The position numbers and the translations under genes are program-made. Below are positions 1-64,000 of a stretch of 64,000 nucleotides of DNA, piece by piece. The notes beneath the pieces are model-generated. The model had not been told where the DNA came from, searched no databases, and was given only the letters and a program-made list of their open reading frames with translations. The stretch is taken from positions 62,001-126,000 of IMG/VR virus record IMGVR_UViG_3300042455_001850; one strand, 5' to 3'. Position 1 is the stretch's first letter, and each line of letters opens with the position of its first letter. This stretch comes from a virus.

Positions 1-1
1 A

Positions 2-1876
2 ATCGATGAAGGTAATGGTTTTATGCCATTATTACCTGGAAATACTTTAATACAAAATTTAGATAACGATATATCTTTTAATCAAAGTAAGGAATCTTAT
101 ACGTTAGATAATAAAGTTAGAATATGGAAAGCAAAATCAACAACTACTATTCCTAAATATTATACAACAAAACCTTATAGGGATATTATTTTAAAACCAA
201 ATACTAATACAAAAGTTAAAATTACTTACATAAATTCTGATGAAAATATCAGTGAATACGAAAAATATGCTAAATATTTAAGACTACAACTAATAAAGGG
301 TAGTACGTCATCACCCACACCTACACCACCTACACCAACAACAGACGTGAGTAGTTTTGTATGGTCACAAAATATATCAGAAATAAATACTTTTTTAGGG
401 ACACCGAGTAACAGACAAAATAATGGTGAAACTTTTCATTATATATCTAATGGTTCGGTAGAGGTTAAAGGTAAAACGTGGTCAGATTATTTAATGGGAT
501 ATAAAAACCCTAGTAATATAGTTCCTTGGGCACCATCAACAACAGGTATAGCTGTTGGTACATTTTATGCTAACCCTATAGTTACTGTTCTAAATGATTT
601 TGGTGATTCAATTAATACTACAGTAATCGATAATAGTAGTAATAATAGTTTAAATTATTTTAGTAATCCTAATGAATTATTAAAAGAATTAACTTTTACC
701 TGTTCAGTAAAAGAAAATTATGTTTCTTATTTTGATAGAAACGGTGATGGGTTTATTGAATACAGTAAAAGTTATCCTAAAATAAATTCAGAAAATAGTA
801 GTTCAGTAGATATTGGTTTATTTAGTAAAACTAGATACGATTCACCTTATATATTTTTAAAACCTGGAACTAAAGATAATACAGAATTTTTAAATGATAA
901 TCCATTAACAAAAACTACGGTACAACAAAGTGACGCACCAGTTGGACCTAGTTCCCATGGTGGTTGGAAAAACTACGCTTATGTTGCCACAAATTTAATA
1001 AACACATTAAATAATAATCTTACATATTCTTTTACAAATGTCTCACCGACATGTCAATTAGGTGGATTTAATAATTTAAGTGAGATTGATATTAATTTAG
1101 TAGACCAGTCGAATAGTAATATATTTTTACAACAACCTTATTTTACGTTAACAACATCAAATCCAACGAAAGAAGCTACTTTTGGTACTGGGACAACAGT
1201 ACCACATTTATGGAATTATGGATTCAGTAATGCTAAAGGTGGTTGTTGTGCCAAATCTTATAGTAGTTCATTAGATATATCGACATCAGGACCTTATTTT
1301 AATAGTAAGTGCTCAAGTTGTCATGGACAAATGACACCTAGGTCAGCACAAACGGTTTTAGATAGAGGAACTAAAATAGCTATGCAAACAACAGACAGTG
1401 ATGTTTATTACGGACCTTTTTATGACCCACAAAACCCAACCTATAATGGGTATGGATTAGCATTCTCTAAAGCAAATAAATTTTGTCGTGATGTAAAAAA
1501 CAAAAATGGTGTTTTAGTAGATACATCTGAAATAGGTGTTAGTACAGACGCTTTATATGTTGGTGGTATATTACATGGTGGGGCTGTACAATATAAACCT
1601 AACACTGATTTCACTAATAATTATGGGGTTACGGAAGCAATACAACTAGGGTTTGATGAAATTGGGGTTACAGAAGCTAACAGTACTTGTTTAAGCGGCA
1701 CCAAAATACCCCTTAAATGTAGGAGAGTTGTTAATGACCCTAACTGTCCCAACAACAATTGTATGAAATGTCTTTTTTGTTTTAAATGTAATTCAGAAGA
1801 TAAACAACCTGGCATATTTACAGGTAATAACGGGGACTCAAATGGACCTAGTGATGGAATAACTTATTTAGGATGA
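2..1876 (+). CDS. Tail-region structural protein, 5' end outside window
   Basis: The frame is open from the first codon of the window (base 2), seven codons before the first ATG at 23, so the gene may start upstream. From that ATG it has 617 residues. It is rich in Asn, Ser and Thr, has a Pro-Thr linker near residues 95-108, a CC pair near 408, a CSSCHG motif near 430 and a C-terminal cluster of about eight cysteines near 573-592. I recognise no named domain. It heads a run of structural genes on the same strand and its stop overlaps the next start (ATGA), so a baseplate or fibre role is inferred from context only. Confidence 0.7.
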   Translation: MDEGNGFMPLLPGNTLIQNLDNDISFNQSKESYTLDNKVRIWKAKSTTTIPKYYTTKPYRDIILKPNTNTKVKITYINSDENISEYEKYAKYLRLQLIKGSTSSPTPTPPTPTTDVSSFVWSQNISEINTFLGTPSNRQNNGETFHYISNGSVEVKGKTWSDYLMGYKNPSNIVPWAPSTTGIAVGTFYANPIVTVLNDFGDSINTTVIDNSSNNSLNYFSNPNELLKELTFTCSVKENYVSYFDRNGDGFIEYSKSYPKINSENSSSVDIGLFSKTRYDSPYIFLKPGTKDNTEFLNDNPLTKTTVQQSDAPVGPSSHGGWKNYAYVATNLINTLNNNLTYSFTNVSPTCQLGGFNNLSEIDINLVDQSNSNIFLQQPYFTLTTSNPTKEATFGTGTTVPHLWNYGFSNAKGGCCAKSYSSSLDISTSGPYFNSKCSSCHGQMTPRSAQTVLDRGTKIAMQTTDSDVYYGPFYDPQNPTYNGYGLAFSKANKFCRDVKNKNGVLVDTSEIGVSTDALYVGGILHGGAVQYKPNTDFTNNYGVTEAIQLGFDEIGVTEANSTCLSGTKIPLKCRRVVNDPNCPNNNCMKCLFCFKCNSEDKQPGIFTGNNGDSNGPSDGITYLG

Positions 1877-2313
1877 TAATAACAGGATTTACAGACTCAA
1901 AATTAAATTTAGTTAAGACATACGACGATAATAATCCATATCAAGTAGGGATTAATGGAGTTACAGAAGTTGTTACTGAGGGTGATAGTTTATCTTATGT
2001 AGAATATACCATAAATGGTATCAACTACAAGACTTCAGTATTAAAACCTTTATTTGAAGATTCTGACCTTTTCTTTAAAACCCAAACAGTTTATTTTTTT
2101 GAAGCTAATGGTTTAACGCAACAAAACATTAATGTTGTAAAAAGAGAAGCAGAAATGGGTATAGCTTTTCCACCTAAAATTAAAACAGAGATATTTATTG
2201 AAAGACAGTCAATATCTGTTTTTGAAAGACATCTTAGAATGGAAGAAATAGAAACAATTGAACAATTAACTGATTATAAAAATGGGTATTACAATATTTT
2301 TAATATAGAATAA
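1873..2313 (+). CDS. Hypothetical tail-region protein
   Basis: This 146-residue protein starts at an ATG that overlaps the previous stop (ATGA), which suggests translational coupling. It is a soluble mixed alpha/beta-type sequence with no signal peptide, membrane segment or motif I can name. It lies between two structural genes in a tightly packed late-type operon, so it is probably a small virion or assembly component. Confidence 0.75.
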   Translation: MIITGFTDSKLNLVKTYDDNNPYQVGINGVTEVVTEGDSLSYVEYTINGINYKTSVLKPLFEDSDLFFKTQTVYFFEANGLTQQNINVVKREAEMGIAFPPKIKTEIFIERQSISVFERHLRMEEIETIEQLTDYKNGYYNIFNIE

Positions 2314-2314
2314 C

Positions 2315-3217
2315 ATGGCTACAGGCAACTATGGAACGGTAAGACCGGCTAACGTATCAGCAGATGATATAGATATTTTTTATACCTATTCACCTAGTAG
2401 AGACGTACCGCCATCTGTACCTGTAAGAGTTTTAGACGCAAACTCTTTTTTAACACAATTTAATAACCCATTAAATATTAATGGGGTACAACCATTATTG
2501 AGTGGTTTATATAATTTAAATCTACCTTCGAATTTATTTTCGTCAAAGGGATTTTATACAATAATGATAAGACCAAAACAATATTACGTTACAATAGCGG
2601 ATTGTGGTGTTTTATCAGCTTACCCCGACATTAAAGGTTTAGTATTTGATACTAATAGTTTACCACCTGTTTTGGGTCAAAATGACTCTATGGTTGGGTA
2701 TCGAATTGAATATATTGATAACACAAATCAAATCATACCTAATTTATATAGAATAGTTACTTCAGCTAATTTAACTGAAGCAGTAAATCAAAATTTATCT
2801 AATACATCACAAAAAGCTATTAGATATAGATTTAATGACAACTCAAATTTATTGTTTTGTACATTAACACCGTCTTCACCTTCAGTGGTTACACCAAATA
2901 AAATACCTTTTATTGGTTCACCTGGTCAGGCTGTTGTTATTACAAATACCTTTTTTAATCCCGTAACAATTGAATTAGAAATGGTTGAATATGATGTTGA
3001 GACTCTTGCTTATGGTTTGTTTGGGAATCAAAGTAAAAGTATTGTTGATGGTAAATATACTATCTACGACTTTGAAAATAGAATTTACAAACAATACAAT
3101 CTTTATGAGGTACAAGATACATTTAATAGTGAACCACTTTATGAAATTAGAGAAGAAGTTAATGAGATTGATGACACAAAAGATTTTGACACGATAACTA
3201 ATATAGGAAATATTTAA
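2315..3217 (+). CDS. Hypothetical structural protein
   Basis: A 300-residue protein starting one base after the preceding stop. It is rich in Asn, Pro, Ser and Tyr, of the beta-rich kind common in phage tail and baseplate proteins, and ends in an acidic tail. No domain is recognised. Its place directly before the very large Cys-repeat protein supports a baseplate or fibre-attachment role, by inference. Confidence 0.75.
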   Translation: MATGNYGTVRPANVSADDIDIFYTYSPSRDVPPSVPVRVLDANSFLTQFNNPLNINGVQPLLSGLYNLNLPSNLFSSKGFYTIMIRPKQYYVTIADCGVLSAYPDIKGLVFDTNSLPPVLGQNDSMVGYRIEYIDNTNQIIPNLYRIVTSANLTEAVNQNLSNTSQKAIRYRFNDNSNLLFCTLTPSSPSVVTPNKIPFIGSPGQAVVITNTFFNPVTIELEMVEYDVETLAYGLFGNQSKSIVDGKYTIYDFENRIYKQYNLYEVQDTFNSEPLYEIREEVNEIDDTKDFDTITNIGNI

Positions 3218-3224
3218 AAATTAA

Positions 3225-6200
3225 ATGTCTAAAAAAGTAGTACCTGGTTCAATAACGGAACCATATAAAAAAGGGCAAGGTGACTTTTCACCAAACCTAG
3301 TAGGACAACAATTTACTAATGGTGTAACACTTTTTACATTAGGCAATTTTGCTATTACAACAAATGCTTCAGCTAGTTTAAGTAAGGTTTATAACACCGG
3401 TAGTTTTTCTGACGCATATACTTTAAATGATTTAAATCTAACTATAGATGAATCACAAGTTCTTTCAAACGAGAGTTTAAAAATATCACTAAACATAGAC
3501 CCTAATAGATTAGAAGGTTATGTTTATTTTGGTAGTTTTTTCCAATTCATTAAAAGTAATATCGAACAAATTTTATTAAAATGGAAAGGTTCTTTATACG
3601 TCGATAATTTAATAGACGATGACCCAGAAAGAATACCAAGAAATACTGTATTAAACTATAACTATGATAGTATATCAGGAACCTCTACATTCAAAATACC
3701 CGTATCATTAATAAAAAATAAATTTGGTTTAGTCTTTGCACAAAACCCATTATTTAATATTAATAATTACGGTGATATATCCGACTTAAATAATAGCTTT
3801 TTGGATTACCAAGTCACAAATATATTTGGTGATTTTTATGTTTTAGGTTTTACTGGTAGTACAAGTTTAGATAATTACGTTTATCTACAAGTTAATGGTA
3901 ATCCATGGCCTAATTTAAATGGTGTTGGTTTTGGTAGTTTTGTCTACCACGTTAGACCTAAAGAGGAATTAATAAACAAATATTTCTTCAGCCGTTTAAA
4001 TGAATTTGAGTCTAACATGTTAAATAGACTTATAACCCCACAATATACAATAGCTGTTAATTTACCTATAAGAACTGAATCAGGTACACTATTCAGTAGT
4101 AATAGAAGATTAACTTGGCCAACAAGTGATGGTTATAATCTTGATAATGGTTCAACTGAATTCACAAACTACCTTAATGATTGGATTGATATAGGAATTC
4201 AAATGGATGCAAATAAAACAGACCTTATTGCTAGAAGATTTGTTTCCGATTCAATCATAGAGTTTGATACTGAAGGTGATAACACAGACGTTTATGGTAG
4301 AAAAGTTAACAAACTTTTAAGAATTTACGGTAGAGAATTTGATGAGGTTAAAAAATATATTGATGGGATATCCATTTCAAGAATAGTAACATACGATAAA
4401 AAAGATAATACCGCAGATGAATTAGTTAAAGTTTTAGCATCTGAATTAGGGTTAGATGTGTTATTAAGTTTCTTTGACAATAATCTATTTAATAATACTT
4501 TACCTGGTAATTCTGGTGAAGAAGGTTATGGTAATCCATATAATGTACCTTTTTCAGGGTACTCAAGAAACCTTTCACCTAAAGAAATGGATTTTGAATT
4601 ATGGAGAAGATTAGTTATAAACGCATGGTGGCTATTTAAATCTAAAGGCCATAGAAAAGTATTGGAATTTTTCTTAAACCTTTTTGGAATCCAAAAGTGT
4701 GTGGTTAGTCTTGACGAATATCTTTATATAGCTAAAGATAAATTGAATGCTGATAAGGTATATACTTTATTAGCCGAATATTTTGACCAACCGGTAGACG
4801 ATTTTATATCTAGTTTAACCGCTGGTGAAATATCATACCCGATAGACCAATACGGATTTCCAAAAGTACCAGCAGACGGTGATGCTTTTTATTATCAGAT
4901 GAATGGTTTTTGGTATAATGGTGGTAATTTATCCGAAATTGGTAATAACCCACATATTGGGCCTTACGATTACGGTAAAATGTATTTGGATAGGTTTAGG
5001 TGTTTCGTTGAAGATTTTCAAGGGACTACAACAGGAACTACAACATTTATTACTTTAGATAATTTATTTAAAGATTTTAATAATGGTGACATAGAAGACG
5101 GGGTTTCAAATTACGGTGGGGATTACGCACAAATACTAAACGACAATAATCAAATATCATCTAATGCTACTGTAGTTATGGCAGGTGGTGTTGGTGATGT
5201 TACGTATGGTCATAGTGGAGCTTCATTAAGAATAACATTTAGTTATGGTGGGTCTAATTGTGAATTAACTTGTCCTACAGATTTAATATATTACGATAAT
5301 GGGATTATATTTGCCAACGATTTAACTCCAGTAGCTGTTGATTTAACAAATATCTATAGTTTACTAAATACAAACCAACAAGATTTAATAGTTGCCTCAC
5401 AAATAACTGAACAATGTTGTTCTAATATAGGTGGTTATTATTTACCTAGTAGTGTGTCAACAATAACTACTATATGTCCCACAGAAGGACAAATTTCTAT
5501 TTTACCTAGTGGTTTAGTCTTTGGAGTAGAAAACGAAACTTGTTGTACTAATATTGTTGTGGGTACTGATGTTTATTGGGATGGGACTAGATGTATATTA
5601 GCGGACATAAATTCTAACACAGTTGTAGATGTATTTACTGCTGATGAATTATTTTACGACCCAATAATCCAAACAAACAATACTAATTTTGTTTGTTATT
5701 GGTGCCCACCAACAAATGTTTATTGTGGTACAGAATACTATGATTTATTAATAAATTCAAATAAACAATTAAAAGTTCCAAGTGGTACAAACGGTAACGG
5801 TGGGGGTGGAGGTCCGATTAATTTTGGTTGTACTCTTGGTGTTGGAACCACTTATAACGATACTGATGGGTTTAGTTATATCATTAGTAGTTCTAGTGAA
5901 CCTGCTCCGTCAGGATACCAAATGTGCGCTAGCTTTTACACAAGTCAATGGACACCGATACTTGGTACAAGTCCTTTATTATATGAAAAGGGATGTTGTA
6001 GAGGATATAGAAATAATAATAATACAGGTGGTGGAGCTACTGGTGGAGCTATTGGTGAAGTACAATTAGGTCCAGCTAGTTTAGTGTATTGTCCTAATAT
6101 TTCAGACATTATAATTAATAATAACATTGTTTATTATAATTACACGGCTAACCCAAATACATCGACAGTCCAAAAATTAGGTGAGTTATGTTGTACACAA

Positions 6201-7559
6201 AGTGTGGTAGGCCAACAAGTTGTGTGGGATGGTACTAATTGTGTATTAGCAAATCCTGTTAATATTAAATGTCCAGATATAACTAATATAGCAATTAGCC
6301 CAACTGGGGTTGTTTATTATGTCAATAATGGCACAACACAACTATTATCCGCAGAATGTTGTACAAAAGACGTTGTTGGTAATGACGTAACAATATCAAT
6401 TAATGGTGAGTGTGTTGTTAGTAATAGTCCTAGTAACTGTACCTTTACTATATTACAAACTGGACTTGTTTCAGGAATATCGACACCAGATTGTTGTACA
6501 GAAAGTGTTGTAGGACAACCCGTTATATGGAATGGTAATTCTTGTAACTTAATACCAAACGACTTTTGTGTTATAATGAGTGTTAGTGACGAGAACATAT
6601 CAAATCTTGAATGTTGTAAAGCTAAAGGTGGTTATATTGGTTTAGATGCTTTTGGTAATCAAGTCTGTCTTGATTTAGCTGACACTTCTATAAGTGTTTC
6701 CACAACAAATTGCCCAACTACTTTTACATTTTTAGATAATTTAGTTTTAATAGGTACAGATACTTTTATACAAACAGAAGTATTGGGTTCTGATGGTTCT
6801 CCTTTAGATGCCAATTGTTGTAAAAATTATACAACAATTACTGGTGATTTAAATTATCATTATGATGTTAATACTAAAAAATGTGTTAAAACTGAAATTG
6901 CTGAATTTACTTCTTGTAGACATACTTTAATAGAAACTTACATGTCCTTATTATACCCACAATATCATGTTGGTAGTAATTATGGTATTTACGGTTTAAA
7001 TGAAAGAGTGTACGTCAAACTTAAGAAATTGATAATAAATGGTTACGATTATTTATCGGGATATTCAAATTTACCGAGTACGGTATTAGACGCAAATTAT
7101 TTACCACCTGATAAATGGAATTCAGTACTTTTCATACAAAAAACATTAAATGATTTAAGTATAGATTTTTCTAAAGCACAACTACCTGGACAACCATTAA
7201 ATTTATCTAATACACCTAACACACAAGGTACTTTAACAAATATTTTTAATAATGGTTACGGATTCTATTTTATTGGTTTAAACAATTATTCATATAAAAT
7301 TGAGTTGGAAGTCTACACAATATCTAACCCTAGTGACGTAAAAACAATTTACTACTCATCAAGTTCATCAGGTATTGTTGTTAGTGACGTTGATATACAA
7401 GATGTCACACTAAAAACAGAGTGTGGTTACCAAGTCAAAAGAACAATAAATACTTCAAATGAATCATGTTATACTGTAGGTATGAACATAACGGCAGGAA
7501 TAGATGTAGAACCATCACAATGTTATCCATATATTCTTGGTGGAAATACTTACTTATAA
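3225..7559 (+). CDS. Large baseplate/fibre protein with repeated CC-VVG-W-C modules
   Basis: At 1444 residues this is the largest gene in the window. Around residues 452-490 a segment with WRRLVINAWWLFKSKGH followed by a hydrophobic helix resembles the helical core of P2-gpI-type baseplate proteins. From about residue 728 to 1215 it carries repeated modules of about 45 residues: a CP start, a G-x-V strand, then ECCT-x2-VVG-x2-V-x-W-x4-C. A glycine run (GNGGGGGP) near residue 860 precedes a segment that is duplicated in the next gene. The C-terminal 200 residues lack the repeat. It probably forms a disulfide-stabilised extracellular part of the tail; the repeat family is not one I know. Confidence 0.8.
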   Translation: MSKKVVPGSITEPYKKGQGDFSPNLVGQQFTNGVTLFTLGNFAITTNASASLSKVYNTGSFSDAYTLNDLNLTIDESQVLSNESLKISLNIDPNRLEGYVYFGSFFQFIKSNIEQILLKWKGSLYVDNLIDDDPERIPRNTVLNYNYDSISGTSTFKIPVSLIKNKFGLVFAQNPLFNINNYGDISDLNNSFLDYQVTNIFGDFYVLGFTGSTSLDNYVYLQVNGNPWPNLNGVGFGSFVYHVRPKEELINKYFFSRLNEFESNMLNRLITPQYTIAVNLPIRTESGTLFSSNRRLTWPTSDGYNLDNGSTEFTNYLNDWIDIGIQMDANKTDLIARRFVSDSIIEFDTEGDNTDVYGRKVNKLLRIYGREFDEVKKYIDGISISRIVTYDKKDNTADELVKVLASELGLDVLLSFFDNNLFNNTLPGNSGEEGYGNPYNVPFSGYSRNLSPKEMDFELWRRLVINAWWLFKSKGHRKVLEFFLNLFGIQKCVVSLDEYLYIAKDKLNADKVYTLLAEYFDQPVDDFISSLTAGEISYPIDQYGFPKVPADGDAFYYQMNGFWYNGGNLSEIGNNPHIGPYDYGKMYLDRFRCFVEDFQGTTTGTTTFITLDNLFKDFNNGDIEDGVSNYGGDYAQILNDNNQISSNATVVMAGGVGDVTYGHSGASLRITFSYGGSNCELTCPTDLIYYDNGIIFANDLTPVAVDLTNIYSLLNTNQQDLIVASQITEQCCSNIGGYYLPSSVSTITTICPTEGQISILPSGLVFGVENETCCTNIVVGTDVYWDGTRCILADINSNTVVDVFTADELFYDPIIQTNNTNFVCYWCPPTNVYCGTEYYDLLINSNKQLKVPSGTNGNGGGGGPINFGCTLGVGTTYNDTDGFSYIISSSSEPAPSGYQMCASFYTSQWTPILGTSPLLYEKGCCRGYRNNNNTGGGATGGAIGEVQLGPASLVYCPNISDIIINNNIVYYNYTANPNTSTVQKLGELCCTQSVVGQQVVWDGTNCVLANPVNIKCPDITNIAISPTGVVYYVNNGTTQLLSAECCTKDVVGNDVTISINGECVVSNSPSNCTFTILQTGLVSGISTPDCCTESVVGQPVIWNGNSCNLIPNDFCVIMSVSDENISNLECCKAKGGYIGLDAFGNQVCLDLADTSISVSTTNCPTTFTFLDNLVLIGTDTFIQTEVLGSDGSPLDANCCKNYTTITGDLNYHYDVNTKKCVKTEIAEFTSCRHTLIETYMSLLYPQYHVGSNYGIYGLNERVYVKLKKLIINGYDYLSGYSNLPSTVLDANYLPPDKWNSVLFIQKTLNDLSIDFSKAQLPGQPLNLSNTPNTQGTLTNIFNNGYGFYFIGLNNYSYKIELEVYTISNPSDVKTIYYSSSSSGIVVSDVDIQDVTLKTECGYQVKRTINTSNESCYTVGMNITAGIDVEPSQCYPYILGGNTYL

Positions 7560-7573
7560 AATATTTAAAATAA

Positions 7574-9886
7574 ATGGGACAAAATAATAATATAGCAATA
7601 GGTGGTGGAAAAGGAGGGGGAGGTGGAGGACCACTAACACAATCCTGTACACTTACATACCAACCAGGGATAGGTAATGTAATCCCAGGACCACAAATTA
7701 TTAACCAATTACCACCTTCTTATCAAAATCAAGGGTACTCTACAACTACCGCAACTCTTAGAGTGTATGGTGGTACACAAGCTGTATCTGGAGATATTAT
7801 GTGTACTTCATATAGTACCGCAGCACAATGGACGTATGTGGTAGGTTCAGAAACTACAGCAGCAGGTCCTACTTATACAAAAGGTTGTTGTACAGCTAGA
7901 TGGCTTCCTGGTGATAATAATGGAACGGGAGGTTCAACAGGAGTTTCAGCAGGTGGTGCAATAGGAACATTACCATCTTTAGAAATTTCGAATGTTTGTC
8001 CAGATGCCACACAAATATACATAACTTTATCGGGTGATATTTTTTACACCACAAACGGAAATCAAATACCGTTATCACAAGAATGTTGTAACAGGAATAT
8101 TGTTGGTTCCGATGTTATATGGATTTCACAAGGTAATACAGGTTTTTGTAAAGTATTAAAAAACTCATGTCCACCAAATATTGCTATTTCAATAAGTAAA
8201 GATACTGTTATTGGTGTAACTAGTCCTGATTGTTGTACACCTGAAGTTACTGGTATACCTAATGTTTATTGGGATTCTACCCATAACTTATGTAAAATAC
8301 CTTTAACAAATTATGGTTGTTTATATAGTGATTTTACAACACAACCAGCCAATATACCTGACAGACCTAATGTAGAACAAGTTTTCGGTACAATTTCAAA
8401 AATTAATGAAAGTTTAAATGAGTCTTGTTGTACTAAAGAAATTGTTGGTTTTGATGTAGTTTGGAACCCAATCCTAGGAATCTGTGAAAAAAGTCCTGAT
8501 TTAACTATTGGTGGGCCAGACTCCATCAACATCACTTTAAATAGTGAACCAATAAAACCCGATGGTTGTGATGATTTAGTTGTTTCAGCTAAAATATTTT
8601 TTACACAACCATCAGAAATTTGTTTTACTGAATTTTTAACTGCGTCGTTATTAACAAATAACCCGAATGTTGTAATTTCACAATTTGGGGTCTTTGATTC
8701 AAGTGTAGACGGTTTTAATACTTGGGTTGATTTAAGTGCTAGATTTACTGTTAATTCTGGTGAAACTTTTAATTTAATGTTAAATATCGGTGGTGGAATA
8801 ATACCTTGCTGTGAATATGATGTTAGAGTAGATAATATTAGGATTGATTGTTATAAAGAAGAAGATAGATTATTTTTTGATACTAAAAAATGTGTTGGAT
8901 TTGATTTAGTAAGAGTTATTGATAATAAAAGGTCTTGGGTATATAACCCAGGTTTAGAAAATATCGGGGAATCAACACAGGATAATTTAATAAGAGATAG
9001 GGGTCAGGTAGGGTTAATACAAGGTTATGGTTATGTGAATAGAACATTCGCACCTAGTGCTGATGCAGATATTCCGTGGAGATATACAGATTATTTTGAA
9101 CAATCTAACATATTAGAACCACATAGTAATTCCGTTATTATCAGTAAGGAAATGGAACTTACATTTAACATGTGTAGTGATTGTTGTGTTGAATATAGTA
9201 AATGCCCTGATGGGTATTCACTTGTAACAACTACAGGTGGGACTGAATATTGTACAAAAACTGAGACTTATTGTCCTAGTGGATATACTTTAAGTGCTGG
9301 AACTTGTTATAGTGGAGTCACTACTGCAAGTACGATAGTAGAAACAGTAACAGCATCAACAGGTTCTTATTGTGTAAAAACAGCCACACTATTACAATTA
9401 GAAGAGTACAAAAAAGTTTTCCAAAGTTTTTGGGTTAGGATGATTGAACAATTTGTACCAGCAACCACAATATTTGTCTCAGGTGAAAAATGGTGTAATA
9501 ATGATTCATTTATTTGCCCACAATTTGATGTGTGTGATTTTGATTTTGAATATGTTGAATCTGAAATAACAGTTATTGAATATGGCACTAATTTTGTTCC
9601 ATATACAGGATTCACACTTAATGGTGGGGATGTTGTAACTAGTAATGTTGATAGTACTGTTTTATCTGGTACTAGTTCGGGGACACCACACGATTCAACT
9701 AACGGACCTATAATTACTGATGGTACAGTAGTAATTTCAACAACACAAGACCCGACAGGGGGTGGTGGAATCGTGGTAGTAAATGTTGTTACATTAACAC
9801 AACCACAATTAGAACCTTTACTTAAACAAAAACAAGAATATTATAATAACTTAATTAGAGGTGGAGTAAAAGAAGTATTTGTATAA
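7574..9886 (+). CDS. Cys-repeat tail protein, partial paralogue of the upstream gene
   Basis: This 770-residue protein opens with a glycine-rich stretch (GGGKGGGGGGP) and then a segment matching the one that follows the glycine run of the previous gene: a CTL strand, a QWTYV-type segment, a KGCC motif and a GGAIG turn. Three further ECC/DCC-VG-x2-V-x-W-x-C modules follow near residues 170, 219 and 285. A central region near 300-420 looks like a beta-sandwich carbohydrate-binding or assembly domain. Cys-rich EGF-like spacing (CSDCCVEYSKCPDGYS) appears near 535. It is inferred to be a tail or fibre component made with the upstream protein by partial gene duplication. Confidence 0.78.
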   Translation: MGQNNNIAIGGGKGGGGGGPLTQSCTLTYQPGIGNVIPGPQIINQLPPSYQNQGYSTTTATLRVYGGTQAVSGDIMCTSYSTAAQWTYVVGSETTAAGPTYTKGCCTARWLPGDNNGTGGSTGVSAGGAIGTLPSLEISNVCPDATQIYITLSGDIFYTTNGNQIPLSQECCNRNIVGSDVIWISQGNTGFCKVLKNSCPPNIAISISKDTVIGVTSPDCCTPEVTGIPNVYWDSTHNLCKIPLTNYGCLYSDFTTQPANIPDRPNVEQVFGTISKINESLNESCCTKEIVGFDVVWNPILGICEKSPDLTIGGPDSINITLNSEPIKPDGCDDLVVSAKIFFTQPSEICFTEFLTASLLTNNPNVVISQFGVFDSSVDGFNTWVDLSARFTVNSGETFNLMLNIGGGIIPCCEYDVRVDNIRIDCYKEEDRLFFDTKKCVGFDLVRVIDNKRSWVYNPGLENIGESTQDNLIRDRGQVGLIQGYGYVNRTFAPSADADIPWRYTDYFEQSNILEPHSNSVIISKEMELTFNMCSDCCVEYSKCPDGYSLVTTTGGTEYCTKTETYCPSGYTLSAGTCYSGVTTASTIVETVTASTGSYCVKTATLLQLEEYKKVFQSFWVRMIEQFVPATTIFVSGEKWCNNDSFICPQFDVCDFDFEYVESEITVIEYGTNFVPYTGFTLNGGDVVTSNVDSTVLSGTSSGTPHDSTNGPIITDGTVVISTTQDPTGGGGIVVVNVVTLTQPQLEPLLKQKQEYYNNLIRGGVKEVFV

Positions 9887-11490
9887 TGTGTATATTATGT
9901 AAAAATAAAAAAACAGATATCCCTACAGTAAATTTAACTTCTGTAGAACAAACTAATGTTGATAGGTCTTTGGGTTTATCTAACATTTACAATATTAGTA
10001 ATAGTTTAGCTTTTTTAGAAGAAACTTTTTTAAATCCTTTATATAATTTAAGTGGAACAACTAAACCTACATCAGGATTTACAACAATAAACTGTAGTGG
10101 TTTTACTACGGGTAGTTCTTATTCTACGTCAGCTTGTACTGCCGTTTATAACTTATCTGATGTTGATGAAATAGACTTAGTATTCCAAATTACGGGTAAT
10201 ACACAGTATAGTGCATACACTGGTAATTTTTGTTACCACACATTCCAATTAGCTAAATTACCCAAAAATCGTGATTACGTCACAAAAATAGATTCAACAT
10301 ATTCAAATTGTTTTGGTTATTCAACAATAACCGCTAATACAATTTATGAAACTATAAATAAATCATCATTACCTGTTATTGATGCTGAATATATCATAAA
10401 AGATTATAATATATTCCAAACACAAAATCTTGTAGATAATCTTAAGGTAAACACTTTTGATATGTCTACACAAACAAAAGAATCTTTATTTGATGATGGT
10501 TGGTATTTTGTAACAACAGTTAATCCTGATAAACCCACAATTGGTCAAATCAATACTTTTGATATATTACAAAACGCTACCTTAATTACAGAAACCCCTA
10601 ATTTGTTAGAAGGTTACACATCCGTGTTTAAAATTGGTGGATATGCTTTAAATAATAAATTTATTGTATTTGTTAATGGTATTTTATTGACAGAAAATTT
10701 AGATTGGGTTTATTTAAGTAATTTGGGTAATGGTTATTTTGAAATCATTTCAGGTGAAATAGAACCAACAAAAGATGTAATCCAAGTTGTTTATTTAAAC
10801 AATCCAGATGTAACTGTTGATAGTATTAATTTATATGAAAATTATTTGAATATAGATGCGGGAATTGTTAATACTATAACAACTGGTATTACATCAGGGG
10901 TGACAAGTTTAACAGTAAATTACAACCCTGTAAAAAACAGACAAGAAATATTATTAACAAAACTAAATAGAAGTGAGTCTAGTTTAATAATTGTAATTAA
11001 CGGGGTTAAACTACAAGAAAATGTTGAGTACTTTCTTAGTTCTACGGACAACTCAAAATTAATAATAAACCCTTTAAATCAAATACAAATAAATGATGCT
11101 ATATCTATTTTTTATTTTACAGATTTAGGTTCTAAGTATTTTGACTTAGGGTATTATAGAACATTAACACCAACTATTTTATGGGAAGCCCCACAATCAT
11201 ATTCTTCTATTAAGAGTGAGGATGGTAAATTCCTAATACAAGTAACTACTTTTGATGATACCCAATTTTTAAATTTAGTACAATCCAAATTATATGGATT
11301 TGATAGATTACAATCCGAATATTCTACAACATTAGACCAATTACCTACAAATGTAGGTGAAAAATTTTTACTTAGGATATGTTTTTTCAAAAATTACCAT
11401 ATATTATTTGATAATGTGGTAACAACTAGAAGTGTAAGTGATACAGTATCATTTAAAGTTAACATTGACTATGCTAAAAACAGTTATTAA
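9886..11490 (+). CDS. Hypothetical tail-region protein
   Basis: A 534-residue protein whose ATG overlaps the upstream stop (TAATG). The first residues hold CILCKNKK, a CxxC pair. The middle contains two similar beta-strand segments with FVNGI-L-x-E-N-x-DW/Y and VINGV-K-x-Q-E-N-x-EY (near residues 260 and 365), a repeat pattern often seen in phage fibre or baseplate spike shafts. No named domain recognised; structural by context. Confidence 0.75.
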   Translation: MCILCKNKKTDIPTVNLTSVEQTNVDRSLGLSNIYNISNSLAFLEETFLNPLYNLSGTTKPTSGFTTINCSGFTTGSSYSTSACTAVYNLSDVDEIDLVFQITGNTQYSAYTGNFCYHTFQLAKLPKNRDYVTKIDSTYSNCFGYSTITANTIYETINKSSLPVIDAEYIIKDYNIFQTQNLVDNLKVNTFDMSTQTKESLFDDGWYFVTTVNPDKPTIGQINTFDILQNATLITETPNLLEGYTSVFKIGGYALNNKFIVFVNGILLTENLDWVYLSNLGNGYFEIISGEIEPTKDVIQVVYLNNPDVTVDSINLYENYLNIDAGIVNTITTGITSGVTSLTVNYNPVKNRQEILLTKLNRSESSLIIVINGVKLQENVEYFLSSTDNSKLIINPLNQIQINDAISIFYFTDLGSKYFDLGYYRTLTPTILWEAPQSYSSIKSEDGKFLIQVTTFDDTQFLNLVQSKLYGFDRLQSEYSTTLDQLPTNVGEKFLLRICFFKNYHILFDNVVTTRSVSDTVSFKVNIDYAKNSY

Positions 11491-11492
11491 TA

Positions 11493-13925
11493 ATGGAGAA
11501 TAAGAGTATAAGAATAAGAACAACACCTGGTGTAGATAAAAATATTAGTTTTGAGTTAAAACAAGACTTTGATTTTATTGAAATCTTAAGTTTAAAAATA
11601 ACACAACAAGATGTTTATGAATCTTTTTGTGCTGATTATGGTGTTGTAGTTGGACGTGTAATATCTAATGAAGGTTTTGGTGTCCCGAATGCTAAGGTTT
11701 CTATATTTATACCTGTTACTAGCGAAGACCAAAAAAATGATTTAATAAATACTTTATACCCTTATAAAACAGTAACTAGTGTTAATGGTGAGGGATATAG
11801 ATATAATTTATTATTAGAACAGTCAACTTGTAGTCTTAATCAGGCCGTAGGAACTTTCCCAACAAAAGAAACGTTATTAAATAATGAAATTTATTTAGAA
11901 ATATTTGATAAATATTATAGATATACAACAGTCACTAATGACGCAGGAGATTATATCATATTTGGGGTTCCACCTGGACAACAAACAATACACATGGATG
12001 TTGATATAAGTGACATAGGATTTTTAAGCCTTAGACCTTATGATTTAAAATCACAAGGATTCACTGATTCTTTATTTGATGGTAAAAATTTTAAAAAATC
12101 TACTAACCTAGATAGTTTGGCACAAATTAAAACACAAAATAAAGGTGTTGAAGTTGTTCCTTTTTGGGGTGATGAGGAAAGATGTAATTTTGGGATTACT
12201 AGAGTTGATTTTAATATTGGTAACGATTTAGTTGCTAACGCTATTTTTATGGGTTCAATCTTTACCGATTCTGATAAGAATTATTTAAAGAAAAGTTGTA
12301 GAATTAAAAGATTTATGGGAGACCAAACACAGTTAATTACCGCTTCAGGACAAGTAGATATTCTAAGATTAGAAGTTAATGATGATGGTGACCCCATAAA
12401 CATATCAAGATTACCCTCGAAAGAAATTGATGAAAACGGTGTTTATGTATTTACATTACCATTGTATTATGATAAGGTAGTAACAGATGAATTCGGTAAT
12501 TTAGTTAAATCACCAGACCAAACCAAAGGTGTACCCACTAAAGGTAAATATAGATTTAAATTAAAATTTAATGACAATTCAGCCACTTTTAAAGGTAGAA
12601 AAACTTTTAGAACAGCTAGTTTAATAACACCTAGTACAAATAGTTCTGTTAGATTTACTGACGACATTGATAGTTATGCAATGATTAATGTTAATACAGA
12701 TTTTCATACTTTTGAATGGAAACAAGTTTATACTACAACACAATTTATAAGAAAGTTAAAGAAAAGGAAATCTGGTAGATTTGACTTTATTGGGTTAAAA
12801 AATTGTGGTGAATTTGTAATTACCCCAGTTTCGTTAAGTAATGAGGATGATGAGGATGATACACAATCTGAAGGTGGTAACAAAAACCTTGATGTCCCTT
12901 ATAATGTTTTCATAAAAAGACCTTTTTCAGGCTTTTCTAAGAGAAAAAAAGTTAAAGCTTGTTTTTATGATGCATGGTTAAATGGTGGGTGTTACTTACC
13001 AAAATTTCAAGTAAGAACAAAAAATAATGGCGATTATGATTGTTGTGGTTTTGGTCATAACGCTAATGTTGACCGTTACTTTATGGTGGAAGGGGATATC
13101 CAATACACCATAAACACCACACAATACCCAAATGTACTAGCCACAAACCCGAATTCTTGGGCTAATGCTCAAGCAAATGGAACTGAAATGCCAGAAGGTA
13201 CTAGATGTACATTCATTACACCAAAATCAATTCCAGGTGTATTAAATGGTGCTAACGACACAGAAGAATTTGTTTATTGTAAATGGGGTTCGGACACAAG
13301 AATTATGAATATTGGTTCTATGTTAATGTGTCAAGAAATATTGGATACGTTAAAAGATAGTTTATCTAATAATGTTGGTAGCGTTTTAAAACCTTTCTTT
13401 AAACCGACTGGTGCTAGATTTTGTATGACTACTAATGTTGAAAATGGAATTAGAACACAAAATCTAATACCATTTTTATCACCAACAACTTACCTAGACC
13501 CCAATGATTTTTTTCCTTATCAGAATAATGATATGAATAATTTACCCAATAATTTACCTGGTAAATGGGGTAAGAACCTTTCAATTTGGGCAACAGACGC
13601 TTTTTTAGATGCACAATACGCTGATAAAGAGTTAAAACAAAATCACGGAGGTTGTTGGTTAAAATATTACTGTAGGATAGACTTCCAGCCAATATACGGT
13701 TCGGATGGTAACCCAGTAGTCTCACATTGTAACAACACAAGTCCAGTTATAGCACCAACAAGTGGGGGTTATTTAGATTTAACACTTAATAGATTGTTTG
13801 GTTGTCCCTACAATTGGAACGCTGACCTTTATTACGCTTCTCGTTACGATTTGGTATATTTTTACTTTGGTATAACGGCTGGTAGTACGGCATTGGATAA
13901 ATTAAAAAAAGATTTTTTTGAATAA
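11493..13925 (+). CDS. Structural protein with carboxypeptidase-regulatory-like Ig domain
   Basis: An 810-residue protein. Residues about 50-165 have the pattern of a carboxypeptidase-regulatory-like beta-sandwich: GRVISNEGFGVPNAKVSIF, then later NDAGDYIIFGVPPGQ, the usual Gly-x-Pro-Gly-x-Tyr turn. This fold is common in Bacteroidota surface proteins and in phage tail proteins. The rest is Asn/Asp-rich with a charged DDEDDTQSEGG insert near 450 and several cysteines (DCCGFGHN near 515). It sits in the same operon as the Cys-repeat proteins and ends just before a late-type promoter motif, closing the first block of structural genes. Confidence 0.75.
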   Translation: MENKSIRIRTTPGVDKNISFELKQDFDFIEILSLKITQQDVYESFCADYGVVVGRVISNEGFGVPNAKVSIFIPVTSEDQKNDLINTLYPYKTVTSVNGEGYRYNLLLEQSTCSLNQAVGTFPTKETLLNNEIYLEIFDKYYRYTTVTNDAGDYIIFGVPPGQQTIHMDVDISDIGFLSLRPYDLKSQGFTDSLFDGKNFKKSTNLDSLAQIKTQNKGVEVVPFWGDEERCNFGITRVDFNIGNDLVANAIFMGSIFTDSDKNYLKKSCRIKRFMGDQTQLITASGQVDILRLEVNDDGDPINISRLPSKEIDENGVYVFTLPLYYDKVVTDEFGNLVKSPDQTKGVPTKGKYRFKLKFNDNSATFKGRKTFRTASLITPSTNSSVRFTDDIDSYAMINVNTDFHTFEWKQVYTTTQFIRKLKKRKSGRFDFIGLKNCGEFVITPVSLSNEDDEDDTQSEGGNKNLDVPYNVFIKRPFSGFSKRKKVKACFYDAWLNGGCYLPKFQVRTKNNGDYDCCGFGHNANVDRYFMVEGDIQYTINTTQYPNVLATNPNSWANAQANGTEMPEGTRCTFITPKSIPGVLNGANDTEEFVYCKWGSDTRIMNIGSMLMCQEILDTLKDSLSNNVGSVLKPFFKPTGARFCMTTNVENGIRTQNLIPFLSPTTYLDPNDFFPYQNNDMNNLPNNLPGKWGKNLSIWATDAFLDAQYADKELKQNHGGCWLKYYCRIDFQPIYGSDGNPVVSHCNNTSPVIAPTSGGYLDLTLNRLFGCPYNWNADLYYASRYDLVYFYFGITAGSTALDKLKKDFFE

Positions 13926-13938
13926 AATAATAATTTAA

Positions 13939-13948
13939 ATATTTATAA
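13939..13948 (+). promoter_or_regulatory. Late-type promoter motif ATATTTATAA
   Basis: The ten-base motif lies 13 nt before the GTG start at 13962. It matches the recurrent motif found upstream of many genes here at a spacing of 10-13 nt. Its reverse complement contains TATAAAT, as in the T4 late promoter box; its function here is inferred. Confidence 0.5.
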
Positions 13949-13961
13949 AAAAACATAAGAA

Positions 13962-15998
13962 GTGAGTTATATAGATAAAAATTCAAATATTGTAGTAAGT
14001 GCAAGACTTACAGATAAAGGTAGAAATTTATTGGCTAACGGAGCGTTAACTTTTAACACCTTTAAATTAGGTGATTCAGAGATTGATTACACAACTTTGG
14101 GGCCAACATATGATATTACGTTAGAGAATATCTTAAGAGCCAAAGCCAATCAACCTGAGATGAAGACGGTTTTGTTACCAACATTAACAAGTTTACCTAA
14201 CCAAGCGGCTTTAGGTCTAACACAAGTTACGGCATTAGAGTTGGTTACAATAACACAAGCACCTGAATTGGGTTTCTTTGAAATAACATCAGGTGGAACA
14301 GAATATAGTGCTTATACAACCACTAATTATGTTTTACAGACTGATACGATTGTTCCTTTAAGTGGTTTAACAGGTTCAACAACCGTAATACCTGTCTTAC
14401 AATCAGCAACTTATGGAACTAACACATATGAACCATCTATTGGTGATTTTATGTTAGTTAAAATGAGTAATGATGAATTGAGTGTTACACAAAGAGATGC
14501 TGTTATCGACCAAAATATACCTGTACCTTACTTATGGTATAGGGTACAAAATAAAACTGGTTTATTATCAGCAAATACTTTAAACGTAACTTTAGATAGA
14601 AATTTTGCTTACTTCCCTGGTTATACAGGAACCAATTATTGTTGGTCAGCATTTTACCCAACAGGAAATACTTTTAGTACTGACGGAATATATTCAGCAG
14701 GAACAGTATGGAACCAAAACAATGTATGGTCATATCCTATGGCAGGTATTGATGATGGTATTGGTACTTTTGAGAATTTTAATCTATACGGAAGTGAAAG
14801 TTATGTTGGTTCAAAAGAATATTTTGGATATACTTCTGAAATAACTAGTAATTGTGAAGATGAAAGGTCAATTGCTTTAGTTCACTACACTAACGTACAG
14901 ACTTGTAACAACCAATCTGAAAGTGTTTACGGACAAAGACTTTATATCGATACAACAGTACCAGCATCACCGATACTTAATATGCCTACATTGATGTGGC
15001 ATGGTAGAGTATTCTCAGGTTCGGGTACAGCAGATATGATTGGTGAGACATTCTCAGGTACTGGTGTTGAAAAATACGTAACCTTTAGTGGTGTTTCTAC
15101 TGAGGTTAGATATTATGATTTAGTTGATAGTAGTGGTATTAATTATGTTGGTAGGATTTTTCCTGACCAACAAGTTATGACAATAGACGACCAAGAATTA
15201 GTGGCAGCAATGTCATATAAATCTAATAGGAATTGGACTTTACCAACTTTAGGATATGGTTTAGTTACGGCTACAGATGGTTTAATTGGCCAAACACAAG
15301 ATTTATATGTATCATACATGTTGGCTAGTAGTTCTGGTTATACAACAGGTTTACACGCACAAAATTATACATGTGTTGTTTTAACTGAACAAGAATGTCC
15401 TGATAACGCTAAAAAAGACGTACAAATCACATTCCCGACTTCGGGACTACCGTACATGACGGTTAGTGGTGGAACTGGATTTGAAGCTGATAAATTATAT
15501 TTAATCGCACAAAGAGTTTCTTCAGGTGAAAAACCTGTTTCTGATGGTTGGGTAATTATGGATTACACAAACCAAATTAATGGCCAAGTAGTTGGTGATA
15601 CTATTAACCCGTTAAATTTAGAAAACACAACATTTACAATTAATAAAAATATGTATTTGTCAGCATCTACACAATATATTGTGAACAACTATTTGACAGT
15701 ACCAACAACAATACAACAAAATTTACTACAATTTGGTGACGAAAATTTCTTCTTCGGTAATGTTAGTTCCGCAGGTACAACAAGAAAATGGAGAACTAAA
15801 TTTAATATTGTTGTACCACCTACCTTATTTAACTCAACAACAAACCCAACGTGGTTTAATAGTGGCCAAAATGTCCACATTTCTGAAGTTGGTATTTATA
15901 GTACAGGTGGTGAATTAGTTGCTATTGGTAAACTAAACCTACCGATAGAAAAAAATAACACAACAACGGTTATAATTGAAATAGCTTTTGATTTATAA
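13962..15998 (+). CDS. Tail fibre/appendage protein, LTDKGR N-terminal family
   Basis: A 678-residue protein beginning at GTG, chosen because it directly follows a late-type motif and yields an N-terminus related to two following genes. Residues 12-45 contain ARLTDKGRNLLANGALTF and then LGDSEIDY, a module shared in weaker form with the genes at 15998 and 16231. The C-terminal 60 residues (ISEVGIYSTGGELVAIGK followed by a PIEK motif) match the C-terminus of the gene at 17690. It is probably a tail fibre or baseplate appendage; the shared ends suggest a common attachment or assembly function. Confidence 0.75.
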   Translation: MSYIDKNSNIVVSARLTDKGRNLLANGALTFNTFKLGDSEIDYTTLGPTYDITLENILRAKANQPEMKTVLLPTLTSLPNQAALGLTQVTALELVTITQAPELGFFEITSGGTEYSAYTTTNYVLQTDTIVPLSGLTGSTTVIPVLQSATYGTNTYEPSIGDFMLVKMSNDELSVTQRDAVIDQNIPVPYLWYRVQNKTGLLSANTLNVTLDRNFAYFPGYTGTNYCWSAFYPTGNTFSTDGIYSAGTVWNQNNVWSYPMAGIDDGIGTFENFNLYGSESYVGSKEYFGYTSEITSNCEDERSIALVHYTNVQTCNNQSESVYGQRLYIDTTVPASPILNMPTLMWHGRVFSGSGTADMIGETFSGTGVEKYVTFSGVSTEVRYYDLVDSSGINYVGRIFPDQQVMTIDDQELVAAMSYKSNRNWTLPTLGYGLVTATDGLIGQTQDLYVSYMLASSSGYTTGLHAQNYTCVVLTEQECPDNAKKDVQITFPTSGLPYMTVSGGTGFEADKLYLIAQRVSSGEKPVSDGWVIMDYTNQINGQVVGDTINPLNLENTTFTINKNMYLSASTQYIVNNYLTVPTTIQQNLLQFGDENFFFGNVSSAGTTRKWRTKFNIVVPPTLFNSTTNPTWFNSGQNVHISEVGIYSTGGELVAIGKLNLPIEKNNTTTVIIEIAFDL

Positions 15999-16231
15999 TG
16001 GGATTTTTAGATAACAATATTGATGAAGTAAAATTAATCTTAACTCCATATGGTAAAACAAAGTTTTTAACTAATGGGTTCAAAGATACGTTTAGATACT
16101 TTAGTTTTTCGGATGATACAGTAATATATCATTTATGTGTTGAACCACAAGGTATTCTAGAAATAACGGGTAGTCATAAAAGTTCTACAACTAAAAGTGA
16201 ACCAAGATATAAAGTAAAAATAAAAGAATAA
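15998..16231 (+). CDS. Small protein with LTxxG N-terminal module
   Basis: A 77-residue protein whose ATG overlaps the previous stop. It is essentially one copy of the module that opens the neighbouring fibre genes: KLILTPYGKTKFLTNGF, then FRYFSFSDD. Its size suggests a minimal adaptor form of that domain. Function unknown beyond the tail-gene context. Confidence 0.72.
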   Translation: MGFLDNNIDEVKLILTPYGKTKFLTNGFKDTFRYFSFSDDTVIYHLCVEPQGILEITGSHKSSTTKSEPRYKVKIKE

Positions 16232-17376
16232 TGGCAAATAATGTAAGTTTAAAATTAACCAATTACGGATTACGTAGAGTAATGACTAATGGTGCTGAAC
16301 AGAGTTTTAAGTATTTTAGCTTATCTGATATGAATGAACTTTATTACGTCACTACGGACCCAAATCTGGAAGACATAATGAATATAACAGGTTCTAAAAA
16401 TTTATTTACAGCAAGAAAATCATGTACTGACGCTATCCCAACGGAAGCACAAGTCACACCACCACCAATGCAAGAAATGGTAAAGACTGCACAGAGATGG
16501 GTTGTTAATTTTTACAAACAAGACTGTGGTGTTAATGATTACACTAGTAGTAATCTAACAATGACAATAAACTTACACGAATACTTTGCTTGGTTAACGG
16601 ATGTAACAACTTATTCAGCTTATACAGAAAATCTAGAAACAAGTTTAAAATTATTCCAAGGGATTTATTTAGTAAAACAAGAACAAGACTTTGTGACTAA
16701 TGCTTGGTCTAATTTAGATACAACAAATAACTTTGTTACTTCATATGAATTCTTTGGTGATGAGGATAAAAAGAACTACGTAAACTTTAATAGTAAGTAT
16801 ATAAGTTTTGATAACGGTGTTAGAACCCAATCAGATAAATCTTTTGATAGATTCTATACTGGATTACTATTTGGTTTTGGTGCTAATATAGAAGGTAATA
16901 ATTACTTAGAAGGTCATAACTCATTTTTAACATTTAACGCCCCACAATTTGGGTACGTTGTTAATGGTTTAACAAACTTTATTCCATTTAACAAAATGGG
17001 TACAGCTTCTAGTTATAAGGAAATTAGACCGGCAGTATTACTTGGAAGTAATGGTTCTAAAGATGTTTATTATTTAAAAGAACCTAGAACATATAATTCA
17101 GTTGATTTAAATGGTTTTATGGCTCAAGCCATTTGGGGGTACCAAAATTCAGATGAACAATCTTTAATTATCGGTATGATTGAAAAAGCTAAAAATCATG
17201 TTGAGTTTTATTTTAAAGAAACTTCATTTGATAAATGGGAGATGCCAATTAATCTTAGACTAAGACTTAACGATACTGGAGACCTACCGATTATAGGTGG
17301 TAATGTAAGTTTAAACTTCGTTTATGAACCTAATGCAACAATATTAGGATATAACAATATATTAATAGTTAACTAA
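16231..17376 (+). CDS. Tail protein with LTxxG N-terminal module
   Basis: A 381-residue protein starting on the overlap with the preceding stop. Residues 6-40 (KLTNYGLRRVMTNGAEQSF and then KYFSLSDMNE) repeat the module seen at 13962 and 15998. A large C-terminal region of beta type has no recognised domain. The three tandem genes look like products of duplication with different C-terminal payloads. Confidence 0.75.
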   Translation: MANNVSLKLTNYGLRRVMTNGAEQSFKYFSLSDMNELYYVTTDPNLEDIMNITGSKNLFTARKSCTDAIPTEAQVTPPPMQEMVKTAQRWVVNFYKQDCGVNDYTSSNLTMTINLHEYFAWLTDVTTYSAYTENLETSLKLFQGIYLVKQEQDFVTNAWSNLDTTNNFVTSYEFFGDEDKKNYVNFNSKYISFDNGVRTQSDKSFDRFYTGLLFGFGANIEGNNYLEGHNSFLTFNAPQFGYVVNGLTNFIPFNKMGTASSYKEIRPAVLLGSNGSKDVYYLKEPRTYNSVDLNGFMAQAIWGYQNSDEQSLIIGMIEKAKNHVEFYFKETSFDKWEMPINLRLRLNDTGDLPIIGGNVSLNFVYEPNATILGYNNILIVN

Positions 17377-17678
17377 TGGTAAAGATATATTACAATACTT
17401 TAAGTGATTATAATAATCAGAATAAATTTAATGACTTAGTTGAAGGAAACAATAATGCTGAATACAACGCTTTCCTTTCGTCAAGTTCTGTCGACCTTTA
17501 CTATAAAGTTAATGATAGGTTACAAACAATTAATTTAGGAGCAGCAGATGTGATACCTTTAGGTCTTAATGGAATGAGGTTATTACCCGTTTCATTCACT
17601 GTTCAAAAAGTTAATAATAGTGGTATAGCTATTTCATACGATAGTACCACAAACACTCAAACAATAACAACAATTTAA
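17376..17678 (+). CDS. Hypothetical structural protein
   Basis: A 100-residue protein overlapping the previous stop by one base. It has a Ser/Thr/Asn-rich beta-type sequence with no recognised motif. It sits between two tail genes and is presumed to be a virion or assembly factor. Confidence 0.7.
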   Translation: MVKIYYNTLSDYNNQNKFNDLVEGNNNAEYNAFLSSSSVDLYYKVNDRLQTINLGAADVIPLGLNGMRLLPVSFTVQKVNNSGIAISYDSTTNTQTITTI

Positions 17679-17689
17679 ATAAAAAATTA

Positions 17690-18841
17690 ATGAGTTCATT
17701 AGTACCTGTAGAAAATGTTAACATAAAAACAACCGAAGAGGAAAGTTCATATTTTTATGCAATCCCTGGTAATGAAATAGAATGGACATACGTACCATCT
17801 TCTTCAAATTCAGGATTTACAACTAATGTGTGGTCACATTTCTACGCTAATCTTGGTTTATACACAGATGAAATAGCTGATAACTATAATATATCTTTTA
17901 ATAATGGTGGTTATTTAGGTACCTCATTAGAAAAACTTTATGAAGCTTATAATAGTACTGGTATTATTGTTGGTTTAATTAATAACGAAACATATAGACA
18001 AGCTTTAATTGGTAGAGATGGGGCACTTGTAATACCGACATCCTTTACGGGAAGTACTTTATCAGGTATAACCGCTTTAACTAATTATTTTACTTTTTAT
18101 AATACACCTGAAATCTTAACTAGAAACACAGCTGGTGTTTGTGCTAAAACTGTTGGTGATACTAGAAAATTTGAGTCACTAAAAGAGGCTGTTATTGATA
18201 CAGGTATGGGCCAAGAAACTGGTAGGGGTAATAACGGACCTACTTATGAAAGTGGAATTGTATTTTTATTTAATGATTATACAAGTTTAACTACAGGGTC
18301 TACTTCAGGATTCAGTCAGGCACATAAAGTCACAAATCCTTACGCAAACGGTAAATTAACTGCTAGATTTAATGGTAGTGGTTATCATTTAGCGGCTGGT
18401 ATGGTAGATTGTATTAGTGGTATAGTTACTCTTTGGGACCCAACGATTGTTCAAGGATTTAATTTTGCTTTAGCAACAGGAGGTACGGGAACAACAAGAG
18501 CAACATTCGCACCAAATATTTCTTACACAGTTGTTACAGACTATGATAGTAGTGTATCAGCAGATGTTAGAATTAATGCTTCACCAGATATTTTAAAATT
18601 CACAACTAACCCATCTAGAAAACAAGCTATTGCTAATGGTGAGACTAATTGTGAGGAAGTGGTTAAAGTAACACAAGTGTGTCTATATGATACAGCTGGA
18701 CAAGTTACCGCTATTGGAACACCAACAAGTATTATTGAGAAAACTGACAACTATGTTGTATTGAATCTTAGTGTTAAATTGGATGGTGGAATTGGAACTG
18801 TATGGGGTACATCAGTAAATACTTCTGTATACCCATCATAA
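17690..18841 (+). CDS. Tail protein sharing C-terminal domain with the 13962 gene
   Basis: A 383-residue protein. Its C-terminal 70 residues contain VTQVCLYDTAGQVTAIGTP, followed by an IIEK motif and a beta-strand ending in LDGG, matching the C-terminal pattern of the 13962 product (EVGIYSTGGELVAIGK). Such a terminal domain is common in phage tail proteins. It is the last gene of the structural block; the next gene is a resolvase. Confidence 0.75.
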   Translation: MSSLVPVENVNIKTTEEESSYFYAIPGNEIEWTYVPSSSNSGFTTNVWSHFYANLGLYTDEIADNYNISFNNGGYLGTSLEKLYEAYNSTGIIVGLINNETYRQALIGRDGALVIPTSFTGSTLSGITALTNYFTFYNTPEILTRNTAGVCAKTVGDTRKFESLKEAVIDTGMGQETGRGNNGPTYESGIVFLFNDYTSLTTGSTSGFSQAHKVTNPYANGKLTARFNGSGYHLAAGMVDCISGIVTLWDPTIVQGFNFALATGGTGTTRATFAPNISYTVVTDYDSSVSADVRINASPDILKFTTNPSRKQAIANGETNCEEVVKVTQVCLYDTAGQVTAIGTPTSIIEKTDNYVVLNLSVKLDGGIGTVWGTSVNTSVYPS

Positions 18842-18862
18842 TATAAATAAAAAATGTTTTAA

Positions 18863-19495
18863 ATGTCAAGAATACTCGGACTAGATGTGTCAACAAAAAC
18901 CATTGGTATGGCTTTATTTGAAGCTGACGGAAAATTGTTAGAATTAACGCACATCACACCAAAAATTAAACCTCAACCTGAAACAAAACTAGAAGAATTG
19001 TTTAAAAAGGTTGATGCTTTTGAAAGATTAATAACTCGTTATATTGAGTTTGATATTGAGAAAGTTATAATTGAAGAACCTTTATTGAATAGTAATAACG
19101 TATATACTGTTGCCACATTACTTAAGTTTAATGGGATGATATCTAAGGTAGTATCAGAGGTATTAAATGTCATACCAGACTTTGTATCATCAAACGACGC
19201 TAGAAGGTACTCCTTCCCTGAATTGGTTCAATTAAGAACACATAATAAGAAAGGTGAACCATACAAACAAAAAGATATTGATAGGGCTACACCTGTTTTA
19301 TTTGGTGCTTTCTCTTGGGAGGTTGATAAAAAACAAATTATTTGGGAAAAAATAGCTGATTTGGAACCACAAATTGTTTGGGAGTATGATAGAAACCAAA
19401 AACTTAAAAAAGAAAATTTTGATATGACGGATAGTTACGCCGCTGTCAGAGGGTTTATGTGTAAAGAAAACCATTGGGATTGTACCAAAAAATAA
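18863..19495 (+). CDS. RuvC-like Holliday junction resolvase
   Basis: A 210-residue RNase H-fold nuclease of the RuvC type. The first strand reads ILGLDVSTKTIG with the catalytic Asp at residue 8; the second acidic motif is VIIEEPLLNS with Glu71/72; the C-terminal helix NFDMTDSYAAVRG supplies Asp187 and Asp190. Established RuvC enzymes cut four-way junctions symmetrically with two metal ions held by these acidic residues. In a T4-like phage the enzyme would resolve branched replication intermediates before packaging. It is followed by a terminator. Confidence 0.85.
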   Translation: MSRILGLDVSTKTIGMALFEADGKLLELTHITPKIKPQPETKLEELFKKVDAFERLITRYIEFDIEKVIIEEPLLNSNNVYTVATLLKFNGMISKVVSEVLNVIPDFVSSNDARRYSFPELVQLRTHNKKGEPYKQKDIDRATPVLFGAFSWEVDKKQIIWEKIADLEPQIVWEYDRNQKLKKENFDMTDSYAAVRGFMCKENHWDCTKK

Positions 19496-19520
19496 CCCAC
19501 ATTATATAAAAAATTATTAA

Positions 19521-19550
19521 ATATCGGCCAATTTTGACCGATATTTTTGT
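19521..19550 (+). terminator. Rho-independent terminator
   Basis: Seven-base stem ATATCGG (19521-19527) pairs with CCGATAT (19538-19544) around a 10-nt loop and is followed by TTTTGTTTT. It ends the resolvase transcript. Confidence 0.8.
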
Positions 19551-19576
19551 TTTATTGAAAAAATATACTATATTTG
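19547..19576 (+). promoter_or_regulatory. Host-type (Bacteroidota) promoter
   Basis: TTG at 19547-19549, a 19-nt spacer and TATATTTG at 19569-19576 match the Bacteroidota consensus TTG/TAnnTTTG. The ATG at 19581 lies only 4 nt after the box, so the transcript is predicted to be leaderless or nearly so. Confidence 0.75.
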
Positions 19577-19580
19577 TATT

Positions 19581-20057
19581 ATGACTGAAAATAAAAAACT
19601 AGCATTAGAATGTTTATGGGAAGAGGCTAAGATGTATTCTAAATTATATTATGAAACAAAAGATGAATATAAAAAACATAAATACGTTTCACACTTTAGA
19701 AGTCCAATCTATGACGAAACAAACACAACATTCTTTCAAAAAGAATTTATTTCTTTAAGAGCCTTTAACAAAGAAGGTAGAGTTACAGAGGAACACTGTA
19801 ATGGTAGAACTAACTGTTCTAAAAAATTATTAGAAAAAATACATTCAGAAGAAATCGTAACTTTTGATGAGTTCATTAATTTCCTAAAAGACTATTGTTA
19901 TACAATAAAAATATTGTCAGAGGAAAATGTTTCTGTATCAACGTACCTTAAAAAACATAAAGAAAAAAACTTTATAGAGGCTTATAGTGACTTGGGTATT
20001 ATAATTTGTGACCAAGAAGGTACAGTAATCGAAGAACTTAACTTACCTATTATTTAA
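19581..20057 (+). CDS. Hypothetical protein, promoter-proximal
   Basis: A 158-residue, charged, helical protein without recognised domains. The start is fixed by the host-type promoter whose box ends 4 nt upstream. It is the first gene of the primase/nuclease operon and its position behind a host-type promoter suggests early expression. Confidence 0.78.
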   Translation: MTENKKLALECLWEEAKMYSKLYYETKDEYKKHKYVSHFRSPIYDETNTTFFQKEFISLRAFNKEGRVTEEHCNGRTNCSKKLLEKIHSEEIVTFDEFINFLKDYCYTIKILSEENVSVSTYLKKHKEKNFIEAYSDLGIIICDQEGTVIEELNLPII

Positions 20058-20058
20058 T

Positions 20059-21024
20059 ATGGTTGAAAACTCACTCATTTACGGTATAATTTTGGATGTC
20101 TTAGGGAAACCTAAAAAGACAAATGTTTCTAAACAACAATATAGTTTTGATTGTCCTGTTTGTTCTGCCGAAAAAGGTGAATATGAAGGTGATGGTAAAG
20201 GTAATTTAGAGGTTAACTTATCTGAGGGTGTTTATAATTGTTGGGCTTGTGGTGAGGTTAATGGAACCAAGGGTAGTCTTAAAAAATTATTCAGAAGTTT
20301 TGCTAACAAACAACAAGTTAAAAAACTAAAAATGATTGGTTACACTTTAGATGATTTTAAATCTAAAGTAAAAGATGCCAACGTTATCGAAGACTTAACC
20401 TTACCAAAAGGATTTATTAGTTTTGAAGAAGGTAACCCTAAATCACTGTTATATAAACAAGCTTGGAATTATCTTACTAAAGAAAGAAAAATTAAAAAAG
20501 AAATAATCCAAAGATATAAAATGGGTTATGTTAGTGGGGGACAGTACGACTCTAGGGTTGTAATTCCTTCTTATGATATTAATAATGAATTAAATTATTG
20601 GGTAACAAGAACTTATGTTAATGCAAAACCAAAGTACTTAAATCCTGATTCGGATAAAGAAATTTTAATATTTAACGAATGTTGTGTAGATTGGGATTCA
20701 GATGTTTATTTGGTTGAAGGACCTTTTGACCATATTGTAGTTCATAACTCAATCCCACTATTGGGTAAAAAAATTTCTGATAAACTAATGCATTCTTTAT
20801 TCCATAAAACAAACGGTAATGTAATAATTCTCTTAGATGATGATGCATGGGAAGACGCTAAAAAACATTATGCAAAGTTGAATGTTGGAAAATTATTTGG
20901 TAGAATTAGAATTGTTAAAATGAAAGAAGGTTATGATATAGCCAAAATTCATGAAGACTTTGGTAGAGAAGGTGTGATTGAATGTATGAAAAGTGGTATT
21001 ATTCTTAAAGAAAGTGAATTGTGA
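20059..21024 (+). CDS. DNA primase (CHC2-type zinc finger and Toprim)
   Basis: A 321-residue primase. The N-terminal zinc finger has Cys32, Cys35, Cys61 and Cys64 (CPVC and CWAC). The Toprim region shows VYLVEGPFDH near residue 215, with the catalytic Glu, and VIILLDDDAWEDA near 255, with the metal-binding Asp residues. The protein is of T4 gp61/DnaG type and would make RNA primers for lagging-strand synthesis. It starts two bases after the preceding stop and its stop overlaps the next ATG (TGATG). Confidence 0.88.
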   Translation: MVENSLIYGIILDVLGKPKKTNVSKQQYSFDCPVCSAEKGEYEGDGKGNLEVNLSEGVYNCWACGEVNGTKGSLKKLFRSFANKQQVKKLKMIGYTLDDFKSKVKDANVIEDLTLPKGFISFEEGNPKSLLYKQAWNYLTKERKIKKEIIQRYKMGYVSGGQYDSRVVIPSYDINNELNYWVTRTYVNAKPKYLNPDSDKEILIFNECCVDWDSDVYLVEGPFDHIVVHNSIPLLGKKISDKLMHSLFHKTNGNVIILLDDDAWEDAKKHYAKLNVGKLFGRIRIVKMKEGYDIAKIHEDFGREGVIECMKSGIILKESEL

Positions 21025-21233
21025 TGGGATTTAATAAAAGAATTATTAAGAAAGAAATTTTATTAGAAAGATTTAGACTTGAGGGTTATCAAGGAATTAT
21101 AAATTATATAGGTAATGCTGATGCATTACTTGGTTTAACTGATGAAATAAGGGAGATATTGGATATCACTTACTGTGATAATTGCCCAACTAAAAAGAAT
21201 GTTGAGATTAATAAAGTAATAAATGGCAAATAA
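21024..21233 (+). CDS. Small hypothetical protein
   Basis: A 69-residue protein. I take the ATG at 21024, which overlaps the primase stop, rather than the GTG one codon earlier. It is basic at the N-terminus and has a CDNCP motif near the C-terminus (residues about 52-56), perhaps half of a metal site. No family recognised. Confidence 0.68.
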   Translation: MGFNKRIIKKEILLERFRLEGYQGIINYIGNADALLGLTDEIREILDITYCDNCPTKKNVEINKVINGK

Positions 21234-21972
21234 ATGGGAAACACAAGTTTGGTTAGAACCGATAGAACATAAATATTATCATAAGGAAACTAACGAAGTT
21301 TTTAAATCAGTAACAACAATTTTATCATTATTGGAACCTCATTTCGATAGTGACTCAGTGGCTTACGCAATATCCCAACAGTCGGATGATGTAAAAAAAC
21401 CTGAGTATGTTGGTATGACCAAGGGTGAGATATTAGTAGAATGGGAACGTATTAATCGTGAGGCAAATGAATATGGTACTGAAGTCCATGAAATATTGGA
21501 GAGGTACCTATTGGCTGATAGGATATACATACCTAAAAACGATTATGAAAGAGAGGTAATAAGTAAATTCCAAGAAGTAGATGATATGTCTGGTACAGTT
21601 TACCCAGAAGCAGTTTTATTTAGTGAAAAATATAAAATTTGTGGAACAGCGGATATTGTAGAGGATTGTGGTGATTATTTTAATATATTGGACTTTAAAA
21701 CAAATAAAGAACTAAATTACATATCAAAATACAATCAATGGTTAAATAAACCAGTATCACATTTATCAGATTGTCAATACAACGTATACGCTCTACAACT
21801 ATCTATATATGCATACATGATACAAATGCAAACAAGAAAAAAAGTTGGTAAACTACAGATATTTTATTTAAACCCACAAAAAGATTATACCTTTGAAAAA
21901 ATTAATATGCCCTATTTGGGTAGGGATGCCAAAGCAATTTTGGACTATTGGTTAGAAAAAAATAAAAAATAA
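21223..21972 (+). CDS. PD-(D/E)XK exonuclease, RecB/Cas4-like
   Basis: A 249-residue nuclease. The motifs of the RecB-type PD-(D/E)XK fold are in order: YGTEVHEILE near residue 86, a GTADIVED strand with the catalytic Asp near 145, the DFKTNK motif near 160 supplying Asp and Lys, and a Q-x2-Y-x2-QLSIYAYM helix near 190. Such phage enzymes act as 5'-3' exonucleases in recombination or replication. It overlaps the previous gene by 11 nt and belongs to the primase operon. Confidence 0.85.
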   Translation: MANKWETQVWLEPIEHKYYHKETNEVFKSVTTILSLLEPHFDSDSVAYAISQQSDDVKKPEYVGMTKGEILVEWERINREANEYGTEVHEILERYLLADRIYIPKNDYEREVISKFQEVDDMSGTVYPEAVLFSEKYKICGTADIVEDCGDYFNILDFKTNKELNYISKYNQWLNKPVSHLSDCQYNVYALQLSIYAYMIQMQTRKKVGKLQIFYLNPQKDYTFEKINMPYLGRDAKAILDYWLEKNKK

Positions 21973-22024
21973 AGTCTTTAGTGTTTAATATTTTTTGTCT
22001 ATTATTTATTAAATAAACAGATAT

Positions 22025-23176
22025 ATGAGTGATAAAATAGAATTCGAACCTAAATTAACTTTAGAGGAGACAATTGGAATAAAAGATAGATTTATAAATT
22101 TTTACCGAGACCTTGAGTCAATCCAAGACTATTTTTTGGCTAGAAAAAAAGAAAAAATTGTGGATATTAACCACGATAAATACACTAAAAACATGTTTGA
22201 TGATTATAGTGTTGAGCCAAAAAACATGGAATTTGAAATCGAGGTGATTGAGGGTAATTTATTTAATCCTTCTACACAGATTATCACTTCACTACCTTTA
22301 GAATCACAAATCGGTAGACAAATCATGATGGGTATTAGAGAAAAAACCACTAACAAATATGTTGGGTTTATTCGTGTGGCTTCACCTGTTTTATCTATTA
22401 AACCTAGAAATGATTTCTTTGGTGAAACAATTAGAGCTACAGCTGTTAATAGACATATGATTAATGGGGCCATTATTGTTCCTGTACAACCTTTTGGGTA
22501 TAACTACTTAGGTGGTAAACTATTAGCTTTAATTTCATGTTCACACGAAATTAAAAATATGTTAAAAGAAAAGTATGGTGATAAAATCGATACTTGTTTT
22601 TTTGAAACAACCTCCCTTTATGGTGACATCAAAGGTATGAGTCAATACGATGGTTTAAAACCATATATCCGTTACCAAGACATGACAGAATCAGATTTGT
22701 TTTTATTCCCAACAGAAGAAGTTTATGGGCCGATTAGAGCTAAAATGAGAGAGTTATACGGTAACCCTGAATGGGGTGGAAATACTGTAGACCCTGTACC
22801 ATCAGGACCAAAGATGAGAGAGTTTAATAAGGCAATATCAGTCCTTAAAAATCACCTTAAACATTATGATATCGATGCTTATAATGAGTTTCATTCTTTC
22901 ACCAAAACACATATGAAAGCCAAAACCAAAAAGAGATATTATTATTCAAACTTTGGATACGACAATGTTATTGAACATGTTAATTCTGGTGGTGAAATTC
23001 CTTTAATTGAAGGACAAAATTTCCATAAACACAAACTTTCTCATATGATTGAGTGGTGGAAAGGGAAAGCACAAAAAAGATACGAGAAACTTGTTGAGGA
23101 AAATAAACTAAGACACGAAATGGAAATCTACACTCTTGAAAGAATAGAGAATAACGATATAGACATGGTGAGATAA
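22025..23176 (+). CDS. DruA/DUF4338-like protein
   Basis: A 383-residue protein. The central part has the layout of the DUF4338 (DruA) family: a self-recognition strand (GFIRVASPVLS), an RD-x-FFG motif, RHMINGAIIVPVQP, then GGKLLALISCSHEIK, and an FFETTSLYG strand where the family has LLETF(V/I). DruA is part of Druantia defence systems in bacteria, but its molecular role is not established. Here it follows a nuclease and precedes a small P-loop protein, so a role in phage DNA processing or counter-defence is possible. The family match is from memory of the pattern and only moderate. Confidence 0.6.
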   Translation: MSDKIEFEPKLTLEETIGIKDRFINFYRDLESIQDYFLARKKEKIVDINHDKYTKNMFDDYSVEPKNMEFEIEVIEGNLFNPSTQIITSLPLESQIGRQIMMGIREKTTNKYVGFIRVASPVLSIKPRNDFFGETIRATAVNRHMINGAIIVPVQPFGYNYLGGKLLALISCSHEIKNMLKEKYGDKIDTCFFETTSLYGDIKGMSQYDGLKPYIRYQDMTESDLFLFPTEEVYGPIRAKMRELYGNPEWGGNTVDPVPSGPKMREFNKAISVLKNHLKHYDIDAYNEFHSFTKTHMKAKTKKRYYYSNFGYDNVIEHVNSGGEIPLIEGQNFHKHKLSHMIEWWKGKAQKRYEKLVEENKLRHEMEIYTLERIENNDIDMVR

Positions 23177-23593
23177 ATGTACGTCGAAGTAAGTGGTAGA
23201 CAAACAGGTAAATCAACTAGGATGGTTGAGGACATAGTTCTTTTTTTAGAAGAAAATGGTGGAAAAACAGCTTTAGTGGTTTCACCAACAGGGGCTAGTA
23301 GAAAACTAATAAAAGAAAAGATATTTCAAAAATGTGGTTACTGTATAAACAGAGTAATTACATCACATAAGATGTTACCACCCATGAATACCATGAAACA
23401 ATATGTAGATGAGTTTTTTTATGTAAAAGAAAAAGATTTATTTATTGACGGAAGTGCTTATTATGCTGGTACACCTAAATTAGAAGGTTTCACTGGAAAA
23501 TACCAAGATATAATAGACCTATTTAACCAAAAAATGGGTAAAATGGTACAATTAAAACCAATAAAAAAACATGGATTTGGAGGAAGTGATTGA
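23177..23593 (+). CDS. Small P-loop ATPase-like protein
   Basis: A 138-residue protein with a Walker A motif GRQTGKST at residues 7-14 and a following hydrophobic strand (TALVVSPTG). It is much shorter than known helicases or terminases and has no clear Walker B, though LFIDGS near residue 89 could serve. It begins directly after the previous stop and its end overlaps the next gene by 23 nt. Confidence 0.7.
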   Translation: MYVEVSGRQTGKSTRMVEDIVLFLEENGGKTALVVSPTGASRKLIKEKIFQKCGYCINRVITSHKMLPPMNTMKQYVDEFFYVKEKDLFIDGSAYYAGTPKLEGFTGKYQDIIDLFNQKMGKMVQLKPIKKHGFGGSD

Positions 23594-23972
23594 AAAGTGG
23601 GGTAACTTAGGTTTTTTAGATGGGTTAACCGAAGAGTTTAAAGGTAATACAGCTATAACCTATGAAAAGGCTGCCACTATATTAATTAGTGATGGTCCTT
23701 TATTTGGTAGTGGTGATTTTTTAATAACTACTATATTCCCTATAATATATAGAATTTGTAAAACAGGTTTAATTATTAAAAATGTCCCAAATTTAATACA
23801 AAAATTTGACCAGTTTATAACTGATAATAGAGAGGTTATTAGTGATTTACATGGAACAAATTTTGATGCTGAGGCTGAGTTATGTAGTTTTTTTGCTGAA
23901 GACTATTGTGAATGGATTAAAGACAATCCTGAAATGGACCCAATAAAATATATACCAAAACATAAATTATAA
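23571..23972 (+). CDS. Small protein, KW-x-LGFLDGL / KHKL family, copy 1
   Basis: A 133-residue protein that is paralogous to the gene at 25717. Both start with an EE-(V/I)-I-(E/K)-KW helix and an LD-(G/C)-L motif, share an IIFP-I-x-R-I-Y segment and end in Y-(I/V)-x-KHKL. Function is unknown. It lies in a cluster of small paralogous proteins ahead of gp47. Confidence 0.72.
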   Translation: MDLEEVIEKWGNLGFLDGLTEEFKGNTAITYEKAATILISDGPLFGSGDFLITTIFPIIYRICKTGLIIKNVPNLIQKFDQFITDNREVISDLHGTNFDAEAELCSFFAEDYCEWIKDNPEMDPIKYIPKHKL

Positions 23973-24265
23973 TGAATTTATCATACACCACATTCAAAAA
24001 TTGGTTTTTAGATAATTACGGACATTTAGGATTTGATTTATCACCACTTTACCAAGACACACAAGATTTAAAATTTTATTTTGGTGTTTTATATAATAAC
24101 AATAAAACACAGATGGTTAGGATAAGTTTGGAAAGAGTTTTAGATTTTACTGTTGGTGATAAGGAACTTAGAAAATTAATATTTGACACATTATTAACAA
24201 CTTATGGTTATAGATTAGATGGTGATTTTATACCAATAAAAAAAATTAAACAATTTGAATTGTAA
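23972..24265 (+). CDS. Small protein, GHLGF / PIKKI family, copy 1
   Basis: A 97-residue protein overlapping the previous stop. It shares FGHLGF-type (YGHLGFDL) and C-terminal PIKKI-K-QFEL motifs with the next gene, showing tandem duplication. Its function is unknown. Confidence 0.72.
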   Translation: MNLSYTTFKNWFLDNYGHLGFDLSPLYQDTQDLKFYFGVLYNNNKTQMVRISLERVLDFTVGDKELRKLIFDTLLTTYGYRLDGDFIPIKKIKQFEL

Positions 24266-24594
24266 TGGATGAAATTTCACAATGGTTTGAAAATGAGTTT
24301 GGTCATTTGGGGTTCACGGTTACACCTATAATGTATAACCCAGATAACTTTTCTCCCGTTAGGGGAGTTTTATTTAGGCATCCACGAGTAAGTAGTAATT
24401 ATACTTTTAAAACTAATATACAAATTTCAGTTCAACTCACAGATGACGTATATCATTCTAATTTTAATGTTGAAACTGAATATAAAGAATTACTTACAGA
24501 GGCAGTAATTCAATTTTTAAATATACACGGATTATCAATAGAGGATTTAAAAGACTTTAAACCTATAAAAAAAATTAATAAATTTAAATTATGA
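24265..24594 (+). CDS. Small protein, GHLGF / PIKKI family, copy 2
   Basis: A 109-residue protein, paralogue of the preceding gene: it has EFGHLGFTV at residues 12-20 and ends in PIKKINKFKL. Its ATG overlaps the upstream stop, and its end overlaps the gp47 start by four bases. Function unknown. Confidence 0.72.
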   Translation: MDEISQWFENEFGHLGFTVTPIMYNPDNFSPVRGVLFRHPRVSSNYTFKTNIQISVQLTDDVYHSNFNVETEYKELLTEAVIQFLNIHGLSIEDLKDFKPIKKINKFKL

Positions 24595-25400
24595 TAAAAA
24601 TAATCTATCACTGTGCTGATTTACACATCAGACTTTATAAAAGACACGATGAATACCGTGAACAATTTCAAAAGTTCTTTGATTCAGTTAAAGAACATAT
24701 GGAAGAAAACAACCTTAACAGAGAAGAGGTTAGGATTGTTATTGCTGGTGATGTGGTACACTCTAAGAATCAGTTAACACCTGAACTAGTAGATTTAACA
24801 ACATGGTTCTTTAAAAATTGTTGTGACATTTGTGATACCATAGTTATTTTGGGTAACCACGATTTCTTAGCCAATAACTTAGATAGAATGGATGCGTTAA
24901 CACCCATTATTGATACAATGAATGATGATAGACTTAAGTTTTTAAAACACACAGGATGTTTTGAGGATGAGAATATTGTTTGGTGTTTATATGGTCATAT
25001 CGAAGGTTCACAGAGACCTGAAATAGAAAAGGCCAAAGAGGACTTTGGTGATAAGACATACGTTGGTTTATATCATGACCCTTTAATTGGTTTAAAGACA
25101 AATGTTGGGTTTGAATTTGAGGACGGACAAGACATTTCTATTTTTGATGGTTGTGATTTTGTTTGTTGTGGTGATATTCACTTATACCAAGTGATGAATT
25201 ATCATGGAACTACTATCGTACAACCCTCATCAATGATACAACAAGATTTTGGTGAGTCTGTAGATAAACACGGGTTTGTTATATGGAATGTAGAAACTAA
25301 AAAACATAAACATATTAACTTAGAATCCGATTATGGGTTTTATACTTTTAAAATAAGCTCAATAGAGGATATTGAAAATGAAATAGAAAGGTTAGTATGA
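24591..25400 (+). CDS. gp47: gp47-like recombination nuclease (Mre11/SbcD family)
   Basis: A 269-residue calcineurin-like metallophosphoesterase. Metal-binding motifs are in the family order: ADLHIR (Asp10, His12), VIAGDVVHS near 51, VILGNHDF near 86-93, a YHDP histidine near 163 and CGDIHLYQ near 199. It corresponds to T4 gp47, the nuclease subunit that pairs with the gp46 ATPase in end resection and recombination-dependent replication. The gp46-like gene lies 2.5 kb downstream on the same strand, separated by seven small genes instead of being adjacent. Confidence 0.88.
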   Translation: MIKIIYHCADLHIRLYKRHDEYREQFQKFFDSVKEHMEENNLNREEVRIVIAGDVVHSKNQLTPELVDLTTWFFKNCCDICDTIVILGNHDFLANNLDRMDALTPIIDTMNDDRLKFLKHTGCFEDENIVWCLYGHIEGSQRPEIEKAKEDFGDKTYVGLYHDPLIGLKTNVGFEFEDGQDISIFDGCDFVCCGDIHLYQVMNYHGTTIVQPSSMIQQDFGESVDKHGFVIWNVETKKHKHINLESDYGFYTFKISSIEDIENEIERLV

Positions 25401-25711
25401 TAAAACCTAAAAAATATATAAAAAAATACCATTTTGGTGATTTTGATTATGAAAAGGAGTTAAATAGACTTTTAAATGAATTATCTGGACAGATTCAAAG
25501 TAGTAATAGAGGGGGACCTGCCAATTGGATTGTTTGTTCACCACAAGTAGCTGATTCAATAAACTCAATGATTATGGAATCCCAAATAGGTGATTGGAGG
25601 ATAGAAGATAACAGTTTTATACAAGATATACAATTAAGACCTAGAAGAGTACCTCAGTATCTTAACTTGGATATTAGTATCACTAACACAGATAATAATT
25701 ATTTTTTATAA
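25397..25711 (+). CDS. Small protein with capsid-like NWIVCSPQVADSI motif
   Basis: A 104-residue protein overlapping the gp47 stop by four bases. Residues 42-56 (GPANWIVCSPQVADS) resemble a conserved strand-helix of T4-type major capsid proteins, but the rest is too short to be a capsid protein. It may be a decayed or repurposed fragment. The likeness is by eye only. Confidence 0.6.
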   Translation: MIKPKKYIKKYHFGDFDYEKELNRLLNELSGQIQSSNRGGPANWIVCSPQVADSINSMIMESQIGDWRIEDNSFIQDIQLRPRRVPQYLNLDISITNTDNNYFL

Positions 25712-25716
25712 ATAAA

Positions 25717-26031
25717 ATGGCAAATTTTTCAGGATTAACAACACAAAGAGAAGAAATTATTAAAAAGTGGATGGACTCTGGGTTGTTAGATTGTTTAGAC
25801 ACTAATAATGAAACAAAAATAAATATAGCCTCATTACTTGAGGGTCAGACATCACAGTTAATTAATGAAGTGGATGAAGTACCTAGCACTGGTGGTTTTG
25901 ATACTATAGTGTTCCCAATAGTAAGAAGGATTTATCCTAGAACATTATTTCAAGACTTACAGTCACATTACGTGGAATTTAAAAAAGATGGTTTAACACC
26001 ATATAATTACGTTAAAAAACATAAATTATGA
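25717..26031 (+). CDS. Small protein, KW-x-LDGL / KHKL family, copy 2
   Basis: A 104-residue paralogue of the 23571 gene: REEIIKKWMDSGLLDCL at the N-terminus, a VFPIVRRIYP segment in the middle and NYVKKHKL at the end. Its last bases overlap the next ATG. Function unknown. Confidence 0.72.
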   Translation: MANFSGLTTQREEIIKKWMDSGLLDCLDTNNETKINIASLLEGQTSQLINEVDEVPSTGGFDTIVFPIVRRIYPRTLFQDLQSHYVEFKKDGLTPYNYVKKHKL

Positions 26032-26249
26032 CAATAGGGGATAAAGTAAAATATGAGAATTCTTTTTCAGATACTATGATAGGTACTATAGTTAGTAAAG
26101 AACAACCTACTTGTAAATGTAAAGGAATGGGTAAATGGGTTATTGACTTTAGTGGTGAAATTAAAAAAATAAAAATAAGTGATGAAAGATTAAGTCTATA
26201 TAATATAGAACCAACTATGACTAATTTAAATTTTAATTTTGGAAAATAA
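26028..26249 (+). CDS. Small hypothetical protein, SH3-like
   Basis: A 73-residue protein starting on a four-base overlap with the preceding gene. The opening IGDKVKYENSFSDTMIGTIV has the look of a small SH3/KOW-like barrel, and a TCKCKG motif sits near residue 25. No family can be named with confidence. Confidence 0.65.
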   Translation: MTIGDKVKYENSFSDTMIGTIVSKEQPTCKCKGMGKWVIDFSGEIKKIKISDERLSLYNIEPTMTNLNFNFGK

Positions 26250-26640
26250 TAAAAAATATCCTGATAATATTGTCTTTAATGAAAAGACAGATAAATTTGA
26301 TGCTAACCTAAAGCATTACCCAACAACGGTGGGTGCTCAAAAGTTTGAAATTTTACAGATAGATAAATCAGATGCAATAAAGGCTGATAAATATTTTAAT
26401 AAAAAATTAGAAGAATTAAAGGAAGAGTATGATAAGTTGCTGAATGAGTATGAGTCAACCAAGTTATTATACAACACCAAATATTCATTTCAACCTATAT
26501 TAGGTGAGATTTATTATATCTATAAGAATAATAATGATGAAAACTTTTTAAGTATCATAAAACCTAATGAATGGAATAAACCATGTTATGGTAGTTATAA
26601 ACTAAATACTAATGGAACATGGGAAGAGATAGAGTATTAA
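26239..26640 (+). CDS. DUF2452-like protein, TTG start
   Basis: A 133-residue protein. The TTG at 26239 is used because no ATG lies near the N-terminus and the frame overlaps the upstream stop by 11 nt. The sequence follows the DUF2452 pattern: PDNIVFNE at the start, HYPTTVGA, a central helix, FQPILGEIYYIYKN, then LSIIKPNEWN and a final YKLNTNGTW. DUF2452 proteins occur in Bacteroidota and some phages with no known function. Confidence 0.65.
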   Translation: MENNKKYPDNIVFNEKTDKFDANLKHYPTTVGAQKFEILQIDKSDAIKADKYFNKKLEELKEEYDKLLNEYESTKLLYNTKYSFQPILGEIYYIYKNNNDENFLSIIKPNEWNKPCYGSYKLNTNGTWEEIEY

Positions 26641-26647
26641 TAATAAT

Positions 26648-27238
26648 ATGAATAGAAATTTAACCCTACAAGAAAAAATAGTAAAATTAACCACAAATAG
26701 TTTTCATAACATAGATAATAACATAAGACAAGGTGAACAAATTACTCGTGAAAACTATGAAACTTTAAGAGAACAAATAATTGGTCTTTTGGAATATCTT
26801 GAAAATGAAAAGGTATATGTTTTAGATTTACCAGGTAATATAATACCACACCCTGAAGCTAGAAGAAGGATGGTAGACCCTGAGTTAGCTAACACACCAA
26901 CAACAAAAACTTTAGTAGTTGGTACTCAAAATTTTAATACTTTTTATGATTTAGTTATAAAAATAATGGAAGATTTAAGTAGTAATAAAGAAGTTTTTAT
27001 ATACACAATAGACACCGTTAGGATATTCAACCCGATAAATTTTGAACCTGATTATAGATACATAGTTAGATATAGTACTATCGATATGGATTATTGGTAT
27101 AACCCACAATACGTAGAACAAATAAATAACCCTATACAACCTGAACAATATTTTGAAAGGTATTCAAATACAAGAACAGATGAAAAATCTAATAAACCAA
27201 AATCTATTGGTGATAGTAAATTGATACACAAATTTTAA
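26648..27238 (+). CDS. Hypothetical protein
   Basis: A 196-residue soluble protein with an N-terminal helical half and a beta-type C-terminal half. No domain recognised. Its stop overlaps the start of the next gene (TAATG). It belongs to the gp47-gp46 operon. Confidence 0.72.
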   Translation: MNRNLTLQEKIVKLTTNSFHNIDNNIRQGEQITRENYETLREQIIGLLEYLENEKVYVLDLPGNIIPHPEARRRMVDPELANTPTTKTLVVGTQNFNTFYDLVIKIMEDLSSNKEVFIYTIDTVRIFNPINFEPDYRYIVRYSTIDMDYWYNPQYVEQINNPIQPEQYFERYSNTRTDEKSNKPKSIGDSKLIHKF

Positions 27239-27828
27239 TGGAACTACCTAAAGATTTAAAAGATGAAATATGGGAATACTGTAGATTAAACGATATAACC
27301 GATTTGAATGCTTTTATGGTTAGGATGTTAAAACAAGGTTACAATATTGAAAAATATGGTGCCACCCCTTTTAAAATGGGGCAAAAAGAACCTGAAATTA
27401 TTGAAAAAGAAATCATCAGGGAAGTGATTGTAGAAAAAGAGGTGATTAAAGAGGTTATTGTCGAAAAAGAGAAGATTGTTGAGGTAATTAAAGAAGTCCC
27501 TGTTGAGGTTATAAAAGAAATAATCGTAGAAAAAATTGGTGGTATTACTGAAAATAGAGTGGAAGTACCTGTTGAAGTAATAAAAGAAGTTATTAAAGAG
27601 GTTATAGTAGAAAAAATTGTTGAGGTGCCAATTAAAAACGATAAACAATTTAAAGAATTAGAACAACAAGTTGAAAACCTTAAAATAGAGTTAGAGTTGG
27701 AAAAAAATAGAAACTATAAACCAACTAAAACAGAAAAACCAAAAGAAGAAAATTCAAAAACACCAACTAGCAACGTTATTAGTTGGATATCCAAATCTGA
27801 AAGGGATACTGATTTATATGGAGAGTAA
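27238..27828 (+). CDS. Coiled-coil protein with EVIKEVIVEK repeats
   Basis: A 196-residue protein. A short globular N-terminus (residues 1-45) is followed by about 85 residues of imperfect repeats of the type KEVIVEKEVIKEV, with alternating acidic and basic residues, then a leucine-heptad helix (LEQQVENLKIELELEKN) and a basic tail. It is probably an extended rod. It lies directly before the gp46 gene and could act as a scaffold, but this is only inference. Confidence 0.75.
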   Translation: MELPKDLKDEIWEYCRLNDITDLNAFMVRMLKQGYNIEKYGATPFKMGQKEPEIIEKEIIREVIVEKEVIKEVIVEKEKIVEVIKEVPVEVIKEIIVEKIGGITENRVEVPVEVIKEVIKEVIVEKIVEVPIKNDKQFKELEQQVENLKIELELEKNRNYKPTKTEKPKEENSKTPTSNVISWISKSERDTDLYGE

Positions 27829-27882
27829 ACAAGTCTTTATTTAATCAAAAATTTAAAGTATATTTTTATAAATTAAAGAAAT

Positions 27883-30261
27883 ATGGAAAACTTGGTAAAA
27901 GAAGTTAAAACTGTTGTGCCTGAAAAGGCTAAAATCAGAGTTATATGGGATGATAGTCCAGAAAATTACACCCAGGAACGTGCAAAAAGAATTGCTAAAT
28001 ACTTTACTGAGAAATATAACAACCCTAATGTACAGGTTATTTTTAAACCTAAAAAAGTACTCACTGAAAATGGTGAAGTAGAAATGACCGTTGCTGATAA
28101 TGTAATGGATACTAATTATCAAAGAAAGTTATTTAAACAATGGATTACTGATAATAAAGTAGATGTTGATTGGGATAGACTCTTACGTTTAGATGATAAA
28201 GTAAACGAAAAATTATCACAAGAAAGAGAAACAGATTATAGATATCGTAATTGGTATATAAAGGAGTTAGAGTGGTCTAATTTCCTTTCTTATGGTGATG
28301 GTAATAAAATCTCTTTTAAAGAGTTAGAGGGTATTACAGTGATTACTTCAGACCCGTTAAATATGGGTGGTAAAACAACTCTTGCTTTAGATTTACTTTT
28401 ATTCCTTTTCTTTAATACCACCACAAAAGGTAGTACCGCAATTAAAATGTTTAATCTTTTTAGAGAAGATAAAAATGAAGTAGTTGTTAAGGGTAAAGTT
28501 GCTATTGATGGTGTAGATTATATCATCGAGAGAACTGTTGTACGTAAAGCTAAAAGGACTGGTGATGAGTATACCACTAGAACAGACTTATCTTTCTATA
28601 GAACCTTACCTGATGGTAGTATTGAAAACTTAGAAGGTGAACAAAGAAGAGAAACAGAAGAATTTATAAAAAAATCGGTTGGTTCAGTGAATGATTTTTT
28701 ATTAACAATTATTGCTGATGCCGACAATCTTGAGGACATCATTCACACCAAACCGACTGAAAAAGGGCGAATCCTATCTAGATTTATTGGATTAGAAGTT
28801 ATTGAAGACAAAGAAACTATTGTCAAAGAAATGAAATCTAATTGGTCAAAAGGATTAAAATCAGACCAATACAATATTACAGACTTAAATTCTGAGATTG
28901 GTGAACTAAAAAGTTTAATTTCTGAAAATGAAAACTCGATTAAAGAAAATGAATTAGAAATTAAATCCCTAGAACTTAATATTGAGTCTTCCACAGTCAA
29001 AAAAGAAAATTTAATTGGTAAAAAAATAGAGATAGATTCTGATGTTATTAATTTAAGACCCGAAGATATTGATAATGAAATTGATAGAATCGAATTGTAC
29101 GGTAAGAAGAAAAAGAGTGAGTATGAGGATACTAAAAAATCTTTTGATTCTATGACAGAACCAGTTTATGATGAAGATTTACATGAGGAATATGTAAAAC
29201 AAGAACGAGGATTTAGTTTAGAAGTAGAGAGAGCTAAATCTAAAATAAAGGAAACTCAAAAAACAATTAAAAATTTAGAAGAGGGTGAGTTCTGTTCTTT
29301 ATGTAAACAACCTTTAGCTGATGTAGACCATTCAGATGAAATTGAGGAAAATAAAGTATTATTAGATACTTTGGGTAGTGATTTATTGTCTTTATCCGAA
29401 AAATTAGTTGAGATTACAAATCTAGTTAAAGAACAAGATAACATTAAATCTTCTGTTTGGGAATACGATAGAACTTCTTTAACGGTTTCTAAACTAGAAT
29501 TGGATTTAGAAAAATTAAGATTAGAAAGAAAAGAAAAATTAGACCTTAAAAAACGTTATGAAGATAATCTAGACAATATCCAAAAAAATAAAGATTTGGA
29601 GAGTCAGATAATAGGTTATAATTCTAAAATAAGTGGATTAGAATTGGAAAAAACTAATAAAATTAAATTAGGTGAAAGATTATCTAATGAAATTGAAACT
29701 TATAAAACAAAGATAAATAAGAACGAGGAATACATTAAAACTATTAAAGCAGAAGAAGAAATTAAAATAATTTTTGATGTTTATGCTAGAATGGTTGGTA
29801 AAAATGGTATCCTTAAAATAATAATGAGAAGTGTTATGCCTTTAATTAACTCAGAATTGGATAGATTACTAGTAGATACGGCATCATTTAAATTAGAAGT
29901 GGATATTAACGATAAGAAAGAAGTTGAATTTTTAATAGTAAAAGAAAACGAAAAAGGTGAGGCTATCAAATACCCTATTAATGAAGGTAGTGGATTTGAA
30001 AAAACAGTGTCATCATTAGCTTTACGTTGTGTAATGTCAAAAGTCAGTTGTCTACCAAAACCTAACATAATTGTTTTTGATGAGGTTTTTGGAAAGGTTG
30101 CTAACACTAATTTAGAGTTAGTTGGAAACTTCTTTCAGAAATGTTCAGAAATGTTCCCTAACATTTTTATTATAACACATAATGAAATTGTTAAAGATTG
30201 GGCGACTAAAATAATAACAATTAAAAAGAAAAATAACATATCATCATTAATGGTACAATAA
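27883..30261 (+). CDS. gp46: gp46-like recombination ATPase (Rad50/SbcC family)
   Basis: A 792-residue SMC-like ATPase. Residues 1-125 form an extra N-terminal region absent from T4 gp46. The ATPase begins near residue 126 (WYIKELEWSNFLSYG). The Walker A position reads DPLNMGGKTT, so the first glycine of the usual GxNxxGK(S/T) is replaced. Two long coiled coils flank a zinc hook, CSLCKQPL near 471-478. The C-terminal lobe has NEGSGFEKTV (signature-like) and Walker B NIIVFDEVFG near 730. With gp47 it would resect DNA ends for recombination. Confidence 0.87.
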   Translation: MENLVKEVKTVVPEKAKIRVIWDDSPENYTQERAKRIAKYFTEKYNNPNVQVIFKPKKVLTENGEVEMTVADNVMDTNYQRKLFKQWITDNKVDVDWDRLLRLDDKVNEKLSQERETDYRYRNWYIKELEWSNFLSYGDGNKISFKELEGITVITSDPLNMGGKTTLALDLLLFLFFNTTTKGSTAIKMFNLFREDKNEVVVKGKVAIDGVDYIIERTVVRKAKRTGDEYTTRTDLSFYRTLPDGSIENLEGEQRRETEEFIKKSVGSVNDFLLTIIADADNLEDIIHTKPTEKGRILSRFIGLEVIEDKETIVKEMKSNWSKGLKSDQYNITDLNSEIGELKSLISENENSIKENELEIKSLELNIESSTVKKENLIGKKIEIDSDVINLRPEDIDNEIDRIELYGKKKKSEYEDTKKSFDSMTEPVYDEDLHEEYVKQERGFSLEVERAKSKIKETQKTIKNLEEGEFCSLCKQPLADVDHSDEIEENKVLLDTLGSDLLSLSEKLVEITNLVKEQDNIKSSVWEYDRTSLTVSKLELDLEKLRLERKEKLDLKKRYEDNLDNIQKNKDLESQIIGYNSKISGLELEKTNKIKLGERLSNEIETYKTKINKNEEYIKTIKAEEEIKIIFDVYARMVGKNGILKIIMRSVMPLINSELDRLLVDTASFKLEVDINDKKEVEFLIVKENEKGEAIKYPINEGSGFEKTVSSLALRCVMSKVSCLPKPNIIVFDEVFGKVANTNLELVGNFFQKCSEMFPNIFIITHNEIVKDWATKIITIKKKNNISSLMVQ

Positions 30262-30269
30262 TTTTTTAG

Positions 30270-30277
30270 TATCTTTG
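30270..30277 (+). promoter_or_regulatory. Host-type -7 box, weak
   Basis: TATCTTTG matches TAnnTTTG, but no TTG is found at the usual distance upstream. It lies 29 nt before the ATG at 30307 and overlaps in region with a late-type motif, so the two could give early and late expression. Confidence 0.4.
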
Positions 30278-30284
30278 TTGGTAT

Positions 30285-30294
30285 ATATTTATAA
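30285..30294 (+). promoter_or_regulatory. Late-type promoter motif ATATTTATAA
   Basis: The motif, followed by ATAAAA, ends 12 nt before the ATG at 30307, the same spacing as at the other copies in this window. Confidence 0.5.
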
Positions 30295-30306
30295 ATAAAA
30301 GAAGTT

Positions 30307-30756
30307 ATGGATGCAAGATATATGATTGTTATCCTAGGTTCCTATAAAGGAATTGAGGAAGATTTAAACAACATAGCTAACGGTGAGGATGGTGTTAATT
30401 ATGTCGATGGTAACGGTATATTTATGGGTACTTTTTATAGTGTTTATAATACTATAGAGATATACGAAAACTTAGTTCATATACCAGCTTTTTTATTGTT
30501 TGAGATATCTGACCCCTCACATAGTGCTATAAGTCTACCAACGAAATATCTAAAGGGTTTGTTTCCTGAGATTGAAAAAACGTTAAACGAACTTACAGGT
30601 GAACCTAAAGTCAAAACTAGAAGAAAAGGTAAGAAAAAGGTTGAGGTTGAGGAATACAATAATGTTGATGATATTTTGGATAAACTTAGTAGAAACAACT
30701 ATGATAGAGGCTGTTTGACAGAGAGTGAAATTGAAATTTTAGAAAAAAGTTCTTAA
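30307..30756 (+). CDS. Hypothetical protein
   Basis: A 149-residue protein with a hydrophobic beta-alpha N-terminus (YMIVILGSYKGIEEDLN), a central globular part and a basic KTRRKGKKKVEVEE linker near residue 103. No family recognised. It has its own upstream motifs and is followed by the promoter of the next small gene. Confidence 0.72.
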   Translation: MDARYMIVILGSYKGIEEDLNNIANGEDGVNYVDGNGIFMGTFYSVYNTIEIYENLVHIPAFLLFEISDPSHSAISLPTKYLKGLFPEIEKTLNELTGEPKVKTRRKGKKKVEVEEYNNVDDILDKLSRNNYDRGCLTESEIEILEKSS

Positions 30757-30760
30757 TTTT

Positions 30761-30791
30761 TTGATTTTTAAAAAAGTATTCATTATATTTG
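30761..30791 (+). promoter_or_regulatory. Host-type (Bacteroidota) promoter
   Basis: TTG at 30761-30763, a 20-nt spacer and TATATTTG at 30784-30791. The ATG at 30802 is 10 nt after the box, so the predicted leader is only a few bases. Confidence 0.75.
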
Positions 30792-30801
30792 TAAAAAAAT
30801 T

Positions 30802-30996
30802 ATGAATATGGAAAGTAAGGAATTAAAAAATGAAATGAATAAATTACGTCAAGTAAAAGACGTAGTTTTCAAAAATGAGGTTAACAATAATTGTGTTTCT
30901 ACTCTCAGTGAGATTGAAAAATTAATCAAAAAATACCCTAACGATTACGACTTGGGTCAAAATTTAAGAAAATTTTATTTGGAATCGATTAAATAA
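30802..30996 (+). CDS. Small helical protein
   Basis: A 64-residue, highly charged, all-helical protein driven by the promoter directly upstream. The ATG at 30808 is an alternative start. No family recognised. Own promoter and small size fit an early host-takeover protein, which is inference. Confidence 0.68.
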   Translation: MNMESKELKNEMNKLRQVKDVVFKNEVNNNCVSTLSEIEKLIKKYPNDYDLGQNLRKFYLESIK

Positions 30997-31008
30997 TTAT
31001 TATCTTTG
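30979..31008 (+). promoter_or_regulatory. Host-type (Bacteroidota) promoter
   Basis: TTG at 30979-30981, a 19-nt spacer and TATCTTTG at 31001-31008, partly inside the end of the preceding gene. The ATG at 31015 is 6 nt after the box, predicting a leaderless transcript. Confidence 0.75.
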
Positions 31009-31014
31009 TATTTA

Positions 31015-31428
31015 ATGGATAGGGAAAAATACACTAAGATATTAAAAACGGGTGAACGGGTAGATTGGCACGGCGCTAATGTGCCCAATGAACTAATAAC
31101 TAGTTCAGTTAGACTTTGGTCTGACGCGTTATCACATGAAATAGACAAAATTGAGAGTGAGTTAGACGACTTAAAAGGTGTTTCTTTAGATAAACGTAAA
31201 GCTTATTTACAATCATTAAAAAACAATTTAAAAGATTGTCCTTATACTTTGAATGGTGATTTCTACCTCATCAAAAAAAGAGCTATTGAGAAAGAAATGG
31301 CTGAAGATAAAAAAGTAGAGAAACCTAAAAAAACAAAAGAAAAGGTAGTTAAAGAGACAACCAAAAAAGAAATAGTTAGTTCTAGAACTAAAAACAGTGA
31401 TTTAATATTCGGTAAAAAAACAAAATAA
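31015..31428 (+). CDS. Hypothetical protein with basic tail
   Basis: A 137-residue protein. The ATG at 31015 is chosen over an in-frame TTG at 31006 because the TTG is part of the promoter box. The N-terminal 85 residues are helical; the C-terminus is a Lys/Glu-rich, probably disordered tail (KKVEKPKKTKEKVV). It precedes the sigma-factor gene by four bases and may be co-transcribed with it. Confidence 0.7.
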   Translation: MDREKYTKILKTGERVDWHGANVPNELITSSVRLWSDALSHEIDKIESELDDLKGVSLDKRKAYLQSLKNNLKDCPYTLNGDFYLIKKRAIEKEMAEDKKVEKPKKTKEKVVKETTKKEIVSSRTKNSDLIFGKKTK

Positions 31429-31432
31429 ATAT

Positions 31433-32248
31433 ATGGTATCATACAAACGTTACATTGACACAACAGAGGACTCTATTTCTAACTATTTAAAAGAGGTTAG
31501 AAAGATTGATTTGGTAACACCCGAAGAAGAGTTGGAGTTAGCTAAAAAAATTGCTGAGGGGGACAAAAGGGCATTAGATAAATTGGTTAAAGCTAATCTT
31601 AGATTTGTTATCTCAATAGCTAAAGAATATCAAGGACAAGGGATTCCTTTGGTAGATTTGATTTCTGAAGGTAACTACGGATTGATAAAAGCTGCAGGTA
31701 AATTTGACCATACAAGAGGTTTTAGGTTTATTTCTTATGCTGTTTGGTGGGTTAAGCAATCGATTCTACAATCTTTGTGTGAAAATTCAAGAACAGTAAG
31801 ACTTCCTGTTAATATCACAAACCAGTTATCAAAAATTAAAAAAGAGATTGCTGTCTTCGAACAAGAAAATCAAAGAATGCCAATCAACGGTGAGATGGAT
31901 TTATCTGTACTAAATCACCCTACATGTACTTCATTGAATGATAAAATAAATGAAGAAGGTGATGAGATTATGGACTTAATTCCTGATTTAACATTTGCTA
32001 GACCTGACGAGGACACTATGTCTGATGAAATCTTAAAAAACGAATTGGAAAAAACTTTATCAATTTTAAGTGATAGAGAAAGAAAAATTGTTGACATGTA
32101 TTTTGGTGTTGATGGTGGTGCTTTAACTCTTGAACAAATTGGTGATGAGTTTGGTCTTACAAAAGAACGTATTCGTCAGATTAAAGAAAAGGCTTTAAGA
32201 AAGTTGAAGAATAATAGTGAAAATCTTTTTGAATTTGTACAAAAGTAA
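31433..32248 (+). CDS. RpoD-like primary-type sigma factor
   Basis: A 271-residue sigma-70 family protein whose size and order match Bacteroidota RpoD, which lacks region 1.1. Region 1.2 includes ISNYLKEVRKIDLVTPEEE; region 2 includes ANLRFVISIAKEYQ, LVDLISEGNYGLIKAA and FRFISYAVWWVKQSI (-10 recognition); region 4 includes LTLEQIGDEFGLTKERIRQI with the -35 helix. It should bind host core RNA polymerase and direct it to TAnnTTTG-type or phage promoters. T4 gp55 is far shorter and diverged, so this looks acquired from a host. Its stop overlaps the Sir2 start. Confidence 0.9.
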   Translation: MVSYKRYIDTTEDSISNYLKEVRKIDLVTPEEELELAKKIAEGDKRALDKLVKANLRFVISIAKEYQGQGIPLVDLISEGNYGLIKAAGKFDHTRGFRFISYAVWWVKQSILQSLCENSRTVRLPVNITNQLSKIKKEIAVFEQENQRMPINGEMDLSVLNHPTCTSLNDKINEEGDEIMDLIPDLTFARPDEDTMSDEILKNELEKTLSILSDRERKIVDMYFGVDGGALTLEQIGDEFGLTKERIRQIKEKALRKLKNNSENLFEFVQK

Positions 32249-32973
32249 TGAAAATAGTTGTTTTTACAGGGGCAGGAGTTTCTAAGGAATCAGGTATTGA
32301 TACATTCAGAGATGCTGGTGGTACATGGGAAAATGAAGATGTTGAAGCTGTTGCCACACCTGAAGGTTGGAGAAAAGACAGAGAAAGAGTATTGGATTTT
32401 TACAACAAAAGAAGGCAACAGTTACTTGGTGTCGAACCCAATGAGGCACATAAACTTATTGCTGAATTAGAAAAAGAACATGAGGTAACCGTTATCACAC
32501 AAAATGTAGATAATTTACATGAACGTGGGGGTTCTACAAACATCTTACATTTACATGGTGAGTTAACTAAAGCACAGAGTAGTTTAAACCATAAGAAAGT
32601 TATTGATGTTGGTTATAAACCAACTAATATTGGTGACAAACATGAAGACGGTTCACAATTAAGACCACACATTGTTTGGTTTAATGAGTACCCCAATAAT
32701 ATAAATGAATCTGTAATAGCTCTTAGAAATTGTGATGTTTTATTAGTTATTGGCACCACATTATTTATAAGTTATACACTTGGTCTATTGAGGTCTTGTA
32801 AAGATTTACATAACCCTAATATGGGGGTGATAGACGTTGTTTGCATCGACCCCAACCCTCCTAAAGGTGAACTAGATGGTATGTTTAGAGATGTTAATTA
32901 TATTGAAAAACCTGCCACTGAGGGTATGAAAGAATTTATTGAAAATTATTTGCCTAAATTTATTGCTAATTAA
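32248..32973 (+). CDS. Sir2-family NAD-dependent deacylase
   Basis: A 241-residue sirtuin. It shows the NAD-binding FTGAGVSKESGIDTFRDAGG motif at residues 6-25, TQNVDNLHERGG near 85-96 and the catalytic His in LHLHGELTK near 102-110. The usual four zinc-binding cysteines after the catalytic His are absent; the segment reads AQSSLNHKK, as in zinc-free Bacteroidota sirtuins. A second NAD motif is VIGTTLFISYT near 171. The start overlaps the sigma-factor stop (TAATG), so both are made together. Deacylation of host proteins or NAD consumption are possible roles. Confidence 0.87.
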   Translation: MKIVVFTGAGVSKESGIDTFRDAGGTWENEDVEAVATPEGWRKDRERVLDFYNKRRQQLLGVEPNEAHKLIAELEKEHEVTVITQNVDNLHERGGSTNILHLHGELTKAQSSLNHKKVIDVGYKPTNIGDKHEDGSQLRPHIVWFNEYPNNINESVIALRNCDVLLVIGTTLFISYTLGLLRSCKDLHNPNMGVIDVVCIDPNPPKGELDGMFRDVNYIEKPATEGMKEFIENYLPKFIAN

Positions 32974-32992
32974 AATAATACCCTTATATTTG
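32963..32992 (+). promoter_or_regulatory. Host-type promoter of a candidate small RNA
   Basis: TTG at 32963-32965, a 19-nt spacer and TATATTTG at 32985-32992 give a full consensus match. No sizeable gene follows; the predicted start near 32999 leads into two hairpins and a terminator. Confidence 0.72.
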
Positions 32993-32998
32993 TATTAT

Positions 32999-33079
32999 AG
33001 ATAAGGAAATAAATTAAATGTTCTTATTGTCAGAATACATTAAGAACAGCCACGGTCAGAACACCGTGGTTTTTTTTTG
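32999..33079 (+). ncRNA. Candidate small RNA of about 80 nt
   Basis: The stretch is bounded by a consensus promoter and a strong terminator. Inside, GTTCTTA (33020-33026) pairs with TAAGAAC (33041-33047) around a 14-nt loop; three bases later CCACGGT (33050-33056) pairs with ACCGTGG (33063-33069), followed by nine T. A reading frame from ATG 33018 runs straight through both stems and the T-tract and is unlikely to be real. A trans-acting RNA or a leader controlling the fibre genes that start at 33132 are both possible. Confidence 0.6.
33050..33078 (+). terminator. Strong rho-independent terminator
   Basis: Perfect 7-bp GC-rich stem CCACGGT/ACCGTGG with a 6-nt loop and nine T residues. It ends the candidate small RNA and any read-through from the sigma/Sir2 operon. 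Confidence 0.85.
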
Positions 33080-33109
33080 CATAAAATTTTTTTTATACTT
33101 TATTCTTGC

Positions 33110-33119
33110 ATATTTATTA
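33110..33119 (+). promoter_or_regulatory. Late-type promoter motif ATATTTATTA
   Basis: One-base variant of the recurrent motif, 12 nt before the ATG of the first fibre gene. Confidence 0.45.
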
Positions 33120-33131
33120 ATAAAAAAGTAA

Positions 33132-33554
33132 ATGAGTGTAAAGTATATTATCGACAACGCCGACAGTTTATTATCAGAACAAATAATAACGGGTGATTTA
33201 TTAGTGACTAACATAATATCAGGAGCAACCTTTTATGGTGATGGTTCTGGTTTAATTGGTGTTAGTGGTTCTTTTACTGGTGGTACTGTAACAGGACCTA
33301 CTGAGTTTACAAGTGGTTTATCAGCTGACACAATTTACGCCAATTATTTTATTGGGGACGGTTCTCAGTTAGCTGGGGTAGTTGGTCTTACTTATACCGA
33401 TTTAGGGTTTACAGTAACATCACCGGCACCCTCAACTATAAATCAAAATGTAGTTTTACCTTATAATTCAACAGTAACTTATCCAACACCTTTAACAGTT
33501 GACCCAGGTTTTTCTGTTACAGTACCATCTGGAACAACATTATCAGTAATCTAA
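33132..33554 (+). CDS. Tail fibre protein with YGDGSGL motifs
   Basis: A 140-residue protein. It has a short N-terminal module (KYIIDNADSLLSEQIITGDL) and two fibre-type turns, FYGDGSGLIGV near residue 35 and FIGDGSQLAGV near 75, typical of beta-helical fibre shafts and knobs. The N-terminal module recurs in the gene at 34370, so the two probably attach at the same place on the virion. It is the first of three fibre/spike genes behind a late-type motif. Confidence 0.78.
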   Translation: MSVKYIIDNADSLLSEQIITGDLLVTNIISGATFYGDGSGLIGVSGSFTGGTVTGPTEFTSGLSADTIYANYFIGDGSQLAGVVGLTYTDLGFTVTSPAPSTINQNVVLPYNSTVTYPTPLTVDPGFSVTVPSGTTLSVI

Positions 33555-33599
33555 TATATAAAATAATAATAAAATAATAATAAAATAAAAAAAAACAAA
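33555..33599 (+). repeat. Short AATAATAAA low-complexity tract
   Basis: The 45-nt gap between fibre genes is a run of AAAATAAT-type units followed by an A-rich stretch, with no stem or promoter. It may help translation start of the next gene, as A-rich leaders do in Bacteroidota. Confidence 0.5.
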
Positions 33600-34346
33600 A
33601 TGAGTCAAATTAATGTAAATACAATAAATTCAGCTGGAGACCCAAGTATATCAATAAGTGTTCCGTTTAGATATTCATCATCAGTAGCTACAGGTGGTAG
33701 TTCTTCAGCTATAGGAAGTTCTGTTACAGCAACAGGTTCTGGTTCACATGCTGAAGGATGGCAAACTTTAGCTTCAGGAAATTTTGGTTCACATGCTGAG
33801 GGGTATCAAACTTCAGCAACAACACAATCATCACACACTGAGGGTTCACAAACTTTAGCTTCAGGAAATAACGCACACGCTGAAGGGGAACAAACTATAG
33901 CTTCTGGTGCTTCTTCACACGCTGAAGGGGAGGATAGTGTAGCTTCAGGTACTTCTTCACACGCTGAAGGTAAAACTACAATAGCATCGGGAAATTATTC
34001 ACATTCACAAGGATACCAAACAACAGCGGGAGGTGATTACTCACACGCGAGTGGTTCTGCTACTATTGCTAGTAATACATCTTCATTTATTCATTGTAAT
34101 TCTGGTACTGTTGATGCTATTGCTGGAGCCGTTTTGGGTGGTACAAGTAATATTTTAACTAATACAGCTACAAATAGTGCTATTATAGGTGGTAATAATA
34201 TTACAGGGTCAACATCAAACACAGTTTATGTACCAGAACTAGAAGTGACATCAGTTGGTTTTGGTATAATATTACAATCTTCTAATGGTACTAGATATAG
34301 AGTAACAGTATCGAATGGTGGTGCATTGACTGTAACAGCAGCATAA
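33600..34346 (+). CDS. Receptor-binding spike with eight SHAEG repeats
   Basis: A 248-residue protein. After a short N-terminal strand it carries eight tandem 14-residue repeats, variants of SHAEG-x-QTIASGN, from about residue 47 to 160. These resemble YadA-head type trimeric beta-roll repeats, which build adhesive heads in autotransporters and phage spikes. Two C-terminal beta segments follow (GAVLGGTSN and IIGGNNITG), then a short terminal domain. It is probably a trimeric receptor-binding spike, and repeat number may vary by recombination. Confidence 0.82.
   Translation: MSQINVNTINSAGDPSISISVPFRYSSSVATGGSSSAIGSSVTATGSGSHAEGWQTLASGNFGSHAEGYQTSATTQSSHTEGSQTLASGNNAHAEGEQTIASGASSHAEGEDSVASGTSSHAEGKTTIASGNYSHSQGYQTTAGGDYSHASGSATIASNTSSFIHCNSGTVDAIAGAVLGGTSNILTNTATNSAIIGGNNITGSTSNTVYVPELEVTSVGFGIILQSSNGTRYRVTVSNGGALTVTAA
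33738..34079 (+). repeat. Tandem 42-bp repeats encoding SHAEG units
   Basis: About eight imperfect 42-bp units beginning with TCACACGCTGAAGG-like sequence encode the 14-residue repeats. Units differ mostly at third positions and at the variable residues after the glycine. The array keeps frame and is coding, not CRISPR. Confidence 0.75.
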
Positions 34347-34369
34347 AATTTATTAATAAAAAGAAAATT

Positions 34370-34861
34370 ATGTCTACACAATACATTATTAATAATAACG
34401 ACGGTCTATTATCTGGACAAACAATTAGTGGAGATTTAACGGTAACTAATTCTTTATCAGCCACAACATATTATGGTGATGGTTCTGGTTTAAGTAACAT
34501 AGGAGTTAGCCAACCTTATAAAGTTTATACGGCTTTATTAAATCAGGGTGGTGTTGGTATTGCTCCGACAGCTAGGGTATTAGAGAATACTTTAGGTGTT
34601 ATAACTTGGGAGTATATCGATGCAGGTATATATTATGGGACATTAACTAGTGCTTTTACACCTTCTAGTAGTGCTTTTACTTATGACAAAACAGTTGTGT
34701 TTGTACAAAGGTATCTATCTCTTTCTGCCGCAGGAGGTGGTAAAGATGTTGTTGCGTATAGGGGCAGTGATGAGAGTATTACTGTTGTAACAATGGACAA
34801 TGTTGATTACATTAATAATGTTTTATATGAACAAGGAATAGAAATAAGGTTGTATGATTAA
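34370..34861 (+). CDS. Tail fibre protein, N-terminal paralogue of the 33132 gene
   Basis: A 163-residue protein. Its first 45 residues (QYIINNNDGLLSGQTISGDL, then TYYGDGSGLSNIG) match the N-terminus of the 33132 product, while the rest is different (a globular beta domain). This is the usual pattern of a conserved attachment module with a swapped tip. It ends at a bidirectional terminator. Confidence 0.77.
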   Translation: MSTQYIINNNDGLLSGQTISGDLTVTNSLSATTYYGDGSGLSNIGVSQPYKVYTALLNQGGVGIAPTARVLENTLGVITWEYIDAGIYYGTLTSAFTPSSSAFTYDKTVVFVQRYLSLSAAGGGKDVVAYRGSDESITVVTMDNVDYINNVLYEQGIEIRLYD

Positions 34862-34870
34862 AATATAAAA

Positions 34871-34899
34871 AAACCACAATTAATGTTGTGGTTTTTTTT
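34871..34899 (+). terminator. Bidirectional terminator
   Basis: AAACCACAA (34871-34879) pairs with TTGTGGTTT (34886-34894), flanked by A-runs and T-runs on the two sides. It separates the plus-strand fibre genes from the minus-strand gene that follows. Confidence 0.85.
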
Positions 34900-34900
34900 A

Positions 34901-35296
34901 TTATGGAACAAATATTTGTAATTGTCCAGCACTTACAGTAAAATCAGGTTTTTTCATCACGGTGATTGTGACCAGATTCCAATGATTTGTTTCTAATTTT
35001 TCAGGATTAATAATAACATTTAAATTATCACCACCTTCTCTTGAAACTATAAATCTTCTATTAGGTCTTATTTCATTATCTATAATACTATAAATTATTT
35101 CATCTTTAGCATCCTCAAGTAGGTTAATAATGTCATAATCATATATTTTTTCACCACTCCCGTGTCTCCATTTTCTTTGTGCTGTATGACCACCTGTATC
35201 ATGATATAAGTCAAAAGTAAAAGTAATTTCACTACTTAACTCATGAAATTTTTCTTCCCTTAAGATAGTTTCTTTTATTAAAGATTTAATATTCAT
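34901..35296 (-). CDS. Hypothetical protein with capsid-targeting-like leader
   Basis: A 131-residue protein on the minus strand. It begins MNIKSLIKETILREE, a basic amphipathic helix ending in an L-x-E motif, like several other genes of this window. The body contains HDTGGHTAQRKWRHGSG and no recognised domain. The start is supported by an ATATTTAT motif exactly 5 nt upstream, the same spacing as for three other genes with such leaders. It may be a late, head-packaged protein; this is inference. Confidence 0.72.
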   Translation of the reverse strand: MNIKSLIKETILREEKFHELSSEITFTFDLYHDTGGHTAQRKWRHGSGEKIYDYDIINLLEDAKDEIIYSIIDNEIRPNRRFIVSREGGDNLNVIINPEKLETNHWNLVTITVMKKPDFTVSAGQLQIFVP

Positions 35297-35299
35297 ATT

Positions 35300-35309
35300 T
35301 TATAAATAT
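35300..35309 (-). promoter_or_regulatory. Late-type motif, 5-nt spacing class
   Basis: On the minus strand ATATTTAT (35309 to 35302) stands exactly 5 nt before the ATG at 35296, predicting a leaderless late transcript. Confidence 0.5.
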
Positions 35310-35373
35310 TTATATAAGTATTAAACGATATACTTTTAAAATAAAATTAATTAAAATTAAAAATAAAAAGGCT

Positions 35374-35703
35374 ATGAAAAAAATTATTGAGTTTGTAAAA
35401 AAATATAAAATCTACATTTTATCGGGATTATTATTTATCTTCTTTTTCCGTTCTTGTATTAAATCAGGTGAGGTAAGAAAGTTGGATAAAATTAAAACTA
35501 AAAATGAAAGAGTTATTGATAGTTTAACTTCTGTTGTTAACGGACAAAAAGACACTATTAATAATATTTCTGAAGTAATTAGAATGGAAAAAATTAGAGT
35601 CCATAGAAATTATGATAATTATATTTCTTCTAAAGACAGGGGTGACCAATTAATGGAACTCCATATGGTTGTGAAAAAAAATATTAAAGAACTAGAAAAA
35701 TGA
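35374..35703 (+). CDS. Small inner-membrane protein with coiled coil
   Basis: A 109-residue protein. One membrane helix near residues 13-27 (IYILSGLLFIFFF) is preceded by a basic N-terminus and followed by a helical, charged domain that should lie outside the cytoplasm. The layout fits an inner-membrane spanin-like or membrane-anchored structural protein, but no family is recognised. It overlaps the next gene by four bases. Confidence 0.7.
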   Translation: MKKIIEFVKKYKIYILSGLLFIFFFRSCIKSGEVRKLDKIKTKNERVIDSLTSVVNGQKDTINNISEVIRMEKIRVHRNYDNYISSKDRGDQLMELHMVVKKNIKELEK

Positions 35704-36659
35704 GAAAAATAATTAATTGGGTTAAGGACAACCCAAACAGAAGTATGTTCTTGTTACCTATTATATTGGTAGCAGGAATTTCTATTTCACACGTTGTTTC
35801 TTGGTATGATATTACTAACCCATTTAGTTGGGCAGTTTACTTATCAGTCGCTATTGAAATAGGTGCTATGACAGCTTTGGTCGCAGCAACAAATAAAATG
35901 AAAGGTGGGGTTTGGTTTATGTTTGGATTGATTACACTAATCCAAATGATTGGTAACATATTCTTCTCATTTAAAGAAATTGACGCAAACGGTTCTTTAT
36001 TTAAATCTTGGGTTGAACTTACGGGTCCACTTTGGGATATGATTGGTTCAGATTCTACCGATGTTGTTTCCATGAAAAGATGGTTGGCATTTTTAGAGGG
36101 TGGATTACTACCTATTATATCACTAACCTCACTACATTTCTTTGTTAAGTATGAAAAATCTAATTCCCCAAAAAAGGAAGAGATTTCTCCAAATGAAGAG
36201 GTAATTACTGTAAATCAAGTACAAATTGAAGAAACCAATTCCCCAAAAGAAGATGAAAACTTGTTTCAAGAAGAGGTTTATTTACCTACAAAGGAAGAGG
36301 CTTTAATCGAAATAAATGAGACTCTTAATAAAGAGGTTAAAAAAGTTTGGGCAAAAGTTGAGGAATTAAGAGAAGAAAGTAAATTACCTGAAACAACAGA
36401 AGAGGATGATTCATCTGAACCTACCACTTTAGCTAATTCTGAATATAGACTAGAAGAAATTAATGAGGAGGATGATGAACAACCATTGTTAGTTGAAGAA
36501 GAAAATCCTGAAGATGAAATAATTATTCCCATGACAGGAGACACTAGAGTAGTTGAAGTTGGAACAGATATTAAAGCTGGAAAAACTTTGGGTGATGAAT
36601 TAACTAAAAGTTGGAATAGAATAATCAAAAAAAATAACACTATCGATAGATTAGGTTAA
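35700..36659 (+). CDS. Four-helix membrane protein with long acidic tail
   Basis: A 319-residue protein. Four hydrophobic segments lie near residues 14-34, 42-65, 72-93 and 122-143; the remaining 175 residues form an acidic, Glu-rich, low-complexity cytoplasmic-type tail. No enzyme motif seen. It overlaps the previous gene and its stop overlaps the amidase start, so the three are made as a unit possibly acting at the cell envelope. Confidence 0.72.
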   Translation: MRKIINWVKDNPNRSMFLLPIILVAGISISHVVSWYDITNPFSWAVYLSVAIEIGAMTALVAATNKMKGGVWFMFGLITLIQMIGNIFFSFKEIDANGSLFKSWVELTGPLWDMIGSDSTDVVSMKRWLAFLEGGLLPIISLTSLHFFVKYEKSNSPKKEEISPNEEVITVNQVQIEETNSPKEDENLFQEEVYLPTKEEALIEINETLNKEVKKVWAKVEELREESKLPETTEEDDSSEPTTLANSEYRLEEINEEDDEQPLLVEEENPEDEIIIPMTGDTRVVEVGTDIKAGKTLGDELTKSWNRIIKKNNTIDRLG

Positions 36660-37243
36660 TGATTAACGAAATATCATATCTTTTAGGTGAAAATAATTAC
36701 TACAAACAAACCTACGAAAAAACTCAAATAGTAGTTGGTCATAATAGTAGAAAAGATATGCGTCACTACCATTCATGGATTAATAGGAGAAATGGTGGTT
36801 ATAAAAAAACAGCCACCTTCTCAATAGATAAGGATGGTTCTATTTATAAACATTACGACCCAAAATACTATTCAGATTTTTTAGGTTGTGAACAAGATAA
36901 ATGTAATATATCAATAGTATTAGTTAACGAAGGTTGGGTAAAATTAAACGATATGAACGTGTTTGTTGACTGGTTAGGGCATACTTATAGTAAAAATAGT
37001 GATTTATTAGAAAAGAATTGGAGGAACTATAAATATTGGATAAAATACACCGAAAAACAGTTTGATTCCCTTAATTATTTAATAAATCATTTATGTGAAA
37101 ACTATAATATTAAAAATAAATTTATTGGTCATAATGTTTATGATGAAAATATAGATTTATTTAAAGGAATAACTTTTAGGAGTAATTACTTTAAGGATAT
37201 AACGGATGTAAGTCCGGCTTTTGAATTTGAAAAAATAAAATAA
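36659..37243 (+). CDS. N-acetylmuramoyl-L-alanine amidase-like protein
   Basis: A 194-residue protein with the plan of Amidase_2/T7-lysozyme-type enzymes: QIVVGHNSRKDMRHYHSW with the first Zn-ligand His near residue 28, ATFSIDKDGSIYKHYDP, the ISIVLVNEGW strand, and a Q-x3-LNYLINHLCENYNI helix before the KFIGHN motif. These enzymes cut the amide bond between muramic acid and the stem peptide. The match is strong in layout, but the third ligand is not certain. It could help lysis or act as a tail-associated hydrolase. Confidence 0.72.
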   Translation: MINEISYLLGENNYYKQTYEKTQIVVGHNSRKDMRHYHSWINRRNGGYKKTATFSIDKDGSIYKHYDPKYYSDFLGCEQDKCNISIVLVNEGWVKLNDMNVFVDWLGHTYSKNSDLLEKNWRNYKYWIKYTEKQFDSLNYLINHLCENYNIKNKFIGHNVYDENIDLFKGITFRSNYFKDITDVSPAFEFEKIK

Positions 37244-37244
37244 A

Positions 37245-37796
37245 ATGGATGATAGAAAATTTTTAGACAAAATTAGAAAATTACAAGAAAGTGGTCAAAA
37301 AATTGGTCTAACAGAATCTACTGTAGGTAAATCTACATTAAAAGACTCTAGTTTTAGAAGACTTTTAAAAGAGTACGAGGAAAATACTAATATACAAACA
37401 GTTGAACCTGACGAACAAAGAGACGAAGAAAATAAGTTTAAAGATACTGTATCTAAATTGGTTAAATTTAACCCAATTAAGGTACATAAAGAAAACGTTG
37501 AGTGGTCAGGAAATCTTGTAAGAGAAAAGATTCAATGGAACTACTCACTAGATGAAAAAATTGGTTGTTATATTCAATCAATGACAGATGGAGGTACTTC
37601 AGCACCAATTCAATTAACGGATGATACTTTAGAAGTTATTAAAAAACTTAGAGGTTATTATGATGTATGGAGTGATGAATGGTCAGCAAGATTAACGGGT
37701 GGTTCAGCAGAAGAAACAACCGAAGAAACACCAGTAGAAACTGCACCCACAGAAGCAGGTACAGAAGGTAAAGAAACAGGAGGATTTGGATTTTAA
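37245..37796 (+). CDS. Hypothetical protein with acidic low-complexity end
   Basis: A 183-residue protein. The N-terminal part is basic and helical (FLDKIRKLQES, then FRRLLKEYEEN), the middle is globular, and the last 35 residues are Glu/Thr/Pro-rich, ending GGFGF. No family recognised. Located between the amidase and a membrane-anchored coiled-coil protein. Confidence 0.7.
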   Translation: MDDRKFLDKIRKLQESGQKIGLTESTVGKSTLKDSSFRRLLKEYEENTNIQTVEPDEQRDEENKFKDTVSKLVKFNPIKVHKENVEWSGNLVREKIQWNYSLDEKIGCYIQSMTDGGTSAPIQLTDDTLEVIKKLRGYYDVWSDEWSARLTGGSAEETTEETPVETAPTEAGTEGKETGGFGF

Positions 37797-37798
37797 TT

Positions 37799-38605
37799 AT
37801 GAAAGGTATTAATTTAAAAGACACCATTTTATTTGGTGGTATTATGTTTTTAATCATTTTACTTATGATGAGTAGATGTGAAAAAACTAAAATGGAAAAA
37901 GACTTGTATGAACAAGTTAGAGCAACAAATAAAGAAATTGTTAAAAACAGTAAACTAATAAAAGAAAAAGACGGGCAATACTCTAAGTTTGTCAATAATT
38001 TCAACGACCAAAAAGATTTACTTAAACAATTAAAGGAAGAAAATAAAGATTTATATAAAACAATCAAAAAAAGTGATGAAAAACTTTTAATGATTAATAA
38101 TACATTGATTACACTAGAAGGACAAGTTTCGGAAGGTTTTGGTAAAATTAATCCTAGTGATAGTAATTTAATTGATTTAAAATTAAAATACCCTAACGAC
38201 AAAGATTGGTTTATTTCTTGGGATGGTACAGTACATAAGAAGACAGCTTTCTATAAAGGTGACTGGACTTTTGGTAAATTACCTTTACAGATTATTTTAA
38301 CTGAAACAGATAAAGGTATATGGAATAGTAGATTAATTGGACCAGAATGGTTAAAGGTTGATAAAATGGAGGTTAATGCTATTAAACCTGAAGACATTAC
38401 ATCACCATATGTACCACAACCACGTAATTTTGGACTTATGTTAGGTGGTGGTTATGTAAAAGGATTTGCTAATCCAACAACTAACGCACTTTCAATAGGT
38501 ATAGGTGGGTTCTTTAAAAATCATTCAGTAATAGTTAATGGAACAACTAATAGTACGATAGGCTTTAATTATTATTACAGATTTGTTACTTTTAAGAAAA
38601 AATAA
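37799..38605 (+). CDS. Membrane-anchored coiled-coil protein
   Basis: A 268-residue protein with one membrane helix near residues 10-27 (ILFGGIMFLIILLMM), a coiled coil from about 35 to 115 and a C-terminal domain of beta type with glycine-rich strands (LMLGGGYVKGF) that resembles a small outer-membrane-like or barrel segment. A spanin-type role across the envelope would fit the plan and the neighbouring lysis genes but is not shown by any motif. Confidence 0.7.
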   Translation: MKGINLKDTILFGGIMFLIILLMMSRCEKTKMEKDLYEQVRATNKEIVKNSKLIKEKDGQYSKFVNNFNDQKDLLKQLKEENKDLYKTIKKSDEKLLMINNTLITLEGQVSEGFGKINPSDSNLIDLKLKYPNDKDWFISWDGTVHKKTAFYKGDWTFGKLPLQIILTETDKGIWNSRLIGPEWLKVDKMEVNAIKPEDITSPYVPQPRNFGLMLGGGYVKGFANPTTNALSIGIGGFFKNHSVIVNGTTNSTIGFNYYYRFVTFKKK

Positions 38606-38610
38606 TTGTC

Positions 38611-38937
38611 ATGAGTAGTAATTTACAGGTTAAAAGATTAATAGAAGAAATACAAGAAAACAGTCACAAAAAAGTTATTGTTTACGCATTAGATGGTTGT
38701 CCAGCGTGTGAAGAGTTTAAAAGTAAGATTGATAAAATAGGTCTTGTTTTTGAAAATATCGGTATGGATGGTAACGACGTTATGTGGAAAATGTTAAGTG
38801 AAAAAGGTGGTAGTGACTTTGTTCCACAAGTTGAAGTGGAGGGTTATTTGATTAAAGAGGAAGAATATGAAACTGTTAATGAGTTGGTTAGTAAGACCTT
38901 ATCGAGACTCTTAGAACGAAAAATTATAATTAAATAA
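38611..38937 (+). CDS. Glutaredoxin-like protein
   Basis: A 108-residue thioredoxin-fold protein. The redox motif CPAC is at residues 30-33 after the strand KVIVYAL, and the cis-proline motif DFVPQVEVEG follows near 70. T4-like phages carry glutaredoxins that donate electrons to ribonucleotide reductase or act in disulfide exchange; no reductase gene lies in this window. The presence of very Cys-rich virion proteins makes a disulfide role worth considering. A terminator follows. Confidence 0.82.
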   Translation: MSSNLQVKRLIEEIQENSHKKVIVYALDGCPACEEFKSKIDKIGLVFENIGMDGNDVMWKMLSEKGGSDFVPQVEVEGYLIKEEEYETVNELVSKTLSRLLERKIIIK

Positions 38938-38948
38938 TTAAAAAATTA

Positions 38949-38977
38949 AAACCACTTAAAATTTAGGTGGTTTTTTT
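38949..38977 (+). terminator. Rho-independent terminator
   Basis: AAACCACT (38949-38956) pairs with AGGTGGTTT (38965-38973) with a small internal bulge, followed by a T-run. It ends the 35.3-38.9 kb operon. Confidence 0.8.
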
Positions 38978-39032
38978 ATGCTCAGAAGATATTTATCTAA
39001 TAAATAATAATCGATTATTAAAAAAACACAAA

Positions 39033-39197
39033 ATGGCAAAGGTATTAAGATACAATGAAGAAGAATTCGTAACTCTATTAGAGAACATCGTAAAAAGAGT
39101 TAAAAAAGAACAAATGTTAGAAGAGGCTAGAAAAAATAGAAAAGCTAACCTATCTGAAAATTTCAATAGACTTAGAGAAAGAAGAAGTCGTAATTAA
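39033..39197 (+). CDS. Small basic protein
   Basis: A 54-residue protein. I take the ATG at 39033; a longer in-frame start at 38967 would lie within the terminator and is rejected. It is all-helical and strongly basic at the end (RLRERRSRN). It heads the operon of virion-type genes that follows. Function unknown; DNA or RNA binding is possible. Confidence 0.68.
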   Translation: MAKVLRYNEEEFVTLLENIVKRVKKEQMLEEARKNRKANLSENFNRLRERRSRN

Positions 39198-39199
39198 TA

Positions 39200-39469
39200 A
39201 TGAAAAGTCTTATTAAACAAGTCCTTAAGGAAGAACTAACTCGTGCCGATAAAGCTGAAATTAAAAAAATAGCAAGGACCGAGTTTGAAGACATGCTTAA
39301 AAGTTCCAACATCAAATCAAAGATAGAGGATATTGTTAAAAAACAACTTAAAAACGATAAAGCAACCCAAAAAGAAGTTGCTGATATCACACAAAAAGTA
39401 TTAGTACAATTCTATAAAACCCTTTGGACTAGAAGAAGTTTTTGGGCTAATAAATTAGATAACATATAA
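39200..39469 (+). CDS. Small helical protein with capsid-targeting-like leader
   Basis: An 89-residue protein starting MKSLIKQVLKEELTR, the shared leader with an L-K-E end. The body is helical and charged and closes with KTLWTRRSFWANKL, a pattern I have the impression of from other marine phage proteins of unknown function. Its stop overlaps the next ATG. Confidence 0.72.
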   Translation: MKSLIKQVLKEELTRADKAEIKKIARTEFEDMLKSSNIKSKIEDIVKKQLKNDKATQKEVADITQKVLVQFYKTLWTRRSFWANKLDNI

Positions 39470-41097
39470 TGTCATATAATTTAATTAATAGAGACCCAAT
39501 AGCTAAAGTAGGGATGAGAATCCGTATGGGTGAATTTGATGCCAACAATCCATCTAAAAAAAATTCTGAATGGAAACCTGATGTAAGTGCAGTAAAAAAA
39601 GATTTAGAAGGTACTATATATAAAATAGATGACATTGGTACCTTACATGTTAAGTGGGACAACGGGAGTACAATGGGGATTATACCTAATATAGACACTT
39701 ATACGTTATTACCATCTTTAAAAGACCAGGTAGATTTTAATGTTTTTGAGGCTGAAGATAAACCTATTTTAAATAATAGTAAGGCAACTCCAGCAGGAAA
39801 AAATCTATCAAAAAAGTTTAAAGCACCAATGAAAAAACTTGGTGTAAAATCTGAATCTGAGGAAAAAAATCTATCAAAAGAGGTTGATTGTGAAATGTGT
39901 GACCATTCTTGGGACATAGAACCAAAAGAAAAACACCCATACTTATGTCATGATTGTGGTTACGATAACAAATCTAAAAAATATAACTACAAAGAACTTG
40001 AAAACTTTCGGAAGAAACATAAAAAAGAGGGTGAGTTAGAAGAAACTATGACAGCCGGTGGAGGAAATGGTTTAGCTGGTGCATCAGGTTATGCATTTAC
40101 AGGTTCATTAGGTGGTACCAAAAAAACAAACGAAAACAAAATCATTAAAGTAAAAGATTTAATGAAAGAAGAAACTACCACAAGTGCTATTTCAGCAACG
40201 GTAGATTTTGTGGTAGCTAATTTATTGGGTTGGGGTACAAAGGAGGATATGAGTCCACCTTGGCCTTCACCTAAAAGAAAAGCTGATAATAATGAAATAG
40301 AAGATTGGTGGTGGCAAAAAATACCAACATACAATGGTGGTGTTATAACAGACCCTTATGCCAAAACAAACGAAACTTGGGACGACGACCAATTAGAGGT
40401 TCATATTGACGGTGATATGACGCAATTTCAAAAAGACGTTTATAAAAACCCTAAAAAATATAAACAATCTGTTATTACAATTGACAAGGGGTTTGACCTT
40501 AACGTTAGTCCACCAAATAATGATTGGAAAACATCATTACAAAAAGGGGTAACTTTAAAAAACCAAAAATCAGAAGAACCCGCTGAACATTTTCGTAATA
40601 GACACTATTCAAGAACCATCAAGAAAGAAGAGGTATCTAATTTTGTAAATGATTTACTTTCAGAATCTAAGAAAAAAGAAAAGGAAAAAGAGGATTTAGA
40701 AGAAACAACAACATTTGGTTCTGTATTTGGTGGTGGTTTCCCTGTAGGTCCTGCTTTTGCAGCTAAGAAAGGGAAATGGACACCATCTAAAAAACCTATA
40801 TGGAAAGGTGGTAAAATCATCCAAAGATTAGATAATACTGGTATTCTAGGTGAAAACACTTTATTTACTGAAATAAATAAAATTAAGTTTGTCCCAAAAG
40901 GAGGTAAATTTGTTAAGATTAAAGACAAATGTGCTAAATATAATAACCAACCATGGTGTAGTCAGGGAGCAATAGATAAACCTTTAGAACTTAGTAATAA
41001 TACCTTTGAAAGTATTAAAAAAGTCTCTAAAGAAACTGGTTTACCTTTTAATATTATCTTAGATAAAATCAAATTAAAGATACTAAACAATAAATAA
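39469..41097 (+). CDS. Multi-domain protein: DUF4314-like barrel, zinc ribbon, low-complexity region
   Basis: A 542-residue protein. Residues about 10-85 match the DUF4314 pattern, a small SH3-like barrel (GMRIRMGEFD, then LEGTIYKIDDIGTLHVKWDN). Residues about 140-170 form a zinc ribbon with CEMCDHSW and CHDCGYDN. Glycine-rich segments follow (AGGGNGLAGASG, FGGGFPVG), with charged helices KVKDLMKEET and FVNDLLSESKKKE between them. A C-terminal helical domain ends it. It may be a virion scaffold-type or internal protein processed into parts; function is unknown. Confidence 0.72.
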   Translation: MSYNLINRDPIAKVGMRIRMGEFDANNPSKKNSEWKPDVSAVKKDLEGTIYKIDDIGTLHVKWDNGSTMGIIPNIDTYTLLPSLKDQVDFNVFEAEDKPILNNSKATPAGKNLSKKFKAPMKKLGVKSESEEKNLSKEVDCEMCDHSWDIEPKEKHPYLCHDCGYDNKSKKYNYKELENFRKKHKKEGELEETMTAGGGNGLAGASGYAFTGSLGGTKKTNENKIIKVKDLMKEETTTSAISATVDFVVANLLGWGTKEDMSPPWPSPKRKADNNEIEDWWWQKIPTYNGGVITDPYAKTNETWDDDQLEVHIDGDMTQFQKDVYKNPKKYKQSVITIDKGFDLNVSPPNNDWKTSLQKGVTLKNQKSEEPAEHFRNRHYSRTIKKEEVSNFVNDLLSESKKKEKEKEDLEETTTFGSVFGGGFPVGPAFAAKKGKWTPSKKPIWKGGKIIQRLDNTGILGENTLFTEINKIKFVPKGGKFVKIKDKCAKYNNQPWCSQGAIDKPLELSNNTFESIKKVSKETGLPFNIILDKIKLKILNNK

Positions 41098-41099
41098 AG

Positions 41100-41109
41100 A
41101 TATTTATAA
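41100..41109 (+). promoter_or_regulatory. Late-type promoter motif ATATTTATAA
   Basis: GATATTTATAATAAAA ends with the motif 13 nt before the ATG at 41123. Confidence 0.5.
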
Positions 41110-41122
41110 TAAAAACATAGAC

Positions 41123-42091
41123 ATGTCAAATAAGATTAATAAACTAGTTAAAAAGAACTTAAATACTTTACTTGAAACTAAAGGATTTGAGGATATGGAA
41201 GTTGCTTTTGGTGTTAAACACAAAAGTGATAACCTTTCTGACGCTGAAAAAGGCCAATTTGGTTCAATGGAGTCAATCCAAGACAAAGAAAGTGGTGTTG
41301 TTAAATTAGGTACTTCTACTGTACAACCAGCATTAAATAAAGTACATAAAGAAGATGTGAAAGATGCTGAAGAGTATTACAAAATGGTTTTGGATAGAAT
41401 GAGAAACTTCCAAAAGACAGATACTTCTGAACCATCACAAATTGGTGAGGCTTTTAAACCTAAAAAGGTTAATAGAGAAGATGACCAAACAAAAGATTAT
41501 GATGTATATGATACTGAAGCTTTAGGACCTGGTATGTTAGCACTAAAATATGATAATGAAGGAACACCTGTTCACGATGAATTCGTGAAAAGACAAGATG
41601 AGTTAAACGGTAACGACTCTACATATCTAAAATTAAGAGGTTATTCAGAAAAGTATTTAAAACACAAATACGGAACACCTGATGAATACCACTACTCACC
41701 AAAAGTTAGAACAACTGATAAACCTATTGCTGAATCAGATAAAAAATACTCTGACGTTATTGAAGAAAATATATTCAAAACAAAAAGTAAGATAACATCA
41801 AAAGAACAGGTTATTAGATTAACAGAAAAGTTACCTTCTAGAGTTAAGATTGATGAGACAGTATTTGCTGTTACTGACGGTAATAACTATTATAGATTGA
41901 TTTGGGAAGGTGAAGAAGACGGTGAAGCGGTTATTACACACGAAAAAAATACTAAGGTAGTTAGTGAGTCGATTGATAAAATGAAACATTTGTGGGGTTA
42001 TAAAGCATCGGATTCTATTTCCACTAAAAACATTGTTAAAGAAAACGAAGAAGATAAGTTTAAAACATTATTTAGACAAATGAAAAAATAA
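41123..42091 (+). CDS. Hypothetical late protein with leader-like N-terminus
   Basis: A 322-residue charged protein behind a late-type motif. It begins with a basic helix, NKINKLVKKNLNTLLETKG, that ends in an L-L-E motif like the shared leaders. The middle (residues 130-200) contains a conserved-looking segment with EFVKRQDELNGND and RGYSEKYLKHKYG. The C-terminal part has an INRL-like ISKEQVIRLTEKLP stretch and a small beta domain. No named family; candidate virion-internal protein. Confidence 0.72.
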   Translation: MSNKINKLVKKNLNTLLETKGFEDMEVAFGVKHKSDNLSDAEKGQFGSMESIQDKESGVVKLGTSTVQPALNKVHKEDVKDAEEYYKMVLDRMRNFQKTDTSEPSQIGEAFKPKKVNREDDQTKDYDVYDTEALGPGMLALKYDNEGTPVHDEFVKRQDELNGNDSTYLKLRGYSEKYLKHKYGTPDEYHYSPKVRTTDKPIAESDKKYSDVIEENIFKTKSKITSKEQVIRLTEKLPSRVKIDETVFAVTDGNNYYRLIWEGEEDGEAVITHEKNTKVVSESIDKMKHLWGYKASDSISTKNIVKENEEDKFKTLFRQMKK

Positions 42092-42096
42092 TCACT

Positions 42097-42423
42097 ATGG
42101 CAAATGAAAAAAAAATAAACACGGAACCAACAAAAAAGAAGTGGTATTCAGTAGCAGCAGAAAAAATTAAATGGTTTTTTACTGAAGTTATGAATATGTA
42201 TTCAGCTAGTGATTCTTATTTTTCTAAAAAAAGAATTGAATCTGGTGTAGCTTTTGTTATAGCTCAATGGGGGATGATATTTTTTTTAATGGAAAAACAT
42301 AGTAAACTAAGTATGGGTGAATTTCTATTATGGGCTTCAGCGGAATTTGCGGTCGCGGGATGGATGATTACTAAAATACAGAAAGAAAAAAATACAAATC
42401 ATAACGAAGAAAACCCTCAGTAA
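42097..42423 (+). CDS. Small membrane protein, possible holin
   Basis: A 108-residue protein with two hydrophobic segments, near residues 50-66 (VAFVIAQWGMIFFLM) and 75-93 (EFLLWASAEFAVAGWMI), and charged ends. It lies two genes upstream of the lysozyme, so a holin role is plausible by context. The gene end lies in a terminator stem. Confidence 0.65.
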   Translation: MANEKKINTEPTKKKWYSVAAEKIKWFFTEVMNMYSASDSYFSKKRIESGVAFVIAQWGMIFFLMEKHSKLSMGEFLLWASAEFAVAGWMITKIQKEKNTNHNEENPQ

Positions 42424-42436
42424 GAGGGTTTTTTTA
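42411..42436 (+). terminator. Rho-independent terminator
   Basis: AAACCCTC (42411-42418) pairs with GAGGGTTT (42424-42431) around a 5-nt loop containing the stop codon of the holin-like gene, followed by T-rich sequence. Confidence 0.85.
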
Positions 42437-42445
42437 TTTATAATC

Positions 42446-42455
42446 ATATTTATGT
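42446..42455 (+). promoter_or_regulatory. Late-type motif, 5-nt spacing class
   Basis: ATATTTAT (42446-42453) stands exactly 5 nt before the ATG at 42459, so the late transcript would be leaderless. Confidence 0.5.
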
Positions 42456-42458
42456 AAT

Positions 42459-42842
42459 ATGAAAAAAGTAATTAGACTTACAGAATTAGATTTAACAAGA
42501 ATTGTCAAAAGAATTCTTAAAGAAGAGGCTGAAGAAAAAGTTGAGGTAACATATAGTACTTCACATGGTGATATAACTTATATTGGGCAATTAGGTAGAA
42601 ACCCTAACGAAGATTTATATTATTTTAAACCAGAGGAAGGTGGGTTTGAATTTATGTCTAATAGTAGTATGAAACCTAATTGGGGTCTTGAAAAAGAATT
42701 TAATAGATTAGTCGGAAAAAAATTAACTGTTGATTATGAATATGGTCCTTCTATTAAATTAGGTGGTCAAATAAATCATGGTAAAATGTTTATTAAAGGC
42801 CTCTTAAACGGTGAGGAGAATGTTAAAATAAAAAAAATTTAA
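42459..42842 (+). CDS. Hypothetical protein with capsid-targeting-like leader
   Basis: A 127-residue protein. It begins MKKVIRLTELDLTRIVKRIL followed by KEEAEE, the longest form of the shared leader, again ending in L-K-E. The remaining body is a small beta domain (THGDITY-type start, YYFKPEEGGFEF) of unknown function. It stands alone between two terminators with its own late-type motif directly at the start codon, which fits a separately controlled virion protein. Confidence 0.74.
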   Translation: MKKVIRLTELDLTRIVKRILKEEAEEKVEVTYSTSHGDITYIGQLGRNPNEDLYYFKPEEGGFEFMSNSSMKPNWGLEKEFNRLVGKKLTVDYEYGPSIKLGGQINHGKMFIKGLLNGEENVKIKKI

Positions 42843-42848
42843 TTTATT

Positions 42849-42881
42849 AAACCCCATCTTTATATAGTTAGGGTTTTTTTT
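42849..42881 (+). terminator. Rho-independent terminator
   Basis: AAACCC (42849-42854) pairs with GGGTTT (42871-42876) around an AT-rich 16-nt loop, followed by T residues. Confidence 0.7.
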
Positions 42882-42891
42882 ATGTCTAAGA

Positions 42892-42901
42892 ATATTTATA
42901 A
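42892..42901 (+). promoter_or_regulatory. Late-type promoter motif ATATTTATAA
   Basis: AATATTTATAAATAAAAAC contains the motif 11 nt before the lysozyme ATG at 42913. A lysis gene is an expected late gene. Confidence 0.55.
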
Positions 42902-42912
42902 ATAAAAACATT

Positions 42913-43371
42913 ATGAAAATTACAAAAACAAGTGAGAAAGGTATTGATTTAATTAAATCTTTTGAAGGATTTATGTCAAAACCTTATTTATGTCCAGCTA
43001 AAATCCCAACAATTGGGTATGGAGCAACTTTTTACCCTGACGGTAAAAAAGTAACCTTAAATGACAAAGCGATTACTGAAGCGGAAGGTGTTGCGTTATT
43101 AAAAAGTATGTTAGTAAAGTTTGAACAATACGTTGATTCTTACTGTGTGGATACAATTAATCAAGGTCAATTTGATGCATTAGTTTCTTTCGCCTATAAC
43201 TTAGGTCCAGCTAACTTAAAATCTAGTACATTACTTAAAAAAGTTAATACTGACCCTAACGACCCAACTATTGAAGTTGAATTCTTAAAATGGACTAAAG
43301 CTGGTGGTAAAACACTTAAAGGTTTGGTAAGAAGAAGAGAGGCTGAAGTTAAATTATATTTTAATAAATAA
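42913..43371 (+). CDS. Endolysin, GH24 (T4/P22-type) lysozyme
   Basis: A 152-residue muramidase. The catalytic triad pattern Glu-8-(Asp/Cys)-5-Thr is present as Glu18, Cys27 and Thr33 (SFEGF, then PTIGYGAT), the Cys variant found in part of this family. Later conserved parts are NQGQFDALVSFAYNLG near 95 and the C-terminal LVRRREAEVKLY. It cleaves the glycan strands of peptidoglycan at lysis. No signal peptide, so it needs a holin; the 42097 gene is the candidate. A late-type motif lies directly upstream. Confidence 0.9.
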   Translation: MKITKTSEKGIDLIKSFEGFMSKPYLCPAKIPTIGYGATFYPDGKKVTLNDKAITEAEGVALLKSMLVKFEQYVDSYCVDTINQGQFDALVSFAYNLGPANLKSSTLLKKVNTDPNDPTIEVEFLKWTKAGGKTLKGLVRRREAEVKLYFNK

Positions 43372-43377
43372 AAAAAA

Positions 43378-43968
43378 ATGAGTTATACAAGAGAACAAAT
43401 TGAAACAGCAGTTAAATCAAAAGGATACGTTTGGTTTGAAGGCACTAAAGATTACGATGTGAACATTGTAGGGGTAAGAAATTCCGCTACTGGAGATAAA
43501 GTTACTAATGTATTTGATGATACAATGACTATATCTTATAAAGAAAATGGTGAATGGAAATTCCGCACTTGGTCATGTACAACAGACCCAGGTAAAAAAG
43601 GGGTTATGGAGTATCATAACGCAGCTGGTGTAGCTAGATTAGTGGAAGGTCAGTACAGAGGTTCACACACAATTAGATTACACCAAGGTAAGTATGAGGC
43701 GTTAGGTCAAGCAAAGAATGTTAAAGTTTATCGTGATGCTAATCGTGATATGAAATATGATGAGACTAAAATTACTGAAGGTGTTTACGGTATCAATATT
43801 CATAAAGCAGGTGCTGATTCTACTTACGTAGAGAATTGGTCAGAAGGTTGTCAAGTATTTAAAAAATCAGCTGATTTTGAAGAATTTATGAAAATCTGTA
43901 GAAAAGCTAAAGATATTCATGGAAATTCATTTACCTACACTCTTATTGAGTCAAAAGATATTGTTTAA
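43378..43968 (+). CDS. L,D-transpeptidase/carboxypeptidase-like protein
   Basis: A 196-residue protein. The region near residues 140-162 reads GVYGINIHKAG and then NWSEGCQVF, matching the H-x-G...S-x-GC signature of YkuD-like peptidoglycan enzymes, with the catalytic Cys in SEGC. It starts six bases after the lysozyme stop, so the two cell-wall enzymes are made together. Cutting or cross-link exchange of stem peptides is the likely activity. Confidence 0.68.
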   Translation: MSYTREQIETAVKSKGYVWFEGTKDYDVNIVGVRNSATGDKVTNVFDDTMTISYKENGEWKFRTWSCTTDPGKKGVMEYHNAAGVARLVEGQYRGSHTIRLHQGKYEALGQAKNVKVYRDANRDMKYDETKITEGVYGINIHKAGADSTYVENWSEGCQVFKKSADFEEFMKICRKAKDIHGNSFTYTLIESKDIV

Positions 43969-44022
43969 CAATATTTAAACAGTAAACCTATAAATCTAAG
44001 AAATAGTCATTAATATTAATAA

Positions 44023-44502
44023 ATGGGTAAAATTAATAAGATATCAAAGACTATAGATTTTATAGAGTACATATCAAAAAATATGGAAAAAGACGATTTA
44101 ATGTTGTTATATAAAATTAATAATATAACACAAGAAAAATTAGAGTTATTTTTCGATTTTATATACTCACTAAATGAGTTAGTTTTAACTACATATATGG
44201 GTGATGATGTTACTATCGGTGAAGAAAAGAATAATCATTTTAAATGGTGTTGGTCAAAAGTGATTAGTTCCTTTAAAGAAGAGAGAATCTACTTCATCGA
44301 TGTAACAGAATTATTTAATTATTTTAAAGAGTTTTATAAAGAATCTTTTTATTACGAAGAAGATAAAGATATTGATAGTACAAAAAAGATAACCGAGTTT
44401 TGGGGACAGTTGTTTGATTTTAGTAAAGGTAAAACAATGTCTGAATATGAAACTCTTTTAGAACTCTACAAAATATTTAATAAAAGTTTTGTAGTAAATT
44501 AA
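44023..44502 (+). CDS. Hypothetical protein
   Basis: A 159-residue, very AT-rich, acidic helical protein with no recognised motif. Upstream 54 nt show no clear promoter motif. Followed by a further small unknown gene. Confidence 0.68.
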   Translation: MGKINKISKTIDFIEYISKNMEKDDLMLLYKINNITQEKLELFFDFIYSLNELVLTTYMGDDVTIGEEKNNHFKWCWSKVISSFKEERIYFIDVTELFNYFKEFYKESFYYEEDKDIDSTKKITEFWGQLFDFSKGKTMSEYETLLELYKIFNKSFVVN

Positions 44503-44566
44503 TATTATTTTAACCCAATACTGTTTAATTTTAAACAAATTAGGTTAATTTAAATAAAAATGTTTT

Positions 44567-44806
44567 ATGAATTTTAAAGATTTAAATATTGTAAGTAACG
44601 AACTTATACAGGAAAAATTAAAAGCCGAATCCAATATCGAACACTTGATATTAGATAAAAATTTAAATCCAGAAGAAAAAATAAAAAGCATAATCAAGGA
44701 ATTAGGTAGACTAAAAGACGCGTCATTAATGATTACGTATTGGGAGTCTTTTATATCTAATAATTTAATAACCCCTAAAAACGAAGGGGAAAATAATAAT
44801 GAATAA
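44567..44806 (+). CDS. Small helical protein
   Basis: A 79-residue acidic helical protein; no recognised family. It precedes the Hc1-like histone gene by 12 nt and is likely co-transcribed with it. Confidence 0.65.
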   Translation: MNFKDLNIVSNELIQEKLKAESNIEHLILDKNLNPEEKIKSIIKELGRLKDASLMITYWESFISNNLITPKNEGENNNE

Positions 44807-44818
44807 AAAATAATTAAA

Positions 44819-45004
44819 ATGGAAAAAATTATTGAACTAGAAAATCTTGTAAAATCTTTTAGAGATGATTACGAAAAATTTATTGAAAAAGGTAATAAAA
44901 CTGCTGGTACTAGAGCAAGAAAAACTTTACAAGACATTCGTAATGTGGCTAAAGACACTAGAGATGAAATTAGTAACACTAAAAAACAAATGGTAACACC
45001 GTAA
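44819..45004 (+). CDS. Histone H1-like (Hc1 family) DNA-binding protein
   Basis: A 61-residue protein matching the short Bacteroidota Hc1 pattern: an N-terminal helix (ELENLVKSFRDDYEKFI), the hallmark KGNKTAGTRARKTLQDIR, and a final helix with a lysine pair. Hc1 proteins condense DNA in chlamydiae; the Bacteroidota forms are nucleoid-associated. A phage copy could coat phage or host DNA. Its stop overlaps the next start. Confidence 0.75.
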   Translation: MEKIIELENLVKSFRDDYEKFIEKGNKTAGTRARKTLQDIRNVAKDTRDEISNTKKQMVTP

Positions 45005-45207
45005 TGGGAGAATTTTTTTTAAATAAAGTTTTATTAGTTATATTCATAATGGGTGTCTTTAATGTACTTAAACACTCTTGGAATATAATAAATGGGTTGA
45101 GGTCGGAAGTACCCACTAAATACGAAATCTCTACTTGGGACAGGTTTTTATTGGGTCTTTCTATCTCATACATTATCACAGCATTACTCACAGGAATTCA
45201 ATTATAA
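45004..45207 (+). CDS. Small two-helix membrane protein
   Basis: A 67-residue protein with hydrophobic helices near residues 8-22 and 48-64, separated by a short charged loop. It is coupled by one-base overlaps to both the histone-like gene and the following gene. Function unknown. Confidence 0.68.
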   Translation: MGEFFLNKVLLVIFIMGVFNVLKHSWNIINGLRSEVPTKYEISTWDRFLLGLSISYIITALLTGIQL

Positions 45208-45656
45208 TGATACAAAAAAGAATAGACAAACTACAACCTTTTTTTAAGGGGTTAAAAGTTGCTGAAGGTTATAGAATAGTTGAGGTTAACTTAAGAAAGA
45301 CTTGGGAAATAGAGGAAACAGATGAAATTCAGGTTTCACAAAAAGAAACCAAAGAACAAGGTTCTCTTTATAATATGTTTTATTCAGATACAAAAAGTTT
45401 TGATGAAATTTTAGATTATATTGAAGAAAAGGTAATTAACTATAATCTAGAAATTGAGGAAAAAGAAAGATTACTTAAAGCTAAGGTTGAGGAACTTAAA
45501 AGAGTTTTTGAAACAAAAAGTTTAGATGAACTTAATCACCTTAAATTCACTACAGAAGAGAATAATCTAAAGTTGAACGCAAAAAACATTATCGCTAATG
45601 TTACTACAACAAACGAACAACAAGATAATAACAAAACAACAGAAAAAATTTCTTAA
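45207..45656 (+). CDS. Hypothetical coiled-coil protein
   Basis: A 149-residue protein. I use the ATG at 45207, overlapping the previous stop, instead of a longer frame from 45135 that would run through the upstream gene. A beta-type N-terminal part is followed by a long helix (residues 75-125, INYNLEIEEKERLLKAKVEE) of coiled-coil character. No family recognised. Confidence 0.68.
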   Translation: MIQKRIDKLQPFFKGLKVAEGYRIVEVNLRKTWEIEETDEIQVSQKETKEQGSLYNMFYSDTKSFDEILDYIEEKVINYNLEIEEKERLLKAKVEELKRVFETKSLDELNHLKFTTEENNLKLNAKNIIANVTTTNEQQDNNKTTEKIS

Positions 45657-45657
45657 A

Positions 45658-46056
45658 ATGGGGGTTCCTAAAAATTTTCACCAAACAGTTAATCTACCTA
45701 AAATGGCTGAGGCTTTAAATGAACTAAGTTTTTATGATTTTGAGTATTCAGTGGTTTTAACCGAAAATTATAATAAACAATTACGTGAAGCCGAAATCCT
45801 AGGTCACATCATTGAAACCGATTTAAATGTTATTGGTAGAGGTGGTGATTTAGAATTTAGATGTACAAAAAGTTTTAGTGCTTTAGATGACGAAACCGCT
45901 AATAATAAAATTACAGAATGGTTAGACACTAAAGTAGATAAGGGTGAGATATCACACTACGAAATAAATGGGATGAATTCTAACACTTTTTATGAAGAAC
46001 TAGAAGAAAGACATTTGGATAAATTATTTGTTAAAGAAGAAAAAGGGACTAATTAA
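45658..46056 (+). CDS. Hypothetical protein
   Basis: A 132-residue protein. The ATG at 45658 directly follows the upstream stop and is preferred over an in-frame start 60 nt earlier. The sequence is mixed alpha/beta without known motifs. Its stop codon lies in the loop-side of a terminator. Confidence 0.7.
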   Translation: MGVPKNFHQTVNLPKMAEALNELSFYDFEYSVVLTENYNKQLREAEILGHIIETDLNVIGRGGDLEFRCTKSFSALDDETANNKITEWLDTKVDKGEISHYEINGMNSNTFYEELEERHLDKLFVKEEKGTN

Positions 46057-46069
46057 GTCCCTTTTTTTA
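46042..46069 (+). terminator. Bidirectional terminator
   Basis: Perfect 9-bp stem AAAGGGACT (46042-46050) / AGTCCCTTT (46056-46064) with a 5-nt loop and T-run. It lies between convergent genes. Confidence 0.88.
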
Positions 46070-46411
46070 TTCCTCATTAAAGGCTCTTTCAGCCATTTCC
46101 TGAAATGTATGGATTAACCAAGTAGTACCTGAGGCTAACATACCGTCAAAAAATACGGAAGTAACTTCATTAGGTATTGTAAAAAATCCAAGATTTAAAT
46201 CTCCTAAACCATAGTACAAACTAGGTGAGAAAAATGTTAATGAAAGGAAGAATCCTGCCCATGTAGGAAAACACATCATACAAGAAACTAGTTTACCCCA
46301 AAAATTAGGGCTCTTCTTAGTCAAAAACTCTCTCATACTGCCAAATATTGTTCCATAAACAATGATATTTGACAATCCATAACAAACTAAAATAAATAAT
46401 AATGTATTCAT
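46067..46411 (-). CDS. Membrane protein with CMMCFPTWAG motif
   Basis: A 114-residue minus-strand membrane protein. Hydrophobic segments lie near residues 3-24 and 48-66, with a conserved-looking CMMCFPTWAGFF motif, followed by a third weaker segment near 84-102. Small phage membrane proteins of the DUF1360 type have a similar CxxC-P-W motif; the assignment is tentative. Function unknown. Confidence 0.65.
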   Translation of the reverse strand: MNTLLFILVCYGLSNIIVYGTIFGSMREFLTKKSPNFWGKLVSCMMCFPTWAGFFLSLTFFSPSLYYGLGDLNLGFFTIPNEVTSVFFDGMLASGTTWLIHTFQEMAERAFNEE

Positions 46412-46425
46412 ACTGTATTGTTTTT

Positions 46426-46435
46426 ATATTTATAA
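46426..46435. promoter_or_regulatory. Late-type motif in a divergent promoter region
   Basis: ATATTTATAA on the plus strand, whose reverse complement supplies TATAAATA-like sequence for the minus-strand gene. It sits between divergent starts at 46411 and 46458, so it could serve either direction. Confidence 0.4.
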
Positions 46436-46457
46436 GTATAATGAATTTATATATATA

Positions 46458-46892
46458 ATGAAAGAGTCTGTAGGAATTTTAATAATAGCAAGAGATACAA
46501 ATAACTTTCTTTTGTTACATAGGTCTGATAGGCCAATAGTATGGTCCATTTTAACGGGTACTATGGATGTTGAAGGTGAGACACCATTAGATTGTGTTAA
46601 AAGAGAGATTGAAGAGGAAATAAGGGTAGATTCTAGTCAAATACAAAACATTAAGTTATTAGATACAATAACAAATGATTACGGTCTTTTTCATGTCTTT
46701 GTTGGGTTTGTTGATGAAGAATTTAAACCTAATCTAAAATTAGATGAAAATGATGATTATATGTGGTCTAATGAAAATAATTTACCAAAACCAATACATA
46801 AAGGTTGGAATAAAACTTTCCAATTAGTAGAACCCATATTAAATTTAAGAGAATCAATTAACAGAAAATTAAACAAATTGTTATATGAATAG
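46458..46892 (+). CDS. Nudix hydrolase
   Basis: A 144-residue Nudix-fold protein. The Nudix box region reads GTMDVEGETPLDCVKREIEE, with the REIEEE core that binds metal; the first spacing is one residue longer than the standard GX5E, and the final Gly is replaced. Nudix enzymes hydrolyse nucleoside diphosphate derivatives; candidates include mutagenic nucleotides, ADP-ribose or RNA caps. The Sir2 gene upstream in the window makes an ADP-ribose or NAD substrate interesting but unproven. Confidence 0.85.
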   Translation: MKESVGILIIARDTNNFLLLHRSDRPIVWSILTGTMDVEGETPLDCVKREIEEEIRVDSSQIQNIKLLDTITNDYGLFHVFVGFVDEEFKPNLKLDENDDYMWSNENNLPKPIHKGWNKTFQLVEPILNLRESINRKLNKLLYE

Positions 46893-47082
46893 AGAAGAAT
46901 GGGAAATAGAACAAGAAAGAAGAAAAATTGTACAAGACCAATTAGTAACTGAACATAAAAAAAATAAGTTCATTAATGAGATAATGGGTGGTTTGGGTGA
47001 AATCATTAAAAAAGAACCAAATACAGTTCAAAAAAAACTCACTAAATGGGAAAAATTTAAAAAATTAATAGGATGGAATTAA
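46885..47082 (+). CDS. Small charged protein
   Basis: A 65-residue basic helical protein overlapping the Nudix gene by 8 nt and the next gene by 10 nt. No recognised family. Confidence 0.65.
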   Translation: MNREEWEIEQERRKIVQDQLVTEHKKNKFINEIMGGLGEIIKKEPNTVQKKLTKWEKFKKLIGWN

Positions 47083-47309
47083 AAAGTTTTGTTGATTTTG
47101 CTTACTCCATGGTCAATATGGATGAAGTAAAAGCAGGTAAATTCCTTTTACCAAAAGAAATAGTATATGATTTACGTGATGATTTACATAGAGAAATCCA
47201 TAGAGAAATCCAAAGAGAAATTAAAAAAGATAACAACACTAATTTAGACCAAGAGTTTGAGGTAGAAATTTATAACATAAATTTTAAATTCTTAAAAAAC
47301 ACTATATAA
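47073..47309 (+). CDS. Small hypothetical protein
   Basis: A 78-residue protein with a repeated REIHREIQREI helical segment near residues 35-46. It is coupled to the RNase HII gene by a one-base overlap. Function unknown. Confidence 0.66.
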   Translation: MELKSFVDFAYSMVNMDEVKAGKFLLPKEIVYDLRDDLHREIHREIQREIKKDNNTNLDQEFEVEIYNINFKFLKNTI

Positions 47310-47911
47310 TGGGTTTAAAATCATATTTACACACAGATTTAGTAGAATGTGGTGTTGATGAGGTCGGTAGAGGTTCGTTAGCTGGACCTGTTTTTGCGGC
47401 AGCAGTAATCCTACCCAAATATTTTACATCTGAACAAATTAAAGACTCAAAAAAACTAACAGAAAAAGGTAGACAAAGAGCTCTTAAAGAAATTGAAGAA
47501 AATGCGATAGCTATTTCAGTTGAGATGGTTGATGTGGAAGGTATCGACACCTACAACATCCAAAACGCAACATTTGGTGCAATGAATAAAGCTATTACTT
47601 CTTTATCAGTTAAACCTGAACATATCTTGGTTGATGGTAATATTTTTGATTCTTTTGAAGAGATACCTTATACTTGTGTTATTAAAGGTGATAATGAATA
47701 TCTTTCTATTGCTGCTGCTTCAATTGTAGCTAAAGTTTATCGTGATGAATACATGAACTTTCTCCACGAAAAATTTCCTTCATATAAGTGGGATAAAAAT
47801 AAGGGGTATGGAAGTAGTCACCACATTCAAACTATAAAAGAAGAAGGTATAACTAGTCACCATAGAAAAAGTTTTTTAAAGAAAATTTTAACGACTACTA
47901 CTTCTATATAG
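47309..47911 (+). CDS. rnhB: Ribonuclease HII
   Basis: A 200-residue RNase HII. Motifs: CGVDEVGRGSLAGP with catalytic Asp17 and Glu18, IKDSKKLTEKGR, the HILVDGN strand with the third Asp near 110, and SIAAASIVAKVYRDEYM with the fourth. It removes RNA from RNA-DNA hybrids, such as primers. T4 uses a different RNase H type, so this is likely host-derived. The end overlaps the convergent minus-strand gene by 24 nt. Confidence 0.93.
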   Translation: MGLKSYLHTDLVECGVDEVGRGSLAGPVFAAAVILPKYFTSEQIKDSKKLTEKGRQRALKEIEENAIAISVEMVDVEGIDTYNIQNATFGAMNKAITSLSVKPEHILVDGNIFDSFEEIPYTCVIKGDNEYLSIAAASIVAKVYRDEYMNFLHEKFPSYKWDKNKGYGSSHHIQTIKEEGITSHHRKSFLKKILTTTTSI

Positions 47912-48529
47912 TCTATTGTAACCTACACCAGTTACTGAATTCAATTTTTTGTACCATTCTTTTTTATTTTCTTTAGGTACAGAACCAAAGAAAATAATGT
48001 GTTTAACTCTGTTGTCATAGCAATGGATACGTAATCTATTGTACAATCTAGTGGCCTCACTAACATCCTTACAAGTAACCATATTTAAAGCTAAACCTTC
48101 TATAACAATTTTATTATTTAAAATAACAACCTGTTTAGGGTTTTTATCACTTAATTTACTCAACAAAACGTAACTAATAATCTCTTGGGTGTTTAATTTT
48201 CTATTTGCACCCGTTACCGAAAATTGTTCCTCTATTTGATATTCAGAACGGCCTAAAACAACCCAATCAGGGTCCTCCATAAATGATTCTAATAATTTAC
48301 CATATTTATCCCGTAGAATAATACTTTTATCACCCTCACCTCTTTTCTTTAAGAGTAAGACATGATAAACTACCTCCGTTAAAACTTTGTTTTTATAAAC
48401 TTGTTTTTTCGGATATTGTATTTGTTTATTACTTACGTTTGTAAAACGATAAAGAGCATCATATTCCCGACTATATTTGTATAGTGTTTTGACTTTCTTA
48501 TCATTTTCTGTTAATATTATTTCGTACAT
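47888..48529 (-). CDS. Hypothetical protein
   Basis: A 213-residue minus-strand protein. The N-terminal half is charged and beta-type (RDKYGKLLESFMEDPDWVV near 75-93); the C-terminal half has a basic YNRLRIHCYDNRVKHIIFFG segment. No family recognised. It converges with RNase HII and diverges from DnaJ, so it forms a single-gene minus-strand unit. Confidence 0.72.
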   Translation of the reverse strand: MYEIILTENDKKVKTLYKYSREYDALYRFTNVSNKQIQYPKKQVYKNKVLTEVVYHVLLLKKRGEGDKSIILRDKYGKLLESFMEDPDWVVLGRSEYQIEEQFSVTGANRKLNTQEIISYVLLSKLSDKNPKQVVILNNKIVIEGLALNMVTCKDVSEATRLYNRLRIHCYDNRVKHIIFFGSVPKENKKEWYKKLNSVTGVGYNRLYRSSSR

Positions 48530-48587
48530 ATTACTTTTTAATATTACATACGTTTACAAAAAATGTCCACACTATTATTATTAACAA

Positions 48588-49520
48588 ATGAAAGAATATT
48601 ATGATATTTTAGGTTTAAATGAAGGAGCTAAAGAAGAAGATATAAAAAAGGCATATAGAAAAATGTCTAAAAAATATCACCCAGATTTAAACCCAAACAA
48701 CAAAGAGGCTGAAGAAAACTTTAAAAAGGTTGTTGAAGCTTACGAAATATTAACAGGGAAACAAAAACCAAAAAACCAAGGAAATCCTTTTGGTGGTTTT
48801 AACCCTTTCCAAGGAGGTCCACAAAAAGCTAGACCTTTAAAATTAGTTATAGAATTAACCCTTGAGGAATCTTATTATGGTTGTGATAAGATTATTAATT
48901 TCCATTCTACCGAAGCTTGTGACAAATGTCATGGGGAAGGAGGTTTTGAACCACAACAGTGTAACCAATGTGGTGGGAATGGTCATATACAACAAGGCCC
49001 ATTTTTATTTATGTGTAATAATTGTGGTGGTAACGGTAAATTATTTAAATCTGTTTGTTATCACTGTAATGGTAATGGTGCTGTTAAAACGATTAGAAGT
49101 GTTGAGGTTAAAGTACCTAGTGGAACAGTTGATGATTCTTTCTTTACCTACCCTGGTTTAGGTGATTGGGTTAAGAATGCCCAAAGGGGGGATTTGTATT
49201 TTATTACCAAGTTAAAACCACATGATGTTTATACTTTAGAAGGTTTAAATCTTAAAAGAAAATTAGACATTCCAATCCTAGACATTTTATTAGGTATTGA
49301 AAGTGAGTTTAGTACTTTAGATGGTAGTGTTAAAGTAAAGATACCTAAGTTATCTGAGACAAATAAAACGTTTAGATTACGTGGTAAGGGTTTTGTGGAT
49401 GGTTCTACTGGTATAACCGGTGATTTATACGTTACATTAAACCCAATAATACCAAAAGAATTATCTGATATTGAAGAATATAAGATAAGGGAGTTAAAAA
49501 ATATGCCCAACTTTAGTTAA
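48588..49520 (+). CDS. dnaJ: DnaJ-type co-chaperone
   Basis: A 310-residue type I DnaJ. The J domain spans residues 1-65 with the HPD motif at 31-33; a GF linker follows (GNPFGGFNPFQGG); the zinc domain has four CxxCxGxG repeats (CDKCHGEG, CNQCGGNG, CNNCGGNG, CYHCNGNG) near 110-175; the C-terminal substrate-binding domain completes it. It should recruit host DnaK for folding or disassembly. A DnaJ in a phage is uncommon; it lies near an FKBP isomerase, forming a small folding module. Confidence 0.92.
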   Translation: MKEYYDILGLNEGAKEEDIKKAYRKMSKKYHPDLNPNNKEAEENFKKVVEAYEILTGKQKPKNQGNPFGGFNPFQGGPQKARPLKLVIELTLEESYYGCDKIINFHSTEACDKCHGEGGFEPQQCNQCGGNGHIQQGPFLFMCNNCGGNGKLFKSVCYHCNGNGAVKTIRSVEVKVPSGTVDDSFFTYPGLGDWVKNAQRGDLYFITKLKPHDVYTLEGLNLKRKLDIPILDILLGIESEFSTLDGSVKVKIPKLSETNKTFRLRGKGFVDGSTGITGDLYVTLNPIIPKELSDIEEYKIRELKNMPNFS

Positions 49521-49523
49521 AGG

Positions 49524-49533
49524 ATATTTATAA
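49524..49533 (+). promoter_or_regulatory. Late-type promoter motif ATATTTATAA
   Basis: GGATATTTATAATAAAAC ends the motif 10 nt before the ATG at 49544. Confidence 0.5.
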
Positions 49534-49543
49534 TAAAACTTTA

Positions 49544-50743
49544 ATGAAAAAAGTAGAATTACTTAACGAGATAATGGGTGTCCCTAAAGATTTGGACCCA
49601 TGGGTTGAATCTTTAACAAAATTACTATTGGATGAGATTAAATCTGAAATAAGAGGTGGTTGGGCCGAAGAAGGTAGATTTAACTACACAGACCCAAACA
49701 CAGGAGAAGAAATAGAAGATTTTGCTAATAAATCAAATGATGTTGAAATATCTGGTGGTGAGGTAATGGATTTTGTTATGAAAGACAATGGTTTTAGTGA
49801 TATGAAAGATTTCCTAAATTCAAAAATGTTTCAATCATTGCCAATATGGAAACCTAGGATAACTTTTAATGTTGTAGGAATACCTTCGATAGTGTTAAAA
49901 CAAGAGGATGGGACAATACAAGCCTCTGTAGGTGGTGAGATAACCCAAAAACTAAGTAAACTAGGTAAACATATGGTTTTATCAAAACTATACCTAGATT
50001 TTAATGTAATTATTGAAAAAGAAGGTATGTCTACTAAAGATGTTAATGAATTAAGAGAAACTATAGCTCACGAACTTTTACACGTTTATCAAAAATGTAA
50101 ACAATTAAAGGCTGGTAAAGATGTACATTTTGGTAAAGAAACCGCTCTAAATGCTGTGGCTAATAACCATTATTTTAGGGAAATAGGTATTGATTGGTGG
50201 CGTGATTTTCTTAATTTAGTATACCTACACTTATCTTTTGAGATTAACGCTAGAATTGAACAGTTATATTATAAATTAAAAAATAAGGACATTAAAACAA
50301 CTGATGATTTTGTAAGAGAATTACATAAATCAGAGGTTTGGCGTCAAATGAAGATGTTGGAAGATTTTAACGCTGAAGAATATTTAAAAAGTTTCCAATT
50401 ACCGTCAGCTGGTAGTAAACGTAATCCATTATATATGTTACATAAATTAATGAGAGATACACAACTTAAGTCTATGGGAGTAGACACAAGTTCCAAGGAT
50501 AGTGCTATAAAATCTTTAATAAACCTTTGGGATACTGTATTAGAGAACGGTGTAAAAGGAATTCAATCTGTTGGGGTAAATATTAGTATGGATAAAGTTC
50601 CACAAAAAGCTAAAGAAGACCCTTACGTATTTTTTAAATTCTTTGAAAAACGTTTTCATAAAAAAGCTGAAACATGGAAGAAAAAAATGTACCGAGTTGG
50701 TGCATTAATTTTACAAGAAAACAATGAAGGTACTTTACAATAA
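49544..50743 (+). CDS. HExxH metalloprotease-like protein with leader-like N-terminus
   Basis: A 399-residue protein. A zincin motif AHELLHVYQ places His176, Glu177 and His180, preceded by a helix, but a third ligand is not obvious. The N-terminus MKKVELLNEIMG contains L-N-E, a T4-type prohead protease cleavage motif, within a short helix. A late-type motif lies 10 nt upstream. It could be a virion-carried peptidase acting in the head or in the infected cell; no family recognised. Confidence 0.7.
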   Translation: MKKVELLNEIMGVPKDLDPWVESLTKLLLDEIKSEIRGGWAEEGRFNYTDPNTGEEIEDFANKSNDVEISGGEVMDFVMKDNGFSDMKDFLNSKMFQSLPIWKPRITFNVVGIPSIVLKQEDGTIQASVGGEITQKLSKLGKHMVLSKLYLDFNVIIEKEGMSTKDVNELRETIAHELLHVYQKCKQLKAGKDVHFGKETALNAVANNHYFREIGIDWWRDFLNLVYLHLSFEINARIEQLYYKLKNKDIKTTDDFVRELHKSEVWRQMKMLEDFNAEEYLKSFQLPSAGSKRNPLYMLHKLMRDTQLKSMGVDTSSKDSAIKSLINLWDTVLENGVKGIQSVGVNISMDKVPQKAKEDPYVFFKFFEKRFHKKAETWKKKMYRVGALILQENNEGTLQ

Positions 50744-50793
50744 GTTTTTTTAATAGTAGATTTAATATATAATAAAAATAAAATATTGTTAAA

Positions 50794-51207
50794 ATGATTA
50801 AAGAAGGAAGTAAAGTAAAAGTACATTACACAGGTAAATTTGAAGATAATAATGTTTTCGATTCATCTACAGGTAAAGACCCAATCGAATTCGTTGTTGG
50901 TGAGGGTAATTTGATTCTTGGTTTTGAACAAGGTGTTATGGGGTTGTCGGCAGGTGATAAAAAAACTGTTGAATTAGAACCAGAGCAAGCTTATGGACCA
51001 TATAACGAAGAACTAGTTAACCAAGTACCTCTTGATAGAGTACCTGAAGGAGTACAAGCAGGTCAAATGTTGGAAGCACAAACAGAAGCGGGGCCAATTC
51101 CTGTTGTTGTTACTGATGTAAACGAAGAAACTGTTACCATCGATGCTAATCACCCATTGGCTGGTAGAAAATTGATTTTTGAATTGGAAATTGTTGAAGT
51201 AGCGTAA
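50794..51207 (+). CDS. FKBP-type peptidyl-prolyl isomerase, SlyD-like
   Basis: A 137-residue FKBP. It has the family start VKVHYTGKFEDNNVFDSS, GFEQGVMGLSAGDKK, the AYGPYNEELVNQVP segment and an inserted-flap domain followed by NHPLAGRKLIFELEIVEV at the end, as in SlyD, but lacks the His-rich metal tail. It speeds proline isomerisation during folding. It may assist virion protein folding together with DnaJ. A terminator follows. Confidence 0.9.
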   Translation: MIKEGSKVKVHYTGKFEDNNVFDSSTGKDPIEFVVGEGNLILGFEQGVMGLSAGDKKTVELEPEQAYGPYNEELVNQVPLDRVPEGVQAGQMLEAQTEAGPIPVVVTDVNEETVTIDANHPLAGRKLIFELEIVEVA

Positions 51208-51232
51208 TTTTTAAAAAAATCATAAAAAAAAT

Positions 51233-51266
51233 AATCCTATATGTTAATCATGTGGGATTTTTTTTT
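51233..51266 (+). terminator. Rho-independent terminator
   Basis: AATCCTATATG (51233-51243) pairs with CATGTGGGATT (51249-51259), 11 bp including two G-U pairs, then a T-run that overlaps the next promoter box. Confidence 0.8.
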
Positions 51267-51273
51267 ATCTTTG
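51266..51273 (+). promoter_or_regulatory. Host-type -7 box
   Basis: TATCTTTG lies in the T-run of the terminator and 4 nt before the ATG at 51278. No clear TTG upstream. The geometry equals that of other leaderless starts here. Confidence 0.55.
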
Positions 51274-51277
51274 TGTT

Positions 51278-51451
51278 ATGAAAAAACCCTGTAAAGAATG
51301 TCCTCACTTTATCCGTAATCGTCATAATGATATGATTGTGGAGTTCGGTGAAAAAACGGGAAAGAAACACAATTGTCACATGACGGAAGGAAAAAAAGAT
51401 TTGTGGAATGTGACGGATAAAAAACTTGAATGTTATGGAAGTAAAAACTAA
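51278..51451 (+). CDS. Small CxxC/CH protein, DUF6283-like
   Basis: A 57-residue protein not previously noted because of its size. It begins MKKPCKECPHFIRNRHN and has a second metal-type pair, HNCHM near residue 31-35, then a C-terminal Cys. The CxxCP...CH pattern resembles the DUF6283 family of small phage proteins. The promoter box 4 nt upstream fixes the start. It overlaps the next gene by 17 nt. Confidence 0.65.
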   Translation: MKKPCKECPHFIRNRHNDMIVEFGEKTGKKHNCHMTEGKKDLWNVTDKKLECYGSKN

Positions 51452-51764
51452 ATTTGGAACATATATAGAAATGGAAACAGAAACTAGTACAAAAATAAGT
51501 ACAGATAAACTCGGAGTGTTTGTTGAACGACTTAAAAAAATAGGAATTGATGTAAAACTATCAGGAAATTTTCCTTGGGTTTATCTTGGTAAAATCAATG
51601 GTGTTAGAGTTACTGAAACATTTTATGCTAATCACGGGTTTACTGTGATGTTTCTTCCTAGTAGAATGGATAGTCCACCATCCGAGTTTACAGACATTAC
51701 GGAGATTTTTAAATTAATTAGAAAATATACAAAAAAACCTATTGACAAATCAGAAAATAAATAG
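51435..51764 (+). CDS. Hypothetical protein
   Basis: A 109-residue protein; I prefer the ATG at 51435 over an in-frame TTG at 51426. Beta-alpha type with GNFPWVYLGKINGVRVTE and no recognised family. Possibly translated by coupling from the preceding small gene. Confidence 0.68.
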   Translation: MEVKTKFGTYIEMETETSTKISTDKLGVFVERLKKIGIDVKLSGNFPWVYLGKINGVRVTETFYANHGFTVMFLPSRMDSPPSEFTDITEIFKLIRKYTKKPIDKSENK

Positions 51765-51812
51765 TATAATTTATAACTGTTTTAAAGAAACCTAATTAAA
51801 AAAATAGAAATT

Positions 51813-53255
51813 ATGTCAAGATTAACTGAAGCATTACAAACTGAAAACACAACCACTAAGAACGGGATGGAAACTAATTCATCTTCTCTTAATGAGTGTG
51901 TTAACCTTTTCTTCTCCATTGGAGCAATGAGAGGTAAAAGTTCTGAGAGTGTTGTAAAACTTTTCTCAAAGGCTTTCAGTGAAGAACCAACTACAGCATT
52001 AAGAATCCTTTTTTGGGCAAGAGATGTTAGAGGTGGTGCTGGTGAGAGAAAAATCTTTAGAGATATTTTATCTTACCTAGTTGATAACTACTCAAAAGTA
52101 GTTAAAGTTAATCTTAACTTAATTCCTGAATACGGGAGATGGGATGACGTTCATATCCTTTTCGGAACTGAATTGGAAAATGACGCCATCACACTTCTTG
52201 TAGAAGGTTTAAAAAGTGGTAATGGTTTATGTGCTAAATGGATGCCCCGTAAAGGTTTGGTATTTAATAAAGTACGTAAAGCACTTAAGTTGGACCCAAA
52301 ATCCCTTAGAAAATTACTTGTGTCTTTGTCAAACACGGTAGAACAAAAAATGTGTTCGAAAAGTTGGGCAGAGATTGAGTATTCAAAGACACCATCTTTG
52401 GCTATGTCAAGGTATACAAAAGCTTTTGGCAGAAACGACCAAGAAAGATTTGGTCAATTTATTGAAGCCCTTCAAAAAGGTGAAACTAAAGTTAACGCCG
52501 GAGCTTTGTATCCTTACGATGTTACCAAGAATCTTAGATTCGGTAATAAAGATTTGGCTAATGAACAATGGAAAGCCCTACCAAATTATATGGAAGGTTC
52601 AACAGAACTTGTCCTACCTTTGGTTGACGTTTCAGGTTCAATGGATTGTTCGGTAGGAGGTAATCCAAACCTTACATGTATGGAGGTGGCTATTTCTTTG
52701 GGTATGTACATCTCTGAAAGAAATGAGGGAGCATTTAAAGATATGTTTATGACATTTTCTTCAAATCCCGAAATTCAAAAATTGATGGGTCCACTTAGTG
52801 ACCGTTACAATCAATTAGCTAGAGCTAAATGGGGTATGTCAACTAATTTAGAAGCAGCGTTCAAGACTATCTTGAATCAAGCAGTTAAATTTGGTGTTCC
52901 ACAGGAAGAGATGCCAACAAAGATTCTTATCCTATCCGATATGGAGTTTGATTCCGCTACTAGTAGTGGTTGGGGAAATGAATCTGATTGGAATCCCTCG
53001 GCTATGTCGATGATTGATGAAATGTACACTAACGCTGGTTATGTAAAACCTGGAATTATTTTCTGGAACCTACATTCCAACGGGGGTAATTTCCCAGCAA
53101 GATTTGATGAGGTTGGAACTGCTTTAATTAGTGGTTTCAGTCCATCAATCTTGAAATCGGTTCTGAATAATCCTAACAGTTTAACACCTGTTAATATTAT
53201 GAATGAAACCGTACATTCAGAAAGATATGAACCTGTAAAGGTTTGGATTCTTTAA
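51813..53255 (+). CDS. TROVE/vWA (Ro60-like, DUF2828-type) RNA-binding protein
   Basis: A 480-residue protein. The N-terminal 250 residues are helical repeats of TROVE/DUF2828 type, with the signature ALRILFWARDVRGGAGERK near 63-81, MPRKGLVFNKVRKAL near 145 and PSLAMSRYTKAF near 193. The C-terminal vWA domain has the MIDAS motif DVSGSM at 272-277 and ILILSDMEF near 371. Ro60 family proteins form a ring that binds Y RNAs and misfolded RNAs and guides exonucleases. It directly precedes about 500 nt of non-coding, structured sequence. Base composition is higher in G+C than most neighbours. Confidence 0.82.
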   Translation: MSRLTEALQTENTTTKNGMETNSSSLNECVNLFFSIGAMRGKSSESVVKLFSKAFSEEPTTALRILFWARDVRGGAGERKIFRDILSYLVDNYSKVVKVNLNLIPEYGRWDDVHILFGTELENDAITLLVEGLKSGNGLCAKWMPRKGLVFNKVRKALKLDPKSLRKLLVSLSNTVEQKMCSKSWAEIEYSKTPSLAMSRYTKAFGRNDQERFGQFIEALQKGETKVNAGALYPYDVTKNLRFGNKDLANEQWKALPNYMEGSTELVLPLVDVSGSMDCSVGGNPNLTCMEVAISLGMYISERNEGAFKDMFMTFSSNPEIQKLMGPLSDRYNQLARAKWGMSTNLEAAFKTILNQAVKFGVPQEEMPTKILILSDMEFDSATSSGWGNESDWNPSAMSMIDEMYTNAGYVKPGIIFWNLHSNGGNFPARFDEVGTALISGFSPSILKSVLNNPNSLTPVNIMNETVHSERYEPVKVWIL

Positions 53256-53790
53256 AATATTGTGGTATTGAGGAATAATTGCAGCAAAATTAAAATCTTA
53301 AATTTATAGCTACATAAGAGAGGGCTTTGATAACCCGTCTAACCACAAGGGTGTAAAGGTGAAAGCCGGGGACCACTCAGAGTTAGACAAAAGAGTCAAA
53401 CGATTCTGTTACCACAAAATTATTAAAAAGGTGTAATGGGTACGTCAAACGAGACTATAAGACCCAATAAACGAATGGTTTCTGCAAATTCTTCTAGAAA
53501 CTTGTAAGAACGACGAGGGGTTTTACCGATTTACCCCAAATTAAATTATAAATTGGCGACCATAGGAGAGTTTAAACGTGGGAAAATCTCACACTTGAGG
53601 TCGTAAAACATACCTCTTGATTATCACAAGTAAAAATGGTAGTTGGATTTGTCTCAATCAAATAAAAGACACCCGAACCAAAATGGGTTAATAATATTGG
53701 GGTGGTTACTCAGCCACCGAAAATAACAAAAGGACCACCATTCCGACACCTAATTTTTTAAAGGGAGCTTGTCTCCCTTTTTTTATTTTA
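53256..53790 (+). ncRNA. Large structured non-coding RNA next to the TROVE gene
   Basis: About 500 nt with stops in all frames, no tRNA and a strong terminator at the end. Hand G+C count for 53281-53760 is about 37%, against about 22% in a sampled AT-rich coding line. Visible pairings: GGCTTT (53323) with AAAGCC (53362); within it ACCC with GGGT; the loop GTCTAAC (53337-53343) pairs perfectly with GTTAGAC (53382-53388), a pseudoknot; AGAGTC/GATTCT (53392-53407); TGGGT/ACCCA (53437, 53462); GTTTCT/AGAAAC (53478, 53496); GGGGT/ACCCC (53517, 53533); GTGGGA/TCTCAC (53578, 53587); GAGGT/ACCTC (53597, 53612); GGTGGTT/AGCCACC (53701-53718). No known family recognised. No separate promoter is evident, so it may be cut from the TROVE transcript. 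Confidence 0.65.
53760..53785 (+). terminator. Strong rho-independent terminator
   Basis: Perfect 8-bp stem AAAGGGAG (53760-53767) / CTCCCTTT (53773-53780) with a 5-nt loop and T-run. It marks the 3' end of the candidate large RNA. Confidence 0.88.
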
Positions 53791-53845
53791 CTATACTTAA
53801 TAATTAACGGTTTTATTATATTTATTTAATATTAAATTATTGGAA

Positions 53846-54064
53846 ATGACTAGAATAGAAGAGATATTTTTTGAGGCTTTTGAATTGGGTATTCAAAATA
53901 AAATGTACGACACAGTATCTAAAATGGTTGGTAGTGGCGATTATAAATACGTGGAACTCCGCCAAATTTATGAAATTGCTTTTGAAAAAGAAAAAAAGGT
54001 TTTAATTAATAATAATTTATATGAACAAACAAACAGTTCAGAAGTTTATCAACCGAGAGCTTAA
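53846..54064 (+). CDS. Small acidic protein
   Basis: A 72-residue helical protein from the ATG at 53846 (an in-frame TTG lies two codons earlier). An ATATTTATTT variant of the late motif lies 20 nt upstream. It overlaps the next gene by 44 nt. Function unknown. Confidence 0.62.
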   Translation: MTRIEEIFFEAFELGIQNKMYDTVSKMVGSGDYKYVELRQIYEIAFEKEKKVLINNNLYEQTNSSEVYQPRA

Positions 54065-54752
54065 GGCTAAAGATATTTTCTATTTAAAAGAAGTTACCAA
54101 AAAAGAGGCTTACGATTTTGTTAAAACTTATCACTACTTGGGTGAAGCTAAATTTTTTGCTAAATTTTCTTATGCTGTAATTGATAGGGAGACTGAAGAT
54201 ATCATTGGTGTTGCTACTTTCTCTAATCCACAAGGTAATGTAGCTTTAAAGGGTTGGTTTGGTTTATCCAATGATAACCAAACGGTTTTAGAACTTAGTA
54301 GACTTTGTGTTTTACCTGAATTAAATGGTACAAACCTAACTTCATACCTATTAGGTGGTAGTATTAGATTACTAAAAAAAGAAGGTGTTAAGGCAGTTAT
54401 AACATTAGCGGATGATAGTAGACATAGCGGTAGTATATATCAGGTCTGTAACTTCACCTATTACGGCTTAACAGATAAGAAATCAGATTTTTTTAGATGG
54501 GATGGTAAGGTTAACCCTAGAGGTTCAACAAAAGAAGTCCAAGGTGTTTGGATTCCTAGAACAAGGAAACATAGATATGCTTATATTATTGATAAATCTT
54601 TAAAGTGCTTATATATTGAAGAAATGAGACCACAAAAAGGTGATACAAATGAATATGATTGTTGTGCCGGTAAAAAACAAATTTACGACAATAGATTTAA
54701 AAAATGGTATTCTTGCCCCAAATGTGATGAAATAACTGAATTAGCTTTTTAA
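54021..54752 (+). CDS. Mom-like GNAT acyltransferase with zinc ribbon
   Basis: A 243-residue protein with an acyltransferase-type fold: FVKTYHYLGEAKFFAKFS near 30-47, IIGVATFSNPQG near 60-71, LELSRLCVLPELNGTNL near 88-104 and GSIYQVCNFTYYG near 134-146. This order resembles the Mu Mom family, which converts adenine in DNA to a carbamoylmethyl derivative and protects against restriction. A zinc ribbon with CCAGKK and CPKC ends the protein. The relation is by pattern only. The next gene is a second member. Confidence 0.68.
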   Translation: MNKQTVQKFINRELKAKDIFYLKEVTKKEAYDFVKTYHYLGEAKFFAKFSYAVIDRETEDIIGVATFSNPQGNVALKGWFGLSNDNQTVLELSRLCVLPELNGTNLTSYLLGGSIRLLKKEGVKAVITLADDSRHSGSIYQVCNFTYYGLTDKKSDFFRWDGKVNPRGSTKEVQGVWIPRTRKHRYAYIIDKSLKCLYIEEMRPQKGDTNEYDCCAGKKQIYDNRFKKWYSCPKCDEITELAF

Positions 54753-54753
54753 A

Positions 54754-55548
54754 ATGAAATATTTTTTTGAAATTAAAGAGATAGATAAAACTCTTGCTAT
54801 AGAATTTGTACAAGAAAGACACTATTCAAAAGTAATGCCTAAATTAACCAAACATTGGTTAGGTTGTTTTTTAAACAATGAGTTAGTTGGTGTTGTTACA
54901 TTGGGGTGGGGGACACAACCCTTACAAACAATTAAAAAGTTATTCCCGAACTTAAAATCAGAGGATTATTACGAAATTGGTAAGATGTGTATGGATGATT
55001 CTATGCCTAGAAATTCAGAGTCACAGATGTTAGCTCAAGTAGTTAGATGGATGAAAACTAATTTACCTGAAAAGAAATTTCTTTATACATGGGCAGATGG
55101 AATTGTGGGTAAAGTTGGGTATGTGTACCAAGGGTCTAATTTTTATTATGGTAATTTTATTTGGACCGATATCTACATATCACCTTTAGGGGAGAAAATA
55201 CACCCAAGAAGTTCAAAAGCTTTATTGAAAGAAAATGCTGAATTTTCGGGTAAAGAAAAATTATTTTGGATGACCCCTGATTTTATAAAAATAAAAGGTA
55301 TTCGTAGAATTAGAGGAAAACAATTTAGATATATATACCCCCTGAATAAAAAATCAAAAGAACTTTTAAGAAGAGAATCTACGGTAGTATGGAACAAAAT
55401 ATACCCAAAAGAAGTTGACCTGTTATGGAAAGAACAAAAAGGTAAAGGTGATTATGTTTTATTAACGAGTAAACCTGAAATGAATTTAAGTGTTGTTGAA
55501 TATAATCAAAACAATGTTAATGCACATAAAAAGTTAAAGAAATCTTAG
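54754..55548 (+). CDS. Second Mom-like GNAT acyltransferase
   Basis: A 264-residue protein starting one base after the first Mom-like gene. It shows AIEFVQERHYSKVMPKLTKH near 16-35, LVGVVTLGWGTQP near 45-57, YYEIGKMCMDDSMPRNSES near 75-93, LYTWADGIVGKVGYVYQGSN near 110-129 and IHPRSSK near 149. The HYS and YQ-x-SN positions correspond to HYL and YQVCN of the first protein. Two non-identical members in tandem could act on different bases or as a heterodimer; this is inference. Confidence 0.66.
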   Translation: MKYFFEIKEIDKTLAIEFVQERHYSKVMPKLTKHWLGCFLNNELVGVVTLGWGTQPLQTIKKLFPNLKSEDYYEIGKMCMDDSMPRNSESQMLAQVVRWMKTNLPEKKFLYTWADGIVGKVGYVYQGSNFYYGNFIWTDIYISPLGEKIHPRSSKALLKENAEFSGKEKLFWMTPDFIKIKGIRRIRGKQFRYIYPLNKKSKELLRRESTVVWNKIYPKEVDLLWKEQKGKGDYVLLTSKPEMNLSVVEYNQNNVNAHKKLKKS

Positions 55549-55549
55549 G

Positions 55550-55559
55550 ATATTTATTA
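55550..55559 (+). promoter_or_regulatory. Late-type motif, 5-nt spacing class
   Basis: ATATTTAT (55550-55557) is exactly 5 nt before the ATG at 55563. Confidence 0.5.
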
Positions 55560-55562
55560 TTG

Positions 55563-56465
55563 ATGAAAAAAACTATTAGAAAAGTATTAAGAGAAGAACA
55601 ATTATCATTGTTCGATGATTACGAAGACACCAGTTATAAAATATGTTCCCATTTTAAAGATGAGGACCAGCAGAACCTATGTTCAAATTTAAATTCTCTT
55701 GGTAAATTTTTATATTCAGAGGATGGTTTAGGTTTACAAAGAATCATTGATTTTAAAACCAACCAAATGAAAAAACTTGTTGATTTAAACAATCAATACC
55801 AAGAACCACTAGCTATTTTATGGGAAACAGGTAAATACAATCAATCAGGTAGATATGATTATATCTCAAAAGAAAATGACTACTATCAAAATGAGGCCAT
55901 GAAATCTGTTAATAGAGTTTATGATGATAATGGTAAATGGGATTCTATTAATAAATTAAACACAAATTATTCTGATTTAGCTGAACTATTAACAGAATTA
56001 TTTATCAGAGGTAATATGGTAGGTACCCTAAAAGATAAAAACGCTTTAGGATTAAGGAAGTATCTTATATCTATTAAAGATAAGTTAGAAAGAGTTATAG
56101 ATAAGTATATAAAATTAGATGAGTTTAAATCTTTCGTAAGAAATACAAAACACTTATCAAAAATAGGTGAAAAAGCTGAAAACGATGTTAAAAACATTTT
56201 AACAAAGGCTCAAATAGATACAGTGTATCAGGGGGGTGATGGGGACTTTGTTGATATGATTTTTGGTGTAGACCTTATAGTGAATTCTGGTGGTGAGGTT
56301 TATACGATACAAGTTAAGAGTAATGAGATTCAGGCAAAAGAATCTAGAGGATTAAAAAAATATGGAAAGATTGACTTTACTGCTTCACCTACCGATTATG
56401 GTATTATTATGTTTGATATAGATAATAACGAATTAAAATTCGATAAAAATGGTGATGAAATCTAA
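55563..56465 (+). CDS. PD-(D/E)XK-like protein with capsid-targeting-like leader
   Basis: A 300-residue protein. The ATG at 55563 gives MKKTIRKVLREEQLSLFDD, the shared leader with L-R-E. Helical middle; the C-terminal 90 residues look like a restriction-endonuclease fold: GEKAENDVKNIL helix, GGDGDFVDMIFGVDLIV with the catalytic Asp, then YTIQVKSNE with the Q-x-K pair. If packaged and injected it could cut host or competing DNA. The ATATTTAT motif lies exactly 5 nt before the start. Confidence 0.72.
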   Translation: MKKTIRKVLREEQLSLFDDYEDTSYKICSHFKDEDQQNLCSNLNSLGKFLYSEDGLGLQRIIDFKTNQMKKLVDLNNQYQEPLAILWETGKYNQSGRYDYISKENDYYQNEAMKSVNRVYDDNGKWDSINKLNTNYSDLAELLTELFIRGNMVGTLKDKNALGLRKYLISIKDKLERVIDKYIKLDEFKSFVRNTKHLSKIGEKAENDVKNILTKAQIDTVYQGGDGDFVDMIFGVDLIVNSGGEVYTIQVKSNEIQAKESRGLKKYGKIDFTASPTDYGIIMFDIDNNELKFDKNGDEI

Positions 56466-56468
56466 TAA

Positions 56469-56705
56469 ATGGAACCAAAAAAACTTTTAAAAATACATAG
56501 TTTTTTATATGGTATAAATGAAATCTTAGGATATAAGGGTAATACTATTATAGAGACTGATTATATCTACGCACCATATTTACCTATGTTTATAGAAGAA
56601 GATTTTAGACCTAGGCAAGGGATTGCTTCAAGGTATGCACGAAAAATCGTGAATAACAATTTTTATGGGAGAGTTACACTTGGAGCCGATACGCAAAATA
56701 CCTAA
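56469..56705 (+). CDS. Small protein, possible capsid-related fragment
   Basis: A 78-residue protein. Residues 28-68 (YAPYLPMFIEEDFRPRQGI, then ARKIVNNNFYGRV) have the look of the C-terminal part of phage capsid-type proteins, and the next gene looks like a capsid fragment too. It overlaps that gene by 41 nt in another frame. Identity uncertain. Confidence 0.58.
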   Translation: MEPKKLLKIHSFLYGINEILGYKGNTIIETDYIYAPYLPMFIEEDFRPRQGIASRYARKIVNNNFYGRVTLGADTQNT

Positions 56706-57090
56706 ATTTAATTTTGACAATTCAATAAATTTTAATTTTAATTCTTACACTGTTAATGCGGGTGCAAGAACAATACGTGCAACATGGTCACCCGAATTAG
56801 CACAAGATTTACAAGCATACCACGGGATAGACGCTGAGGCTGAATTAACGAGGTTATTATCTGAGGAATGGGCTAGAAGTATTGATAGAGAAATTATTAA
56901 TACTCTTCTTGCTCAAGATTTAATAACCGTACAACCATTAGGCCGACCAATCGGTCATCTTTTTTATTTCGATTCCCAATACGAAACATTCGAACCTAAA
57001 GTTTATGACGATGGTTCTTGGAGTCTAAAAAATATTTTTGAAAGTTCCATTGGTTTTAAAATAGAAATATCCCCACATAAGTTTATTTAA
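56665..57090 (+). CDS. gp23-like major capsid fragment
   Basis: A 141-residue protein. Residues 31-80 (VNAGARTIRATWSPELAQDL, then YHGIDAEAELTRLLSEEW and IDREII) match a conserved stretch of T4-type major capsid proteins, in which a complete protein has about 400-520 residues. Here only this part is present, followed by a short beta segment. It may be a remnant or a repurposed domain. The full major capsid gene is not in this window. Confidence 0.65.
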   Translation: MGELHLEPIRKIPKFNFDNSINFNFNSYTVNAGARTIRATWSPELAQDLQAYHGIDAEAELTRLLSEEWARSIDREIINTLLAQDLITVQPLGRPIGHLFYFDSQYETFEPKVYDDGSWSLKNIFESSIGFKIEISPHKFI

Positions 57091-57127
57091 TTAATTTTGC
57101 CGATATTTATTGTTAAATGAATTTAAC

Positions 57128-57448
57128 GTGCAAAATAACCTTTTCAATAGATTTTTATTGTTATTGGGATTTTTTAAATTTAAAAAAACTGAATCAAAAG
57201 ATGAGGCTTTTAATAGATTAAAAAAATTAGTTCTTTCTGTTAAAAATAGGGAGGATTTAATTAATGCTGTTAAACTAATAAACCACTTTAATAAAACTTA
57301 TGAAATAAATCCTGAATCAGCGGAATTTATTTATTTTAACAAAATAGTTAATTTAATGAGATTGATTATTCGTAAAAAACATAAGAAAAGTGGTGACAAA
57401 AATGACGAGGGTCAGTGGAAATGCGAAATAGAATTAGAAAGATATTAA
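57128..57448 (+). CDS. Hypothetical protein, start uncertain
   Basis: A protein of about 106 residues from GTG 57128; an in-frame TTG at 57110 would add six residues. An ATATTTAT motif lies at 57103-57110. A hydrophobic run (FLLLLGFFKF) near the N-terminus is followed by a helical basic body. It overlaps the next gene by 28 nt. Function unknown. Confidence 0.55.
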   Translation: MQNNLFNRFLLLLGFFKFKKTESKDEAFNRLKKLVLSVKNREDLINAVKLINHFNKTYEINPESAEFIYFNKIVNLMRLIIRKKHKKSGDKNDEGQWKCEIELERY

Positions 57449-58791
57449 AAGAAAATTCTGATGAGTTAGGTAATTGGTTTAATGAAATCGAACCGACCTT
57501 TAAAAATTGGAATTTTGAGTTTGATGGTAAACACGAATATTGGGTCGATTTAACTAAAATGACTAAAGATGAAATTAGTGTTGTTGCTGATTACATTTTA
57601 AAATGTTTACCAAACATTAGTGGGTTACGAAAAACTAAGTTTAAAAATTTAGGAGATTATGATGGTGTTGTCATTCATTGCGGTAGTGAAGATAATGATT
57701 ATTATCCCACAGAAAATTATGTATGTTTTATGGAGTTTTCTTTTGATGATGACGAAGAAAAAAATAATAGTATTTATATTGACGGTAGAGAAGTGTATGA
57801 GTACATCAAAATCAAAGAAGAACAAAATTTAAAAGAAAGTTTAAATTGGTCTGATAAAGACACAATTAATTGGGATAAAGACCCTAATTGGGGTACTGAT
57901 AACTATTATGGCCCTGACACTAACAATTGGACAACCGATACAGCAAAAAGCCAATGGGTACAAGGTGATGGAGGTGGTGTCTCAAAATCATCAGAAGATA
58001 CAATGTCAGAAGAAGATGAAATAGAATTTGGTGACGATTTTGATTGGGCTAAAAATACTGGGGTACAACCAAATTATAATGGACATCCACAAGGTGTGGT
58101 TTATCTTCGTGACCATGATGAAATTGATGAATTTTGTGATATTATAGAAACTTATAATGGTGGTGAATTACCTAGAGGTAATGTAAGAGAAAATTTACAT
58201 AGTGGTTTAGAAAATAGTAGGGATGAATTAGAGGGTAGTGACTATAACCCTTCTAATGCTGTAATATCAGTCTCATTTTTTGTAGAAAAAAACAAACCCA
58301 GTTTATTGTCCGTTGGTTATTGGGGTTATGATGTAGCTGACAGGTCAATTTTTGAATGGTTAGAAGATGGTGACACATTTAACAATGAATATGAATTATA
58401 TACCAATTTAAATCAAGTTAAAAAGGTTTTTGAAGATTATCAAAATCCTGAATTAGTGAAAGAATCTACTGACCCAGAATGGGAGTGGCTAAATGATGTA
58501 CCTGTTACAATCCCATTTGAAATGGTTGAATTACATAAAAAATATAAAATAGAAGTAAAAGAAGATTTACGAGACGCTATTGAGTCATGTGGTGATAATT
58601 CAAGAATATTTGTACAAGGGTATTACGGTGTTGTCACCAAAACTGATACAATATCTTATAATCGAATACATTGTGATTCAGAAATAGAAGATGAAGTTTT
58701 TACTTTACAATTATATTTTTATGATATAGATGATAATAAAATTAGTTACTTTTGGGTATCCTCTAATATGGTAGATTTTTACGAAATATAA
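57421..58791 (+). CDS. Multi-module protein with leader and internal repeat of the downstream gene
   Basis: A 456-residue acidic protein. I use the ATG at 57421, giving MRNRIRKILKENSDELGNWF, the shared leader with L-K-E. After residue 145 an Asn/Asp/Trp-rich linker (NWDKDPNWGTDNYYG) occurs, then a globular domain. Near residue 350 it has VKESTDPEWEWLNDVP, matching the leader-proximal LKESTDPDWAWLDEIP of the next gene, so an ancestral unit was duplicated. Function unknown; possible packaged protein. Confidence 0.7.
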   Translation: MRNRIRKILKENSDELGNWFNEIEPTFKNWNFEFDGKHEYWVDLTKMTKDEISVVADYILKCLPNISGLRKTKFKNLGDYDGVVIHCGSEDNDYYPTENYVCFMEFSFDDDEEKNNSIYIDGREVYEYIKIKEEQNLKESLNWSDKDTINWDKDPNWGTDNYYGPDTNNWTTDTAKSQWVQGDGGGVSKSSEDTMSEEDEIEFGDDFDWAKNTGVQPNYNGHPQGVVYLRDHDEIDEFCDIIETYNGGELPRGNVRENLHSGLENSRDELEGSDYNPSNAVISVSFFVEKNKPSLLSVGYWGYDVADRSIFEWLEDGDTFNNEYELYTNLNQVKKVFEDYQNPELVKESTDPEWEWLNDVPVTIPFEMVELHKKYKIEVKEDLRDAIESCGDNSRIFVQGYYGVVTKTDTISYNRIHCDSEIEDEVFTLQLYFYDIDDNKISYFWVSSNMVDFYEI

Positions 58792-59219
58792 TGAGAAATT
58801 TAATTAAAAAAATATTAAAAGAATCTACTGACCCAGATTGGGCATGGCTAGATGAGATACCACCAATTATAGATGGTTGGGATTTATATCATAACAAATT
58901 AAAAGGTGAATCTTTTACAATAAATCTTAAATCTGAAGTTATGACTGATGATTGTGTTGATGAATACTTCCCAGATGATGTTGATTATGAATCTGAAGTA
59001 AAAGTAATATTAGTAGAAGTGGTACCAAAAATGAGGGTAAAAACAAATGGTTGTTATACTAAAGAGGTAGAAGTATTATTATTAAAATTTTATGAAAGTA
59101 CTAATGGACATGATGGGATTAGTGACAATTTTAGTGGTGAAAAAAATGGGGAGATTGCTAATATGTGTGATAATAGATGTTGGTGGGTTTACCCTGGGTT
59201 AATAAACGTAAATTATTAA
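58791..59219 (+). CDS. Small protein with leader, paralogue of the upstream C-terminal module
   Basis: A 142-residue protein coupled to the upstream gene by a one-base overlap. It starts MRNLIKKILKESTDPDWAWL, combining the shared leader with the unit found near residue 350 of the upstream protein. The remaining part is an acidic beta domain with several cysteines at the end. Function unknown. Confidence 0.7.
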   Translation: MRNLIKKILKESTDPDWAWLDEIPPIIDGWDLYHNKLKGESFTINLKSEVMTDDCVDEYFPDDVDYESEVKVILVEVVPKMRVKTNGCYTKEVEVLLLKFYESTNGHDGISDNFSGEKNGEIANMCDNRCWWVYPGLINVNY

Positions 59220-59276
59220 AGATTTCTTAACATTAGATATTTGTCCTTTTTACTTTTATGACCTATATATTGTTAT

Positions 59277-59381
59277 ATGAAAATAATATTATTAACACTA
59301 ATAATAACAACAATCACATTTTTATTACTGACAGTCTCAAAAGACAGAAAAGAGTATTTTGATTATTACGGAAAAAAGTAA
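59277..59381 (+). CDS. Very small membrane peptide
   Basis: A 34-residue frame, too short for usual calling. It has one hydrophobic helix (IILLTLIITTITFLLLTV) and a charged tail. The end overlaps the promoter region of the next gene. No other support, so it is tentative. Confidence 0.4.
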   Translation: MKIILLTLIITTITFLLLTVSKDRKEYFDYYGKK

Positions 59382-59389
59382 TATCTTTG
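59359..59389 (+). promoter_or_regulatory. Host-type (Bacteroidota) promoter
   Basis: TTG at 59359-59361, a 20-nt spacer and TATCTTTG at 59382-59389. The ATG at 59394 is 4 nt after the box: leaderless geometry. Confidence 0.75.
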
Positions 59390-59393
59390 TCTT

Positions 59394-59603
59394 ATGGAAA
59401 TAATTGATTATACTTGGTTCACAACATCCCAAACAGTTGGTATTGTTTTAGTTAAAGACCCCTATGATGGGTATAAAGCATATATTGGTGTGGCGAAGGG
59501 TGGTAACGAACTTGACGATGTTACCCATATTACAAAATGGGGGAGTAGTTTCCCTATCGAAGCGGCAAAAAAATTATTTACACACATAAATTTTACAAAT
59601 TAA
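59394..59603 (+). CDS. Small hypothetical protein, promoter-proximal
   Basis: A 69-residue beta-type protein (YTWFTTSQTVGIVLVKDPYD). The start is fixed by the promoter box 4 nt upstream. Probably an early gene; family not recognised. Confidence 0.68.
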   Translation: MEIIDYTWFTTSQTVGIVLVKDPYDGYKAYIGVAKGGNELDDVTHITKWGSSFPIEAAKKLFTHINFTN

Positions 59604-59633
59604 TTGACAATTTAAAAACTTTTATTATCTTTG
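59604..59633 (+). promoter_or_regulatory. Host-type (Bacteroidota) promoter
   Basis: TTG at 59604-59606, a 19-nt spacer and TATCTTTG at 59626-59633, followed by a short transcript region ending at the 59800 terminator. Confidence 0.72.
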
Positions 59634-59662
59634 TAACATATTTAATTAATAAGAATAAAAAA

Positions 59663-59773
59663 ATGATAACAAATAACATACATATCAGCAATCGTAATCA
59701 GTGGTATCAGCCGTGTTTTATTAACAATGGTAAGGGTATGTTATGTGTAAATGGAAGTGAGGAAATAATTTAA
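59663..59773 (+). CDS. 36-residue peptide or leader
   Basis: A short frame about 23 nt after the predicted transcription start, with an A-rich leader (AAAAAAATG) as usual for Bacteroidota. The peptide has a QWYQPC segment and no recognised family. The transcript of about 190 nt between promoter and terminator may instead be a non-coding RNA. Confidence 0.45.
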   Translation: MITNNIHISNRNQWYQPCFINNGKGMLCVNGSEEII

Positions 59774-59799
59774 TCACAGAAGTAAATAAAAATATAACA

Positions 59800-59829
59800 A
59801 ACCCAATTCCAAAAGAGTTGGGTTTTTTG
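59800..59829 (+). terminator. Rho-independent terminator
   Basis: AACCCAA (59800-59806) pairs with TTGGGTT (59818-59824), 11-nt loop, then T residues. It separates the small gene from the tRNA array. Confidence 0.82.
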
Positions 59830-59843
59830 TTTATAAAAAAAAA

Positions 59844-59917
59844 CGATGTGTATATCAGTTGGTTAGATAGACACTCTGATAAGGTGTAGGTCGGAGGTTC
59901 GAGCCCTCCCACATCGA
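59844..59917 (+). tRNA. tRNA-Ile (GAT)
   Basis: Acceptor CGATGTG/CACATCG, D-arm TATC/GATA, anticodon loop CTGATAA with GAT, T-stem GGAGG/CCTCC with TTCGAGC. All stems pair. Confidence 0.92.
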
Positions 59918-59957
59918 CAAAAAAGAAAAAGTTCTTTGATGTATTGGTATTAGTAAT

Positions 59958-60030
59958 GACTCAGTAGCTCAATTGGTAGAGCTCCACACTGTTAATGTGG
60001 CCGTTACAGGTTCAAGTCCTGTCTGAGTCG
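59958..60030 (+). tRNA. tRNA-Asn (GTT)
   Basis: Acceptor GACTCAG/CTGAGTC, D-stem GCTC/GAGC, anticodon loop CTGTTAA with GTT, T-stem ACAGG/CCTGT with TTCAAGT. All stems pair. Confidence 0.93.
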
Positions 60031-60160
60031 CTGAGGTTGATTGGGGAATGATATAACGTTAACGTGTCAGTAGTCGTGGTTATATCGGAGTTGTAACTGT
60101 CCGAGTAAAGCCAATCGTAAAAGGGGATGTCCACACAACCATCTTCCCCTTTCCTAACTT
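60031..60160 (+). ncRNA. Structured RNA element inside the tRNA array
   Basis: This 130-nt spacer is not a standard tRNA but has strong pairing. GATTGG (60039-60044) pairs with CCAATC (60111-60116), closing a 78-nt unit of tRNA length. Inside, GATATAAC (60050-60057) pairs perfectly with GTTATATC (60079-60086), and GGA/TCC forms a third arm. Directly after, AAAGGGGA (60120-60127) pairs with TCCCCTTT (60145-60152). It may be a tRNA-like remnant or a distinct small RNA. Confidence 0.5.
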
Positions 60161-60241
60161 GGGAACTGAAAGTCGTTTGGATACGGCAGCGAAACTGTAA
60201 ATTTCGTCCTCGCGGGAGTGGTTCGAGTCCACCAGGTCCCA
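60161..60241 (+). tRNA. tRNA-Tyr (GTA), slightly irregular
   Basis: Acceptor GGGAACT/AGGTCCC has one A-G mismatch. Anticodon stem CGAAA/TTTCG with loop CTGTAAA (GTA), a long variable arm (TCCTCGCGGGA) as in bacterial tRNA-Tyr, T-loop TTCGAGT on a four-pair stem. The D-arm region is about two bases longer than usual. Confidence 0.72.
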
Positions 60242-60287
60242 CAAAAAAAAATAAATGTAATATAAGTGGATTTTAACTCTGTTTGTT

Positions 60288-60297
60288 ATATTTATAA
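60288..60297 (+). promoter_or_regulatory. Late-type promoter motif ATATTTATAA
   Basis: TATATTTATAATAAAAG, 12 nt before the HNH gene start at 60310. Confidence 0.5.
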
Positions 60298-60309
60298 TAA
60301 AAGAATATT

Positions 60310-60759
60310 ATGAAACAGAGAGAAGTTAAAATTACTGATGAAGAAATAAAGTTGGCATATGACAAATACGACACACTACATCAGGCATCCGCAGAATTAA
60401 AAATGACTACTGTGTCATTATGGAGAAGGGCAAAAAAAATTGGTTTAGCCTGGAAAGATAAAAACTTTAAACCTGAACAACAAAAAATACCTTTAAACGA
60501 GATTATAGAAGGTAAACATCCGTACTACCAAACCTTAAAATTAAAAAAAAGGTTATTGAAAGAAGGGGTTAAAGAAAATAAGTGTGATATTTGCGGTATA
60601 ATAGATTGGAATAATATAGAGTTATCAATGCAATTAGACCATATTGATGGTGACTCACACAACCACAAATTGGATAATTTAAGGATGGTTTGCCCTAACT
60701 GCCATTCACAAACAAACACTTATTGTGGTAAAAATAAAAAAATCAAAGCGGAAATTTGA
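60310..60759 (+). CDS. HNH endonuclease in tRNA array
   Basis: A 149-residue protein. The N-terminal part has a helix-turn-helix-like segment (HQASAELKMTTVSLWRRAKK). The C-terminal HNH domain has CDICG near residue 96, QLDHIDGDSHNHKLDNLRMV near 114-133 with the catalytic His and Asn, and CPNCH near 134-138. Such free-standing HNH genes in phages often act as homing endonucleases. It splits the tRNA array between Tyr and Trp, which suggests insertion. Confidence 0.87.
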   Translation: MKQREVKITDEEIKLAYDKYDTLHQASAELKMTTVSLWRRAKKIGLAWKDKNFKPEQQKIPLNEIIEGKHPYYQTLKLKKRLLKEGVKENKCDICGIIDWNNIELSMQLDHIDGDSHNHKLDNLRMVCPNCHSQTNTYCGKNKKIKAEI

Positions 60760-60789
60760 AAACAACATGTCTTCCTGTATATTTTATAC

Positions 60790-60861
60790 GCGTCTTTGGT
60801 GTAATTGGTAGCACGGCTGGTTCCAACCCAGTCGGTCAGGGTTCGAGGCCTTGGGGATGTG
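60790..60861 (+). tRNA. tRNA-Trp (CCA)
   Basis: Anticodon stem GCTGG/CCAGT with loop TTCCAAC (CCA), D-stem GTGT/GCAC, T-stem CAGGG/CCTTG with TTCGAGG. The acceptor GCGTCTT/GGGATGT pairs throughout but uses four or more G-U pairs. Confidence 0.8.
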
Positions 60862-60866
60862 CAAAT

Positions 60867-60939
60867 GGTGATGTAGCTCAGTTGGTAGAGCAAAGGACTG
60901 AAAATCCTTGTGTCGAAGGTTCAATTCCTTCCATCACCA
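60867..60939 (+). tRNA. tRNA-Phe (GAA)
   Basis: Acceptor GGTGATG/CATCACC, D-stem GCTC/GAGC, anticodon loop CTGAAAA with GAA, T-stem GAAGG/CCTTC. All pair. Confidence 0.94.
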
Positions 60940-60946
60940 CCATTAT

Positions 60947-61021
60947 AGGGTAATGGACTAATTGGCAAGTCACCACGTTTGGGACGTGGGCATCGTGAGA
61001 GTTCGAGTCTCTCTTACCCTA
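60947..61021 (+). tRNA. tRNA-Pro (TGG)
   Basis: Acceptor AGGGTAA/TTACCCT, D-stem GACT/AGTC, anticodon stem CCACG/CGTGG with loop TTTGGGA (TGG), T-stem GAGAG/CTCTC. The variable loop is seven bases. Confidence 0.9.
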
Positions 61022-61029
61022 CTATACAA

Positions 61030-61102
61030 TGTCCTATGGTGTAATTGGCAACACGTCGGTTTTTGGTACCGAAGAGTCGAGGTTCGAACCCTTGTGGGAC
61101 AA
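61030..61102 (+). tRNA. tRNA-Gln (TTG)
   Basis: Acceptor TGTCCTA/TGGGACA with one G-U pair, D-stem GTGT/ACAC, anticodon stem TCGGT/ACCGA with loop TTTTGGT (TTG), T-stem CGAGG/CCTTG with TTCGAAC. Confidence 0.92.
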
Positions 61103-61108
61103 CAATAT

Positions 61109-61180
61109 GGTGTTTGAAGCATTAAGGTGATGTACTAGTTTGTGGGACTAGGAAAGACGGGTCGGTACCGTCCTTACACC
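61109..61180 (+). tRNA. tRNA-His (GTG), irregular
   Basis: Perfect anticodon stem CTAGT/ACTAG with loop TTGTGGG (GTG). The G at 61109 and C at 61180 give the G-1:C73 pair diagnostic of tRNA-His. The acceptor GTGTTTG/CTTACAC has two U-U mismatches, and the T-loop is GTCGGTA instead of the usual TTCRAxx. It may be a diverged but working tRNA or one in decay. Confidence 0.72.
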
Positions 61181-61186
61181 CAAAAA

Positions 61187-61273
61187 GGAAAGGTGGGTGA
61201 GTGGCTAAAACCAACAATCTGCTAAGTTGTCGTACCTGTAAGGGTACCGAGGGTTCGAATCCCTCCCTTTCCT
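61187..61273 (+). tRNA. tRNA-Ser (GCT)
   Basis: Acceptor GGAAAGG/CCTTTCC, anticodon stem ACAAT/GTTGT with loop CTGCTAA (GCT), long variable arm GTACC/GGTAC, T-stem GAGGG/CCCTC with TTCGAAT. Confidence 0.93.
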
Positions 61274-61279
61274 CCATAT

Positions 61280-61351
61280 GTGGATGTGATGTAACGGTTA
61301 ACATGAGACTCTTATACAGTCTTCTCGGTGGTTCAACTCCACCCATCCATA
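61280..61351 (+). tRNA. tRNA with anticodon TAT (Ile, AUA codons)
   Basis: Acceptor GTGGATG/CATCCAT, D-stem ATGT/ACAT, anticodon stem AGACT/AGTCT with loop CTTATAC (TAT), T-stem GGTGG/CCACC with TTCAACT. AUA is a frequent codon in these AT-rich genes. Confidence 0.88.
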
Positions 61352-61356
61352 CTATT

Positions 61357-61430
61357 ACACTCTTAGCTCAATGGATTAGAGCACAACGTTACGGACGTTG
61401 GGGTTGGTGGTTCGAGTCCATCAGAGTGTA
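61357..61430 (+). tRNA. tRNA-Arg (ACG)
   Basis: Acceptor ACACTCT/AGAGTGT, D-stem GCTC/GAGC, anticodon stem CAACG/CGTTG with loop TTACGGA (ACG), T-stem GGTGG/CCATC with TTCGAGT. Confidence 0.93.
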
Positions 61431-61439
61431 CAATAATAA

Positions 61440-61510
61440 GGCACCATGCCCGAGTGGTTAGGGGTCGGTCTGCAAAACCGCTTACATTGGTTCGAACCCA
61501 ATTGGTGCCT
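61440..61510 (+). tRNA. tRNA-Cys (GCA)
   Basis: Acceptor GGCACCA/TGGTGCC with U73 as expected for Cys, anticodon loop CTGCAAA (GCA), T-stem ATTGG/CCAAT with TTCGAAC. The anticodon stem has one mismatch at its outer pair. Confidence 0.85.
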
Positions 61511-61516
61511 CTATCT

Positions 61517-61597
61517 TTAATTTCTTTTATATTCAATATAGGCCCAAACACCAACAAATATTGGGGTTAGTATAGCAATAACTATTTCTGTATTCAT
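61517..61597 (-). CDS. 26-residue membrane peptide coupled to the T9SS-type protein
   Basis: A minus-strand frame whose ATG overlaps the stop of the large secreted-protein gene (ATGA), which supports it as real and translationally coupled. The peptide is one hydrophobic helix (IVIAILTPIFVGVWAYI) with a basic end. It could be an accessory of the secreted protein or simply a small membrane peptide; no family known. Confidence 0.55.
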   Translation of the reverse strand: MNTEIVIAILTPIFVGVWAYIEYKRN

Positions 61598-63801
61598 CGC
61601 ATAATTGTTAAATGTCCTGTTATCATTTTACGTGAGTCATCATACTCAGACCCATACATTATTCTCCAAACATAAATCCCATCAAAACACATTTTATTAT
61701 TATAAGTACCATCCCAACCAACGGTATGATTGTATGATTCAAAAATTGTTTCACCCCATCTATTGAATACCAATAAATTATAATCATAGACATCAAACCC
61801 ATCAGTAAATATTGGTAACCAAATATTGTTGAAAGCATCACCATCGGGGGTAAATGTATTAGGTATATAAATTAATTCTTGTGGACATTCTTGTATTGCT
61901 ATATTAGCTTGTTCTTCATTAGAAACACAACCATTAACCGTTTGGGAAACGCTAATTGTATAAAAACCAACATTATTCCAAACATAAGGTAAACTATTAT
62001 CTTGTATTGTATCACCTTCAACAACCCAATCAAACAACCCAGATAAAGATGAATAAGCTGTATAGATTCTAAAAATACTATCACCTTCACAAAGTTGGTT
62101 AAATTCATATGAAGGTGTTACAGATGTTATGATTGGTTGTGGGTTTACAATAACGTTGATTGTTGTATCAAATGGGCAATTACTTTGTGTATATGTATAA
62201 GTTACATCATTGTTTGTTATGATACCTTGTTGTGGGCAAAATTCATCAGTCTGAACCCCATTGACTAAGAAAGTACCATTTAAAGGTGAACCCACTAAAT
62301 CTACACAACCATCATAATCACAAAAAGGACCAATAGGGTCTATTGTAGGGTTTATGTTTAAAATAAATGTAGTGAAGTAAGAGGTATCACTATTACAACC
62401 AATAGGACTAGTAGAATAAACACTTATAGAGTCTTGATATAAACCACTAGGTTCTAATGACCAATCCGTTGTTATATTATCAGTACCTTGACCATTTATT
62501 ATTTGTGGTGTTGTAGACCATATGTAGTTGTAACCAACACCCATAGAAGGTACACTATAACTTTCTGATGTTGATAAATAACATACCGTATCAGGACCAC
62601 TAATAGGTGTCATTATTATTTGTGCTGGGTTAGTGAGTGTTGCATTACCTGTTACGGTACAACCTATACCGTCTGTAATTAAAAAACTATAATTACCATA
62701 ACAAAGGTTAGTGGGGTTAAAAGTTGTTTGTAGAGTATTCCAAGAAATAGTAGTGACACCATTGGTTCCGTTAGGGATTACATTAATACTACCATCACAA
62801 TAGTTATAACAAGTTGGGTCAATAAAAGTAATTGTAGGTTGTGGTAAGTTAGGTGGACCAGGTTGTACAAACACCGTATCAGGTCCTGGACCGGCAATAC
62901 TATTACAAGTATTCCATCCAACATTACAAGAAGGATATACTAGTTGACAAGTATAATTAGCTCCTTGTACAGGTGGTGTAACCGTAATGGACGCACCAAC
63001 CCCAATTGGATTTGGGTTACCTACAATATACCATGTTGGTACAGGTAAAACAGTTGGTCCACTTGGAGTGTATCGGTACGCATCATTATTTGCTGTCCAT
63101 TGTGTGGAATTCCTACCTGGTACAGTTATCGCCACGGTTCCTGTGGTATTATGTAATCCTTGAACCGCGGTACCTCCCGCCCAAGCTAGACAGTTTGGTT
63201 TTGATTGAATATAATTTTCTATTACGTTTGTTGATTCATAAATCACTGTATGAAATGTCCCCAGTAAATTTGTACATGAAAACATAGGGACACCAACCCA
63301 ACTAACAACTAATTTTCTACAAGGTGCTGTACCTTGAACTTGGTACCTAATTTGCCCACCTAAACCTGGGTGCCAATCTTGCCAAGGACCCATGACACAA
63401 TTTTTTGGTACTGTACCCGCACCATTAGGTATTGTTGCTGAAGTAAATGTTGTTGGTTGTGCCGGTGAAAAAGAAATCCAACCGTTAGAACCAACCCAAA
63501 ATTGATTGTATGTTTGTCCAAAGAAACAAAATGTAAACCCAATATTAAAAGGACCTTGTTGTGAATCATCCGACATAAATAATTGTGTACCAGTATTTGT
63601 TTGTGTTACATAAGGAATATTTGTAACACCGTAGTTTGTTGTTTGATTTGGATTTGAACCTGGTCCACATTGACTAAAATCGGCAGTTAATGTTGTTGAC
63701 CCAACACCACAAGGTAGTATTTGGTCTGGTCCTAAATAAGGACAGTATTGTGAATAGGTCACAAAAGAAATTAGTATAAAAAGGTATTTAATTAAGTTCA
63801 T
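61594..63801 (-). CDS. Secreted surface protein with T9SS type B (gliding motility-type) C-terminal domain
   Basis: A 735-residue protein. Residues 1-18 form a Sec signal peptide (NLIKYLFILISFVTYSQ). Residues 85-240 look like a Bacteroidota extracellular beta domain (WVGSNGWISFSP, then NYIQSKPNCLAWAGG). A SprB-type repeat lies near 325-395 (PTCYNYCDGSINVIPNGTNG, LCYGNYSFLITDGIGCT), followed by PKD-like segments. The last 90 residues (YIPNTFTPDGDAFNNIW, FNRWGETIFES, CFDGIYVWRI) are the CHU_C/gliding motility-associated C-terminal domain, a type B signal for the type IX secretion system. An ATATTTATAA motif lies 11 nt upstream. It is likely exported and displayed by the host. Confidence 0.88.
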   Translation of the reverse strand: MNLIKYLFILISFVTYSQYCPYLGPDQILPCGVGSTTLTADFSQCGPGSNPNQTTNYGVTNIPYVTQTNTGTQLFMSDDSQQGPFNIGFTFCFFGQTYNQFWVGSNGWISFSPAQPTTFTSATIPNGAGTVPKNCVMGPWQDWHPGLGGQIRYQVQGTAPCRKLVVSWVGVPMFSCTNLLGTFHTVIYESTNVIENYIQSKPNCLAWAGGTAVQGLHNTTGTVAITVPGRNSTQWTANNDAYRYTPSGPTVLPVPTWYIVGNPNPIGVGASITVTPPVQGANYTCQLVYPSCNVGWNTCNSIAGPGPDTVFVQPGPPNLPQPTITFIDPTCYNYCDGSINVIPNGTNGVTTISWNTLQTTFNPTNLCYGNYSFLITDGIGCTVTGNATLTNPAQIIMTPISGPDTVCYLSTSESYSVPSMGVGYNYIWSTTPQIINGQGTDNITTDWSLEPSGLYQDSISVYSTSPIGCNSDTSYFTTFILNINPTIDPIGPFCDYDGCVDLVGSPLNGTFLVNGVQTDEFCPQQGIITNNDVTYTYTQSNCPFDTTINVIVNPQPIITSVTPSYEFNQLCEGDSIFRIYTAYSSLSGLFDWVVEGDTIQDNSLPYVWNNVGFYTISVSQTVNGCVSNEEQANIAIQECPQELIYIPNTFTPDGDAFNNIWLPIFTDGFDVYDYNLLVFNRWGETIFESYNHTVGWDGTYNNKMCFDGIYVWRIMYGSEYDDSRKMITGHLTIMR

Positions 63802-63812
63802 TTTTTTTTTAT

Positions 63813-63822
63813 TTATAAATAT
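63813..63822 (-). promoter_or_regulatory. Late-type promoter motif ATATTTATAA
   Basis: On the minus strand the motif ends 11 nt before the ATG at 63801, the same spacing as on the plus strand. Confidence 0.5.
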
Positions 63823-63862
63823 AATATTAAGACGTATTTAAATGTAAATAGAAGGAACACTT

Positions 63863-63879
63863 ATCCCAAAAGGTGGGAT
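63863..63879. other. Hairpin without T-tract
   Basis: ATCCCA (63863-63868) pairs with TGGGAT (63874-63879) in the 143-nt divergent gap between 63801 and 63945. No T-run follows, so it may be an operator-like or RNA structure. Nothing else is seen in this gap except the two late-type motifs. Confidence 0.4.
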
Positions 63880-63931
63880 TGGAGAATATCTAGTACTTTT
63901 GGCTTATTTTTTAAATTTACGATTAAATAGA

Positions 63932-63941
63932 ATATTTATAT
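63932..63941 (+). promoter_or_regulatory. Late-type motif, 5-nt spacing class
   Basis: ATATTTAT (63932-63939) is exactly 5 nt before the ATG at 63945. Confidence 0.5.
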
Positions 63942-63944
63942 TAT

Positions 63945-64000
63945 ATGAAGTTAATTAGAGAATTCGATGATTTTAGTTGGACTAATATGGGTACACTTAA
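63945..64000 (+). CDS. Start of a protein with leader-like N-terminus, cut by window edge
   Basis: Only 18 codons are visible. The N-terminus MKLIREFDDFSWTNMG contains L-I-R-E followed by D and W residues, similar to the leader-proximal part of the 58791 product. The late-type motif exactly 5 nt upstream supports the start. Confidence 0.6.
   Translation, partial: MKLIREFDDFSWTNMGTL

Follow-up and report, generated by a model that had tools for sequence, protein, structure and literature searches.

Ro60 proteins and their Y RNAs are known from animals and some bacteria, and the locus described here raises the question of whether a bacteriophage can encode a ribonucleoprotein of the same kind and, if so, by which part of the RNA the protein would take hold. 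The locus lies in a 64,000-nt stretch of viral DNA (positions 62,001 to 126,000 of IMG/VR record IMGVR_UViG_3300042455_001850), referred to here as the window, in which a Ro60-type gene is followed by a large folded RNA. We put the probability that the two form one transcription unit for a phage ribonucleoprotein at roughly three in four, and judge it equally probable, from sequence comparison and by analogy, that a short element closing the RNA serves as a handle for the Ro-type protein on what would be the phage equivalent of a Y RNA, and that the RNA partners the protein through it.

The Ro-type gene and its transcription unit

In a search of its own record, the protein encoded at the head of the locus matched neither Pfam TROVE (PF05731) nor, above the cut-off, vWA_Ro60 (E 0.21); DUF2828 and DUF7788 were matched instead, together with phrog_850, which carries the label 'RNA-binding protein'. 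An AlphaFold model built from an alignment of 23 sequences (mean pLDDT 77.3) gave three Foldseek matches with E below 1e-3, namely a TROVE domain (9kop), the Ro60 of Thermus phage phiLo (9l5y) and the Ro autoantigen (1yvr). The ten top solved structures in a second structural alignment are all Ro60, Rsr or TROVE proteins (Z 12.8-17.4 over 334-392 residues), with the first vWA/MIDAS-only structure ranking after them at Z 11.1. Because these ten stand above the vWA-only entries, we class the modelled protein as a Ro60-type ring, kin of human Ro60; the original prediction of a Ro60-like protein agrees with a model that aligns with solved Ro60/Rsr structures over most of its length. The MIDAS, a site with the signature DxSxS, is intact as had been proposed, reading DVSGS at residues 272-276, with D272, S274, G275 and S276 invariant across the 23 aligned sequences. 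The protein family is matched in 682 of 50,697 phage records, and a scan with two peptide patterns found at least 12 phage-type Ro loci, a lower bound, among 84,980 bacterial and archaeal species genomes. One Ro-type gene, in a 380-kb record (L016, 4001-5425), has a stop inside the matched stretch.

A loose promoter pattern was matched ahead of the Ro-type gene in 15 of 15 loci inspected, the window among them, and at the start of the RNA no promoter match on the + strand is better than 9/12. The strong terminator that had been predicted is present, and two neighbouring Mom-family genes (54021-54752 and 54754-55548) follow 3' of the RNA. This layout, with the RNA between the stop codon of the protein gene and the terminator, and with the sole 12/12 promoter upstream of that gene, would also suit a cis-acting 3'-UTR or leader element that serves mRNA stability or the control of the downstream Mom-like genes and never enters a particle with the protein. 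We consider such a role unlikely: the terminator lies between the RNA and the Mom genes, and a covarying body of 321 nt is much for a stability element. The position of the element in other phages, given below, bears on the same question.

Table 1. Features of the Ro-type locus, in window positions
Feature	Position	Strand	Details
Promoter TTGACA-17-TATAAT	51742..51770	+	12/12 matches; pattern match
Ro60-type protein (helical repeats + vWA), DUF2828/DUF7788, phrog_850	51813..53255	+	480 aa
RNA module 1, 154 nt	53262..53415	+	outer helix 53262-53267/53410-53415; inner helix 53272-53276/53403-53407
Pseudoknot within module 1	53337-53343 with 53382-53388	+	covariation
RNA module 2, 321 nt	53430..53750	+	outer helix 53430-53434/53746-53750; inner helix 53473-53479/53737-53743
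Module 2 body hairpins	53526-53533/53549-53556; 53557-53561/53599-53603; 53578-53582/53588-53592	+	double changes in all three
Module 2 second pseudoknot (proposed, unproven)	53650-53654/53667-53671	+	zero double changes
Module 2 hairpin	53672-53674/53685-53687	+	double changes at 3/3 pairs
Intrinsic terminator	53760..53790	+	hairpin 53760-53780 + T run; sequence

Two covarying RNA modules

Neither strand of 53256-53790 has an ORF of 50 aa or more, in keeping with the predicted non-coding stretch, which measures about 490 nt, and the folding energy of the region has a z of -2.33, with 1 of 100 shuffles equally low. The single '500-nt RNA' first described was right as to structure and wrong as to anatomy: there are two modules in tandem, and a separate helix closes each of them (Table 1). 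CAGCAA stands at 53282-53287 in module 1, after a 5-nt linker, and CTGCAA at 53482-53487 in module 2, whose ornate body lies inside the closing helix.

The structures were drawn by hand from the window sequence and from alignments of relatives, a procedure that favours the drawn over slid versions, chiefly for cells paired. The alignments, which superseded an RNAalifold run on the first 11 sequences, drew on 24 located loci and hold 20 sequences for module 1 and 21 for module 2; the near-copies L093 and L144 were excluded, module 1 lies off the contig in L133 and L140, and the end of module 2 is missing from L155. The 29 proposed pairs of module 1 are formed in 91.9% of cells, against 34.5-51.3% in slid controls; 15 of them are double-changed, and their covariation score was equalled by none of 500 shuffles. 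For module 2 the corresponding values are 56 pairs, 92.0% of cells, 36.4-46.8% in slid controls, 20 double-changed pairs and again none of 500. Further pair types in module 2 do not rise above shuffles (134 of 500 as high), its helix 13 is weak (66.3% of cells paired), and invariant pairs, such as five of the seven in its inner helix, are uninformative within the RNA family. The prediction of at least eight stems besides the pseudoknot thus compares with seven drawn helices in module 1 and 13 in module 2, at about 92% of cells paired, and across homologous phage loci both modules are conserved in about 20 relatives, with compensatory changes. Individual hairpins come and go among relatives. 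Read by eye, the hairpin at the 5' end of module 2 is GTC/GAC in one form and GGAC/GTCC, GGGT/ACCC, GGAT/ATCC, GGAGGTT/AACCTCC or GGGAATT/AATTCCC in others, and the body of module 1 is mostly replaced in L016, in L017 and in the L122 group. From these comparisons it is almost certain that a real structured RNA stands behind the Ro-type gene.

Both halves of the 7-bp pseudoknot proposed for module 1, GTCTAAC and GTTAGAC, are present and covary, with counterparts ACATAAC/GTTATGT (L133), CCTAAC/GTTAGG (L012) and ACCTAC/GTAGGT (L149); in this comparison the script chose another helix for L014, L015 and L124, and the homologous body is absent from L016, L017, L122, L138 and L146. On the plain alignment the two halves are paired in 66.7% and 95.6% of cells. 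The stem ACCC/GGGT, said to close the loop, found no support: its outer pair is broken in 6 of 18 sequences with letters there, and its G strand belongs instead to the helix GGGTG/CACTC, which is formed in 100% of cells and in which all double changes come from one sequence, L149.

RNA and protein genes travel together, as expected if a phage Ro-type protein stands beside a structured RNA of its own. A 26-mer of module 1 was found in 20 stretches, with the gene or part of it upstream in all 18 examined and also in L008 and L023, which had been retrieved via the gene, a test that is partly circular in that only L084, L086 and L093 are contigs not already retrieved in this way. A 19-mer drawn from the other second-module type occurs in 34 places; in 28 the gene lies on the same strand, 86-499 nt upstream, and the remaining six have less than 500 nt of locus on the gene side. 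New contigs number 13 among these places, nine with the gene and four without room for it.

This linkage bears on the other possibility raised at the outset, that of an unrelated ornate large RNA of the GOLLD, ROOL or OLE kind standing here by chance. Some of these large ornate RNAs occur in phages, and the size of the window RNA, its pseudoknot, its phage setting and a cluster of eleven tRNA genes 6 kb downstream (59844-61511) would all suit one of them. We nevertheless think it very improbable, since no Rfam family matched, the gene lay beside the RNA wherever the locus had room in the RNA searches, and the closing element is common to other RNAs adjoining the same gene. The covariance check against Rfam gave nothing at gathering thresholds, and seven matches at E<=10 were all weak and none convincing. 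The models of GOLLD, ROOL, OLE and group I introns, which presumably all belong to Rfam 15, did not match the window RNA at gathering or at E<=10.

A closing element beside phage Ro-type genes

Both window modules are closed by one and the same kind of element. It consists of a helix of about 6-8 pairs, with 2-3 nt (5 nt in module 1) and CNGCAA after the 5' strand, an A-rich stretch ahead of the 3' strand and G or (C/U)G behind it. The element was discovered by reading ORF-poor stretches behind the gene in distant phages with RNAs dissimilar in sequence. An nhmmer profile of the window RNA missed these other RNA types, the best E outside close kin being 0.3, and a DNA search with the RNA in named phages gave eight records with chance-like matches of about 40 bases.

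For statistics we used 42 loci with at least 700 nt downstream and mutual protein identity below 85%, from 152 with a gene stretch above 1 kb. With matches inside the gene excluded, a strict form of the motif occurs 63 times in 196.5 kb of coding-strand flanks, in 33 of the 42 non-redundant loci, and part of these 63 must be chance, for example that in L103 at -321; shuffled flanks gave a mean of 3.7 (maximum 7) in 3.3 loci (maximum 6) over 20 rounds, the opposite strand 4, and the same records further off 2 in 157.8 kb. A compact form occurs 41 times in the same 196.5 kb, in 21 of 42 loci and with 36 distinct helix arms, against 0 on the opposite strand, 1 further off and 2 in 513 kb-strand of 26 loci without the gene. 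The finder requires complementarity, so the helix of any single motif is there by construction and the evidence is the excess over controls. Two traits of the compact motifs lie outside the selection: A makes up 63% of positions -6 to -2 before the 3' strand, and 39 of 41 read CAGCAA, not CTGCAA. Twelve loci fetched after the motif had been defined, among which L201 is probably the same phage as L149 and L204-L206 are kin, hold 17 strict motifs in ten loci (1 on the opposite strand) and eight compact motifs in five (0 on the opposite strand).

Loci without the gene gave 47 strict matches in 543 kb-strand; four loci of at least 60% GC supply 19 of these, and two, in L133 and L140, are real RNAs at locus edges. 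The loose form of the motif is therefore by itself non-specific. A scan of the record's own 195.7 kb outside the window, made piecewise, gave 17 loose matches on both strands, four with the strict 3' flank and at spacings of 225-340. Within the window the finder returned module 2 and four further loose matches (one on the + strand at 7748, three on the - strand), and it missed module 1 because of the 5-nt linker. A 16-mer with 15 fixed bases was set aside as a probe: it hit 54 stretches, 26 adjoining the gene and 28 not, and of the latter L133 and L140, both at locus edges, have the 3' half CCATTC-CGACA, L134 (62% GC) has CCATTC without the CGACA half, and the remainder look like chance. The strict motif is absent from nine of the 42 loci: L014 and L122 have the module with a G-U pair, L100 and L101 have a 5'-UTR element only, and L102 (Aeh1), L108, L114, L116 and L118 have no motif within the flanks examined.

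The element stands on the coding strand beside the Ro-type gene, in one to five copies and with many helix sequences, in very different phages whose RNAs are otherwise unrelated, including those of Listeria, Mycobacterium, Staphylococcus, Campylobacter and Vibrio and Felix-O1-like phages. Listeria phage List-36 has three copies upstream of the gene; mycobacteriophages Faith1 and Tyson have three each, the middle copy of Faith1 enclosing T-arm and D-arm sequences; Campylobacter CP30A has two, Staphylococcus S-CoN_Ph9 three, Vibrio MS02 five and Enterococcus 21C1 two; and Felix-O1-like AYO145A has four within a tRNA cluster. What the helix encloses may be a simple loop, a tRNA-like part or, in the window, an ornate fold of 321 nt.

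A permuted form, with the strands swapped and a GNNA/GNNG loop cap, stands in the middle of tRNA-like genes in S13, BUCT-ZZ01 and PX29. The pattern for these hairpins, written after seeing them, finds two in each of the three loci, and it finds nothing either in L102, L113 and L114 or in 754 kb-strand of loci L121-L159. In the tRNA-like genes concerned (PX29, L119 8720-8990; S13, L099 4360-4600; BUCT-ZZ01, L107 4080-4330) the capped CNGCA hairpin replaces the anticodon arm; S13 has two of them annotated as tRNA, and in PX29 the annotation of one is a two-piece tRNA-Leu. The element might be a signal by which a nuclease or RNA ligase recognises tRNA-like transcripts of the phage for processing or repair, with the Ro-type gene a mere neighbour in the tRNA region. 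The permuted copies, the place of the Felix-O1-like copies within a tRNA cluster and the RNA ligase genes near the locus in XaC1, Erwinia and Listeria phages are in its favour. This account is improbable in our judgement, as the window RNA has no tRNA-like part visible to the tRNA model, the compact loops of 30-50 nt elsewhere are too small for one, and XaC1 and the Erwinia phage have the ligase, yet no motif.

In three Vibrio phages, KVP40, 1.081 and 6E35.1a (L100 2460-2506, L101 and L213), the helix GACATT/AATGTC with ACAGCAA lies across the start codon of the Ro-type gene itself; its arms are identical in all three, so that no covariation can be counted. D484 has ACAGCAATG at the annotated start, and the GACATT/AATGTC helix is absent there. 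An element that spans the start codon hints at autoregulation, in which the protein would repress translation of its own gene as well. An element within the 5' UTR in these three phages is a further point for the cis-acting role; against that role, the side of the gene on which the element stands varies, being upstream in some phages (those of Listeria, Campylobacter and Enterococcus, and Vibrio MS02) and downstream elsewhere, and the neighbours differ too.

Relation to Y RNAs and a possible role

That a Ro protein goes with an adjacent RNA is known already, and has been suggested for phages too. Chen et al. in 2014 reportedly identified probable Y RNAs close to Ro60 in over 250 species of bacteria and phages, and part of the present finding may already be known through that work; among the matches listed from open-licence PMC, none described the element, the size and build of the RNA or the variety of bodies.

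Like a bacterial Y RNA or YrlA with its Rsr, the phage loci pair a Ro-fold protein with an adjoining structured RNA gene, in tandem units, and the RNA is modular, with a closing helix and a variable body that in some phage relatives encloses T-arm and D-arm sequences. The difference lies in the recognition element, GNCGAANG in bacteria versus helix plus CNGCAA in phages, and in the window body, which is not tRNA-like. We take GNCGAANG to be the classic Ro-binding motif of bacterial Y RNAs, and it was seen in the bacterial loci of the present analysis as well. Of 398 genomes from a single phylum, 8 contain PF05731 genes, and four of these bacterial loci (L219, L220, L221 and L222) have ladders of three or four tRNA-like units by TROVE genes, with GNCGAANG. 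Among 16 T-arm anchored units from six bacterial PF05731 loci, nine have GNCGAANG and two have CNGCAA, in other contexts; GNCGAANG occurs in none of the 63 phage motifs (30 nt preceding CNGCAA searched). It is likewise absent from the window RNA (53256-53790), where the nearest sequence is AACGAATG at 53470, and no tRNA model matched that RNA at gathering or at E<=10. With neither GNCGAANG nor a tRNA-like domain, the window RNA falls, by its sequence, outside the bacterial Y RNAs described so far, and has a different closing element, common to many phage relatives. The expectation of an RNA much larger than Y RNAs is half right: module 2 measures 321 nt, module 1 at 154 nt is Y-RNA sized, and the two may or may not stay one molecule. 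Just 3' of the 5' strand, TACA or CACA stands in 12 of the 16 bacterial units, and A precedes CNGCAA in 28 of the 41 compact phage motifs, an ACA likeness that may or may not reflect common descent. Each of the two protein types thus comes with an element of its own, a pattern in keeping with protein-specific recognition.

Another close case is Listeria phage CKA15, where three heavily transcribed, seemingly non-coding regions lie up to 2 kb upstream of a Ro-like gene, Y RNAs are named as a possibility, and the Ro-like protein was detected in purified particles (PMC12282133). Listeria phage proteins match the window protein, and the setting of a Ro-like protein with transcribed RNAs nearby is the same; the portions of that report used here describe no RNA motif, structure or binding, and the shared element is what the present work adds. 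The Listeria motif stretch corresponds to 25,276-25,584 of the cka15 record, unannotated, and differs, if the numbering is the same, from 26,236-26,727, the sole transcribed region with coordinates in those portions; equating the three transcribed regions with the three Listeria motif copies was dropped, as that region misses the motif stretch. Two more ORF-poor stretches without the motif lie upstream of the Listeria Ro-like gene (L105 540-835 and 960-1520), and the second corresponds by offset, if collinear, to 26,236-26,727. By its entry title, PDB 9l5y is a phage Ro60 too, from Thermus phage phiLo, with the same fold; no paper on it was found in open-licence PMC. Ro60 or TROVE proteins in phages and Borgs are merely mentioned in what we drew on of PMC7765460, PMC11208441 and PMC7824862.

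Ro60 is described as a ring that holds Y RNA on its outside, at a site overlapping the one for misfolded RNA, and in D. radiodurans the Y RNA bridges Rsr and PNPase (PMC4030889, PMC12282133, as far as drawn on here). On our proposal, the phage Ro-type ring would bind each RNA module by the helix and CNGCAA, as Ro60 binds the conserved stem of Y RNA, and the body within the helix would be an exchangeable effector, be it a simple loop, a tRNA mimic or the 321-nt ornate fold. The element would then be the grip and the body the tool, which in the window is large and not tRNA-like. By analogy with D. radiodurans, the body might gate the ring and serve as the dock for a partner; an exoribonuclease, for instance host PNPase, would be the likeliest candidate, and the ribonucleoprotein could thereby steer RNA degradation or quality control to the phage's benefit; any particular function remains tentative. 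Because the CKA15 protein was found in purified particles, one might guess that the ribonucleoprotein particle enters the host with the DNA. We rate it as likely as not that these loci make up a phage Ro ribonucleoprotein class of their own, with a DUF2828-type ring and one covarying handle on exchangeable bodies: 40-nt loops, permuted tRNAs, tRNA-like genes with the handle for an anticodon arm, a 321-nt ornate body and even, in a few phages of Vibrio, the place where translation of the protein itself starts.

For the study of how phages use Ro60-type proteins, a simple sequence rule now finds probable RNA partners and makes bench tests possible, and it covers such well-studied phages as the kin of Listeria P100/A511, mycobacteriophage Faith1, Campylobacter CP30A and Felix-O1-like phages. 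With so many bodies attached to the same handle, nature supplies a series in which the task of a Y RNA body can be studied.

Elsewhere in the window, a sigma-70 family factor adjoins a Sir2-family protein (31433-32973), and a phage protein with a DruA (Druantia) domain is encoded at 22025-23176. A 735-aa protein on the - strand (61594-63801) has a CHU_C type IX secretion signal domain and a PKD-like domain, pointing to a host among the Bacteroidota.
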